From Antedon mediterranea (Eukaryota; Echinodermata; Crinoidea; Comatulida; Antedonidae), in NCBI RefSeq assembly GCF_964355755.1, contig NC_092670.1:32413795-32477794 (forward strand): a stretch of 64,000 nucleotides of DNA. Direction: 5' to 3'. Each line of letters opens with the position of its first letter. Within the stretch, counting starts at the first letter, position 1. This document shows, in pieces, positions 1 through 64,000 of the stretch. A model generated the notes under the pieces. It saw nothing but the letters and a program-made list of their open reading frames with translations, was not told the origin of the DNA and ran no database searches. Both the position numbers and the translations under genes were made by a program.

Positions 1-150
1 TCTAGTCGGTCCATACGAACCCAATTGCGGACCAGGATGTTAAAATATAGAATGAACCAAATTGCTTAACTGAAAGATGCGAAGCACATTAAATCTAACC
101 TTACTCATACAGCCAATGTTAACCAGTCAGTTACTTTTTTGTATTTACAG

Positions 151-2558
151 TCACATGAACAGCAGTTAAAATGCATTGATTCTCCATTATATGCAAAGTG
201 TCCGAACTACAGAACAGGGATTAGCAATTTCACGAGAAACTGTGAATTGGAAACTAACACGAAACGGTGCCAAAATCAACGAACAAATGTAAGTAGTAGG
301 CCTGTCAGTGCTATTGGTCGAATGAAGTGGTTGAATGATATTCGCGCGAATCGGCATGAGTTCTGATTGGTTGTGGATTTTCCTCACGTCACCACAAATA
401 GATGAAAATATTAATTACGCATGCGCATTAGTCAACGCTTTCGATTCGCGTGAAAAAATTTGCCTAGTGGAAAACATGGTTAGTGCGTGCGTTCGGTTAC
501 CGAATTTGCGGAACTATAGGCCTATTGTAAGAAATCTGAAGACGTGTTATTTTGTCAAGATACCGCGGTCAATATATAATAATTGTTTAATTTTGTTTTA
601 TTGTTCTGTCTAGTTTGGACGTCGATGTAAATTACACGAAACATGCGATTATGGCGTGATGATATCTGGCGGCTGGAACAGGCAGACTAGTATTAAACGA
701 CATTCAGAAAACATTAAAAATATGTATTCAATGTTACGAGAGCAAGGCTTCAAGAAACACAATATTAAGATGTTCTTTGCTGACAATACAGATATTGAGC
801 GTAGGTATTTCTTTTATATGAGTAGGCCTAGTTTTACAATAATGTTGAACTTCCCGAAAGCTAGCAGTAGTGGGCTTGGTAAAAAGATCGGGTTAAACTG
901 TGAAAAAATAACTGTTCATATTTCGTCTTTACCAAAAGACAATACAAAAGGCATTGACAACAATCTGAAACAATTCAAGAATGGGGGGGGGGGGTGATGG
1001 AGGGGAGTCTTTGTAGTATATAGCAAATTATTATTTCAGTACGTCCTTGTATCAAGAAGAGAAGAAAAAAGAGGATGGGGAGAGAGACTGCCCAGACACG
1101 GTTAGATCGTCTGCCATGAATGGGCCATGTAATATAATTGAGTAGGCCTAGGCTAATCACTGTCCTAGTGCCAATTCCTTGAATGGAAAATTATTTGTGG
1201 CAACAAATTCTGCGAGTTTTATCCAATTGTTTCCATTATAGTAGTCTGTCTGGGCATTGTCCAATAGCAGCACATGTCAACATAATTCCATTTTTACATC
1301 GTTTTCCACATTTATTTTGATAGGTTTCACTTAATTTTTTATATATTGTATGTGCCGATACAATACAATGACAGATTTTACATTTTATTTTCAGTGTATG
1401 AACAGAGCAATCAGCACGTTGACAACCGTTACCCAGCGACGCAGAAGAATGCGATTCGTAACCATTTGAGCGGTCTTTGTAGCTCAGGTTGTAACGTGGA
1501 TACACTCATACTATACTTGAATAGTCCAGCTCTACCGGATGGAAGAAGTCTGTTATGGGACATTGATGAAAATGGACAGGTACGGTAAATCCGAGCGCAT
1601 GACGTAATCATTCGTATAAATCCTAACGTATGACGTAAACATTCGTAATTTAAGCGTGTGACGTAAATATTCGTATAAATCCTAGCCTATGACGTAAACG
1701 TTCGTAATCCAAGCGTATGACGTCAATATTCGTATAAATCCCAGCGTGTAACGTAAACATTCGTATAAATCCCACCGTGTGACGTAAACATTCGTATAAA
1801 TGCGAGCGTATGAAGTAAACATTCAAAATATTAATTACATTTTTTATTTGTTTTGTTTTTTAAGATGGCAGCCAGTGAAATGATCAGCGTAAGGGAGATA
1901 TTGGAGGACATATCGGATTGTAAAGCTTCGCATGTCTATCTGATTGTGGATCAAAGTTATTCGGGTATTTTCGCCGAAGAAATAAGAAAATCGAAAACTC
2001 ACGAAAATGTAGTTGTGTTCACAAGCGGAAATAAAACGGAATATTCATGGAGAAGTGACCTGACCAATGCATGGTCATACAGCAACCACACGCAGCAATG
2101 TGTAGATGAGGTGTATGAGGTAGGCCCTACCGTATTCTACATTACTGTTGTTATCATCATTGTGTACCGTAATCGTTATTTCTAATCGTCATTATTATGT
2201 TATCCTATTCATAATAATATCGTCATAATCATCGTGTTATTGGAATTATCATTATTATCGTGTTAGTCATTGTTAACGTCATTGCTATGTTTTTATATCC
2301 ATATGTCATCTATACCGTCCTCCCAAAAACGGCCGATTTCCATGTAAAGAAATTGTAGACTTACTGAAATGTGTGTGTTTTATATTCTAGATCTACTCGG
2401 ATTCATTCACAAACTCGAATCCTAGGATGATGGAAGGATCGGCAAACGCAGCCAACTCAACGGTATTCGGAGGTCACCCGTGCTATCTGTTACCATTCAT
2501 GTCGAACAAGGAAATCCGCTCGACTTTTACGGGGTGCAGATACAGGCCGTACGGCTAG
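151..2558 (+). CDS. Clan CD (C13/legumain-like) protein, probable pseudo-peptidase, 3' part of gene
   Basis: Five exons chain in phase: 151-288, 614-800, 1395-1579, 1865-2119 and 2391-2558 (TAG), giving 310 residues; the N-terminus lies before the window. The first exon is Cys-rich. Exon 2 has a Rossmann-like strand (YGVMISGGWN) followed by a Tyr-Met-Leu helix and a strand ending FFADN. Exon 3 ends ILYLNSPALPDGRSLLWDID and exon 4 carries HVYLIVDQSYSGIF. This order resembles caspase-haemoglobinase (clan CD, peptidase C13-like) folds, where these two sites normally hold the catalytic His-Gly and Cys. Here they read Asn-Ser-Pro and Gln-Ser-Tyr, so catalysis is probably lost (inference). An AATAAA follows near 2572. 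Splice sites and phases are seen directly; the family call is by motif recognition only. Confidence 0.62.
1590..1828. repeat. Intronic minisatellite with TGACGTAA cores
   Basis: About eight tandem units of about 30 bp lie in intron 3 of the clan CD gene. Each has the form CGTATGACGTAAACATTCGT followed by a short AT spacer. Most units keep TGACGTAA or TGACGTCA, which match CREB/ATF-type binding cores. Confidence 0.85.
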
Positions 2559-3573
2559 CACACACACTCTCAAATAAAAAGAACTCTATCCACAAACAAG
2601 TCTTTGTTTCATATTCAGAATATACGTTTATTTATATTTTCTCTACTACGGTACTGTATAGAGAAAAAACTGGACTTTCTAAAATCCGACACATGAGATT
2701 TTTCGACTTGCGCAAAGTCGGCAAAGACTGTAGCAGACTACTTCCAACTCATGTAAAAGTATGACAACTATAATGACACTGCCAAGTGCTTATTTATTAT
2801 GCGTTTATAATATCCGCTACTTATGCGTTTTGTGGTAACGCATTAGGAAATAACGCGTTTTCTTCAATCGGCGAGAATAGTCGCACACGTCTCACAACCG
2901 AAGTTAGTGCATATCTCAAATACGTAGGCACAACATGGTCTCTTCCTTCGTCTGCTAAAGAAATGATTTTGTATAGCCATTTCGTGTACAGATTTCGAAC
3001 ATATTGATTGCTTGTCTCACTCTCAGGATATTAATGAACATAAAAGTACAAATTCAAACTTAGGCCTAGGCCCAGTAATGAAATTCTCCTTCTACGTGCT
3101 ATATGTTGCTTGTATACGAATATATAAAGCACTACAGTATATAATGCTTAAATATACAATAAATGAGATAGGCCTATACAAAATACGATACGCCCATACG
3201 CATTGTAGTGACGTCACAGGCGATTTAAAGACATTACATAAAATGTTACGTGATAAAATAGGTCTACCGGTAATGTAAAATTTAAAAAAATGTACATATT
3301 GTAATAATGTGAAAAATAAAATAAAGTTTATATTATTATCCGATAATTGTTTGGTTATTGGTTTTGTTAAGTTGTTACATGAGTTTTAAGTGTTCATCTC
3401 AGGCAACGCAAATTAAAAAAAAAACAGGAAATAATTTAAATTACCCTTCTCTGCTTTTTTTTTGTATGATAAAGATGGAGTAAGAGCAGTTTTCTGTTTG
3501 GGCTCATGCCTATTACTTGCTCCTGGCAAGATGAAATGTAAATTGTACTTTTTAAGAACTTTTGCCGAATGAA
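2559..3573. other. 3' flank of clan CD gene; open frames of uncertain status
   Basis: This stretch holds the 3' untranslated region and polyadenylation signals (AATAAA near 2572, AATAAA near 3316-3322). Open frames on + at 2786-3007 and 3012-3278 have a roughly coding-like composition but no recognised domain and no clear splice partners. I do not call them genes. Confidence 0.4.
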
Positions 3574-3861
3574 TAATTATTATTAATATTAGTAGGCCTA
3601 AACTACAAAGTGGTTTTGAATCAGCGCGTGATATTTCCGCGTACACCATCCCGATCTACATAGACACCCTGACAAATAAAGCACACTTTTACGGAGCTTT
3701 CGATTTGTGCGCATTCGGTGATATTGGAACGCATTTTTTTGCTCCCCACATCTCGACATTATGTCTAATAGACGACATACAGGCGGCGACCGACGACACA
3801 TCGATTGAACTGATCTCGTCGCAAATCGAAATATATCGATTGTATGGTAAACACGTGACTT
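3574..3861 (+). CDS. Unassigned open reading frame or exon
   Basis: The + frame is open from just after a TGA near 3571 to the TAG at 3859-3861, about 95 codons. From about 3600 it reads like a folded domain, with segments such as SARDISAYTIPIYIDTL, HFYGAFDLCAFGDIG and SIELISSQIEIYRLYG. It has no in-frame ATG near its start, so it may be a terminal exon with an acceptor near 3592-3608. No family is recognised. The antisense frame over the same span is also open and cannot be excluded. Confidence 0.3.
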
Positions 3862-4561
3862 AGTAAAGATGGTCTTATGATGAACTCTCACATTTAGATG
3901 AGTCCGTTCAAAACTACCGCCCATTTCAAACAAATTAATATCGCATACGATTATGATGTGTTTTGTGTTTATCGACATGCGGAAGAAAACAAGGACGTAT
4001 TAGATGACTTTTAAGGTAATGATTTTACAACCTATTATAAAATAACAATTGAAAGCTAGGCCTTGTCAACATGGTGGAAGCTATTTCAGTGACTGCATGG
4101 GTAGGTCTATCCATCGTGTATGGCCGCCATCCAACTAAATCGGTCGCACCATTTTGATGGAAATAAAATAACAGGATATAGGCTACCTTCAATTACATGT
4201 AGGCCTACTATGCGTACACCACACAGAATTTAAGACAGAATTCGATTTACGGTAGCTAGGTCCAGAGATACACGAGAGATACTAAGCCATCTACTGATAA
4301 AATATTTCAAACTGTATTTTTGGAAAAGACAGATAAAATAGTGAAAACATTTTCTTCTGGTTTTGATTCATTGAGATACAGTAGTTCATTAATTGTAAAC
4401 CAGTATAAATTAAAATGTTTAACAATTATGTATTATCAGTTCTAGGCCTAAATAACCTATATATTATATAATAACCTAATTATTACGTTATTAGGCTATA
4501 GTACTTTAAACAATATCATTCAAATCCTGTTGCACTCATTGGCCTGATTTTTGAAGAATCC
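3862..4561. other. Intergenic DNA without a gene
   Basis: AT-rich sequence with scattered AGGCCTA palindromes. I see no exon or element boundary until the GGGCCGAAACGTC repeat begins near 4562. Confidence 0.4.
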
Positions 4562-4979
4562 GAGACGATTCGGCCCACTTTTGGGCCGAAACATCCCCCC
4601 TTATGGGCCGAAACGTCTTACTTTAGACCAACAATGTTGATATAAATATAAAATAAATTACTAAAAATACGTAATATTATATTCAATTTATTACTTCGAA
4701 AACTTTGTTTATTTCGTGCATTCGCCAAGTGGCCAACAGAGGATGTAACCTGTTTACATCGTTCACGTGACTAAAAAATGATCATTTTCGACAATGTTTT
4801 CAAAATGTTTGCTTTATTGCATCTTTATCCCTAGTATTACTCCCCCATAGTCTCTCTGAAAATAAAGTTTGGGGAAAAAAGATTATTTTATGCTTATAAA
4901 ATGCATACCAAAGCCGATACATTTAAGGGTGCCGAATCGTCTCAGGGCCGAATCGTCCTGTATAGTACCGCTAATCGTC
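4562..4979. mobile_element. Element with inverted GAGACGATTCGGC ends
   Basis: The left end carries GAGACGATTCGGCCC plus two GGGCCGAAAC repeats (4562-4620). The right end carries GCCGAATCGTCTC and GGGCCGAATCGTCC (4931-4980). The 13-bp ends are exact inverted repeats around an AT-rich core. The right end abuts the last exon of SDR copy 1 and supplies its final codons. The same GATCGTC-type motif recurs at 55.2-56.5 kb. Confidence 0.6.
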
Positions 4980-7900
4980 CCGAAATAAGAAATCTGTAAC
5001 TACTGATGGCATATAGCTCAATGGTATAAAATATAACTTTGCGTCATAACCAACACTGTAGCGTTTCTTTGGGTATTTTGCCGTCAACGCATGTTCCATA
5101 GCATTCACAACTTTACCCGTGTTCCTGGAAGCTAACGAATCCAAAGATTTGCTTACTTTTGCAATTTCTGAAACAAAAATAGAGAATGTCTATTAATAAT
5201 TAACATATTCAGAAGTACGGATTTGATTTGTCGGTCATCCGTCAACAAAGCATTCGTTTTTATATCCGCTTATTTTGAGGGCTGCTCTGAAAACGCGTCT
5301 CCTCTTAGTTTTCCGCCTTGTTAAGGCATTGAGGCTTTACATGATAATGCGATATATAAACCCATTTCTTCTTAATATTATTGTCGTTTGTTGTAAGAAA
5401 CACTGACTCTTTATCGCATTTCACCCACACATCTCGATCATTAACCCATTGTATGTTCTAAAACATGTAATGACTCGTGGATTCAATCTTCGACCCACTA
5501 CTTGCTATAGGTATACATAGGTGGCGGTATAAAAATTTTCGTTAGCGATGCAACATCTCCGTGTTTTAAAAGGGGAAATCACTTAAGAGCCATTGTCTGT
5601 AAGAATCAAAGAAATATCAAAAAGAGTGGCAGACTCAAAAAAATGGATTTCTTTCAAATTTTGCACATGGCTATATATGTGTTGAGAGAAATCAAATATG
5701 AAGTTTTTTTTTTTTCACACGTATATTTCCATGGCAACGGCCAAATTTGTGTTTTTGACAAATTTTGTCCTTTTTTAAGGTTTTTTAAAATGGATATTGG
5801 TACTACTTTGATGAACGATATTTTTGTTTTGTTCATGTAATTATAAAAAATAATTAGTTTATGCATAATAACAATGCATTGTGTACCTGTTTCAAATTTT
5901 TTAATTTTTTTTTATTTCATACCTTGGGAGATACCATTTATTTAAAAAGGGGTGTTTTTAACTTTTTTTAAATTGTTCAATGCAACTAAACTTTACTTCA
6001 CCATAACGCCCAAAGTGGTGTATTTTTTTAGCTGATTTATTACAAATAGGTAGTTCTAATGTTTAATAATTGATTTATAAAATAAAATACTGGGGTAAAT
6101 TTAAAATCTACAAGCAGTGTTGCGAGAAACATAGGCATTTTTATTTTAAAAAAACATGATATATTAGTAAAAACATTTTATTTTCTTTGATTATTTGATT
6201 TGAAACCCATTGGTCAGAAAAATTCTTAATGTTTTATATAGTTCTAGTTGTGTTGTGAGAAAAAAAAATAAATTTTTAATTATAGATTCTGTAATTCCCA
6301 GTTTTAATGTCATTTTATAGGTTATATCCTCTGGAAATTTGAATAAATTATCAGATATCGTTGTGAATTTTAATCTTTGCAACAGGTTACTCCTCTCTTA
6401 TTTTGAAGCTCCTCTTTCATTTGTTTTCTTCTTTTATTTGCTAACCTAAGCAGATCCCACATGCCCATCTACCACCACTTTCGACCCCCCCCCCCCACCA
6501 CGACTATAACCACAAAAAGATAAACTGCAACACTTTGGTCGATCATCCACTATAGAGTGTCAAATGCATGCATTTCAAGCACCACCCACACTGTCGCTAC
6601 TATCGCTCTAATGAATAGACGGATTCAAACTCCTCCATCCCACCCCCTCCCCTTTCTCCAAGCCCCCACCAACCCCAAGTTAAAAATTGCAATGCAAAAG
6701 ATATGACATAAAGTTAAGTTTTTAGACCCTCGCCTTCAACCCCCTAACTATTTAAAAGTCCTGGATCCACCACTTTCCCCTCCCCAAAATAGAACCAATC
6801 AAAAGTCAATGATATACTCAGGTATGTTAATGCTACATAACAAATATTGAAGCCCTGATTTGAAATTTCATTTCATTTAAGGTCAGCATGTAGGCCTAAA
6901 ATATCACACTTTATTATTAAATATTGGTTTTAAATTCTATATCTTTTTTACTGTGATGGTTGGATTCAGTATTAATTATTAATTAATAATTATCTGATAA
7001 TTATTTAATTTCCCTTAGTTATGCATAGCAACAGTTAGTTACTATGGTAACTAAAATTGAGATATTCTTTAGATTTTGCATATTTATCTTATACATATTT
7101 AAATTTGTAGATTATTAGCAGGCATGCCTTATTTGCATTTTCAAATTACCGTTTCACAAGGTCATATTCGTAAGCACGTTCTTCTGTGATTATTTTTATT
7201 CATGAAAACCCCATATTTTATTTACAGCGGCCACCTCCCTTAACGGACGCACTTTGAAAAGCCTGTTTGTTCTTCCTATCTAATTAGTGCATTTAGTGCT
7301 TACCATAAGCAGCTGCGGGCACCTTTTTATACAAAATGAGATTTTTTGTAAGCGGCCAATCGAAAAATGTGATACTTATTGCATGGACCTATGAATTAGG
7401 TGCATGTTTATTTTATTTCTTTATATATTAGCTTTATTTTGAAGAGGTTTTAAAAACATTACTGTGAAGAGATGAGAAAACTACACAGATTTTGTCTGAA
7501 AATGTTATACTAAACCACCTGATTATAAATAATAATAGGCCTACAATTATAAGCGGCCACTTTTCCAGGTCCCGAGGGTGGCCACTTACGGGAGGTTCAA
7601 CTGTATTTAAAAAAACAATTATCCTTAGTTATCCATAGAAACAGGTTCTAACATAACATAAATAATACATTTTGACATAACTTGACCCAACAAATGACCC
7701 TTTAACAAGGTCAGACATTTTCTGGGATTCAGTAGATAAGTAAATTTGGGAAAAGGTAGTAAAGCTATGTTATCAATTGTTTGTAGTCATGAAACCCCGT
7801 TACGTATAGAAACAGTTGCTACAATACACTATAGGTAAAATGTTGATGTCATTTGACCTCAATATGTAAAAAAAAAATTTTTCTTGAAAACTCCATATTT

Positions 7901-10900
7901 AATTTTTTTTTTTAAATATCATTAGTTACGTAAACAGGTTTAAGATAACACTAAAGGTCATTTTTTTACCTTTATTCAGATTCGTCAAGACTTTCTTTCT
8001 GAGATTATTAGGATTCAGTATTTAAAGTAAATTTGGCAAAAAGTAGAAATGTAAAACAATGTAAAAAAAATGTTTTGTATTTATGGAAAACCCCTTATTT
8101 TTTTGAAATTTTCGCATAGAAACAGTTACTATGGTAAAATTTTGACCTCAAAATGAATGAATTTACAAGGTCAAGTTTGTCATTAATGGAATGCAGTAGA
8201 AGTAAAATTGAGAAAAATTACAAATGCAATCAATTTTTTGTATTTATAAAAACGCCATTTTTAACGTTTTTTTAAAAATTACTTTCCTTAGTTACACATA
8301 GAAATGGTTGCTAAGGTAACACTATAGGTAAAATATGAAAATTGTTGAGAATTGTTATGAACTATCTTGTAAATTTTGATCAAACATTAATAGTTGTAGT
8401 AAAGTGGGGACCTGTCCTGTTTTGCATTCTGACCCCTTTTGACCTCAAATGACCTATTTACAAGGTCAGATTTTTTGGGAGGTCTTTCTGTATCTCTTTA
8501 CACAAAATAGATTTAAAAATTTATAAAAACCATTGACGCAATTATTTCCAAGTTTAACATTATTTTCCATCAACTAAATATTTCAATGCAAAATACTGTT
8601 TTTCTGGCAATTAATTGAAATAAACCTGGCAACACATTCTTCTATTTTATCTAAACTATTCGTATGACTCTAGTAGCATTATGACAAGCCACATATACAT
8701 TTTATTATTGGATTAGCCATATTTAAATTGTGTTTCATGTGTTTTGTTTGTTGATATTTTGTTATATTTTTTGTATTTTTCGTATTTTCCTGGCAACACA
8801 AAACCTATGTACGAAATTTACCCCAGTGTTTTTTTCGTGATTATTGTTGACAAACCTATTGACTATCAAATTAAAAAACCTCATTGATTTAAAAACACCA
8901 CTTTGGAAGTTATAGGTACGTTTATGAGGTATACTTTTATAAAAAAAATATTTTTTAAAAACACCCCTTTTTAAAATAATGTTATCAACCAAACTCCATT
9001 TTGTAATTTTTTTTTTTCTACATTAAATGGAACTCAATACATGTTGTTTACACTGCTATAAACAAAAACTGTATACTGTAAGTATTTTTGGTTAAAATAA
9101 GTATACAAGTTTGTACTTTTTCACTATAGAAAATCTGTGAAAAATGACAAAAACATCAAAATTTGGATAATTGACCGTTGTCATGGCAACGGAGGCTAAA
9201 AATTAAAATGAATGTTGTAGATATGCTTTTTATTGAAATGTCTATTCATGGTAAAAATTTGAGAGAAATCCATTTTTTTACATCTGCCACCAAATCTTTG
9301 ATTTTTACAGACAATGGCTCTTAAAATCCCGCCTCTAACACCCATCATATTTTAATATGCAATTAATCAAACAGACCAACGGGAATTTAAAAATGTTTTT
9401 ACTTGAAAATGTTTGGAACTTACTACTTTCGAAAGCTTCCTGGCCACCAAATTCGTGTCTAGTTTCTGGACTTAGCTCGGCCCACTTAGCTCTCACTGGA
9501 GCAAAAACGTTACCATCATCTGCGATAGCCGTCTTGAAAAAGCCTGGTTCAATTATGCAAACCGATAATCCAAATGCTTTCAGCTGTACCCTTACAAAAA
9601 AAAGTATTAGCATTCATTAAAAAGAATAATAACAAATAGATAGTAGGAAGTATAAATCATACTGTAATTATAAAAACAATGCTCATATTCGGAACATGAT
9701 CTCATTGGCGAAAGTTCCGTATTTTTAGTTGTATGTTGCGGGATTCGAACCTGCAACCTCTCGCTTACAGGGCGAGTGTCATACCACTAGACCACAGAGC
9801 CATATATGGTATTATCACAGATTTTCACCCACCAGATACACTCTCTTATACAACAAACGCCCTCACAATCAGTGGCGGCATAACAAGTCAGAATAAATTC
9901 CAACTTTAATACGCTACGGTTTTTTAAATAATATTGTGTATATGTAAATCAATGTGTTGCGTAGCGCTGTGAAAATTATATATAGATCATACTGTAAATT
10001 ATAGAAACAGTGCTCATATGCGGAACATGATCTCATGATCTCAATAGTAGGAAGTATATTGATATAGAAAGTACTAGTCTAGAATGTTATACGGCTATTC
10101 GTAAAAGAAAACAATTTTGTCATAACTATCCTTTAGCTGATTCGAATTAAGAGCGGCGTTACGTAAAAGAAATAGAGACTTTAAGGCCAATTTACACAGA
10201 CGAGCGGTTACAGTAGGCCTAAGTGGAACACCACATAGCTTGTTCAACATAGAATCTGTACCGTATCTATCCTGAGCGGGTTTTATTTTAAGGTTTTGTG
10301 TAAATGGTCACAATAAATAACATAGATTCTATATTGTATTATACCTTTACCACTCTTGCTGTGTAAATTGGCCTTTACGGTATGTCCAAGTAGGCCTACT
10401 TGGTCCATCATGTATAAAGGGGTAGTTTTTATATCTTTTAAAACTAATCTTTTTTTATTATTTATTTTCCTCTTGCAATTACTTCTCTTCTGTTATTTTA
10501 ATCAACGCCTATTCATCTTTGCTCGGAGCTGACCTTTAAGACCATCACATTTTGTTGTTGTTAACAAACCTTATTTCGTCGGAAAAACACTCAACACCAA
10601 ATTTAGAAATACAGTATCCGGCCTCTGGTATAACAACCCTGCCGCAGATACTTGCTACATTCACTATTCTGCCTCTTCCCTGCTTCAACATGGGGGTAAA
10701 CACCTTGGTTACGTCAATCAAGCCAAATAAGTTTACATCGAGAACCCTTTTGTATTCGTCCCTACTCCACCACTCCATAGCTCCGCCATATCCAGTGATT
10801 CCTGCATTGTTTACAAGCCCCCACAAACCTGGAACAGTTTAGCATCATATTGTTTAAACTGATTTTACTTTGTGTAGTATCTGTGAATATGCGTTTATTA

Positions 10901-11925
10901 TGCAAAATGTAAATAAAGTAGTTAGTTTATGAATATTTCAATTCAAGTTCAAGTTTATTGTTTCACACAATACAATACAAAATGATAATATAGAAACATA
11001 AATATTAGGTTCATTTTAAATTTAGATCACTCACAACACGTGCTTTTCTGAACCACCCAAAAGCACATTCTTAAAATTAACCATTGGTTTATATACAGTT
11101 ATTATACGGGACACCCGTATTTTGGGAACACCCTATTAAGGGGATACTTTCACGCGAAACTGGGGACAAAGAATACTTGAACAATACAGTCAACTCCTAT
11201 TCATATCAGGGGACACCCCTATTAAGGGTTTGAGTGTGCCAAATGGTTGATTCAACTCGACAAAAAAAAAGACTAAATAATCATCAATTTCTTTGGCTTG
11301 ACATATTTCTTTTCAGATCAATTGTTTTTTCACGTGAAAACCTGTATTACGAGGACAATTTGGTTTGTGGTTAGTGCCTCCCGAATAGGGGTACCCTATT
11401 AAGGGGACAATCCAGAAAGTATCCCCTAAATGGGGGTTCTACTCAGTATTCGCGTCCAAGGTTTCGAGGTTTTTACAAAAGGACCGACGCGATGTTTTCA
11501 ACACTATTTAGGCCTAAACCATCAGAATTTGAGTCTAGGCTCTATTTACGTTCTTTAATTATAATTTAGGCCTACTCATGCTTTTCTTTATTTAATTCAA
11601 ACTTGCCTTCTGACTTTGGAATGATCTCTCGTACTTTATTCAGTGCCTCCTGGACACTGCCATGATCTGCAACATTCATTAATATCGCTGATGACCGTCG
11701 CGATAGTGATGATCCCAGCTCATGCCTTGCCTTCTCGGTCAGACACGATGCGATCACGTGCATCCCCTTCCCATCTAATTGTATTGCCAGCTCGTTGCCA
11801 AAGCCAGAGTCGCACCCCGTTATAAGCACATACTTGTTGCTTAAGTTTGATATTTTTGGTATACGGAAAAGAAACTCAACTAACCAAATTAGTGAACATA
11901 CACCAATAAAAATATACAAAATCAT
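4971..11925 (-). CDS. SDR9C-type retinol / 17-beta-hydroxysteroid dehydrogenase, copy 1
   Basis: Four exons on the minus strand: 11925-11607, 10828-10570, 9590-9424 and 5167-4971, giving 313 residues, the usual size for SDR9C enzymes (RDH/HSD17B6/DHRS9 type). Residues 1-20 form a hydrophobic N-terminal anchor. TGCDSGFG (36-43) is the NAD(P)-binding TGxxxGxG, NNAG is at 113-116, and the catalytic set is Ser166, Tyr178 and Lys182 (YCISK). The predicted role is NAD(P)-dependent oxidation or reduction of retinoids or steroids at the ER membrane. Intron 1 uses a GC donor (GAAG|GCAAGT). Intron 3 is enlarged by a 3.7 kb element. The C-terminus ends FRDD, where copy 2 ends FRL; the change begins exactly at the repeat junction. 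Copy 2 lies upstream in the same orientation. Confidence 0.9.
5583..9324. mobile_element. 3.7 kb non-autonomous DNA element with long inverted ends and TTAA flanks
   Basis: The left end GAGCCATTGTCTGTAA (from 5587) is mirrored by TTACAGACAATGGCTC (to 9320). Both are bounded by TTAA (5583-5586, 9321-9324). Diverged inverted similarity continues inward for roughly 0.5 kb: the AAAAAGGGGTGTTTTTAA, CCAAAGTGGTGT and CTGGGGTAAATTT blocks all recur inverted. The empty counterpart in SDR copy 2 intron 3 (near 14881-14890) lacks the insert. The core holds no transposase-like frame; it contains diverged tandem copies of a CATAGAAACAGTTACTATGG-like unit (about 7.0-8.5 kb). Confidence 0.8.
9655..10070. 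repeat. Direct repeat pair flanking the tRNA-like insert
   Basis: A block of about 60 bp beginning ATCATACTGTAATTATA and containing CGGAACATGATCTCAT occurs near 9655-9710 and again near 9986-10035. The tRNA-like sequence lies between the two copies. This suggests a local duplication or a recombined insertion. Confidence 0.6.
9733..9801 (-). repeat. tRNA-Thr(TGT)-like head, pseudo-tRNA or SINE
   Basis: Read on the minus strand it begins GGCTCTGTGG, has A-box-like TGGTCTAGTGGTATG, an anticodon stem CTCGC/GCGAG with loop CCTGTAA (TGT) and B box GGTTCGAATCC. The 3' acceptor strand is missing (ACATACAACT where CAGAGCC is needed), so this is not a functional tRNA gene. It sits in intron 2 of SDR copy 1. 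Confidence 0.75.
10184..10377. mobile_element. MITE with GGCCAATTTACACAG ends
   Basis: The left end AAGGCCAATTTACACAG is mirrored by CTGTGTAAATTGGCCTT at the right. A related copy occupies the same intron position in SDR copy 2 (about 15308-15481), so this insertion predates the gene duplication. Confidence 0.7.
11080..11450. repeat. GGGGACACCCCTATTAAGGG-type repeats in SDR intron 1
   Basis: Short diverged units combining CCCTATTAAGGGG and TTTGGTTTGTGGTTAGTGCC recur through intron 1 of copy 1. The homologous intron of copy 2 (16210-16735) has more units. Confidence 0.6.
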
Positions 11926-12020
11926 TTCTGAAAAATAAATATTAAAATAACATCGGCCTACTTTATTATAAAAAAAAAATATTAATACTGTATAATATAT
12001 AGGCCTATGTTTACTATCTA

Positions 12021-12500
12021 CAAGATACAAGATAACTTTATTGTCAAAATTGTTTACAATTTCGAGATATGTTTTGTACCTGAGTAGAATAAATAATACG
12101 ATGTGATAACTATATAAATAAATACAAATGATACAAGTGACTATCTTGAAAAGTTTGTGTTAAATAAATTGCATGCTATGTACATTGGTGAAAATCTGAA
12201 ACGGTTTGTGGATATTTTTTCCTGTGTTAGTCTAACCTTTCCTGATCTACTTATAATGATGTCTGAATGTAATGGGTGTGATGGGTCTTGCATAATTGTG
12301 TCAAATTTTTTAAGTATGAATATATTAAACATTTCATCTAAAGATTTCACTTCTACACCGATAACTCTGCTGGCCTTGTTTACTAATCTCTGAATTTGAC
12401 TTTTACTGTTTACATTGATATGAGAAAACCAAACAATAATACAATAAGAAATGATTGATTGAACAACAGAGGAATACAACATATGAATGAGATGAGAACT
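12021..12500 (-). pseudogene. LINE reverse-transcriptase C-terminal remnant (L2/CR1-like)
   Basis: A minus-strand frame over 12482-12141 reads LYSSVVQSIISYCIIVWF and QIQRLVNKASRVIGVEV, typical of the domain after the palm in L2/CR1/jockey-type LINEs. It ends DPSHPLHSDI followed by RFRFSPMYIACNLFN. The 3' tail on that strand is AATAAAGTTATCTTGTATCT. SDR copy 2 has no insert at the matching place upstream of its start. Confidence 0.75.
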
Positions 12501-12839
12501 AACATCATAAATTTGTATTGCTAGATTTTAAGATTTATATATATTTTTATATGGTATAGTTTATTCCATTCTGTAAGGGGCGGGTTTCCCGCTGTTGAAT
12601 GAGTTTGAATAAAATTAAAATAAAATAAATAAATTAAACCGTTTCATTTTGTATATAAAGTACATTCCCTTATTAGCCTTGGTACGGAGTTCTTTAGTGT
12701 ATCTATCTAGAGTTTATTAAAGCACGAAACGACATAAGTGATAGCGAAATAGACTATTTGTGGTTTATTCCCGGTTATTTGGAAAGATAGGAAAGATAGT
12801 CAAATACTAAAGTAGGAAAAGGGAACGAAACGACTTAAT

Positions 12840-13720
12840 AATAGAGTGAGATGTGCCACAGGTGGACTAACCCCGCCAGTCCTCCTACTACCAACAAAAG
12901 TCACAGGCCTAGGCCTAAAAATTAATACTAGCTATAGCTACATCGTCTGTCCTACAAGCTTACCAAAATATACAAATGTTTTCGTGCGATATACTGTATT
13001 ATTAAGTACATACAAACCAGGGAGTTGTAAAATTATTTTACAACTCCCTGTACAAACCTTTTATCGAACATCGATGGTAGTGTAATAAATACTGCGAATT
13101 GGCCTACAGAAAAACAAATCTTCACGCCATGCAAAGTTTAAAGTCCACACTACGTTACAATGTAAACATTACGTCACCGCGTACCTAGGCAAAATAGTAA
13201 ATATTCATAAGCAATACTTTGTCAATGGAGTTGGATGATTTTTTAAAGAATCGTACCCTCTGTTTTGACTGAATTAAACAAAAAACCAATCACCTAATAT
13301 TAGATGATTCACTTTTTCCACAACGCGCAAAGTCATCAAATGTTCAAAAACAACTTTAAGTGATAAACAAAAGGCAGTGTTGTAGGAATTTAGGTGATAA
13401 GAAAGTGAGGTACTAAAATACATTGAAATATACTTCACAAAAATACAGTCAAAATAATACTAGATACACTATGTACAGATTTAATAAACATTTTACTTAC
13501 GAAATAACATTGCGGGAAAAAATATATGAGTACGAAATTGTGACGAAAAGCTCCTAAGTTTCAAAAAGGGAGTTTTAAAATTAATTATATACAATCGTTT
13601 ATTCTCCATACAGTATGAAAGTAGACCATATACAGGGAAAAAAAAGATTTACCTCGTATTCAAGACAATTTAAGAGACAGATAAACATTGTATATTATCA
13701 GTTCTAAATAATTTTGATTT
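12840..13720. repeat. Upstream segment shared by the two SDR copies
   Basis: The sequence from GCCACAGGTGGACTAACCCC through CAAAGTTTAAAGTCCACACT and the TTTCAAAAAGGGAGTTTTAAA block recurs at 17403-18180 upstream of copy 2. This shows the tandem duplication included the 5' flank, presumably with the promoter. Confidence 0.8.
13018..13050. mobile_element. 33-bp palindromic micro-insertion with 7-bp target duplication
   Basis: CAGGGAGTTGTAAAA, a 3-nt spacer, then the exact reverse complement ending CCCTG. TACAAAC flanks both sides (13011-13017, 13051-13057). The homologous site upstream of SDR copy 2 (near 17571) has a single TACAAAC and no insert. Confidence 0.85.
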
Positions 13721-14248
13721 TTTTTAAAGATGTATTGTCCCTTAAAACAGAAAAAATGAAGGTCAAAATATTCTAAATTTAAATTGGCCATATCAAAGGA
13801 GTAATATTAAAGTTATTCACTTTAAGTCGAAAATTCGAGCCAAAAACAAGTTTACGAAATTAACAGGTAAATTAGTTTGATTACATTTCGTCTGGAAAAT
13901 CGTCACGAGCGAAAGTAAACAAATATTTCAAACCACGAGTATGCATTATGCCTGATATGCTAATTAGGATTGTTTACAACTCGTCACGGTTCAGAAGGTG
14001 TTTTCACACAGATCGCGAGGAAGTTTTATGATTATGCATACAGAGTAGCCAAACAAGCGCATCGCATTATGGAATATGTTTTGATCAAAAACTTTACTGG
14101 AAGTCAAAGTTATTTTTTGAACAAAAAAACGTCTTTATTTCAGTTAAATGATTTTTTTTTAGAATAACGTAATTATTACGTTATTAACATTATACTTTAA
14201 ACAAAATCATTTCAGCATTTCACTCATAGGCCTACAATTCTTTGTTTT
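13721..14248. other. Intergenic DNA between SDR copies
   Basis: AT-rich sequence. GATGTATTGTCCC near 13729 looks like one end of the MITE family found at 24.2 and 27.5 kb, but the other end is not recognisable. No gene is seen. Confidence 0.4.
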
Positions 14249-17201
14249 TCATAACCGAAATAAGAAATCTGTAACCACTGATGGCATATAGCTCAATGGT
14301 ATAAAATATAACTTTGCGTCATAACCAACGCTGTAACGTTTCTTTGGGTATTTTGCCGTCAACGCATGTTCCATAGAATTCACAACTTTACCCGTGTCCC
14401 TGGAAGGTAACGAATCCAAAGATTTGCTTACTCTGGCAATTCCTGAAAAAAAAATAGATAAAGATAGAGCATATCTAGTTGGCATTAGGCAGTTAGTTAT
14501 CTGTACAGTATGTGTTTTATTTGATCTGTCGTTTGTAAAAATGCTATAGAATCTCGCAATCCATTTCAAATCTTGGTCATTAACCCATTCTTTGTTCTAA
14601 AGCTCTGCCTACACTATCAAACTAGTTCGAAGAAAAAAGTGTGACATGCCCAAATATGGTAGTGATATGCCCAAATATGGTAGTGATATGCCCAAATATG
14701 CAGGTAATGATATGACATGATCATGTCCATATATGGGCACATCATCATCACATTTTATAGTGTAGACAGTGCTTTAAACATGCAACCCTGACTACATGTT
14801 CTTTTCGTATACTCGCATTATGTTTTTTTAAAGTTTGTTAGCGATGCGACATCTGCGTGATTTTAAATGGAAAGGAACACTTATATTCCCGCTCTCATAT
14901 ATTCCCTTTATCACCCATCATATTTCAATAGGCCTACAATAAATTAAACAGACCAATGACAATTTAGACTTTGGTGGTTCTTGAATGCGATTGAAAACGT
15001 TTAAAACTTACTACTTTCTAGAACTTCCTGGCCACCAAATTCTTGTCTAGTTTCTGGACTTAGCTCGGCCCACTTAGCCCTCACTGGAGCAAAAAAGCCA
15101 TCTGTGAGAGACGTCCTAAAAAAGCCTGGTTCAATTATGCAAACCGATATTCCAAATGCTTTCAACTGTACTCTTGAAAAAAAAGGGTATTAGCATTCAT
15201 TAGAAATAAATAATAAAACAATAATATTCGTAAAAAGAAAACCATTTTGCCATAGCTATCCTGTAGCAGATTCGAAGCGGTGGTACATAACAGAAATTGA
15301 GACGTAGGGCCAATTTACACGGACGAGCGGTAACGTTAAGAGGAAATCCGCGTAGCGTACCCAACGTAGAAATTGTATCTATCCTGAGCGGAAACCGCCC
15401 GTCCGCTCCGCGTTTTGTGTAAATGGTCATAAGGAATAACATAGATTACCATTACCGCTCTTCTGTGTAAACTGGCTTTTATGATAAGTCCAAGTAAGTA
15501 GGCCTACTTGACCTACCATGTTTAATGGGGTAGTTATTATAATATATCTTTATGGAATTGTGTATACAGATGCATAGTGAATTTTCTTGTAGCCTGTTAT
15601 TAGTGTTAACTGAAAGTATAAATTATCTAATTATTTTTTATTATTAATTGTTTTCAATTCCTCTAGCAATTACTTCTTTTCTGCTACTTTTTTTCAACGC
15701 CTACTCATCTTTGCCCGGAGCTCACTTTTAAGATTACCACCTTTATTGTTGTTAACAAACCTTATTTCGTCGGAAAAACACTCAACACCAAATTTAGAAA
15801 TACAGTATCCGGCCTCTGGCATAACAACCCTGCCGCAGATACTTGCTACATTCACTATTCTGCCTCTTCCCTGCTTCAACATGGGGGTAAACACCTTTGT
15901 TACGTCAATCAAGCCAAATAAGTTTACATCGAGGACCCTTTTGTATTCGTCCCTACTCCACCACTCCATAGCTCCACCATATCCAGTGATTCCTGCATTG
16001 TTTACAAGCCCCCACAAACCTGAAATATAGTTGTTTAAACTGATTATACTTTTCATAATGTGTATGAGTTTATTTTGCAAAACTTAACTAAATTAAATAG
16101 TTTATGACTATTTCAATTCATAATATTGTAGTAACAGAACTTCATTTTCAAAGTCCAAACAAAACAAGAAAATTCTTGAACATGAAATTAACCGGACTTT
16201 GTTGCGACCAACAGTGGTTTATATACAGTCTCCTATGGGGACACCCCTATATTAAGTGGACACTTTCACGTGAAACGAGGGGAAAAAGAATACTTGAACA
16301 ATACAGTCAACTCCTATTCATATCAGGGGACACCCCTATTAAGGGTTTGAGTGTGCCAAATAGTTGATTCAACCCTACCTACATTAGGGGACAATATTTG
16401 TTTTTCAAAAACAACAAAAAAGACCAAATAATCATATTCATTTATATCGTTATTAATACAAAAATTGAAATCATAAAAATTATGATACTTTCTTTGATTT
16501 AACATTTCTTCTAAATTTCGTAAATTCAGATCAATTTTTTTACGCGAAACCACTATTATAAAGGAAACAATTTGGTTTTCGGTTAGTGCCTCTTGAATAG
16601 GGGTTATAGCCTTATTAAGGGAAAAATTTGGTTTTTGGTTAGTTCACTCTGAATAGGGTACCCTTATTAAGGGCAAAATTTGGTTTTTGGTTAGTGACCC
16701 TGATTATGGATACCCTATTTAGGGGAAAATGTGTTGGATATAGAAGTTCTCTCCTTATTGGGGTACAGTATCTACTTACTGTATATTCGCGTCTGGTTTC
16801 CGGGGTTACAAGAAGGCCTACATCTTTAATTATAATTTATTGCTTTTCTTTATTTAATTTTTTATATTTAATTCAAACTTGCCTTCTGACTTTGGAATGA
16901 CCTCTCGTACTTTATTCAGTGCCTCCTGAACACTGCCATGATCTGCAACATTCATTAATATCGCTGATGACCGTTGCGATAGTGATGATCCCAGCTCATT
17001 TCTTGCCTTCTCGGTCAGACACGATGCGATCACGTGTATCCCCTTCCCATCTAATTGTATTGCCAGCTCGTTGCCAAAGCCAGAGTCGCACCCCGTTATA
17101 AGCACATACTTGTTGCTTAAGTTTGATATTTTTGGTATACGGAAAAGAAACTCAACTAACCAAATTAGTAAACATACACCAATAAAAATATACAAAATCA
17201 T
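14249..17201 (-). CDS. SDR9C-type retinol / 17-beta-hydroxysteroid dehydrogenase, copy 2
   Basis: Four exons: 17201-16883, 16019-15761, 15172-15012 and 14442-14249, giving 310 residues. The exon structure and phases match copy 1, including the GC donor of intron 1 (GAAG|GCAAGT). TGCDSGFG is at 36-43, NNAG at 113-116 and YCISK at 178-182, so all catalytic residues are present. Exons 1 and 2 are almost identical to copy 1. Exon 3 is 6 nt shorter and has the most replacements (GFFRTSLTDGFF against GFFKTAIADDGNVF), a region near the substrate loop in this family, so substrate use may differ (inference). The C-terminus ends FLFRL. Intron 3 is only about 0.57 kb and carries a MITE. The gene looks intact. 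Confidence 0.92.
14600..14774. mobile_element. MITE, AAGCTCTGTCTACACTATC family
   Basis: It begins AAGCTCTGCCTACACTATCA and ends TATAGTGTAGACAGTGCTT, with internal repeats TATGGTAGTGATATGCCCAAA. It lies in intron 3 of SDR copy 2. Relatives are at 40962-41660, about 47196-47300 and 52725-52884. Confidence 0.8.
16550..16735. repeat. About 53-bp minisatellite in SDR copy 2 intron 1
   Basis: About four units of the form TTTGGTTTTTGGTTAGT, a short spacer, then GAATAGGG and CCCTTATTAAGGG. The homologous intron of copy 1 has fewer units, so the array changed in number after duplication. Confidence 0.7.
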
Positions 17202-18640
17202 TTCTGAAAAATAAATATTAAAATCAAATTACTTTTTATTAAAAATAATAGAACGCTATATTTATTGTAATAGTAGGGCCTATAAGCTTAGTATCTAGAG
17301 TATTAAGGCACAAAATGACATAGTTAATAGTGAGATAGCCTACAGGTGACTTTAGTCCATGAGGGTAAAATAGTAGACAAAAGGAACGAAACGACCTAAT
17401 AATATAATGAAATATGCCACAGGTGTACTAACCCCGCCAGTCCTTCTACTAGCAACTAAGTCACAGGCTTAGGCCAAACAAATAATACTTCGGCTAGCTA
17501 CATCATCTGTCCTATGAACTTAACAAAATGTACAAATGTTTTCGTGCGATATACTGTATTATTAAGTACATACAAACCTTTTATTGAACATCGATGGTAG
17601 TGTAATAAATACTACGGGGAATTGGCCTCTATACTAATAAGGCTACAGAAAAACAAATCTTCACGCCATGCAAAGTTTAAAGTCCACACTACGTTACAAT
17701 GTAAACATTACGTCACCGCGTAATAGTGAATATTCATAGGCAATACTTAGCCAATGGAGTTGGGTGATTTTTTAAAGAATCGGACTCTCTTTTTTTGCGT
17801 ACTAAAACTACTAACCACTGAATTAAACAAAATTAAACATTAAATATTAGATGATTAACTTTTCCACAACGCGCAAATTCATTTAAAGTTCAAGTGATAA
17901 GAAAGTGAGATAGTTCTACTAATAATAATATAGTCCAAAATACATTGAAATATACTTCACAAAATAAAGTCAAAATAATACTAGATACACTGTGTAGAGA
18001 TTTAATAAACATTTTACTTACGAAATAACATTGCGGAAAAAAAATAGTACGAAATTGTGAAAAGCTCCTAAGTTTCAAAAAGGGAGTTTTAAAATTAATT
18101 ATATAGGCCTACAATAGTTTATTATCCATACAGTACGAAAGTAGGCCATACATTTTTTATTAGAAAAAAAAAAGATTTACCTCGTAATCAGCATGCACAA
18201 TTTAAAACAATTCCTGATATTAATGTAGACCCATAATAATATATATGTAGGCCTATACATTTGTATTACATTACTACGACTATAGTCGTAAAACCACACG
18301 TTAGCGCACTTTTTAGAAGTATTTTAGAGGGTGGGTTCAGTTATTAGGAGTAGGTCTAAGGAATTTTTTTATTTAACTCTATGAATCATCTTGTATTTTT
18401 ATTTTTGTATATTTTTGTATTGTTTTTAAGAGGGTCTTTTCATGTCAGCCACTGCTGTAATACGGTAAGCCTACATGTTGGAGCTAACCTCTGTAAAAAC
18501 AAAGTTGAATAAATAAATAAATTTGATGATTAGGGTAATTGGTAGTAGTACGACTGTAACATTAGTAGAATTTGTTTAGGCCTATTATTGAAATGTTTTA
18601 TCAACATTCTAGCTGATAATTCCCTTCGTAAGCACAATGG
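17202..18640. other. 5' flank of SDR copy 2 and intergenic DNA
   Basis: 17403-18180 is homologous to the copy 1 flank. Near 18400-18520 a LINE-like 3' end reads TGTAATACGG followed by AATAAATAAATAAAT. I see no exon. Confidence 0.5.
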
Positions 18641-18649
18641 GAGCGGAGA

Positions 18650-19105
18650 GGGGATCAGCAAAAGTGCCGGGCGCATTATATTGGAGCTGGAGCTGATACT
18701 TCTGTTCTTGACTTCAATTATGATGCAGGTGTTCTCTCCATGATTAAACGTATTCTCTCCTAAACTGACCACCCTCTTTATAATGAATACACTTTCTTCC
18801 CAAATATTCGTATCCGTCAACCTTGTAGTCGTACTAAACGGTATAACAAATCTTTTGTTCCTCAATCGATTGCTACCCCTTGCTACTTATAATAAACATG
18901 TTTCAAGATAATCTGCCTCTGATGGCGAAAACACCTGGATCATAATTTTGAAATTTTGAAATATAAATAAATTGTTATTGTATATACAAATTATTTTTAT
19001 CTTTTAAATATTGTCTGTACTTTTTTTAGATTGTTTTTAACATTGTAGATGTATTTTATTTTTATATAAATTAGACCAATAACAGATGAATTGAATTGGT
19101 ACTAA
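18650..19105 (+). pseudogene. LINE ORF2 C-terminal remnant
   Basis: The + frame reads DHPLYNEYTFFPNIRI then RTKRYNKSFVPQSIA, matching the conserved end of CR1-like LINE polyproteins. An in-frame stop lies just upstream and more follow. The 3' part is AT-rich, ending near 19105. Confidence 0.6.
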
Positions 19106-19135
19106 CGTTTTTATGAATGAAAGGGCCTAACAAAG

Positions 19136-22100
19136 TTAATCTGAGTTAGTCTCCTGCGTCATAGAAATCCTAATGGTAGAGCCAGTTGACGGTGGATTAT
19201 TGCTGCTAGGCCTACTGTTAGAGCTTGTTAAATGTAACGCGCCTTGCATATTATGTGGTGTTGGTTTGATATTGTCTTTAACTGATATTCGTTGAGATTG
19301 GGATCCAATCTCACTTCGCATAGTGTGAATTAGAGGTTTACATAATGTGCGTTCACACTGAGAATTACCACTGTCGCATTGATTTAGATTAGTATTAATA
19401 ATCGGGTTAACTAATATGTTTTCGCAGTGGGAAGTTTCGCCTTGTTTATAAGTATGAATTAGAGGTTTAACTGATATCCGTTCACACTGAGAAACACCAC
19501 TGCCGTGTCGATTTAAAGTCTGAAGACCCGGTTTGATTGGTAAGCTTTCACACTTTGAAGATCTACTATCGCCTCCTTTATTGATGAATGGTGGTTTAAT
19601 TGATATGCGTTCACACTCAGGAATACCACTGTCACCTTGATTTAGCTTAGCTTGATATGATGCTTTAGACATGCGTTCACATTGGGCTAAACCACTTTCA
19701 CTTCGAAGGCTTTGTTGTACAGGCGGAGGAGAATCTGTGTTGCTGACTGCAGCTTTTGACCAGGATAAACACCTGTTTACATGTCGCTTTTGGTCAGTTC
19801 TACTGTCATCGAATGAGGGCGACACCTTAGCTGTACTAAATCGATTGACCTTCGTCTAAAAACAATAAATTTGATTTGCGTCATAATAAAAGTCGTCACA
19901 TTAAAATACAAAAACGTATGTTTTACAAAGTAAAATAGTATTTTTTATAAATAATGTTATCAATAGTTACCATTACGATACCATTACGATAATTTAATCG
20001 AGTTGTGTACCGAAATACAGCAATCTATTACTATTTTGATAGATTTAATATACGTGTATACAAATGTATTGATTTGCGATGAATGGAACATTATATATTA
20101 TTTGGTTTAACACAAGTAGGTACATTTTATAGGCCCTTGGAAAATAAACTTAAAACCATAAGATATTGCAATACTTTGATAATACTGTAAATACGTATTA
20201 ACCACTTTTGGTCGCCACTTGAAGCGCAAATTTCTGTGAGTGTTGGTAGGCCTACTGTTAGATATAATAATAAACATATATACAAATAAACTTTATTACT
20301 GACAGTTGCTTTTAATGTTTAAATGTTGTTTCGTGTAAAAAATATTTAAAAAAAAAAACACGTGCGTCGGCCGGGAATCGAACCCGGGACAATTGCTTGG
20401 AAGGCAACTATGTTAATAACCACTACACCACCGACGCCACATAAAGTAAAAAAGCTAATATTTATACTTGTTTAAACACGTGGCAGTTTTGTTGTGACGC
20501 GTTATTCAAGACTCCCTGTAAAGTTTGTCACCAAAGAGAATTGAAGGCCGTTGTAATATTTGTTCGTTTATCAAATAAACTTCCTGTTAATTAGTTTATT
20601 TCGTTGTATTATTTTATAGGATATAATCAATTACAAAAATATGTTTGATTAGTAAATTGATAAAATATTGCGAATGAAATTCGAACTTTTTAAGCAATTA
20701 TAAAATTTAAACTTCGTTTGAACATTTTACCCTTGTGTTGTACCGAGTAGGCATAGGCCTACTAGAAGGTCTGAGGAAAAAAAAGGGTAGGCCTATCTTA
20801 GGCCTACACCTTGCAATACAGTAACTCATCAAGAGGAAAATGTACTTTATTTTATGTTCCTCTGTCCAGCTATCTCTAACACACACTAACTAACACTAAT
20901 ACAATAGATAGACAAATAGAAACATGCACGATTTAATCTATACATAATTTTACGTATTGGAAAGTTCGGTAAAGTGCGCCGCGTTACTTTTCTAGAATTT
21001 TTACTCGATGGAATAAGTTAGTTCGCTACTGATTTAACCACCTAACGTAACCCTGTTTACTAATTAAGTTGAGTTAGATAATTAGTTATTGACAATTAAA
21101 ACGAATTTAGGTACAACGATTTGCTACAAATAGGATGTTTTCCGATTTGGCACTGTCTAATCAGGGAGATGTATTTACATCTCCCTGGTCTAATGGATGC
21201 TCACCTTCAAAAATACTCGCACACAATAATACGAGGGTGCTTCGCATTTAATTGTTTTTATTAGCTAAAAACCGGTCAAACAGCATATTTTAATATAGAA
21301 ATAAACTTTATTACTGGCAATTGCTTTAATATTTAAATTTTGATCCATGTAAAAAATATTTTTTAAAAAGACGTGCGTCGGCCGGGAATCGAACCCGGGA
21401 CAATTGCTTGGAAGGCAACTATGTTAACCACTACACCACCGACGCCACATAAATGTGAAAGTAAAAAAGCTAATATTTATACTTGTTTGAATACGTGGCA
21501 GTTTTGTTGTGACGTGTTATTCAAGACTCCCTGTAAAGTTTGTCACCAAAGGAAATTGAAGGCCGTTGTAATATTTGTGTATTAGTTTATTTCGTTGTAT
21601 TATTTTATAGGATATAATCAATTACAAAAATATATTTGATTAGTAAATTGATAAAATATTGCGAATGAACTTTTTAAAGCAATTATGAAATTTAAGCTTC
21701 GTTCGAATACGTAACCCTTGTGTTGTACCGAGTAGGCCTACTAGAACTTAGAAGGTCTGAAGAAAAAAGGGTATCTTAGGCCTACATTTTGAAATACAGT
21801 AACTCATCAAGAGCAAAATGTGCTTTATTTTATGTTTCTCTGTCCAGCTATCTCTAACATTATACAGCTTAGAATACATAGACAATCAAAAACATGCACG
21901 GGCAAAATTCGGTAAATTGCGCGTTATATAAAGTTGGTTTTATTTATTTATCAATTTAATAATCAAACATATTTTTGTAATTGATTATATCCTATAAAAT
22001 ACTAAATAAACTAATTAACAGGAATTTAATTTGATAAACGAACAAATATTACAACGGCCTTCAATTCCCTTTGGTGACAAACTTTACAGGGAGTCTTGAA

Positions 22101-24112
22101 TAACACGTCACAACAAAACTGCCACGTGTTCAATTCAAACAAGTATGAATATTAGCTTTTTTACTTCCACATTTATGTGGCGTCGGTGGTGTAGTGGTTA
22201 ACATAGTTGCCTTCCAAGCAATTGTCCCGGGTTCGATTCCCGGCCGACGCACGTGTTTTTTTAAAACATATTTTTTACATGAATCAACATTAAACATGAA
22301 AGCAACTGAGTTTGGGAAGGTCTACTGTTAGATTATAAACACATAATATACAAATAAACTTTTTTACAGACAGTTGCTTCTAAACGTATTAATTATTAAT
22401 TACAAAAAATATAAACGTCGATAGTGATGTATCGTTACATGTACTTTACTATTTCAATCGACTAAAGCAGTGACTGTTTTAACTAAGCATTCAATCGCAA
22501 ATATTTTACTGTATTTAGTGGTATATTATTTATAGTCCTATAAAACATAAAAACAATATTTCGTTACTAAGTAGATAAAAATATATTTAAAAATTGTTCC
22601 TCTTTGTACCTATCTTCTTCACCATCCCTCAACCCTAATGTTATATAGGGGCCTACCAAATACAAGCAGGGTTTTTCTAAATGAGCCCAACTCAAAAATT
22701 TGGACTCATTTTGTGAAAAGTTTATCTTTCGGAAGTAATTCCCAGGGTGCTAATTTTAGTTGACTACATAAATCATCGTGTCTAATTATTCGTTTCTGTA
22801 GGCCTAAACGAGAATGTATTATAGTCCTGCGGTACGTACATTTAAAATCGCGCTGAAATTACTGTCTATTCGAGAACCATCTGTGGGCACGACGTAGATG
22901 GCAATGCGAGCGTACCATCTAGTTCAAAACAATTATTGTAAACGGAGCGGGGCATCCTCGTATTATTGTGTGCGGGTTTGTTTCAGCGTCACCAACCACA
23001 TTCGAAAAAAAAACCTTATTCGGGACAAATCATTTAACCTAAATTCGTTATCGTAAATAACTAATTATCTAACTGTTTAGTAAACAGGGTTACAATGTGG
23101 TTAAAATCAGTATCGAAAGTATGTATCAACGTTCTATACCATTGAGTAAAATTTCTAGAATTTACTCTGCTACCGAATTTTACCCGTTACGTAAATTTTA
23201 TAATTTCTACTATCATAATACTGTTTTTATACTATTTTTTTTATTTCAGCATAAAAAATGTAAGGACATTTACTTTACACAAAAATCCGTTCGCGTATAG
23301 CATTTAAATAATTCTACAGCAGTTTTCGTTTTAGGCCTACTTGAAAATTAGGCCTTCGAAATCATTCTGACCCACCTTTAGGTTAGTAGACACCGTTCGT
23401 GTACTCTGAGTCGAGCTGTTGGTAAAACTCGAAGAACTCGTGTCACTCGAAATTTGACATCTCTTTTTATTTCGCCTGCTTCTTTTTTTACGTGACGACG
23501 TTTCTTCAACTCGAACATGTTGCAAAATCTGAAACATTTGCAAAAATTCTTAGATACTCCCAATAATGTATGCAAGCTTACTTAAAATTACATTTTATAT
23601 TACTTCAAGGCCTAAGTTTTGCAAAATATAAGAAGTGTGATAAAATACACTCACCTTGTGTTCTAACACTGTATTTCGTGACTTCTGTTTACGGGGATGA
23701 ATTTTACTTCGCTCACCTCGTAGCTTGCCTGCTTTCTCTGACCTCGTGAAGTTGATACTGTTGGTCCGTGAGCGCATGCTTCCACCGCGTCGATAGCATG
23801 CGCTATCAGCGGTATCATCGCATGTCGTTACGCCGGTCGACGTGTTTGAAGAGTCACCCGTGCATATAGTGGATGAACCGAAGGAATTTCTACGGAAGTT
23901 TAGCTGCGTATATAAAAGTTTATAAATGTCAAACCCTCAAGATGAATGCAGTTTGTTTGATAACATACACAATTTTTATGAATATGAAAAATCGAAAAAT
24001 TTACCCCGATTTTGTTGTGTGAACAGAATGTTGCGGACCGAAAAGTATCGCTATGACTAAGTCGACGTCCCATAGATGAAGCCGTGGGACCACACCTCTG
24101 AGTTGACGTCAT
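19136..24112 (-). CDS. Serine-rich basic protein with repeated Cys-Glu-Arg motifs, function unknown
   Basis: Four minus-strand exons: 24112-24005, 23903-23655, 23528-23376 and 19855-19136, all joined by phase-0 introns, giving 409 residues. The start ATG has a good context (CACCATGA). No signal peptide, membrane helix or known domain is visible. Residues 37-170 are Ser/Thr/Arg/Lys-rich with a basic patch (SSRKKRSRRNKKRC) that could serve as a nuclear signal (inference). The last exon holds several degenerate repeats of about 22-25 residues around QCERISVKPLIHT, usually preceded by GDSG or a similar turn. Intron 3 (3.5 kb) houses three tRNA-Gly genes. Low-complexity composition makes homology hard to judge; the consistent phases and open exons support a real gene. 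Confidence 0.6.
20363..20437 (-). tRNA. tRNA-Gly (TCC) with a 3-nt D-arm insertion
   Basis: Acceptor stem GCGTCGG/CCGACGC, anticodon TCC within CCTTCCAAG, B box GGTTCGATTCC, followed by a T-run terminator. Compared with the two sister copies it has three extra bases in the D-arm (GGTTATTAACATAG), so its function is uncertain. Confidence 0.85.
21162..21187. mobile_element. 26-bp palindromic micro-insertion with 7-bp target duplication
   Basis: CAGGGAGATGT, a 4-nt centre, then ACATCTCCCTG. GTCTAAT flanks both sides (21155-21161, 21188-21194). The termini match the elements at 13018 and 32769, but the arms differ. Confidence 0.8.
21374..21445 (-). tRNA. tRNA-Gly (TCC)
   Basis: 72 nt, with acceptor stem GCGTCGG/CCGACGC and discriminator A, A box GTGGTGTAGTGGTTAA, anticodon TCC, B box GGTTCGATTCC and a TTTTT terminator downstream. 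It looks functional. It lies in a unit that is a direct duplicate of the 20.3 kb one. Confidence 0.95.
22180..22251 (+). tRNA. tRNA-Gly (TCC)
   Basis: Identical in sequence to the 21374-21445 copy but on the + strand. It is followed by a run of seven T (22255-22261), a typical RNA polymerase III terminator. The flanking about 250 bp are an inverted copy of the other two units. Confidence 0.95.
22270..23375. other. Intron 3 remainder of the serine-rich gene
   Basis: AT-rich intronic DNA. No RNA gene or element with recognisable ends was found beyond the tRNA units. Confidence 0.4.
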
Positions 24113-24198
24113 GGTGGTAATAGGTAGAAAGTGATTAGTACCAAGGCGATTGGTCCGTGATTCACACTAAAAGAAATGAAAATTATTTATAGTTTGAA

Positions 24199-24546
24199 GA
24201 TTTATTGTCCCCCTGAAAAATAATTATTACACATTTTTTTTAAATATACCATTTTAATGTCACATAATAGTTATCCACTTTGATCAAAAATTAGATCGAA
24301 AAAAAATGTATTTACCTGAAAAAACTGTAATTTAAAGCAACAAATAGTCAAATTGGCTGCCAGCCAATGGATTTTTTGGTTGAAGGTTGGTAGAATAAAT
24401 GGTTAACCATTTGTTTTGCCATTTTATAAGTGAAAACATTTTTGTTTTCTACGGAAGTGATTAACTTTATTAAAACTACAAAATAACCTATTCAAAGTCT
24501 GATTTAATTAATCTTTATTTTTCATGTTTTTGGGGGACAATACATC
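24199..24546. mobile_element. MITE, GATGTATTGTCCCC family
   Basis: The left end GATTTATTGTCCCCC is mirrored by GGGGGACAATACATC. Internally it has AATGTCACATAATAGTTATCC and an inverted CAGCCAATGG / GGTTAACCATT region. Relatives are at 27472-27783 and about 44629-44878, with fragments near 13729 and 26560-26660. Confidence 0.75.
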
Positions 24547-25181
24547 ATTCTCTTTAATATTAGAAATGAAATTTGAAATGAGAAGATTACTTAAAATTCA
24601 AACATTGATGGATATAAAAAATAAAAGATCACCATGGTTCGATGATAAATAGCTCAAGAAGATTAATTTTTTTATAAATTTAGTTTAAGGTTAATTTTTT
24701 TGGATTTGTCATCGGATTTTGTGTTACAGCCCAAACGTACATTCCGGGCTCTGACGTCATACGCCGCCACCTAGTAGTATCGTTGAGAACCACCATGCAC
24801 TTAATAATGGTACTACGCGTTCGAGATAAGAGTGACGAGACTTCTTTTCAGGATTGAATCTAGATTTACACAATATCGGAACATTAATTTTTTAATGCTA
24901 AAGAAGAAAAGCTATTTTCGATTACACTTTTTGGCGTTATGGACCTGACAATCACGACATTACAGACTTGACATTTTAATGGAATTAATTGTGCCCGCCG
25001 CGTACTTGTACTACTGTATTATGTAATTGTATTTAAACGGATGGATTTTAATAATGGTGTCATTAAATACGTATATACGTATATATAATCCCACATGGAT
25101 TCCTGCCGGTAAGTTACTACTACTGTAGTATTATTTACGTCAATTCATATTCTAGATGAGAACACTATTATTACTCTATGT
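24547..25181. other. Spacer between the serine-rich gene and the 7TM receptor gene
   Basis: This holds the 5' flank of the serine-rich gene and the 3' flank of the receptor gene. A 28-nt block at 24774-24801 exactly repeats 25275-25302, which lies inside the last coding exon of the receptor. No other gene is seen. Confidence 0.5.
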
Positions 25182-28100
25182 TTAATGATCAGGACGGTAT
25201 TTTAGCATTTTTTTGTATTTGGTATTTGAATATACAGCCTCTGTATCATTACTTATTGCATTAAGATAGCGAGTGTAGTATCGTTGAGAACCACCATGCA
25301 CTAATAGAGTTGCAGGCTGGGGCGTGGGTACTAAGATTCTTCCCCACCTGACCTTCATGATATACTGGAAATAACTACTGTAGTATATTTACCGTACCTT
25401 CATTTCAATTACTGTGGGCCGGCTTGCTTGAGGCCGTAAAGCTTCCCTCACTGCTTCGTTGAACACAATATATATTAAAACAAAAGCTATTCCCTAATAC
25501 AATAAAACGATTTTGTATTATTAACTATTGACTAAAATACATCATGATTTTTATTCTGTTCATAGCAATGCATAGTTTATCGTAACATTACTTTTGTTAC
25601 TATCAAAATGAAAGTGCTACACTTTATATTTCATTATCGTTAATTAAATTCCCTGTAGGCCTAATGTATCTATATAATTAGCGCAGTATCATGGTCAAAT
25701 CCTTTAATACAGTATCATAATGCATCACATGTGACGCGAGCATCATAGGCCATAAGTCTAATCTTAACATAATACACGTGTCATATGTGATACACACTGT
25801 AACACTGTATTACAGAATTGATGATACTGGACATAACATTTTATATTTTGAAATACGTTAGAGTATAATAGAGAATCGAATGACCGGCCGTACATTATAG
25901 GCCTACAATTATTGTGTGATTTTACCTCAAGAAGCATTAGAATCGCAAATACTTGCTGTAACCGTTGACTCTGAAGTCTAATTGCAACAAGTGACGTAAT
26001 CCAACAAGAAGTTAGTAAAGCAAACAGAAGCATAGTTCCTCGTAGCTCTTTCCTTAAATGATACAAAATACAAAAGCATAAATAAAACTAAACTTCCATT
26101 TTTTCACGCTGCTGCTCTAGCCCGCGCGCTACGTCCCATTAAGACTACTCAATCAGAATCAGAAGCTAAAGCAAGCAGCAGTTATAGTTCTAAGGACAGT
26201 TTTGCGAAAATGGAAACTCCACTATAATTTATAGATTTCCAGCTGCTACTGTAGACCCAAAAAACGTCTGGGAAAAGAGTCTATTCGGACATGTCATGCT
26301 AAAATTACAAATCTCAAAGCATTTCTGGTATTTATGACTTTTGACTGTAATTCACTGTCAGATATTCATTGAATTATTATCGAAACAGTCCATTAAAGTG
26401 TGTGTTTGTAATAGGATGCTTCACACTTGAAATATCTAGGGTGATGAAGTGACCCCCAGACTTGACTTTAGCAATAAAATTAACTAAAGTGACAGAAATT
26501 GAGTATTCACTTCTGTAACAAAAAAATAATATTTATTCACATATAAAAAGAGAAAAGAAACCAAAAAACCATTGTCTGACAGACAATTTAAGTATTTGTT
26601 GCTTTAAATTACATTTTTTCAGGTAAAATAACTATTATGTGACAATAAAATGAAACATTCAAAAACATTTGAAATAAAAAATATTTTTCAATAAGCGAGC
26701 AGCGTTTTTTGTAAGAAATATTTCTTGTTTATATACTGTATGTTTTGTAGACATTTACCTTTATGTAAATGTGTGTGTAATAATGTAAATTACTTTGTTA
26801 ATTGTTTTTGAGTTATTTTTATTATTATATTGTTAATATTTCTCTACTGAACCACTTTGGAAATCAATGCTTTAGCACTGAAAGTGTAATTCAGTATAAA
26901 GACAGAATAAATAAATAAATAGTTCTTGTTTATTTTAAGAAACATCTCAAAAGTAGCTTTGTTTGCCAAGTAGTTTGGATCAGGAAAGAACTCTGTTGAG
27001 TTGGATACAGACTACATGTTTAGAATGTATTTAGTATAAAATACATGTTTAAGATAACACTATTTTTACAGTGTAGTTATAACTGGAGGTAAACAATAAG
27101 ATTAGCTGACTTTACCTTACACATCTTTTGTAGTTTGGTTTGTTGATATCTGATCGACTATACGAACAATTTAAAAATGCAGCTTCTTGGGCCGTAGAAA
27201 ACAACAAGAAAAAAAGAATTACCTATAAAATATAATACAAATACATCTTTATAATACATAACGATGAAATAAAGTCAGGTTGAATCTTTGTTGTACACCA
27301 TTGTGCTACAGAAAGATAAATGTATATCAAATGAATGAATGTTGTTATTCTACAGCTGTTCCTCAGACCTGACTTTCGAGCCTTTATTTGCCATGCAAAA
27401 TAATATTCATTTTCAAGAGGTTATGAACAATTTGGTCTATAAGTTCATTTAAAGAATTATTTAAGCTTAATGATATTTTTTCCCCTGCATTTTTTTTTTA
27501 CTATGCCATTTTAATGTCGCATAATAGTTATTCCTTCTGACCAAAAACCAAATGGAAAAAAAAAATTATTTACCTAAAAAAACTTTATTTGTCTGTTAGA
27601 CAATGAGTTTTTGGTTAAAATAAACAGTTTAGGCCTATTTTGGCTTTTAATAAGTGAGATAATTATTTTCTTTGTTTCTTTTCTATAGAAGTAAATACTG
27701 TAACTTTGTTGAAATTGCAAAATGGCTTTTTAAAAGTCTGATTTTGTTAATCTTTTTGTCTATGTTTTTGGGGACAATACATCTTTAAGCCTAGTGCTTT
27801 CTGTAAACGAACATTTTCTAGCTGAATCAAAACTTCAGAAATAGTGGAATTAGGCCTAAAAGCTTTTATTTATAGTTATGTCAATCTTTGTAAACTGTTG
27901 TCAGGTTGTGGAATAACTTAACTTATTATGTACTGCTTATTCAATGGATATGAAGTCCGAACTAACGTGAAATGAATAAATTAAATATTTCATTCATCAT
28001 TCATTTCATTTTCACATTTTAGCATTTTATTATTATTGTATTATTTGATTTTCTCAAATCACGTCATACTCACGATTGTAATCACAACGATTGGTATCAG

Positions 28101-31100
28101 GAAACACAGAAATAAGTACCATTTTCTAAAACACCTTAAAAAAAATGTACAATATAGTAATTAGCTCCTTATATGTGTATTCATGGCTAAATCACGTACA
28201 TCTCTAAAACAAATGCTACAAGCGTAGGCCTGCCATGTAATGGTAATATGAGTAATTATTATTGTCGCTAAAAAAAATTCGGAAAGTATTCCTAATTCTG
28301 CAGCTATCACTATCAAAAGTATCCAATACAGCCGGGTGTCTAGAAAACTCAGATCTAGAAAACTCAGATCTCAGATATATCTGAGTTTTCTAGATCTAGA
28401 AAACTCAGATAGGCCCTATCTGAGTTTTCTAGTTCCAAAATGGAACTAGAAAACCCAGATCATCAAATGGATCGTTCCATTATTATCAGAGGGTAGCTTG
28501 TTTGAAATGTAACTTGTAGTAACGGCTCAACGTGTGGGCGCTATCGCGATGTATCGCGAAGAGTAGGCCTGGCCCGGGTACTAGGCTAGAAGTGGTCAAC
28601 TCGTACCCAAAATAACTCGTACCTATTCCCAACTTGGCTAACTCGTACCTCAACCAACTCGTACCCACGCCCACCAACTTGTACATACCTAATTGTTAAG
28701 CCTACATTTTAACAGTAACGTGTACTGTATTTTCTTTATGATTTACCGTAAACCGCTTCTACATGTTACAATATTAGTAATAAAAAGTAGGCCTACACAG
28801 TAACCAGTTCCAATAATAATAAATAATACTCTAGTAGGCCTATTTCAAATCACCTACCTTCTGATTAATAATGGAATGATCTAAATGACCTACCAACCAA
28901 TCATATGATGATCTGAGTTTTCTAGTTCCATTTTGGAACTAGAAAACCCAGATATTGATATCTGAGTTTTCTAGATCTAGAAAAGTCAGATATCTGTCGA
29001 GTTTTCTAGATCTAGAAAACTCAGATATATCTGAGATCTGAGTTTTCTAGATCTGAGTTTTCTAGACACCCATATTCGTTTCTAAATGACTTGCGATAGT
29101 CAGTTAGGCTCTATTTAGTGACAGGTGAATAATAATCGGATGAAAGTGATACTCATGATTGAATATAGGCCTAAAAGTTATATTTCTAGAATCTAAAGCT
29201 TTTGCTTACAGCTTAGGCCTAACCCCATTCGCAACTTTAAATAATGTGCTTTGTATTCAATATTCAAACAAGGCCATGTACATGACTGCAGTTGCGTGCG
29301 CAAATTTGAGATAGTGTTTACCAACCGACCGACATAGTGAGCTAGAAATTCGCGCTGCACGCGACTAAAAATATAATTATTTATGTATACTTTAATCTGA
29401 GATTGTGAATAAGGTTGATTCGGAAAGCAACGTTTATTTGTTTTACATGCGCTAAACACATGCTGACTAACGACATGCAACCTATGAGAAGCAAAAATTC
29501 TTATTAATCTGCCGTTTCTACTTTCTGAATGATTTAACTTACTGTAATAATTCATCGTATTCTTCAAAATATATCACAGCACATATAAATACAAACACAA
29601 ACGGCAACACTAATAAAAAAGAAATATTAAGTAAAGCACATATTAAAAATAGCAATTGTTAGTAAAATTCTGTGACATTCGTAGTTAGTAATTAAAACTT
29701 TACTAAGCTTAATGATGCATCATAAGACAGTTATAATTCCGCAGTCCCGCGTTTTTAAAGGTTAGTTCCAGGTTTAAAATTTCTATTTTATATTTCACGA
29801 CATTCGTCCTGCTTCACTAGTATAAGAACATAAAATGGTTTTATTACCAATGTTGATAAAAAGGTTTACATTTTATTCTAAACAAAAATTATACCCGGAG
29901 CTACACTTTAAGGTTAAACAAAAAATTGTCGTCATTGGCTGAATGTTAACATTTACTAAAACAGAATAGAAGGCATTTATATACATCAACTGAAACCATG
30001 TAAACACAACTCTTATCTATATCAAACATTATGTTTAATTTGGTCTTACCCCATCCAGTGATGTGATAGACCCATGTGCGAACAGCGTTCTTTCGTGACG
30101 TTGCTCCAATATACAATCGTACTGATTCCAAAAACAACCAAAGAAACTGAGCTATAACCCAATATTGAAAGCCGACAACAGCCAGACGGCAAATCGTCTA
30201 ACAATTAAATTAGAAATATTACTTGGGTGGGATGAAGGTACCAATGTTGTGTTGTAATAGTGGTAGTGATAATACAGCTGTTGATAGGGGTTATGTAAAT
30301 GGAAATTAACCTGTGACCTGCCTACGGGGCTGAATTGCGCACATGTGTGGACGACACATACCACAACTTTCCACTCCCCTAAGGGTCCCTTCGTGTCGAG
30401 TGCTGCCACCAAACGGCGCTCGTTCGTCTGTCCACAACGGCAGGGGCTGAATGGACCAGTACACCGAGGTAACCCCCTACTCTTCCGAAAGTTGTACTGG
30501 GTTCTTTGAAGTGCACACGAGCCACATGTGTACACTGGACCTCCAGTTTTAAATCCTTGTCCGAGAAGACTTATTCTACCACCAAAACAATAGTCGAGGA
30601 GTGACTTGAACCTGTGTGGTGGCAGTGATGGTAGCTGTTGTGTGGGGGTGACGGTTGTTTAGATGGGTGTAACTGACAGCTATACTAATGATATGGTAAT
30701 TAACTACTATACTTACAAAATGATTTCTTGTTTCAAATGTAACAACAAATAGGATCACACTTGCTATCATAGAAAGTGCTAAACAACAGCGTACAACCAT
30801 TGTTGAAGTGTCAAAATATCTAAGAGAAAAATGTTTTCGTCATCCATTTATAAAACGGTAGTTTCAGAAATATTTTTATATCATACGTCCATAAATGGTA
30901 TACTGTTCTGTATATTCTTGTCTGAGCTGTGATGGCGCTAGTTACAATCCGTTATGCGTGATTAATTATTAGAATTACGTAATGCATAAAAGAGTTATTG
31001 TTATTACCTTAAAGATACTAGTACGAGGACGGCAATAAGTAGAAGAAATACGGTGATACTTGCACAGATGTACGTTGAAAGGATAAGCCAAGATGGCGAA

Positions 31101-34100
31101 TCAACCTATGGTCAAATTTAAATATTTATGACTGGATATATTTGCTTGTATGGTACAACAAATTCTGTACATGTTCATGTATACAAACCTATAGCTTCGT
31201 GTTGTATCTAAAGGACAGTAATATACTTTTATGTAACCGAGAAAAAGAACAAAATTTGGGTGGTCATTTCAATCTTGCAATGCAACGATGTTGATAATTA
31301 TTAATTACTGTAAACCCATATTAATCAACTTGATAGACTACTAAAGTATTTTGACTTTTAAAAATATTATAAAGATACATATAAATGTTACCGTTATTAC
31401 GCTTGGTTCACAACTTGTAAGGTTTGAAGCTATCCAAATTGCAGTTGATTCAGCTGCAACGCAAGAACGAGTCATAAATCGGTAGTCTAAAAACAAAAAT
31501 GTTAGAAATACATAAACATTACCCTGTAAATTACCCTGTAAATTACCCTCTTGGGTGAGGAAGGTTGGTTTTGACAACAAGAGATATTTGAGTGAAATCA
31601 GTTATTTAGAGTGTGACATTGCCGTAAATGTGCGCATAACCTGAGTATACTATTATAGCTGCACATTTGATTAAAACTTCTAGATTTGAATGCTGATAAA
31701 TGCAAACAAGCTATAACAATTTAAGAGGAAAGCAATACATTTGCTTGTAGTGCCATGCCTTTTTATATTAAGCGCCTAAATTCTTAATTTTCTTTTACGG
31801 CAGTTTTGAAGTTTTCTCGAGACCACGAGATACGATCTCTGTTATATGCGATTGTAATGTTTTTTAAATAAAAGATTACTACCTAAATTTTAGGCCCTAC
31901 TGCTTTTACATACTACATGTTGATCGACAACTTGACATACCTGTGGAATTAGGACACAGCATTGAAACGACAACTCCGGGTAAAGTGGGATACCAAGTTA
32001 TACCGTTAAACACCTCTTGCGTGCACCATTCTGTTGTAAATATATAAATCACAACAAATATAGAAATCAGTATAAGATTTAGATTTTAGAGAATTTAATA
32101 CTTTTCGCTCCATATTATTTTCCCTTCCCTAAATGTACTTCTGTGCTGCTATTTGCGCCCCGTATTCTTTCTTTATCAATGTACTTTTTCAATATCCCCT
32201 TCAACCTACCTTTAGACTCATTTAATAAGGGATGTGGTAGTACTGTTTGTAGAGGCCAGAAAGTAGACACAGATGGCGTACTGACAATGGAAACCGATGA
32301 TGTAGTGACAGTAGAACTTCTGACGTATAGTGGTGATGACGTAAACAGTTGAGAAGAAGAAACCAAAAACGTTGATGATGTCATCACTTCAGCAGGGATG
32401 ATGTCAATAGTTGATGTAATTTTTAGTATCGAAGATGTTAGAATCATACTCGATAGCTCAGGTGATGGCGATGGGCTTAATTCCATTAAACTTGATGAAA
32501 CGAAAAGTTCGGTTAGCGATGAAATGGAAACATACGGAGTTTGTAGTTCGAGTAAGTTTGTAGATGAAAGTTTAATTGTTAATTGTGACGAAGATATGAC
32601 ATCTGACGAAGATACGACATCTGACGAAGATATGACATCTGACGAAGATATGACGTCATGAAGTGATGATGTCAGAAGTTCGGTTGTATGATTGTTTATT
32701 ATTGTTTCTAAAGCAATGGTAAAATAAACACATGAACCGTCTAAATAAAAAAAAAATATTTGTATCTCCAGGGAAGAGTGAAATAACGATTTCACTCTTC
32801 CCTGGTATCTCGTAGTACCCCCCATATCAACGGGCCTAAGTTCTGATATGAACATTAGAAAAGACGTGATGCCCCTCTCTAACAGACGGATATTTTCGAA
32901 TAGGTCAAGAATATACCGATATTTAGCTATGTCAGAAAGTGGCTTTTAAAGAACAAGTTAGTGCAGTAAGTCAGTGACGTCAGTGATACAGTAATGTTAG
33001 TAGTGAACGTTACAATACATAATTATTATGAATATATTAACCACAGCTAAGGTTTTAAAAAGTGAGTTTCTAAATTGTATTTGGCTTCTTAAAATACTTG
33101 GCAATTCTTTTGATTTGCGAAAGCTATACAAATGGACAACGCATCAATTGTGCATGCATCCCGGCTTACGAATGAATAGTAATACCATAGAGTGGATATT
33201 TCTTTATTTATATAGCTTTGCCAAAAGAAATTGGTCTGCTCTTCCAAACCTGTTAACAGCGTTGTATCTGTTTCACCAACAGTGCTATAAGCCTCTAAAG
33301 CTGTTGTGTACGTAATGAGTGCATCAAATGATGACGTCACAGGGATTGAGGAGGAGGACACGGACGGTTCCTCCGGAAATATAACTTCAACTCCTGACGA
33401 TAAATAGAATGAATGCCATGGGTTTTGTTAAGGTGATAAATTCTACAACATTTCTTCACAAACATAAAAATACAATTTAAACATTGACAGTAACAAAATG
33501 TGATAACATAACAAATACAAATGTTGTACATATACAGAAAGAAACACACAATTCGACGCATGCGTTAAGACGTTGATAGTGTGTATCACTGATTATGTGA
33601 TGTTAATAATTAGACATATTGCATTGTTAGTTAAGTGTGATTTCACTATTTCAATATTCTATTGACGAGTATTTGCGAAACACAGAGTTAATTAAAGTAA
33701 ACTGCAGTGTTTAAATACTAATTCAAATATAAAAACAGTTTGTTTACCATGTTGATGTAGGCCTAATAGTGTATCGGTGGCCCGATCAGTGCGGATTATT
33801 AGAGGCAAGTTGTTTTGTGTGTGGGGATGGGGATGGGTCAAAAAACTACACCGTCTATTTAACAGAAGGTGTATTTGGGAAAACAACTACATGTATGATA
33901 TGTATTTGTCACTGATTTCCAACAGTTCACTATAAATGTCCTAGGCCTACGTATAATATTAACGCTTTGCGCCAAAATTGTGGAAAACCACGAAAGTATA
34001 TATCAATTATTGCTACTGCGCATGATCAGGGTAATCACCATTATTTGTACCTAATTCAAATTTACAAATAAAGCCTTTTCTCTCTGCGCATGTCCTGTCT

Positions 34101-36153
34101 CTCCATATACCCGTAGCCTTGGTGTCACCAGTCAACACATCTATACAGAATTCATCACCTGCCATAAAGGAAATTGAAAGTAACATCGGAACTGTCACCA
34201 TGGTAACATTACACACGTGACTATTGTTAGCATCTAGGCAAACCAATTATAAAATTATAAAATAATAATCATATAATATAAATAATCGACAGAAACGATG
34301 TTGTGGTGGAGTTATATTAACAAAATTAACGATGTAAATGTCTAACCCTCTACCTTACGTGGCATGCTGTAGTCCTACCACATCTCACAAAATTATACTA
34401 AGACCAAAATATGATTATTAGACGATGTCATTTTCTTAGGTATAGCCTCATATTTGGCCCATAATGCCGGTTCATGCTTAGTTATTTATTGTAAGCTGGT
34501 TCCTATCAAGGCAATCTAAAAACATGACACTGAGCTCGCCTAGTCAACATATGAACTCGTAACAGTCCTTTGATCTTATGTCTGGCTTCGACAAATATCA
34601 ACTGTAATGCACAGTACATTAGGGCGTGGAGCTGCTTGTGTCGCAGTCACAGATAAACCCTTTGATCCCAGAATCCTGTTGTTAGATTGCCTTGTTCATA
34701 CTAACCAAAGATAGCAATAACTGAACTCATAACAAACCTTCCCGGGAAAACTAAAAGCCTGTGAAAATGAGCAAGTGCAGTTTTGCACACATGCATCTCA
34801 AGTCCTCCTGATCCGTCTTTGTTGTATTGTATACTTTTGTAACTCAGCAAATATTTCTGGAATCTATAAGTAACAACTTACCGTCACGCTTGTCAGGCTG
34901 CCCAGCTTCCCACTGTGCATCTTCGTCTGCCAACGGCACATCATTCTCCCATAAATATGGCCCGGTTGGTGTGTACTGGCGTAGTCCAATCCATAAGTAA
35001 CCATTGGCAAACGGGGGATCTATTTGTTCATTGATGAATCTAGACATTTTAATGAAAAACTCATGAGACTTGTGGGAATTACGGGGCACCTCGACTCGCC
35101 CAGTCTTCGAATTACATATTAACTTAGTATTAACAGGATTAGGCCTACAATGTGATGATGAAAATTTTCATGACATTATTTGACCCATCTTTAAAAACTA
35201 AATGGCATTCTGGAAGGTCTACTCAGAAACATTTAGGGTAGGTTAGGAAATTTGGTATTTTTTTAGATAAAATGGCATGAACAAGCTACAAAACTTACAA
35301 TCGTTCTTCCTCGCTGTCAAAATAAAGAAGTCTAGAAGAGTGCTGCGATCTACAAATCGAACGTGCATCGTCCCAACTTGCGAGGTCGGAGTCTAAAGTA
35401 ATGCTGCTATTTGGATGAATAAAATAGCAAAAGTTTCCGTTAGTTAACCAAAAGGTTGGGCACTCACGTTCCTCTGAAAATAAGAATTATTAATTGTGTC
35501 AATGCTTTTGCCATTTATCACATGAGCAAAACAGTTATCATTACCGATTATCGGAACCCCACCTCCCTCCCTCTTAATTTAACTGCCCTTTACTTATGTG
35601 TTATTGTGTGCCCTATTTAATAGATATGATGTTTGTTATCCCTCTAGACCCGCCTACGCCAATGTCTTTTTCCAATCCTAAAGAATCCGTAATCATTTTT
35701 TTAAATAGAGATGTGTTAGAACCGTAATTACGTAGCCATAACATCGGCAAGGGTTCGGGTTCGGGATCACTCGCTCCATGGTGGTATAACGATAAGGAGG
35801 ACTATAAACCGTAGGTTCAGTGTACACATCTAGCTCATGTGCACTTTAAAGAACCGAGTACATCTTTCTAGACGAGTAGGGGTTCTGGTGTACTAGTAGG
35901 CCTACATTACAACCAATGATCACAACTGTGCTCTCTTTGACTGAAGAGTTCGCCCAGTATAAATAAAAAATAAATATTTCAATAGGCTTGTGATGTATTG
36001 TAGATGATAGGCGTACTTACGAATTTGTTATTTCATTTCACAGTAAAATGATGGAAATTAATGTTGTTATTTTTTCTTACCTGGTTCAAGTTGAGAGTAT
36101 CCAAACCAAAATACAGAAAGTGCGATAACAATTTGTTTCAGACCTAACGTCAT
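25182..36153 (-). CDS. C-type lectin / mucin stalk / HRM / class B seven-transmembrane receptor
   Basis: Sixteen minus-strand exons: 36153-36081, 35473-35299, 35039-34882, 34158-34051, 33393-33250, 32707-32210, 32030-31941, 31486-31392, 31105-31008, 30819-30717, 30197-30050, 29609-29543, 28125-28074, 26087-25926, 25493-25398, 25364-25182. They total 2250 nt in one frame (749 residues). Order: signal peptide (1-20); C-type lectin domain (about 28-171) with WIGL, a QPD sugar-site motif (AGQPD) and WRD; Ser/Thr-rich stalk (172-385); HRM (386-447) with WCTQEVFNGITWYP and CPNST; then seven helices, TM1 LILSTYICASITVF, TM3 ICRLAVVGFQYWVIAQFLW, TM4 GWGVLPFVFVFICAV, TM6 LLFALLTSCWITSL, TM7 EGIAFVLIYIVFNEAVREAL. 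The predicted role is a cell-surface glycan-binding G-protein-coupled receptor. No GAIN/GPS is seen between HRM and TM1. The ECL2 Cys that normally precedes Trp is Lys here (QKWY). Domain calls are by motif; the fused architecture is inferred from phase-perfect splicing. Confidence 0.85.
26088..28073. other. Receptor intron 13
   Basis: AT-rich intron with a LINE-like 3' end near 26870-26920 (AGACAGAATAAATAAATAAA), a MITE fragment near 26560-26660 and the MITE at 27472-27783. Confidence 0.5.
27472..27783. mobile_element. MITE, GATGTATTGTCCCC family (second copy)
   Basis: Left end GATATTTTTTCCCC, internal AATGTCGCATAATAGTTAT and an inverted GTCTGTTAGACAA core, right end GGGGACAATACATC. It is intronic and diverged from the 24.2 kb copy. 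Confidence 0.65.
28334..29071. mobile_element. 738-bp MITE built of CTGAGTTTTCTAGA palindromes
   Basis: It starts GGGTGTCTAGAAAACTCAGA and ends TCTGAGTTTTCTAGACACCC, exact inverted ends. Both subterminal regions repeat TCTGAGTTTTCTAGATCTAG several times and contain the hairpin CTAGTTCC/GGAACTAG. The core carries direct repeats of AACTCGTACC. It lies in receptor intron 12. A target duplication is not clear. Confidence 0.8.
32580..32656. repeat. 18-bp coding minisatellite in the receptor stalk
   Basis: Just over four units of GACGAAGATATGACATCT on the + strand encode SSSDVI/SSSDVV repeats on the minus strand within exon 6. This lengthens the Ser-rich stalk. Confidence 0.8.
32769..32804. mobile_element. 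36-bp palindromic micro-insertion with 7-bp target duplication
   Basis: CAGGGAAGAGTGAAAT, a 4-nt centre, then the reverse complement ending CCCTG. GTATCTC flanks both sides (32762-32768, 32805-32811). It lies in receptor intron 5, about 60 bp upstream of the exon 6 acceptor. Confidence 0.8.
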
Positions 36154-37377
36154 CCTTTAAATAGATCGTACTACTCACAGGTCGCTGCTGCTGTTGGTAA
36201 AAAAGAATAATATTCCTCGATGCTGAAAAACAACATTAACTTCAGCAACGTCGGTATTGTCTAAACAACCCCATCGGTAACGTTAATGCTGTTGACATAA
36301 ATTTCTACTGTCAGCTGTAGAGCAATCACTTCAATTGCTGGTATATAGCTCTGAACCCGATTGCAGATATAAAACAAACTCCTCTTCGGTAACTAACGCC
36401 AATGGTGGAAAATAATCTCCGTTTTCTCTATCTTCGACGTTGTATACCGAAAGAATAGTGTCCGCCTCGGTAACTTGTAACTTAACAGCTTTAAACCCTG
36501 AACACCTGCATAACGGATGCGATCTATTAGAATGTGAAGGAAATCAATAAGGAACGGAAGAAAACAACGTTTGAAGATAAAGAAACGATGAATGTAATCT
36601 TAATAATTATCCGAAGAAATAATAAATATTGGTCGTTATTATTATAAGGATATGATCAATCTGAAACTCGTTATTTAAATCTAAGTTATTTAGCAATAAG
36701 GCAATACTCATTAGCCTCCTCGAAGCAAACATAATGATAACTTATTCCGCAAGTAGTTTGACCAATAATGATGGACCATCCGAAATGTCGCTTTTGATTG
36801 GTCAACTCGTTTGCGTTGTGCCCCCGTCGTTGCGTTTTATTTATGTTATTTTTCTTCTTTCTTTATACTGAATGATACTTTCAGTGCTATACAGCAGTAA
36901 TTTCCAAAGTGGTTCTCAGTTGAATCGGAAATTATATAATATAATACAAAAATAATTCAAAGACAACTTCTTCTTCTTCTTTTTATTGTATCAAACAAAA
37001 ACAATTTCAATACAAAAGGTAGCCAAGATATTATAGCCGAAGCTAATCAAGCTTGGTACCTTTTATCTTAACTAACTTAAGCTACACAGTAGGCCTAATT
37101 TAAATTAATACACAAACATTTACAATAAGGTACGGTAACTACTACAAAACATACATTATATATAAATAAATAAGGAATTAAACGGCAAAACAAAATTTAA
37201 AAGGTAAAAGATACTTCTACTTAATAAGTAATATTTTGGATTTAATTTTCACAACTACATACATTTATAGTTTGTTTTTGTATCCGATTTGAAAGTTTGT
37301 TCCATAATTTGGTTGATCGATATACAAAAGTTCTTTTGCCTTGTGTATTTTCGATGATGGTTCAATAAGTTGCTGGG
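36154..37377. promoter_or_regulatory. 5' flank of the receptor gene with CCAAT-type module
   Basis: At 36762-36820 a CCAAT box, ATGGACCATCC and an inverted GATTGGTCAA occur in a compact order. The same arrangement recurs at 51849-51911, far from this gene. It could be promoter architecture or part of a dispersed repeat. The rest of the stretch shows no gene. Confidence 0.3.
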
Positions 37378-39948
37378 GATTTCAACAGTGTTGATATCTC
37401 CTCTCTAATTAAACATGTCGTTGATTTGCATCAAGTTGTTAAGGATAAAACCAGAGGAGACAAAATTCTTGATCTCATAATTTCGGACCTTAAAGATTTT
37501 TATATGACTCCTACAATTCAAGCCCGACTTGGAAAAAGTGATCACAATGTCATTTGGAGACCGCTGAACTCAATTAAGTGTAATGGTAAAATGGTTACAA
37601 AGATTTTTAAGCCTTGTACTGATTCGTCGATTACCAAATTTGACTGGTCACAGGTCTATAATATAAAAGATGTAGATGATAAAGTGAACATAATGAACGA
37701 TACCCTCACCTCCGCGTACAACAAGTTTTTTTCCTACCAAACATTTCCGAGTGTATTCTACCGATAGACCTTGGATCACTCCATACATTAAGACATTTAT
37801 CAGGTATAGACAAACTGCTTTTAGGAAGAAAAAACATGAACGTTACAAAACACTTAAGGTAATATGGGAAATAAAGAAAGCTAAGGAGAAGTAAAAGTGC
37901 TTGAGGTGAGCAATCCCCGTAAATGGTACGACAAAGTGAAGCAGATTTGTGGTAAACGTAAAGACAAATCAAGAATTACATTTGATAATCCTTTACCGAT
38001 CCCAGATTCCGTTGCCTCTAAACAAATTAATGAACACCTCGCAAAAATTTGTCGTGAACTGGATCCTCTCAAACTTGACGAATTACCTACATACCTCCCA
38101 GCTGAGAGTCCACTGCCACAAATTTTATGCTTTGAAGTTATTAACAACAATTATTAAAAGTGCAGATTAATAAATCAGTTCCACCTGGAGAAATTCCACC
38201 AGTTATCATCAAAGAATTTGCACCCGAAATAGCAGAACCTCTAACGCATATATTTAATTCTTCTTTGAAAGAAGGTATTGTACCCAAAGCTTGGAAACAA
38301 GCTACCGTTATACCGATACCAAAGAAAAAAGGTACAGTCAGTATAGAACAGATTAGACCGATCTCGCTTACGCCACTGTTTATCCGAATCTTTGAACATT
38401 TTCTAACTAAATGGTTAAAATGAAGACCTATCTACCATTATAGATAAACAGCAGTTTGGTAATGTCAAAGGTATCAGCACGAGTCATTACCTTATTGGGC
38501 TCTTACACTACCTTCTTTCTGGACTGGAAAAACCTGGTCACAAAGCACGAATTCTTGCTGTAGATTTCAGCAAAGCTTTCGACCGTATTAGTCACCAGGT
38601 ACTAATCAGTAAGATGATATCAATTGGTGTCAGGAAATCTATCATCCCGCGGTTCTGTAGCTTCCTAACTTGTAGAGAACAAAGAGTGCTCATGGTAGCG
38701 CTATTTCCAGTTGGACATCTATATTTTGCGGTGTTCCGCAAGGAACGACATCTGGCCCAAGCCTTTTCAAGTAATGGTCAATGACTCGGAATCAGATTGC
38801 ATTACAAGGTGGAAATTTGTCGACGATCTAACCTTCGCTGATATCTAAAAAAATAACTGGCTGGACTCTATTCAATCGTACTTTAGTAATTTAGTATTAT
38901 TTTAGGAATAGTGTAAAATAAATAAAATGTCCCTTAACCCTAATAAGTGTAAATCAGTGGAGATTAACTTTTGCAAAACTCCTGGTTACTATGATTTACT
39001 GACTAATAATGGAGTCCAAGTTGAGACTGTTAAGCAATTGAAGCTTTTAGGTGTAACTATCCAAGATAACCTTAAGTGGGATACACACATTGGTGAGATC
39101 GTTAGCAAGGCCAATAAAGCCATGCATATTGTATCGGTACTTAAAATGTTTGGTGTACCAGAAGATCAGTTAATCAAGATTTATAAATCTTTCATACGCC
39201 CCATAATTGAATATTCTTGTCCAACCTGGCACTCCTCCCTGACTTCCGAATTAAGCTTTGACATGGAATCGGTCCAGAAGAGGTTTTTAAAAATTGTACT
39301 AGGGAGGAGGTACTATTCGTACACTGCAGCCCTAAAGAAATTTTCTCTTGATAGGCTCTGTGACCGTCGTCTCCAGCTTGTTCTGAAGTTTGGGAGGAGT
39401 GTCCATGAAAAATTTAGTAATATTATCCCCAATACCCGTGCTGAAGCGACAGGTAGATCTCTCAGAAACGCAAACAAAATATCCCAAATTAAATGTAGAA
39501 CAGAGAGATTTAAGAAATCCTCACTCCCATTCCTGACTAACAATGACCTTATAGTGCAATAATATATATATATGAAATTCGTAATTTTGATAGATAGGCC
39601 TACGGATAATTAATAATTTTACTCGCAGTTTTTAAATTTGTAATTGTATATTCTTTTTTTTTTTTTTATGAATTTATGTGTATATATATATTTTTATATT
39701 AGATGGTTGTGTAATTTTGCTCGTTTTTTATATATATCTTTGTAAATTTGTAATTGTATATTCTTTATTTTTGTTAATGCATTTTTGTATATATATATAT
39801 ATATTTTTATATTGGATGTTTGTGTAATTTTTGCTCGTTTTTGATATATTTTTTAAGTTTATGTTACTGGACGCAATTCAGTTTTGTACTGCCATGTCTT
39901 TGTTTTTAATAAACCAGAATAAATAAATAAATAAATAAAACAATAAGT
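37378..39948 (+). pseudogene. 5'-truncated, broken jockey/CR1-like LINE
   Basis: Pieces of one polyprotein lie in order but different frames. The end of the endonuclease (KTRGDKILDLIISDL, KSDHNVIW) is followed by a linker (NPRKWYDKVKQICG). The RT start is VPPGEIPPVIIKEF and WKQATVIPIPKKKG, and the catalytic region has AVDFSKAFDRISHQ and FVDDLTFAD. The thumb and C-terminus (38927-39562) include LNPNKCKSVEINF and KLLGVTIQDNLKWDTHIG and end at TAA 39560-39562. Frame shifts and stops occur near 37765, 38155, 38421 and 38700-38870. The FVDD box replaces the usual FADD/YADD. The 3' end has AATAAATAAATAAATAAA. It cannot encode an active enzyme as it stands. Confidence 0.85.
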
Positions 39949-40311
39949 GTATTATTACTCTGAGTTCGTGTACAATATGACTGAAAGCAATCGTTAAAAC
40001 ATATTTTTTGTTGATAAGTAACATGGAGCATGATCATTAGACACTACTTATTAGACAGTAATTGTTCTTCCCACTTGCTATCCAATTACAAATTACTGAA
40101 AAGAATGACAACGCTGCTATCAGTGTCTAAATCTTTATGACGACTCTTTGATTTTAATTATATATTTTATGAGATTATAGAAAAGAAAAAACAACATTCA
40201 AACCAATCTAAAATGGACCTTGGATATTTACACAAGACAATAAACAAGAACATACGAATACAGATATTGATGTGGTTTATTATTATGATACGTAAACGTA
40301 TACGCTCTACC

Positions 40312-43300
40312 ATGAATTTGAAAATGAATGTTTTCCACCAAGTATATTTACTTCTACTAATTAATTTTGGTACTGCTGCTCAGGAACAGCTATGCACAAA
40401 TACCGAAAACTTAGCATGTCAATGTAAAACAAGAGATGGATTGATAGATTTAACGAGCATTGGATTAAAAGACGGAATACAGTAAGTAATGTAACCAGGC
40501 ATTGTTAGATAACCGTTACTGTAAGTGCTGCCAAGTGCTGTCTGTTAAAAGAAATAAGTGGCCTTTTTAAAAATAATGTTTATCACACACCCATACCCAT
40601 TTCCAAAGTAAATATCCGTTTGTATTCCCTGCTTTCTTTAGTAGTAATTGATATTGTTTTTAAGTAACTCCTCTTCCTTGTAAAATCAACTCATATTGCA
40701 TCTCCACCTACGGCTCTCTGCATGCTATTTCTAATGTATACATACAAATATATGTTTTCAGGTTCCAAACGTACTCGCCAGAACTGTATCCAGACCATTT
40801 TCTCTACTCATACAATCCGTGTTACGCTTTCAATGACAAAAATTGTTTAAACTCTGCGGTAATATAACTCTTTTTTTTCTGAATAACATACGATAAAACG
40901 TTATTATTAGAACGGCCTAAGTAGTTATTGGTATGACTTGTGTCGTTGACAGATACGTGTAAAGCTCTGTCTACACTATCACACTAGTTTGACAAAAAAG
41001 TGTCATATTCCCAAATATGGTAGTGATATGCCCAATTATGGTAATAATATGACATAATTAAGGGCGTGTGGCGCAGTGTGTTGGACGTTGGACTACCGAT
41101 CGTCAGACCTAGGTTCGAATCCAACTCTCGCCGCATTGCTTGTATCCGTAGGCAAGATACTTTACTTACGTTGCCTCTCTCCACCCAGGTGTATAAATGG
41201 GTACCCAGTTAGATCTAGACACAACTTGGCGCTGGTTACCGGCTGCATTATGGGAGTATGTTTCCATACGTGTTTGATCCCAAAAAACACTGGGGTAATA
41301 ATGCTTGTAAAGCGCCTTTGAGCATGATTACTCATGAAAAGGGCGCTATATAAATGTGGTATTATTATATTATATTATAATGTATGCTACAATAATGCTC
41401 TGCGCCGTATACTTAATGTCTCTAGAAGTAGCGAAAATCTACCTATGGTTTCATGCAACGTATGTTGAATAGTGGTAACATCCTTGTTGCTTGAGTTTGC
41501 AAACATATGCTCCATAACTCCAAAATGTATTGTAGATGGAGAAGCATTCTATATACTTAAGTTTAGAGTTTACGATTTTTCTTTTTTTCTGTTTTATAAG
41601 TTTATTAATATAGATGATATTTTTTTTGTGATATAACGTTTGATAGTGTAGACAGAGCTTATGCATGTCCTCTTTGTGCTGTCTTTTAAATAAAAGTTAG
41701 CTTATGTATAACTTTATAATGTAGGTATGTCAAATAGGTAGGTCATATCTTGCATGGTCAGATATAGACCTAGCGACGACATATAATACTGGAACTCAAA
41801 GTAGTGCAAGATGGGCCAAGTGTGAAGACAATCCAAGCAAGATTTGCATAACATATGCTGCCGTGCAAAATTTAGTAGTTCGGTAAGCTCGACAATATCC
41901 TCGACTAATTTTAACATGCGTTTTAAATGTGTTTCTTTTATTCTATTTACGAAATCATAGTAATTATATTCTGTTTTATCCATTTATCTACAGTACAACA
42001 ACAGTCGTACTTACCTGCGGGAACACAACAAAGCCGACTTTAATTGTAGACGGGGAAAAGAATCTCACCCACTATGTACGTATTTATTATTTGATACTTG
42101 TATAATGTATAATTTGTGTACTTAGTGTAAAATTGTTATTGTTTTTGCCTACCTATTACTGTTACTGTATATTTATAAACAGCCTAGAAAATGCTGATAA
42201 AATCCAAATACCCTTCCTAGTGAAATTGAATGACATCGAAAGTGGGAGGGTGGGTACGTGACAAATCACCTAGTTAATTGAGTTTGTCAACAAAAGTAGA
42301 AAAAAATTGAGGAGAATTTATGGCCAGGGTTCACCGTCTGCATGGTCAGTCTTCCTTTCTTACTACTCTGTATAAACTTTCATAATCCTTGGAAAAACTC
42401 CGGCAATCATAAAATGAAAAGTGAAAATAGGTAACTTTGTATTGATTGAATATACGAGCACGGCATATTATTTTACAGGTCCTGAGAATGACTTCTAAGT
42501 GTGCGTGTATTAATGGGTGTACCGGTGGTGTTGACAGTGACAACGACGGTGTTGACAGTGACAAAGACGGTGTTGGCAGTGACAACGATGGTGTTGGCAG
42601 TAACAACGGCGGTGTTGGCAGTGACAACGACGGTTTTGGTAGTGACAACGACGGTATTAGCAGTGACAACTACAGTGCTGGCAGTGACAACGACGGAGTT
42701 GGCAGTGACAACGACGGTTTTGGTAGTGACAACGATGGTGTTGACAGTGACAACGACGGTTTTGGTAGTGGCAACTACGGTGTTGGTAGTGACAACGACG
42801 GTGTTGACAGTGACAACTACGGTGCTGGCAGTGAAAACGACGGTGTTGACAGTGAAAACGACGGTTTTGGCAGTGACAACTACGGTGTTGGCAGTGACAA
42901 CCACAGTGTTGGCAGTGACAACGATTATTTTGACAGTGACAACTATTATTTTGACAGTGACGACGAGGAAACGGGCCCCAGTGTCATACTTATTCTGTGC
43001 ATTTTGTAAGTATTTTGTTAATGTTTTTACATACGCAAAGATGTGGTAATGGCGCTGCGAATTATTTATTATGTTGTTTTACAGCTGTTTGAATTTATTG
43101 CTTGATGTCGTCGCAAGTGCTGCCTATTGATGTTGTTTTTTTACAGAGTGATACTTGTTGGTAGTGATTGAAGTAGGGCCTAGTTGGTAGTTTTGTGAAG
43201 TTGTTGGAAGTGTACAGAGGTTGATTATATAGCATTAGTAGATTGATTAGGGGGTTGTGATTCGGAATAGTGGTTTCTATTTGGAGATGTCCAATCATCA

Positions 43301-43979
43301 GGTATTAGTAGTGTGGAAGTGCTGACTTGATTCACAGATGCAGGCATTGAAGGTGATGTTTACGCGCGCACAAAAACAACTTAATTACCAAATATATTTT
43401 CACACATTTCCACATAGGATTCCTGTACTGATCGTTGTGAATGTAGTTGTTGTGATCGCTTTTCTTATTTTCAAACGAAGAGCAGTTACTGACAAAGCGA
43501 AAGAATTGCTAGTAAAGGTAAAGAAAAATTCTTCTTTCTATATAATAAATAAACATTAAACTAGAGCATTAATATTTTGATTAATTTAAGTTCATATGAT
43601 TATTGTTTATTTATATTATGTATTATTCATTTATAAATAGATAGACATTGTTTTTGTTCTGAGACACATATGCAAGAACGTAAAACTCCAAAACAATATA
43701 TAGGCGTATTAAAAAAAAATACCTAATACAGACTAAGAATTTCTTCACGCTTAAGATTAGATTCACACTCCGTATACGCTTGTATAATAAAATCATCTTC
43801 CATGACGTGACATGGAATAGTGTGAATAATATAGCTTCAGTATCATTATATTTTGTCTCTCATGAAACTGAAATTTGGACTCAACTATGTTTAGGACTAT
43901 TTAGTTTCTTCACTTGATATCATGCATCTTGCTAAACACATTTTTTTCTCGACCACAGGATGGTACTGGTATTCTTTAA
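40312..43979 (+). CDS. Mannose-6-phosphate-receptor-like membrane protein, copy A (with acidic repeat stalk)
   Basis: Seven exons: 40312-40481, 40762-40858, 41725-41882, 41994-42075, 42479-43005, 43418-43517 and 43959-43979, giving 384 residues. A signal peptide (VYLLLLINFGTAAQ) is followed by a Cys-rich MRH domain. The residues that bind mannose 6-phosphate in CD-MPR appear kept: Gln in GTQSSARW, Arg before TTTVVLTCG, Glu in DGEKN, and Tyr in HYVLRMTSKC. Exon 5 then has 21 units of 7 residues of the type GVGSDND, absent from copy B. A single helix (LIVVNVVVVIAFLIF) and a short tail follow, ending DGTGIL. The predicted role is a lysosomal or Golgi sorting-type lectin (inference). The start ATG matches that of copy B (ATGAATTTGAAAATG). 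The last exon stops early compared with B. Confidence 0.85.
40962..41660. mobile_element. MITE of the AAGCTCTGTCTACACTATC family containing a nested SINE
   Basis: It begins AAGCTCTGTCTACACTATCA and ends TGATAGTGTAGACAGAGCTT. A tRNA-derived SINE occupies about 41061-41377. The whole composite lies in intron 2 of copy A. Confidence 0.75.
41061..41377 (+). mobile_element. tRNA-derived SINE
   Basis: The A box region GTGGCGCAGTGTGTTGGACG and B box GGTTCGAATCC are followed by a body and a 3' tail AAGGGCGCTATATAAATGTGG with an ATT microsatellite. The tail resembles LINE-2/CR1-type 3' ends, which would explain its mobilisation (inference). Confidence 0.85.
42528..42966 (+). repeat. 21-bp coding minisatellite, 21 units
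   Basis: Unit GTTGGCAGTGACAACGACGGT encodes VGSDNDG with variants VDSDNDG and FGSDNDG. It stays in frame throughout exon 5 of copy A. Spacing of Asp in DSDNDGVDSD resembles Ca-binding DxDxDG loops. Confidence 0.9.
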
Positions 43980-45489
43980 GCAGAGGCGTGATGAATTGTT
44001 GAACAAAAGTGTCACAAAAGGAGGATTTAGAAGATATGTAAAAACACATACATTTTGTGGAAACTTAACATAAAAACAAAACAAAAATTAAATAAATAAT
44101 AGTAGTATAATATAGTGTTAGCCATTTAGGTTTACTCTGTATTGTTTACAGTTAGAGTTACTTAGTATATATGCAGACGTACAAAATAACGACAATTATA
44201 ATACTAAATTCATTCGTACTTTATTTACAACACATTGCATAATAACACAGGTATCCCGTACCCACAATGAACCCCGAGTACCAAACTTCCTTTGTAGCTA
44301 TGCCGTGTATATTACGTCATTCTATTAATTAATCATGCATAACGGAGGGCAACTAGTGCCATCACAATACTTACGCATGTAAGTAGTAAACCTTCGTTTT
44401 CCACTAGGCGAATATTATTGGAATTAATAGTGAATACGCATAGACTAATTCTCCTTTAGCGTAGGACTATTGGAAAAAAGAAGCACCTTTCAACAAATAA
44501 ATGTTGTTACACGTCTTTAACCCGACTAGTCAAGTGAATTAGAATAATTAATTGGATAATTTTATAAAAACTTCTGATATGAACGCTTTTATGAGGACAA
44601 AAATCATGATATCGTCATTTGTTGTTGAGTATGCTATTTTAATGTCACATAATAGTTATCCACTTTGACCAAAATTGGATGATATACCTGAAAAACTAAA
44701 ATAGTTGCCAGCCAATGGTTTTTGATTGAATTTAACCATTTATTTTGTCATTTTAGAAGAGAAAACATTACTTTTTGTCTAGGGAAGTGATTAACCTTAT
44801 TAAAACTATATATACAAGATGACCAAGGTGTGATGTAATTAATCTTAATTGTTCATGTTTTAGGGGGGACAATACATCTTCCATCGATAAACTACACCTA
44901 AATTCTGTATTTTTTGCTGCAAGTTCATTGCTCTCCAAAACTTCCGTTTCCTCCATTGGCCTAAAACAACAAACAAAATAATCCTTTTGTTGATTATCTC
45001 CCCGATTCCTTATAAATAAATAATAACATATTGTAAACAAACCAATTATGTACCGTCTACTTAACCCAGAAAATACTCCATGGATCTGTTTGAAATGATA
45101 ACATATTATAGGCCTATATCAAACAAATACAATATCAAAATATTCATGAATAACAATATTTAAAGTCTAGTAGCCCAAACACCATTCCTCCACACCGCTC
45201 AAAATAGAAAATCCTGCTAACAAAAGCCTAACAATTCGATACTATAGCGCTAAATTGGGATATAAAACTTCAACAAACAACCCCCAAACCATTTGATTAC
45301 TATATTATTTATTATCAAGGTTACTGCAAAGTATTCAAATATGATTTACAACAACCCAAACATAATGAACATTTGGACTATTGGAATATTTATACAAGTT
45401 AGAATAAACAAGAAAGTACGGGCCGGCCAAAGGTTTTCGAACATCACGTGGTCTATTATCATATTCAACGGGTATTATACGTCCTACTA
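43980..45489. other. Spacer between the two M6PR-like genes
   Basis: AT-rich DNA. The right end of a GATGTATTGTCCCC-type MITE is at about 44878, with its body back to about 44629 (AATGTCACATAATAGTTATCC). No exon is recognised, though the promoter of copy B must lie here. Confidence 0.5.
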
Positions 45490-48400
45490 ATGAATTTGAA
45501 AATGTATAATTTCCAACTGTTTTTACCTTTACTACTATTTAATTTCGGCACTGATGCTCAAGTTCAGTTTTGCCAAAATACTGATAATTTAGCATGTGAA
45601 TGTCAGATGAATGAGGGCTTGATAAATTTAGCGCCAATTGGACTAACAAACGGAATACAGTAAGTAGGCCAATGTCTAGCCCTGTCGTAACCTGTTACAG
45701 AATGTTGAGCCTCTGATTGAGGTAACCCTGATACATTCAGTTATTGTAAATGTGCACAAGCATGGTCTGTATTTTAATGAATTTAATCTTCTATATTTAA
45801 GCCTACTTTGTTTTGCAACATATGGTTAGGTTGGTCGGTTAGTTGATGCATAACCATATTAATAATATTTTAATAATAATTATACACAAATTTAAATTCT
45901 TCCCAAATTAAAGATCTATATTATAGATTCCCTTATCAAATCCTAGAATTGGCACATTGTTTTATTTTTCCCTTCCTTTCATACAAATGATTTGATATCT
46001 TTATTATTATTTCTGAATATAATGTATAATGTTTGTTTTTAATTTTTCTACAGGTTCCAATCATACAGCCCAATCAAATATCCAGACGATTTTCTCTATT
46101 CATACAACCCGTGTTACCCATTTACTGATCTTACCTGTGTAGATTCTGCGGTAATACATACGTTATTTTAATTGTCAGTAGGACTATGCATACAGATACC
46201 ATAATATATATTTTCAAGGGAGATTTATATGTAGGAACATTATAGGCTACTGTTAAGGCTTAGGTTCTCGACCAACGTTGGGCCCGGTTGGCACCCGATT
46301 TTAGCTTGGATAGGAGACCATCTGGCAATATCGGGTGCTGAATATATGGAGCTGGTAACTCTTTTGACAGCTCCTGTATCTAGTATATGCCTCAGTCGTA
46401 TTGGCCCTTGCCTTCCTCTGGACAAGGTCAGCACAGAGAGACGAGAAAAGCAGTCGATCAATAATATAGGACCAACCAATCTGCTTTAAACAGTCTTGGC
46501 TTTAGTTGCACTCTCCATTCAGATAAATGTAAGAATAATTGACATTGTTGTTAGCGACCGACGTCAACCATAATATTAATAATAATGATAAATGCTATAT
46601 GCACTCTCATAGTGCCTTTTGGTTGTTACTGTTTTATTTGAACAAAACGAGTAATAATATAATTACTGTATTTTTTTAAAAGTCAGGTTTTTAAAGTAAC
46701 CATAAGACAAATAGTTACATAACTAAAAGTGTTTTTAATACCGAAACCTTTATGTTCTTACTTGTAGGTGTGTCAAAAAAAAGATCCCTCAGAAACTTAT
46801 AATGTCGGCACTCAAAAAAGTGCAAAATGGGGAAAGTGTGATGACGATCTGAGCAAGATTTGTGTAACGTATGAGGCCGTACAAGATTCGACAACACGGT
46901 AAGTTCTGCTTTCATGCTCTCTGAATCCCTCTGATCCAATCCGACTGAAATAATCCAATTAAATTGATACTAAGACTTTATTACGTCGTAACGAATCACC
47001 CTGCTCCCGAGTGGTAAGTTCATTCTCAAATATATCCAGCATTTCTTTTATTTATTTGATATATTTAAGGTCTACTTTGAAAACTAAGAGTCATGACGAC
47101 TTTCGATTATGGAACCCTCCTAAACGCAATTATTCATCTACTTCTTAAACCTTCATTAATTTTGGTCCTTCACTACTGGGGTTTGGACGGAAATAAAGCT
47201 TTGTCTACACTATCAAACTTTATGTGACAAAAAAATGTGATATGCCCATATAGGCTACCATATGTGAGCATATCAATACCATATTTAGGTACATCACACT
47301 TTTAAGTCAGACTAATGTAAACGTGGATTGTGAGGACGTACTTTTACTTGCAGAAAAAATCACAATGAAAGAAAATTATGTTTGTGCATTATTCATGGTT
47401 TGTGCCTCAACACTTTGGAAAAACAATGGTGTATACCGGCCCTGATTAACATCCTCGCTTAGTTCGTATAACCATGGAGCTAGATCCATGCTATAACAAT
47501 GTGCATTTTAAATTTATGAAATATTATAGTATAATGACACTTTTTTTTCTACAGTACAACTACAGTCGTGCTTACTTGTGGAACAACAGAAAAACCGACC
47601 TTAGTTGTAGATGGGGAAACTCCAAATCTTGGAAACCAATATGTAAATATTTCTTTCTCCCTAAAATTTACAAAGTGCTTAGAGTACAACAGTACGGTAG
47701 TTGAAATAAAGTAGCCCAGGGCAACATCACTCTTTTTTAATTTTAAAAAGTGTCAAAAGCTTTCACTTACAGGTACTGAATACAAACCAACTTTGAATAA
47801 TGACAGATTTATACATACTTTTCTGTTGCTTTACAGGTCTTTAGAATGACCTCTAAGTGTGCCTGTCCTAATGGGTGCACTGGGGGTGGTGGCGACTCTG
47901 GCCTTAGTACCGGATCTATTATGTGCATTATGTAAGTATCTTTTTTTTAAACGTACATGCGTGTTGGATGTCTTCATTTGCCTGATGTGTGGTTGATATA
48001 ACACGTTGGTGACTTGAGAAGAGTGTTAATGCAATTATTGTTGTTGGTGGATGTTGCTTGTCTGGACTGATGCCCGGTGGTCGGTGATTTGAAATGGTGA
48101 TTATTGAAGTGGTGATGCTGTTGGAGCTGATACTAATGTTTGGTTGTTGGCAGATATTGTAATAAGTAGAAGCTTTGGTTTCCTGTGTTTGGTTTGGTAG
48201 ATGAGAATAGGAGGTGGGTTCTGGTTGTTGGTACAGTACATGTTTTAAATTTATAGGCTGTTTGTTAATTTTGTTTTTTGGCATAATATGTTTCGGTGTC
48301 TACTGGTGGTGTTTGATTGTTGACAGAGGTTGAGTACAGTAATTAGAAGCGGTGTCTACTGGTGTTTGATTGTTGACAGAGGTTGAGTATAGTAATTTGG

Positions 48401-49375
48401 AGCGGTGTCTACTGGTGTTTGATTGTTGACAGAGGTTAGGTACAGTAATTAGGAGCGGTGTCTGTTGGTGTTTGATTGTTGACAGAGGTTAGGTACAGTA
48501 AGTAGAAGCGGTGTCTACTGGTGTTTGTTTGATTGTTGACAGAGGTTGATTACAGTAATTAGAAGCGGTGTCTACTGGTGTTTATTTATTTGTTGACAGA
48601 GTTTGAGTACAGTACGTAGAGGCGGTATATCTACTGGTGTTTGTTTGATTGTTGACAGAGGTTGTTAGGTACAGTAAGTAAAAGTGGTGTCTACTGGTAT
48701 GTGTTTGTTGACAGAGGTTGAGTACAGTAATTAGAAGTGGTGCCTTTTGGATTTTGATTGTTGGCAGACGTTGGAGTACAGTATTAGAAGCGGTGTCTGT
48801 TGGTGTTTGATTGTTGACAGACTTTTGTTTATATTTCTTGTAATTATTAGATTAAAAAAGAATTAGATGATTAAATAAAGAGAACTGAAGGTCTCGCACA
48901 TTGGTATGCTAAGTACGAGTATTACACTTATTTTCACTCCTATTTCAAGATTTTCTGTATTGGTTGTTGTGTATGTGGCTGCAGGAATCGCTTTCAATGT
49001 TTTCAAAGGAGCAAAAGGCAAAGAAGCGTTCCCAAATGTAGAGTTTTGGAAAGATTTCCCAGTAAAAGTAAAGGTAAAGAGAATTTATTGTTTTTTACAA
49101 AAATCTGAATAATAACCCTATCCAATACTCAGTACATTGACAACACGTTGTTTTGCGGGTAGGACAAACATCTAGTTCTATTTTGTAGTAGGCCTAAAAA
49201 CAAAAACATTGTTTTCTAAATATTATGGGAAAGTAAGTAAAACGTAATTGGAAGGCTCATTGAACAAAAAAGAGATCTAGGCAGTTTTAAATAACTTATC
49301 GATATTACTCTACAGGATGGTACTGTATATTTTGTAAGTATATTCAAGAAGGGAGGTTATGAAACGATGGATTAG
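45490..49375 (+). CDS. Mannose-6-phosphate-receptor-like membrane protein, copy B
   Basis: Seven exons: 45490-45659, 46054-46150, 46768-46898, 47555-47642, 47837-47931, 48950-49073 and 49316-49375, giving 254 residues. Signal peptide FQLFLPLLLFNFGTDAQ. MRH-type domain: FCQNTDNLACEC, NPCYPFTDLTC, then GTQKSAKWGKC, ICVTYEAV, RTTTVVLTCG, DGE and QYVFRMTSKCAC. The Gln, Arg, Glu and Tyr used for mannose-6-phosphate contact are present. A short Gly/Ser linker leads to one membrane helix (VLVVVYVAAGIAFNVF). The tail GAKGKEAFPNVEFWKDF...VKDGTVYFVSIFKK follows the pattern of cation-dependent M6P receptors. The predicted role is sorting of lysosomal hydrolases or a related glycoprotein-binding function. 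Exon phases equal those of copy A; introns are unrelated in length. It looks intact. Confidence 0.87.
46245..46490 (+). mobile_element. 5S rRNA-derived SINE (SINE3 / Deu-type candidate)
   Basis: 46281-46340 matches the 3' half of 5S rRNA: GGCCCGGTTGGCACC, then CTTGGATAGGAGACC, ATCTGGCAATATCGGGTGCTG. A unique body follows (GGAGCTGGTAACTC, AAGGTCAGCACAGAGAGACG). It is in intron 2 of copy B. Confidence 0.8.
47196..47310. mobile_element. Degenerate MITE, AAGCTCTGTCTACACTATC family
   Basis: It begins AAGCTTTGTCTACACTATCA and continues GTGACAAAAAAATGTGATAT. The right end has decayed. Intron 3 of copy B. Confidence 0.55.
48284..48835. repeat. About 53-bp intronic minisatellite, nearly ten units
   Basis: Consensus GCGGTGTCTACTGGTGTTTG followed by ATTGTTGACAGAGGTTGAG and TACAGTAATTAGAA. 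Each unit carries TTGACAG, which resembles a 3' splice site. It lies in intron 5 of copy B, just before exon 6. Confidence 0.9.
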
Positions 49376-52252
49376 ACGTTGATTGGAATGTACAAATAAA
49401 GACGATGTCTTAAAGAGGCCTGTCTGATTTACTAGATGTTTCTAAACAAAGACAAGTAATACGCAGAAAGATGGTTTACAAAAAAAAAAAACAAGGAGTT
49501 ACGATATTTGTATGGGGAAGAAAGAAGGGAAGAATAATACAACGAAATGTAATAGTCCTCTAATGCAGCATGATTGTAGGCCAATATGTTGCAACAAATT
49601 GTATATAAACGTGACATTGATGACCCAAAAATACAAAAATGTATACAGTGAACATTTTCTAATAATCGTTTTTCTATACATTTTTTGTGAGAATTGTGTA
49701 ATTTGAAATGTTCAACTTAGAGTACTAAAACATAACGTAGAAACGTGTCAATAGACAATCCACTAGTGACACTCTGGACATACGTAGTGGCTTTGTATCG
49801 GAAGCAAATTATAAATAAGGCCTTAATCGTCAAAATAGATACTTCATTAAACTAAACAAAAAGCCAGTAACCTAGAAATGTATATTTAATCATGTGTAAC
49901 AAAACAATTTATTGTTAAAATACTAAAGCATGACTGAGAAAATAATTCGAATTTCATTGTTTTTCTCAGACCAGATCATGCCGTGTTTTTGTTGTTTGAT
50001 GCATGGATATAATGTATTGTGATAATTCTAATTAATTAAACGTTTGGTTTTTCTATAGGCCTAACGCCATGAGATGCGAACTCTGTTCGAGGTTATACTT
50101 ATGAACTGATTTATGTAAATGAATATACGTATGATAATAAAAACCAGCTGTCACGATGCAATGGCATTCGAACTAATCAGCATAATGAAAATATATTTTT
50201 TAATAGGTAATTATTGTGGTTTAATTATTGAATAAAGCAAGAAAGTTTAAATATACATCGAAATTAAGTGTAGGCCTACATAAAGTAATATTATTTATTA
50301 ATACTTTTATGGATCTACGTTTGAATTTGAGTGAAGAAATATTTTTAAAAATGATAAAATCTACAACGAGGTAGCCAAGTTACACAAAGGCAATGCATGT
50401 ATGTCAATTGAAACGAGTCAACGACAGTAATCAATAATTAAGACGGTTAGCAAAGAAAGTAACAAATAAGTAGGCATAATAGCCTACGCGACTATCAAGT
50501 TACAGTTCCGGTAGATGGCCAGCGGGAAATACCCTACCTACCACCAACTTGCTGTAGATGCACATGTACACTGTACTATATGGAACTATGTCTGTGTTCA
50601 TTAATTATAACGAGGAATGAAAAGGTTATAATTTCGGTCAGCAGGCGCTCTACGGAATCCATCCAATCTCAATGATATTGTGAAAAATTGGAATAACAGT
50701 ACTAAACCCTAGTATCTTAAAACTTGCATTCTTCACAGACTATCTCGTACGTTTGTACAGTATTTGTTGTTCAATACCGTACAATACCGCTGTTTACAAA
50801 GGCATTGGTAAGTAGTATACAATTACTTTTGTCCGTATTCTTAGATCTTTTTACTGCTTCCAATGTTTATTATTACTGTTTAGGCCTAAAGAAGCGCTAA
50901 CAAATATTAGTATTTTGATCTCTTGCAAGTTTCATGGTTTTCGAGTTTGAAAAGAAGACTTTAGCAATCGTTGTTAAATCGGAGCAATTATTATAGACAT
51001 AATGAATTAAGTAACATACAGGATTTCCGGAATCCCGGGAGATGAATTAAAAATGTGGAGTCATGGAACCTGCTCATGCGTGTTATCAAACAATTATTGT
51101 ATCAAGCCCACAACCCCTGTGTCAAATGTTGCGATGTTGTTTGATTTTTAAAGGATTGTCTATGGATTATCAGCGATGAGAATATAGACCGTACAATTGA
51201 CAACTGATATTTTTTAAGGTAAGTTATAATTATATTGGGAGAAATCGTCGAAAATTGTACTGGAACTATAATTAATACTGTTTATAATATAATGGTATTC
51301 CTTTATCGTATTACCATTAGGCCCACTACAATATGCATAAAATGGAAATTAATTGCAGCCCCTCTTTTGGGACACCTCTACTCTGAGGAAATGAACGAGG
51401 AGAAATATATGTTTACCACTATGGTAAACCCCATATTCAAAGACACCTCTATTAAGATGAAACTCTGTTGGGCCTGAAGGTGCCATTTGATAGATAGCGG
51501 TACTGTAAAACAGCTTGTTTGCAAAGCTAATTTCCCTATTTTCAATTTCTTTTATTTACGAAATATTTCATCCATATCAAAAAATGTACAAACTGAAAAA
51601 GAAAATTCGCAAACTCTAAGCTTAGATATATAGAATCCTTCTCCATCTACAATACATTTTTGAGTTATTATATGGGCCCAGCATGTTTGAAAACACAAGC
51701 AAGAAGAATATTACAGCTATTCATTAATTTTGCCAATGTAGTACTAACGTGATACGTTGAGACAGAAAGGCGAGAGTTTTCGTAAGCACGTCTTGTGGAC
51801 TCTTGGTTCCCCTTTGTACGCAATGCAAGTGCACCGAAAGTAATCTGGCCAATCACGATCCGTGGATCATCCAAACTGTTGTTTGTGATTGGTCAAATTA
51901 TTTGTGCTGCGTCCAAGTGGGAACCAAACAAAATTATTAATCGTTTATCAAAACGATCATTAGAACGTGTTGTCTAGAACTAAATCATTAAACAAAACAT
52001 GAATACAGTATATACATATTATTTTTTTATTTATTTAAAAATGTTATTTCAGACACATCCAACAGTACATAACTGATCAATTACATGACGGATAAACTTG
52101 ACCGTGCTTATAAACTAAGACTTATTTGAGGCTCAGAGAGTAGAGTAGAAACAGCCATGAGTTACAACCCTGGAATGATCAAACTTATCCAAAATATGCT
52201 CACAGAGTATCTATATCCACAGATACTTGTCCTTTGCTTGTGTATAGTAGGC
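49376..52252. other. Intergenic region without a recognised gene
   Basis: AT-rich DNA. A CCAAT-type module at 51849-51911 repeats that upstream of the receptor gene. Several short open frames have no coding features. Confidence 0.45.
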
Positions 52253-53874
52253 CTACTTTATAAACACTGGTAATTCTGATTCTTCAATCCCGATCGCTCC
52301 CAGTATACTCTTTGCTAAATCTATTTCGGGTTGAGTGTTCACTTTTCTTTCATTAGCTTGTTTTAATAGGCAACTACATATTTCACCATCTGAAGATGTC
52401 TGGTCATCTAGGCAACTCTCATGGTTTTCTCCCTTAGTGTGCTTCTTCAAACAAGTGCATACATTATCACCTGATAAATCAATAGATGATTCGTTATTCT
52501 GATTAACTATCTCACTTCTATCTTGTTTGTTTATTGTCTTTTCTTTTGTTTTCAATTGTTTAATTTGTTCTAAATGTTGATTAGCCTTTTCAATTAGTGT
52601 TGCTACTTTTGAATCACTCTCAAATGGTGAGGATCCGTATAGTTGGTCACTTGTTGACACTGCACTGTGGAAAATATTGAAAAGAAATTCAATCATTTTA
52701 TAAACACTGATTGCAAGGAGAATAAAGCTCTGTCCACACTATCAAACTAGTTTGACAAAAAAAGTGTGATGTGCCCAAATATGGTAGTGGTATGAGCACA
52801 CGGTAGTGATATGACATCATCATGTCCATATATGGGCACATCACATTTTTTGTCACATAAAGTTTTATAGTGTAGACAGGGCTTAATAATGCTCCTCTCT
52901 TTGACAGCTAAAATGAAATTCTAAACTACTTTTTTTATTTATATCTTGACAGACTATTAATATTATATTTTAGCGCTCTCCTATTTGAAAAATGCTGGCT
53001 CTACAAACAAGCTTTTTAAAAATTACTATTTTAAAGGGAGTAATGCAGTGTGTTTGCTAAGACCAACTCTTTATTGCCTAATAGTAATACTCTTCAATAC
53101 TCTACAACTGCGACCATTATTACTAAAACCTTCTCCCAAGCTGATCTTTAATTTTGACGAGCTCTTCCCTCCTCAACCTCTATCTACACATTGAGTGATA
53201 CTCGAGTTAGAGTTTTTCAATTACACAATCAAGGTCAAGATAAAGCAGCTCTCTCCCTTTTGATTTTGCATGGGTAATGGATAAATTAAAATAATGACTA
53301 TAATTGTAGACCAAACTGACTGACCAGTTTCATGGTCTTTTATTGTAGGATTTTCCATCTTTAGTACCACAATAAATTTCCTTTTAGCTAAACTTTACTG
53401 CAACATAGTTTAACCAGCCCACCATCTAGTAAAAACTCTCTAAGCCGGCTATTAATGCACTTATTCTCCATTGATTACATGATTGATGTACATCAAAATG
53501 ACATGATGACCTAGTGATTAGTAAAGTTAATACCTCAGTATCCCCTTTAGAAACCCTTGATAAAGACCATGAATTGAGGCCTGGTTGAAGCCTGCATTAA
53601 ACCCCTCTTGTACCGCTTCTTGTTCGCCCTTCACAACACCCTCAGCGTACCCAAACTGAAAAAAAGTGATTGAAATTGCAAGATTCGACTATGGTGCCTA
53701 TACAATTCTTTTTCTGTAAACATTTTTAAAAGAATAATTTTATAAATATAAATTTCACATACAATTCATTATTTGAATGATTGAATATTACAATTGAGAA
53801 CAAACCTTAAATCGTTCATTTGTCATCTTATCCCAGTTGCTAGGCGTGTCTAAGTCTTCCTCCCAAATATCCAT
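52253..53874 (-). CDS. YAE1: YAE1 domain-containing protein
   Basis: Three exons on the minus strand: 53874-53806, 53655-53534 and 52664-52253, giving 200 residues. It starts MDIWEEDLDTPSNWDKM. The second exon holds the Yae1 (deca-GX3) signature FGYAEGVVKGEQEAVQEGFN then GFNQ...GLYQGFLKGIL. Yae1 with Lto1 acts as the adaptor that brings the cytosolic Fe-S assembly (CIA) machinery to the ABC protein ABCE1/Rli1. The C-terminal region is Glu/Lys-rich with CTCL and CSCL pairs and is less conserved. Length is close to animal homologues. The splice phases fit (AG|T across intron 2). Confidence 0.92.
52725..52884. mobile_element. MITE, AAGCTCTGTCTACACTATC family
   Basis: Left AAGCTCTGTCCACACTATCA, right TATAGTGTAGACAGGGCTT, internal TATGGTAGTGGTATG and CATATATGGGCACATCACA. 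It lies in intron 2 of YAE1 and is the cleanest full copy in the window. Confidence 0.85.
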
Positions 53875-54345
53875 GCTTCATTAAAGTAAGCTTTAATCTG
53901 ACACCATACAAAATAATGTATACATTTAAAAATAGTATTTTGTTTAGTCCAATCCAATCAATTCTAACTATGATCTATTCTATAGGCTATAGTAGGGCTA
54001 GTTAGGATAGATGCGTAACAGTAGTACTAGTAGGCTGCTTCCAGCATTTATTTATTTATTTATTCTTTCTTTTGACTGGATTGCATTTTCAGTAACGCAG
54101 ACCAGTACTGCTTTCCAAAATGGTCCAGTTACAAGTTTAAAAGTAAAGAAAAATTATATAAAAAAAAAAAGTACAGAAAGATTAAAGCCCCATTCCCTAC
54201 GTTTTTTAGATCTAATTTAAGATCACAAACTATATTTAATGTAAAAATAATACTATATGATCCTATTGCGATAACTTTTTTCGTCTTTAAACGGTTAAAA
54301 ATGTGAAAAATAAGTCGATTCTAATAATTATAGCGGCCCGCTATA

Positions 54346-54376
54346 AATCCCAAAATGCATTGTGCGCGGATTGATA
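54346..54376 (+). promoter_or_regulatory. ZNF143/SBS-like site
   Basis: AATCCCAAAATGCATTGTGCG resembles the ZNF143/Staf consensus (CCCAGAATGCATTGCG type). It sits about 470 bp upstream of the YAE1 start and could mark its promoter or that of an unseen gene on the + strand. Confidence 0.4.
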
Positions 54377-54579
54377 TTTTTGTTTTTCACCTGTAATTCG
54401 CCCACTTTTCGATCGATCGTGAGGCCAAAACAAATGGAAGACTCCTAACTTTTCAGCGAAAATACCGGGTTTTCCCCAATTTGTATCAACGGAGTCTGGC
54501 AAAAATAGAAAGACAATTAATGCAGCAACTATACAACGTCAGGCTAGGTATATAGGTAGCGTACGATGTTCGTACGTTA

Positions 54580-55225
54580 CCGATGTTTACCAGCTAGGCC
54601 TACAAAACTAAGCCTAGCTAGGCTAGGCCTAAGACCGTCCACGAGAGGTCGATCGCCGCGAGCTACTTAGGTAGTGCATTGTTTCTCACTTTTTATCATA
54701 ATTTACCATAAAACGTACATTTAAGACAAGGAATGACATGGTTTAATGTTTTTAAAGTGATATATATGTATTATTTTCCAAAAAACGTCCAAAATTGCAG
54801 GGAAGGGGTCTTTAAAGTATAGGCTAGTAGGCCTAATTTATATATACATGATTTATATACAGAACAGTTAAAAACAAATTTACTGCATAAAAAAAATGTA
54901 GGATCACTTAGATGACATTAGAGTTGCTATATAATAATATATTCCCAGTTACTTTTTATTCACAATTAAGGTATGTGAACAAATCAAAATAAATACTAAA
55001 TTATAGGCCTACTAATACTATTTATTATACTAGCCTATACTAGTATACTAGCTAGTTTAGTTAGTATACTGTACATCGCCTAGGCTACTTAATATAGGCA
55101 TAGTGGGGTCTATAGACTATAGCCTGCTGGATGGATCCCTCTTTTTTAGCATGCTAATCGTCTTATATCGTGTATGTAGGCCTAGCCTAGCTAGCTAGGC
55201 CTAGGTAGGGCCTTCTGTCTAGCTA
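54580..55225. other. AGGCCTAG-rich, gene-free DNA
   Basis: CTAGCTAGGCCTAG-type palindromic runs, at 54590-54630 and 55180-55210, and AT-rich sequence. No gene is seen. Confidence 0.5.
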
Positions 55226-56531
55226 AAGAGCCCGATCGTCATACCAGTTTGGCCCGATCGTCCAGTGTTTTCAGAACCACGTTGGACCCAATCGTCTTAG
55301 CTGTTATATAAAATAATGTGCCACATTTTATCATTTTTCATTCCTAGTGCTTAGTGTCAACGTGATTTTCTTGCGTAATTAAGATTTTAATTAAAAGGTT
55401 ATAAAGTAGATTTTTTCTGATTTTATCATAATTTCCCTAATTAACACAACTGGTTTTAAGAATTTCTTACCAATACTCTCGATTTATGAATAAATGTGAT
55501 TGATTTTGATTGTTATTGTGTTGTTTGTATTCGCGTATTTATTTATTTTTTATTTTCCGAGAATGTTTTGGGTCCGATCGTCTTGTTTGTTGGGCCCGAT
55601 CGTCTTTCACCCTTGATGGGCCCGATCGTCTCACGATTTGGGCCCGATCGTCTTGAAGTGGGCCTGTCACACCAAAATCAGTCCGGGCCAAAATCGGTCC
55701 GGCGGACCAGTTTTGGCTGCCAAAATCAGTCCGAGGGACCACTTATGGCTGCCAAAACCTGTCCGGCCGGACCAATTTTGGCCGCCAAAACTGGTCCGGC
55801 CTGGATAAAATCGGTCCGGGCAGTAGGATTGTTTTTGGCCGCCAAATATGGTCCGGTCTTACAAATATATGGTGCGCAAAATGAGTCATAATGTATATAT
55901 CATTAAAAAAAGGCCATGATTAGTCATTATTATAGTAGTAACTCATCAATAATTAGTACTAATATTTAGGCTTTTTGTATACAATATGTATCTCTGCCTG
56001 TTTTTAATCCATTTTTTAACATCTTCGTTTCCCCATGATGTTAAAAACAATTTAATTTATTAATTAATTATGGTTAATCAATCAATATATCAATTCAATA
56101 CAATTATTATAAAACAATTATCCAATATTGATTAGGCTGAGGAAGGAAAAAGGCCTCAATCATAAATAAAATCTAGCTGGCAATATCAGCGTCTCATACC
56201 CGTTCGTGTGAGTGTGTGGCAGGCCGAAATATGAGTGAACACCTAAGTCATGTTTTTAGATAAAATACATTTATTTATAGTATTTATCCGACAAGATAAC
56301 TTACTAATATATATCATGGGATATTTTTCTAGCCATAAACAACTTAAAACAGCATCATAGGCCTAGTAATTCAATTAAAATCGACAGAAGAAAAGCCCGG
56401 ACCGATTTTGGCAGTGGCGGACTGCTTTTGGCCACAATTTTAGAGCCAAAACTGGTCCGGCCGGACCGATTTTGGCCCCGGACCATATTTATCGTGACAG
56501 GCCCGATCGTCCGTTGGCCCGATCGTCTGAT
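55226..56531. mobile_element. GGCCCGATCGTC-repeat element carrying a second nested element
   Basis: The left region (55226-55660) and right region (56504-56531) repeat GGCCCGATCGTC. Between them a second element starts GGCCTGTCAC (55661) and ends GTGACAGGCC (56503). Its two ends are packed with GCCAAAATCGGTCCGG-type repeats (55674-55860, 56395-56490) around an AT-rich core. Confidence 0.7.
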
Positions 56532-56729
56532 AACCGTAGGAGGTAGTACTACTGCTCTAGGCTAGGCCTACCTAGAGTAGGTAGTAGTAGTAGGCCTACT
56601 AGTAGGGGCCTAGCCTATAATATGCCTCATATATACTATTTAGTATTATATACGGATTAGGCCTATAATACAAAATAAATGTAAAAAGCCTTTCTTCAAC
56701 ATCTTAATTCCACAATACTGTGATATACT

Positions 56730-57310
56730 TTATTTATATTTACCTAGGCCTAGGCCTAGGCCTATATACAGTAGTAAACTTGGCAGAGCCTATGCGCTAG
56801 GCCTTCTTATTTGGACACACGTTCGTGATGGAGGATGATGACATGATGACACACACGACGAATGTGTAAACATACAATTCTGACAAATTTGCGGCCCGCC
56901 ACGATAAAAAATATTGATAGAAGAAATTTTCCGCTATTTCACATGGTATAAAATTCTGAATGAACATGTCATGTGTTGTACGTGTGAAAAAGAACAGATT
57001 GAACCCAAGCATTAAGTCTTCAATTGTGTTTTGAGGATTTAACTGGTAATGACATTGATTTTAAAAATAACATTTTCATGACGGATAAAGTAATAAAACT
57101 ACTGTAACCCTAACTAAGCTGTAGGCATATTAAGATATACTAGCTAGGGCTAGGTTTCTAGGCCTAGCCTAGGCCTAGGCCTAGCTAGGCCTAGGCCGAT
57201 CCTAATATAGGCCTAGCTAGGCCTCTCTCTAGACTAGGCCTAGGCCTAGGCGCGGCCTAGTATTATTAGAGTAGGAGGCCTAGGCCTAGCCTAGCTAGGC
57301 GGCGCTACTA
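56730..57310. repeat. Tandem AGGCCTAGGCCTAG tracts
   Basis: Runs of the palindromic hexamer CCTAGG/AGGCCT overlap in tandem at 56743-56764 and 57160-57300. They are the densest form of the TAGGCCTA motif seen all over the window. Confidence 0.85.
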
Positions 57311-57392
57311 TATTTTCGCACCTAGCCTATTATTAAGCATAATACTTCAAAGTCACTCATCATCAACGGTGAGCAGCTGGTGAATGTTTTTA

Positions 57393-58157
57393 CGCCGTGG
57401 TTAGGATTCCGGCACCGGAACTCAACTGCCCACTGTTAGGGAATCCGACACGCTATTGCGCATGCCCAGAGCTCTGGGAAGTGAATTATAGCTTGCACTT
57501 TTTAGTGCCACACACACGTCGTACCACCGAGAGTCGGAGTGTTAAATAGGGATTTACTGTAGCCCTAGATAGTCGTTGCGTGGGGGGAGCGAGCGATGGA
57601 TGAAACTTGGCCTATGCCATACATGAATTAATAATTAAAATACGACTACGCCACGCGATAAAATAATTATAATGATATTAATAAGAATCAGTATCTATCT
57701 AAGAATCGTAATGCTGTTTTTAGCGTTGCGACCCTGACTTCCCGAACAGTTTTTTGACATCCACGCGGTGGCTGCCGTCAACAAATCAACTTGTGATTGC
57801 ATGTTGTTATGTACAGTAAAATGCGTTTTGAAAAATCATAAAACTAGTCATGTAATTATATAATTCATAATGATATGAAGTATATATGAATGAAGCAACC
57901 ACTTTTTAATTACAAAATAAATAGGCCCACTGGTCACGTCTAACTGGTAGCCCTAGCCTAGATTAGTGGATCCCTTATTATAGTATTAGTAGGCACCTAG
58001 GCTAGTGTTCGCCGTGTGGCGCAGCTATGAAATGATCCATCATCGCTGTTGACAAGTATAGAGTCGCCGATTACCTCGCTCTGGGCATGCGCAATAGCGT
58101 GTCGGATTCCCTAACGCTGGGCAGTTGAGTTCCGGTGCCGGAATCCTAACCACGGCG
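57393..58157. mobile_element. 765-bp Mutator-like MITE with 9-bp target duplication
   Basis: The ends CGCCGTGGTTAGGATTCCGG and its reverse complement begin inverted repeats of about 85 bp that stay nearly identical (through CGACACGCTATTGCGCATGC). ATGTTTTTA flanks both sides (57384-57392, 58158-58166). A 9-bp duplication with long TIRs is typical of Mutator-type elements. No transposase frame is inside. Confidence 0.88.
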
Positions 58158-59893
58158 ATGTTTTTAATTTGGGTTAAAGTGCAGTACACTTGATCAACAA
58201 ATGTTACAATATAGAATACATGTTTACTTTGTACAGTATTTGTATTATAAAATAAAAGGAAGGCGTCTCAAAAATCATCGTGCTTTTTTTTTAGCCTAAA
58301 ATAAAAATAAAAGTTAACAGATTTTCAGTGGAAAAATACAAGACAGGTGCGAAAGTACAGTATACTAACTAGGAATATTAGCAAACATATTAGACTACAA
58401 CAGTCACTATTTACATTTGATTTTTGAGATTTCCTTTGTACAGTAAATTATCTCCTCCATTCCATGTAATGTATAGTCAGGGGAAAATGGCAAAAGGCTT
58501 CCTACTTCTAGGAGTTTTATAAGGTTAAGTTATCAGATAAAATCTAGATTGTTTTTGACAACTCTTGTAACATGACCACAGTGCTGATTTTGCCATTTTT
58601 AGGAATTATGGATGAATCTTGGAAAAGTTGATTCCCGCTTTAAAAATTACACGTCAACAATTAAATCCCTAACATTCCTACACATCCATAAATATGTAGT
58701 AAGTAAACAAGTTATTTTGTTTTTATTATTTTAAGGAACATTTAATTATTTATATGTACTGTACTGTTGCATGAACGCAAAATTTACCAGAGCGTGATCA
58801 GCATCTACTGTACTACAAAAGCTCACAATTGACCTTATTCATAAACTTAATTTATTGACTAAATGAGTTCTTCATTGTGTTACTGCTAGATTCTATATCA
58901 GCACATGAATTGTATAAAAAATATTGAATATTGGAGGAATTAAATATAAATTTAATAATATAATTAGGATATTTTCATCAGTTTAAACATTGCTTTTTCA
59001 AATGATGATTACAGCGTTGAAATTGTTTAATTGAAATATTCTTCTTATTCAAAGAATACAAAACATTCATAATTTGTAATTTAAACTTGTAAATTGAATT
59101 ACTTTATTGTTTTATCAAAGTCTAGACCATACTGTACATAAAGACATATTTTGAAAGTGGGGTAGAACCACTGTAGATGGCGTACACTACAGGGTGTTTT
59201 GCAATGTGTAACATTCTTAAATTGCACACATTTAAAGAAGAAGTTTTACAAAATCTGAACATACTGTAATACTGAGCAGCGCATGATATAAAAATATTGT
59301 AGAATGCGTCAAATTTGTGAGCATGTGCAGATGTCTGACTACGTTCTAATGATTTGCATTAAATCAAAAGCTTATTTCCTTACTTACATTTTGACATCTA
59401 TTCTAAATATTTAGCTTACATTCATACAGTACACATGCTCTCATTCTTTCATGCTTTATATTATCCATTGTTATTATTATTAATCTTTGCGTGGCAAGTT
59501 TTATTTCATCTAAAAAGTGTAGTCTATTATTCAGCCTCAGTTTAACTATGGAAAATGATAGATCCTCAATAGATCCACAGCAGCCACAGTGCAATGTCTA
59601 AATTGACTAGCACAATCACAAGATGATCCCATACTCCTAGTAGGGCCCGGTATCGCCCAAAAGTTGTTTTATAATATAAAATGTTATCAAGTACTGTACA
59701 TGCTATTAATATTATATTTAATTTTATTGTAATATTTAATTGTACGTTTTTTTTACATTTGTACATTTTTAATGTAAAGAACTTCGGATTTTGTTTATTC
59801 CAAATTGAAGACCAACCTCTATGATAAGTGATGTTTGTTGTTGTTGACGCGTTGACAAATGAAATTACTGTCATTATTTTATATCATAAAAAC
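58158..59893. other. Intergenic region without a recognised gene
   Basis: AT-rich DNA. Open frames on the minus strand near 59400-59870 are low-complexity and have no domain or splice support. Confidence 0.45.
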
Positions 59894-60283
59894 CCTACCA
59901 GGCAATACCGGGCCTCTACCAGGCGATACCGGGCCCCTACCAGGTGAGACCGGGCCCCTTCCAGGTGAGACCGGGCCCCTACCAGGCAATACCGGGTCCC
60001 TACCATGTGATATCGAACCCTACCATGTGATATCGAACCCTACCAGGCGATACTGGGCCCCTACCAGGTGATACCGGACCCATACCAAGTGAGACCGGGC
60101 CCCTACCAGGTGATATCGGGCCCCTACCAGGTGATATCGGGCCCCTACCAGGCGATACCGGGCCCCTACCAGGCGATACCGGGCCCCTACCAGGTGATAC
60201 CGGGCCCCTACCAGGTGATACCGAGCCCCTACCAGGTGATACCGAGCCCCTACCAAGTGAGACCGGGCCCCTACCAGGCAATT
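59894..60283. repeat. 21-bp minisatellite, about 18 units
   Basis: Unit CTACCAGGCGATACCGGGCCC with GTGAGACC and GTGATATC variants. It is open in several frames only because the unit length is a multiple of three. Confidence 0.92.
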
Positions 60284-62196
60284 TTTGATACATTGTAAAT
60301 TTTTGATTAACTAGTTTAATGCTTAGATTACATAACTTTTTTTACATCTGATCTTATCACCATTTGTGTGTCAATGTGCATGTTTGTTTTTGACACCATT
60401 GATGTGGTGGAATGCTATTTCTCAAAATGTAATGGAATTTTGTATGATTTTTCTTTTCTTATTCTATATTTTCTTTTTTCTATTCTTTATATTAGTGGAA
60501 AAATAAATCTTGAAAACTAACATGTTCAATTCTATACTTTTTTTAGGCAAGGTGTTTGCATCTTTTTATTAACAATTTAGCTCAGTAAAATTGATTTAAT
60601 GGTATTAAATTACACCAAACCAATTTATCCATTGGTGGGTGATAAATTCATTTTTCATTAAATTCATCAAACATCAGCAATGGGTGTCAGCACAAGTAGG
60701 GGCTGCATCACCAGGAAAAGTTTCCCCAGTGTTGTTACATAATTGCATTATCTTTAGAAAGAATACAGTATAGTAAATATATAAACATATCTCGCTACTC
60801 GCAAAATGATGGATTTTATCTAACTGGCATTCTGGGAAATTCCTGCATAAGTAAGGGGACCATGTCAAAATTATTATTTTATTTAACTTGTTAAATACAA
60901 TTACTTTATCAAACTATTTGTAAACTATTATATATTAAAGATTAATAGAATAATTTTGACATTATGGCCGCCTTAAAATAGGATGGTTATTCTTTACAGT
61001 AGGTCGAAAACTTATGATAGGACTGGGATTCACATGTATACCACATGAACAGATACATATCTATCTACCTTATACTATAGTGTGAGGTTCAAGTACAATA
61101 CTGTTTTACTACAGTCAGTTCTTTTGTCTGTAGACATTTTGTTATTGTAAATGTGTTTTCCTTTAAAGGTTGGTATTCGTAGGACTATAAAATTCTATAA
61201 AAAAAGTATTTTTTAATCGTTATAAATGGACCGGGCCCCTACCAGGCAATTTTTGATACATTGTAAATTTTTGATTAACTAGTTTAATGCTTAGATTATA
61301 TAACTTTTTTTACATCTGATCTTATCACCATTTGTGTGTCAATGTGCATGTTTGTTTTTGACACCATTGATGTGGTGGAATGCTATTTCTCAAAATGTAA
61401 TGGAATTTTGTATGATTTTTCTTTTCTTATTCTATATTTTCTTTTTTCTATTCTTTATATTAGTGGAAAAATAAATCTTGAAAACTAACATGTTCAATTC
61501 TATACTTTTTTTAGGCAAGGTGTTTGCATCTTTTTATTAACAATTTAGCTCAGTAAAATTGATTTAATGGTATTAAATTACACCAAACCAATTTATCAAT
61601 TGGTGGGTGATAAATTCATTTTTCATTAAATTCATCAAACATCAGCAATGGGTGTCAGCACAAGTAGGGGCTGCATCACCAGGAAAAGTTTCCCCAGTGT
61701 TGTTACATAATTGCATTATCTTTAGAAAGAATACAGTATAGTAAATATATAAACATATCTCGCTACTCGCAAAATGATGGATTTTATCTAACTGGCATTC
61801 TGGGAAATTCCTGCATAAGTAAGGGGACCATGTCAAAATTATTATTTTATTTAACTTGTTAAATACAATTACTTTATCAAACTATTTGTAAACTATTATA
61901 TATTAAAGATTAATAGAATAATTTTGACATTATGGCTGCCTTAAAATAGGATGGTTATTCTTTACAGTAGGTCGACAACTTATGATAGGACTGGGATTCA
62001 CATGTATACCACATGAACAGATACATATCTATCTACCTTATACTATAGTGTGAGGTTCAAGTACAATACTGTTTTACTACAGTCAGTTCTTTTGTCTCTA
62101 GACATTTTGTTATTGTAAATGTGTTTTCTTTTAAAGGTTGGTATTCGTAGGACTATAAAATTCTATAAAAAAAGTATTTTTTAATCGTTATAAATG
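60261..62196. repeat. 968-bp tandem segmental duplication
   Basis: 60261-61228 and 61229-62196 are the same length and differ at only a handful of bases that I could spot (such as TCCATTGG/TCAATTGG and ATGGCCGCC/ATGGCTGCC). Each copy begins with the last unit of the 21-bp array, suggesting unequal crossing-over. Confidence 0.92.
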
Positions 62197-63015
62197 TACA
62201 GTATCTGTTTATCAATATTGAAATTCACGTTTTCTTTTTAGAATAGGTATGTTTGGTATTTCTATTTTTTATTACTGTAATGTACAGTAAGTTTTCACCC
62301 TCTGCATATTGTTAGGCCTGATCATGTACCGTATGTATTTGATACTGATCCCATGGATGTGATCTGGTTTTAAATATCAGTATTTTTTTGGCAGCAGAAA
62401 CAAGGCCATAAATAGGTTTACCTTGATTAAAGTACACTCGGTGGAAGCCTAGCAGTGATCGTGTTCATAATTCAGAAAAAAAAAAATGTCATAATTTTTA
62501 TTATTTTGCTTGTCATTTTTTCATTCAAATAATTGTAGTGTCCAGTTTCATTCTAGGATCATAGGTTCAAATCATAGCACTTACTCATTATTGGTGAAAC
62601 ACCATCAGTACTAGCCATGTAGAAGTTTAGAAATTATACTACATTATTTTCTGATCTAGTATTTAATTTAACTACATTTGTCTTTTATGTGTGTACAGAG
62701 TGCTGTATATGTGTGAAATTCCTAAAGTTATATGCTCTTTTATTTAATTATTCATGTTATGTGTATTGCATCGCTGTTATTTACTCTGTTTACACTCATT
62801 TAAAAATGTTGTTTTTGTTGGAAGGGTGGATCCTGATTTAGAATGTCTGAAACGGTGGACCGAATAATAGTAGACTTCAAAGGAGCTGCATCTACAGTAT
62901 GCCTCCAAGGTGCTTGCTTGTACATTGACTAAAATTGACCTATTTGAGCTGTTTTATTATTTGTTATTATAGTCAATTATTTGCCAAAAAAAATAAAACT
63001 CATATTTCATTTTGG
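62197..63015. other. Gene-free AT-rich DNA
   Basis: No exon or element boundary recognised. Confidence 0.4.
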
Positions 63016-63200
63016 CTGTCAAGTTGAGTGGAGTTGTGGCTTGATGGTTATGATTCTTGGGTACCAATCCAAGGGTCCTGGGTTCAAGTCCTGTCATATG
63101 TCAGGATTTTTTCACAAATTGCAACTCCACTACCAAAGACTTGTTATGTTTACATCCTGTGTGTTTGTCAGGATTGCCACCTTTAAGAAGGATAGTTAAT
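63016..63200 (+). mobile_element. tRNA-derived SINE candidate
   Basis: A-box-like TGGCTTGATGGTTATG and B box GGTTCAAGTCC sit in a tRNA-like spacing, with an inverted GTGGAGTTG / CAACTCCAC pair. A non-tRNA body continues to about 63200. Confidence 0.6.
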
Positions 63201-63364
63201 GAATTCGCTTATGATTATCTTTTGTAATTTGCCTAAATATAAAACAAGAAAAAGAAAGATGGGTGTAGTGATTCTTCCTTAGATCCGCTTCTAAGAGGTG
63301 GAACAATTTTATTATTAGAAAAACATTGTGATGTTTGTTTATCTTCAGTAAACAACTAGCGATA

Positions 63365-63428
63365 ATGGAGGAAGATTCTGAACAGCAAATACCAAGTTCT
63401 CCTACCTACGAGAAACCAACAAATAATG
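63365..63428 (+). CDS. Probable first coding exon of an unidentified gene
   Basis: ATG in context GATAATGG opens a frame reading MEEDSEQQIPSSPTYEKPTN and ends at an AATG|GTGAGT donor (63428). The next acceptor candidate is CTAATACAG (63931). Joined there, the frame continues LENSTNSAKK and meets a stop at about 63981, so either the gene continues by another exon or this junction is wrong. No domain can be named from 21 residues. Confidence 0.4.
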
Positions 63429-64000
63429 GTGAGTCATCGTTAATTCCAGGTAAGGGTAATTAGTCAAATTTATTCACATTCATCATGCATACTGTACCTA
63501 TTACAATGTGGTTTTCATCTAATATTCAATAAAGGATGATTTCTATGTAGTTGACATTTATTACCCCTATTTTTAAATTTTTTTTTAACAATTTAGTTGT
63601 TTCTGGTTACAAAAACTAAATAATACCTATTGCAGCATTGTCCATTTCCCAACTGTTTCGGTCCATTATGGTTTTAGCTGAGTTTTAAAATGCCTTAAAA
63701 AATTCACATTTCTTGGTGAAGAATGCAATAATTATGATAAGAGGAAGAGGACTTGCAGTGAATTTGAATTTTCATTTTTTAGATATTTTTTTATTTTCAT
63801 TTATTTGAAAAGGTTAAATTATTTGAAATATCTTCTCAGTTCACAAATCCATATGTTTACCCAGAATTGTTTGTATTGTCATAAGTAGGGTGATGTAGTT
63901 GATTTTTCTTCTTATCTTTGTGCTAATACAGACCTAGAAAACTCAACTAACAGTGCTAAAAAACTTATCTTTCAATATTAAATGTCTTGGTCTTTTGCTA

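Follow-up and report, generated by a model that had tools for sequence, protein, structure and literature searches.

A predicted lectin-headed class B receptor gene with its HRM directly before TM1 and no detected GAIN/GPS in Antedon mediterranea

In a 64,000-nucleotide stretch of the Antedon mediterranea genome (NC_092670.1, positions 32,413,795 to 32,477,794; hereafter the window), a predicted gene on the minus strand (36153-25182) encodes a class B receptor whose spliced model reads, in order, signal peptide, C-type lectin domain, 225-residue Ser/Thr-rich stalk, hormone-receptor module (HRM), and 7tm_2 bundle. We put the chances at about even that this is a single gene for a receptor of adhesion-GPCR descent, in which loss of GAIN/GPS would have made the HRM exons and the TM1 exon direct neighbors, spliced together across a phase-0 intron.

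Gene model and domain content

The gene model runs from an ATG at 36153 to a stop codon ending at 25182; spliced in phase, its 17 exons encode 818 residues, and all 16 introns have GT-AG borders (Table 1). The initial annotation had 16 exons and 749 residues; its strand, coordinates, phase continuity, and domain order are confirmed here. The acceptor of exon 17 scores -2.8, which is below the median of AG sites in the window; if exon 16 is left unspliced, an in-frame stop two codons on yields a 764-residue protein. Exon 6 has an alternative in-phase acceptor 11 residues downstream. We used a home-made splice-aware aligner with a profile to which only human ADGRL3, ADGRE5, and ADGRG4 contributed letters (the window was in the alignment, with its letters excluded from the profile). 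Both edges were recovered for exons 10, 12, and 15 and a single edge for exons 9, 11, and 16; exons 13 and 14 were missed, and false exons were placed there. Profiles aligned without the window recovered still fewer exons.

Table 1. Exons of the predicted receptor gene (window coordinates)
Exon	Position	Strand	Content and phase	Splice-aware profile
1	36081..36153	-	ATG and signal peptide; phase-1 donor	
2	35299..35473	-	C-type lectin domain, first part	
3	34882..35144	-	C-type lectin domain, middle; WIGL and QPD motifs	
4	34051..34158	-	C-type lectin domain, end (GIWRDRTC...GFICKF)	
5	33250..33393	-	Ser/Thr-rich stalk start, symmetric phase 1-1	
6	32210..32740	-	Ser/Thr-rich stalk, symmetric phase 1-1; within 276-codon open frame (32118-32945)	
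7	31941..32030	-	HRM first half, phase 1-1	
8	31392..31486	-	HRM second half, phase 1-0	
9	31008..31105	-	TM1, phase 0-2	one edge
10	30717..30819	-	TM2, phase 2-0	both edges
11	30050..30197	-	TM3 and TM4 start, phase 0-1	one edge
12	29543..29609	-	TM4, phase 1-2	both edges
13	28074..28134	-	ECL2 cysteine and TM5, phase 2-0	missed
14	27116..27222	-	TM5 end and ICL3, phase 0-2	missed
15	25926..26052	-	TM6 (adhesion-type Trp) and TM7 start, phase 2-0	both edges
16	25398..25493	-	TM7, phase 0-0	one edge
17	25182..25352	-	cytoplasmic tail and stop; uncertain, poor acceptor	

Based on Pfam analysis of the spliced model, Lectin_C matched at 47 bits, above the cut-off, and two of its exons reached 14.9 and 16.4 bits when scanned singly. 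The conserved cysteines, which pair in C-type lectin domains, are present in the sequence. Both the lectin domain and the Ser/Thr-rich stalk had been recognized initially, and the stalk is probably O-glycosylated. The best PDB match of the lectin domain was E-selectin (E 2e-10). The calcium/sugar site of C-type lectins consists of EPN or QPD, E, and WND; aligned to E-selectin, the window domain retains QPD and E, whereas WND has become WRD. With the calcium site altered in this way (QPD...E...WRD), sugar binding does not follow from the sequence, and the initial description of the receptor as glycan-sensing was overstated. The earlier assignment to class B agrees with the 7tm_2 match, which scored 65.3 bits and aligned to positions 6-248 of 250.

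The HRM is a weaker match in Pfam (16.6 bits, E 0.011), below the cut-off of 26.2; however, an HMM built from four other HRMs of the same genome scored the spliced domain at 23.1 bits, versus 7.5 bits for the best of 2000 shuffles. The domain is absent from the 17 HRM places found at E≤1 in a genome-wide search, which fits its split exons. It spans residues 432-487 and the TM1 exon starts at residue 494, placing the HRM directly before TM1. The earlier distance of about 7 residues from the last HRM cysteine to TM1 holds if TM1 is counted from its exon (the cysteine is residue 487, and exon 9 opens at 494), whereas the hydrophobic core starts near residue 506.

No GPS had been seen initially, and our Pfam scan of the translated model, which matched Lectin_C, HRM, and 7tm_2 only, likewise found neither GAIN nor GPS. 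A GPS exon hidden in the interval from HRM to TM1 (31392 to 31105) was considered and rejected: the three minus-strand frames of 30900-33400 contained no GAIN/GPS match, and at E≤10 their only hits were the HRM (12.0 bits) and FixQ, the latter by chance. Within those frames we found no GPS on which self-cleavage could act. Genome-wide searches for GPS, 7tm_2, and HRM list no place in the window; for 7tm_2 and HRM this is consistent with split exons, and the GPS list is no proof of absence. The genome searches for Lectin_C, GPS, and 7tm_2 scored the best 150 of 537 (Lectin_C), 150 of 180 (GPS), and 150 of 367 (7tm_2) candidates, so counts of neighbors are lower bounds.

Adhesion and secretin affinities

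A tryptophan in TM6 (LTW motif) is present in the window and in 13 of 13 adhesion rows of our alignment but in none of the seven secretin rows; this marker was found in the present comparison and is no formal class definition, and one of the adhesion rows (L021) was classed by tree and profile, with no GPS listed beside it. The best PDB sequence matches of the receptor are adhesion receptors, and an adhesion profile scored 125 on the window versus 88 for a secretin profile, although both scores are low. Outside the gene, 11 places match the HRM-7TM part at E≤10, and for 10 of them a GPS is listed on the same strand no more than 6 kb upstream (by visual comparison).

The cysteine of the CWP motif is part of the hormone-binding fold of the HRM. 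The window HRM reads GITWYP at this position and lacks the cysteine, which is present in all four secretin-type HRMs that we read (L010, L017, L020, and L013, the last with a partial 7TM model) and missing in both adhesion HRMs that we read (L012 and L019; n=2). HRM identity was rejected as a class marker, being equal to secretin and adhesion receptors (18/55 to secretin L010 and 18/58 to adhesion L019; 15/58 to secretin L017 and 15/59 to adhesion L012).

Alternatively, a secretin-type (B1) receptor, or a sister of the whole secretin family, gained a lectin domain and Ser/Thr-rich stalk before its HRM, which may then still bind peptide. We consider this origin unlikely, although several features are consistent with it. 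As hormone receptors do, the window has its HRM directly before TM1, and the HRM exons have the phases of those in the CRF-type receptor L010. The seven 7TM introns of the window all agree in place and phase with those of the calcitonin-type receptor L011+L016, and among the 12 other comparators whose TM7 was modelled, none shares the TM7 intron exactly. By 7TM identity, the window is closest to L010 (24% over 231 columns; 23% in a second comparison), whose TM4 intron is present in two of its three models. However, the HRM-bearing adhesion receptor L019 has six of these seven introns as well, so they look ancestral, and the phase-0 intron before TM1 is found in both classes (adhesion L001, L009, L015, and L019, and secretin-type L010; read by eye). 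Intron sharing is thus indecisive, and we rejected it as a class marker.

In our trees, the secretin clade received 100/100 when the window was omitted. The branch of the window 7TM is very long (2.5 changes per column), and its position lacks support; a clade of the window and all secretin rows was not rejected in either test (p 0.24 in the first, p 0.44 in the second). In contrast, joining the window with individual secretin-type members or small groups was rejected for L011 (p 0.011), for L011 with CALCRL (p 0.041), and for L010 with CRFR1 and CRFR2 (p 0.012), and it was borderline for L017 and for L020 (p 0.052 each). The groups of the second test (the CALCRL, CRFR, L017, and L020 sets) were named after the first tree had been seen. 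The trees were built without L012 and L013+L014, which are partial models, and some other comparator models are uncertain in TM2 or ICL3.

The initial annotation had offered both GAIN loss and addition of a lectin and mucin module to a secretin-like receptor. The TM6 tryptophan, the HRM without the CWP cysteine, the rejected or borderline secretin subgroups, and the nearest 7TM places, mostly beside a GPS, favor GAIN loss without proving it; sisterhood to all secretin rows stands unrejected.

Gene boundaries and the neighboring cluster

Extracellular modules usually meet at phase-1 junctions, and the phase match between exons 6 and 7 therefore speaks only weakly for one gene. Should exon 6 be left unspliced, an in-frame stop at 32117-32115 and an ATTAAA at 32099 could end a secreted or anchored lectin-stalk protein there, leaving a separate HRM-7TM receptor with an unrecognized first exon; a model error of this kind is known from amphioxus, where ESTs disproved a Lectin_C-fn2 fusion that had been predicted, as described in an excerpt of the source (PMC4967905). 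We regard two such genes as distinctly improbable. The intron between exons 6 and 7 is 179 bp long and has a good donor (score 6.0, against a 95th percentile of 2 for the GT sites here), and lectin, GPS, and 7TM parts are ordered on one strand elsewhere in this genome. Between 46000 and 32032, exon 1 alone fits our criteria of ATG, hydrophobic signal, and phase-1 donor, so a separate receptor would have no visible start, although these criteria are blind to first exons of other kinds.

A lectin-HYR-GPS-7TM cluster lies on the same chromosome (C1:32.88-33.23 Mb), 0.4-0.8 Mb from the gene. Like the window, it pairs a C-type lectin domain with a class B 7TM farther downstream on that strand; unlike the window, it has a GPS and HYR domains, and Pfam scans of its loci L001 and L002 (E≤1) and L005 (E≤0.1) gave no HRM. 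Its three modelled 7TMs also lack two of the window introns, at TM4 and TM7, which makes recent copying from the cluster unlikely, and we rejected it. Former membership in the cluster followed by GAIN/GPS loss is very improbable: the shared chromosome, the same kind of N-terminal domain, a weak placement beside the cluster in the second tree (63/78), and an unrejected grouping (p 0.37) agree with it, but the intron differences and the lack of an HRM match in the scanned loci do not, and none of the 28 other places matching the window lectin domain falls inside the cluster.

Known receptors and possible mode of action

Lectin-bearing class B receptors are known from other animals. In Trichoplax sp. 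H2, 28 of 36 CTLD receptors are GPCRs of the secretin/adhesion family; they share the outer C-type lectin domain and class B bundle with the window, a likeness of architecture only, and the portion of their description available to us mentions neither HRM nor Ser/Thr-rich stalk (PMC6321704). An amphioxus adhesion GPCR likewise bears a Lectin C-type domain, and the excerpted description contains no GAIN-less HRM layout (PMC2246102); this receptor bears other extracellular domains, according to a passage in PMC6321704. Many adhesion GPCRs carry an HRM, as an excerpt of PMC13197933 states, which the earlier contrast between HRM in secretin-type and GAIN/GPS in adhesion receptors omits. Within the same genome, the latrophilin-type receptor L019+L022 (HRM-GAIN-7TM; C6:25.36 Mb) resembles the window in its TM6 tryptophan, the phase-0 intron before TM1, the first six 7TM introns, and an HRM with a phase-1 intron following its CP motif. 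In latrophilin-type receptors, however, about 280-330 residues, with GAIN among them, separate HRM from 7TM (PMC12716839, in the part available), whereas in the window the HRM exon adjoins the TM1 exon. We did not find the GAIN-less lectin-stalk-HRM-7TM layout in the literature searched, and for GAIN loss, no GPCR paper was evident by title among the matches listed. Given the receptors of Trichoplax, amphioxus, and the cluster, the initial suggestion that the domain order looks new was overstated; on sequence grounds, the GAIN-less layout looks like a new variant among known lectin class B receptors.

For a single receptor of adhesion descent that lost GAIN, the N-terminal lectin domain, held off the membrane by the stalk, would capture a glycan or protein ligand. 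The absence of GAIN would mean no self-cleavage and no tethered (Stachel) agonist, and hence the bound lectin/HRM ectodomain would act directly on the 7TM bundle, whether by ligand contact, clustering, or relief of inhibition. Since the block of exons 2-4 and exons 5 and 6 each start and end in phase 1, splicing could skip the lectin or the stalk and keep the frame.

GAIN loss is the usual inference for the path from adhesion to secretin receptors. Secretin receptors lack a GPS (PMC2246102) and have been proposed to descend from adhesion GPCRs (PMC4302439), as stated in the excerpts available. We tentatively suggest, at somewhat less than even confidence, that the window records a second, independent passage from adhesion to secretin-like form, in which GAIN loss put the HRM onto TM1 in a lectin-headed receptor gated by its lectin, with no cleavage or tethered agonist. 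If true, this gene would either repeat, in nature, the step that may have given rise to hormone receptors or represent a stem lineage that survives from it, and it would show that GAIN loss can occur more than once. It would also add another animal genome to those of placozoans and amphioxus in which lectin-bearing GPCRs are known, and it would offer a system for studying class B activation by the ectodomain without a tethered agonist.

Gene model and domain architecture

On the minus strand of the window (C1:32413795-32477794), the receptor gene model (36153-25182) comprises 17 exons, with GT-AG boundaries at all 16 introns and compatible phases at every junction; the spliced product is 818 residues long. 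These phases would also permit an isoform in which exon 1 joins exon 7. The initial annotation had joined 16 exons into 749 residues without a phase error; its phase continuity and domains were upheld, whereas both counts differ from those of the present model. In a Pfam search of the spliced model, 7tm_2 scored 65.3 bits (cut-off, 20.6), Lectin_C scored 47.0 bits (cut-off, 22.6), and HRM scored 16.6 bits (E = 0.011), under its cut-off of 26.2; no other Pfam domain, GAIN and GPS included, was found up to an E-value of 10. Scanned singly, the two lectin exons reached only 14.9 and 16.4 bits, so it is splicing that completes the Lectin_C domain. A hydropathy scan identified a segment at each of the seven helices, TM1 being detected twice as overlapping segments.

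Features of the spliced receptor model
Feature	Location	Strand	Source
Signal peptide	N-terminus	-	Spliced model
C-type lectin domain	Residues 28-206	-	Spliced model
Ser/Thr-rich stalk (38% S+T)	Residues 207-431	-	Spliced model
HRM	Residues 432-487	-	Spliced model
Seven-helix bundle	TM1 exon from residue 494; short tail at end	-	Spliced model

Because the HRM fell under the Pfam cut-off and the window was missing from the 17 HRM places found by searching the genome (354 Mb, 18 contigs), we built a new HMM from the HRMs of four receptors of the same genome (L010, L017, L012, and L019), with the window left out. This HMM scored 23.1 bits on the model at residues 433-488, and the best of 2000 shuffled models scored 7.5 bits; we regard the predicted HRM assignment as sound.

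The spacing of about 7 residues described earlier between the last HRM cysteine and TM1 holds for the start of the TM1 exon; in adhesion receptors, by contrast, the HRM lies ~280-330 residues ahead of the 7TM, according to the available text of PMC12716839. The intron between the HRM and TM1 is 286 bp long (31391-31106). The reported absence of a GPS was borne out: neither the spliced model nor the three minus-strand frames of 30900-33400, which span the interval between 31392 and 31105, contained a Pfam match to GAIN or GPS, and these frames returned only the first half of the HRM (12.0 bits) and one chance match. Places in the window are likewise absent among the 150 GPS places listed genome-wide (150 of 180 candidates scored).

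In our judgement, the lectin-stalk and HRM-7TM parts probably belong to one gene, and it is unlikely that the model fuses two neighboring genes, one for each part. Phase 1 is a common joint between extracellular modules, so the phase-1 match at the junction is weak evidence for a single gene; moreover, an unspliced exon 6 would lead to a stop codon at 32117-32115, with ATTAAA at 32099, and a predicted Lectin_C fusion in amphioxus was disproved by ESTs (available text of PMC4967905). However, when 46000-32032 was screened for an exon pairing a start codon and hydrophobic signal with a phase-1 donor, exon 1 alone qualified. At 6.0, the exon 6 donor is a strong one (local GT sites have a 95th percentile of 2), the intron between exons 6 and 7 is just 179 bp long, and other loci of the genome have lectin and 7TM parts ordered on one strand.

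Relationship to adhesion and secretin-type receptors

Overall, we favor descent from an adhesion-type receptor by GAIN loss, at about even confidence. When the HRM-7TM region was used as the query in sequence searches, the adhesion receptors L3, E5, G4, and D1 outranked VIP receptor 1. Within the genome, this query hit 11 places other than the gene itself at E ≤10; by-eye comparison with the GPS list showed that 10 of them have a listed GPS on their own strand no more than 6 kb upstream. In an alignment of 21 bundles, a TM6 tryptophan is present in the window and in all 13 adhesion rows (4 human and 9 same-genome, including L021, which was labeled from tree and profile alone), and in none of the seven secretin rows. 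The CWP cysteine is missing from the window's HRM and from both adhesion HRMs read (L012 and L019), and it is present in all four secretin-type HRMs read (L010, L013, L017, and L020; the 7TM model of L013 is partial). Pointing the other way, the highest 7TM identity of the window is to the secretin-type L010 (24% over 231 columns).

The secretin rows formed a 100/100 clade excluding the window in both trees. The window adjoined L008 in the first tree (weak support, 44/65) and the lectin cluster, a nearby lectin-HYR-GPS-7TM array, in the second (weak support, 63/78); its branch is the longest (2.5), so these placements are tentative. Constraining the window with the calcitonin-type L011 was rejected (p = 0.011), as were groupings with L011 and CALCRL (p = 0.041) and with L010, CRFR1, and CRFR2 (p = 0.012), and those with L017 or L020 were borderline (p = 0.052 each); all of these except L011 alone belong to a second test set whose groups were chosen after the first tree was inspected. 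Groupings with all secretin rows (p = 0.24 in the first tree set and 0.44 in the second), the lectin cluster (p = 0.37), L006 (p = 0.21), the ADGRL group (p = 0.13), and L015 (p = 0.08) were not rejected.

The seven 7TM introns of the window have phases 2, 0, 1, 2, 0, 2, and 0. All seven occur at identical places in the calcitonin-type L011+L016, and the first six are present in the HRM-bearing, latrophilin-like L019+L022. Seven of the 14 comparator 7TMs have the phase-1 intron in TM4 (L011, L015, L017, L019, L020, L021, and two of the three models for L010), and it is missing from L001, L003, L004, L006, L008, L009, and L012; by eye, a phase-0 intron precedes TM1 in L001, L009, L015, L019, and L010. 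Most of the window's introns appear to go back to an ancestor of both classes and so do not decide the class question. Among the 13 comparators with a modeled TM7, L011 alone matches the TM7 intron exactly, which leans away from GAIN loss. The simplest account of such a loss would be an HRM-bearing ancestor with the complete intron set, from which the exons between HRM and TM1 disappeared.

Lectin-bearing loci and other features

Of the 150 listed Lectin_C places, 12 are followed within 20 kb by a listed GPS on their own strand, compared with 3 that are preceded by one; by GPS count, the same comparison among places listed gives 8/150 and 3/150. Polycystin-1-like genes carry lectin and GPS too, and they are not 7TM receptors of class B. 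The gene lies 0.4-0.8 Mb from a stretch of the same contig, C1:32.88-33.23 Mb, whose minus strand holds at least 10 Lectin_C and at least 7 GPS places. In two candidate genes of this cluster (L001-L005), lectin, HYR, and GPS parts are followed in that order by an adhesion-type 7TM: L002+L001 (GPS, 22.3 bits; cut-off, 22.5) and L005+L004 (HYR, 21.4; cut-off, 21.7), the latter with a reverse transcriptase between its parts. A third candidate, L007+L006 on contig C3, has lectin, GPS, and 7TM parts in order. No close copy of the window's lectin domain was found in the genome, the best other match having 38% identity over 71 residues. Separately, at least 11 GPS places are packed into 36 kb of a single strand at C7:2285068-2320980; because 10 score equally, a recent tandem array is suggested.

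Within the window, intron 12 contains a foldback element (28334-29071) with terminal inverted repeats of 73 bp that are 100% complementary and separated by 592 bp, composed of short repeats around ATCTGAGTTTTCTAGA. Open frames at 37369-39559 on the plus strand resemble, by eye, endonuclease-like and reverse-transcriptase-like pieces of a non-LTR retroelement; a Pfam scan of one piece (38912-39559) returned nothing at E ≤0.1. Short-chain dehydrogenase pieces lie on the minus strand at 11575-12159, 15697-16083, and 16857-17228, and the near-identical sequence common to the first and third suggests a tandem duplicate. A low-complexity tandem repeat at 42349-43078 is open in several frames on both strands.

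Novelty and predicted function

The domain order had been described as apparently new. Lectin-bearing class B GPCRs have precedents in Trichoplax (28 of 36 CTLD receptors; PMC6321704) and amphioxus (PMC2246102), and the adhesion receptors of sponges include some that lack a GPS and at least eight that carry an HRM (PMC4302439), so GPS-less members are not in themselves new, based on the available text of these papers. What stands is the GAIN-less lectin-HRM-7TM order, which we did not find in the literature searched, mostly outside subscription papers. The receptor is probably best seen as a variant within the known lectin-bearing class B GPCRs, this layout being its apparently new part.

The lectin domain aligned best to E-selectin (E = 2e-10); the EPN, E, and WND of E-selectin correspond to QPD, E, and WRD of the window's domain. 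The changed N of WND suggests that calcium-dependent sugar binding is weak or altered; thus, in the proposed "glycan-sensing class B receptor", the class B domains are retained and glycan sensing is a guess. The ligand of the lectin domain may be a protein. In the bundle, the cysteines of TM3 and ECL2 are kept, as is the glutamate of TM3, with ECL2 Trp changed to Phe and TM6 Gly to Thr. Judged from its sequence, the receptor appears intact. In a receptor with no GPS, neither cleavage nor a tethered agonist would be expected, and ligand binding would have to signal to the bundle through the stalk and HRM.
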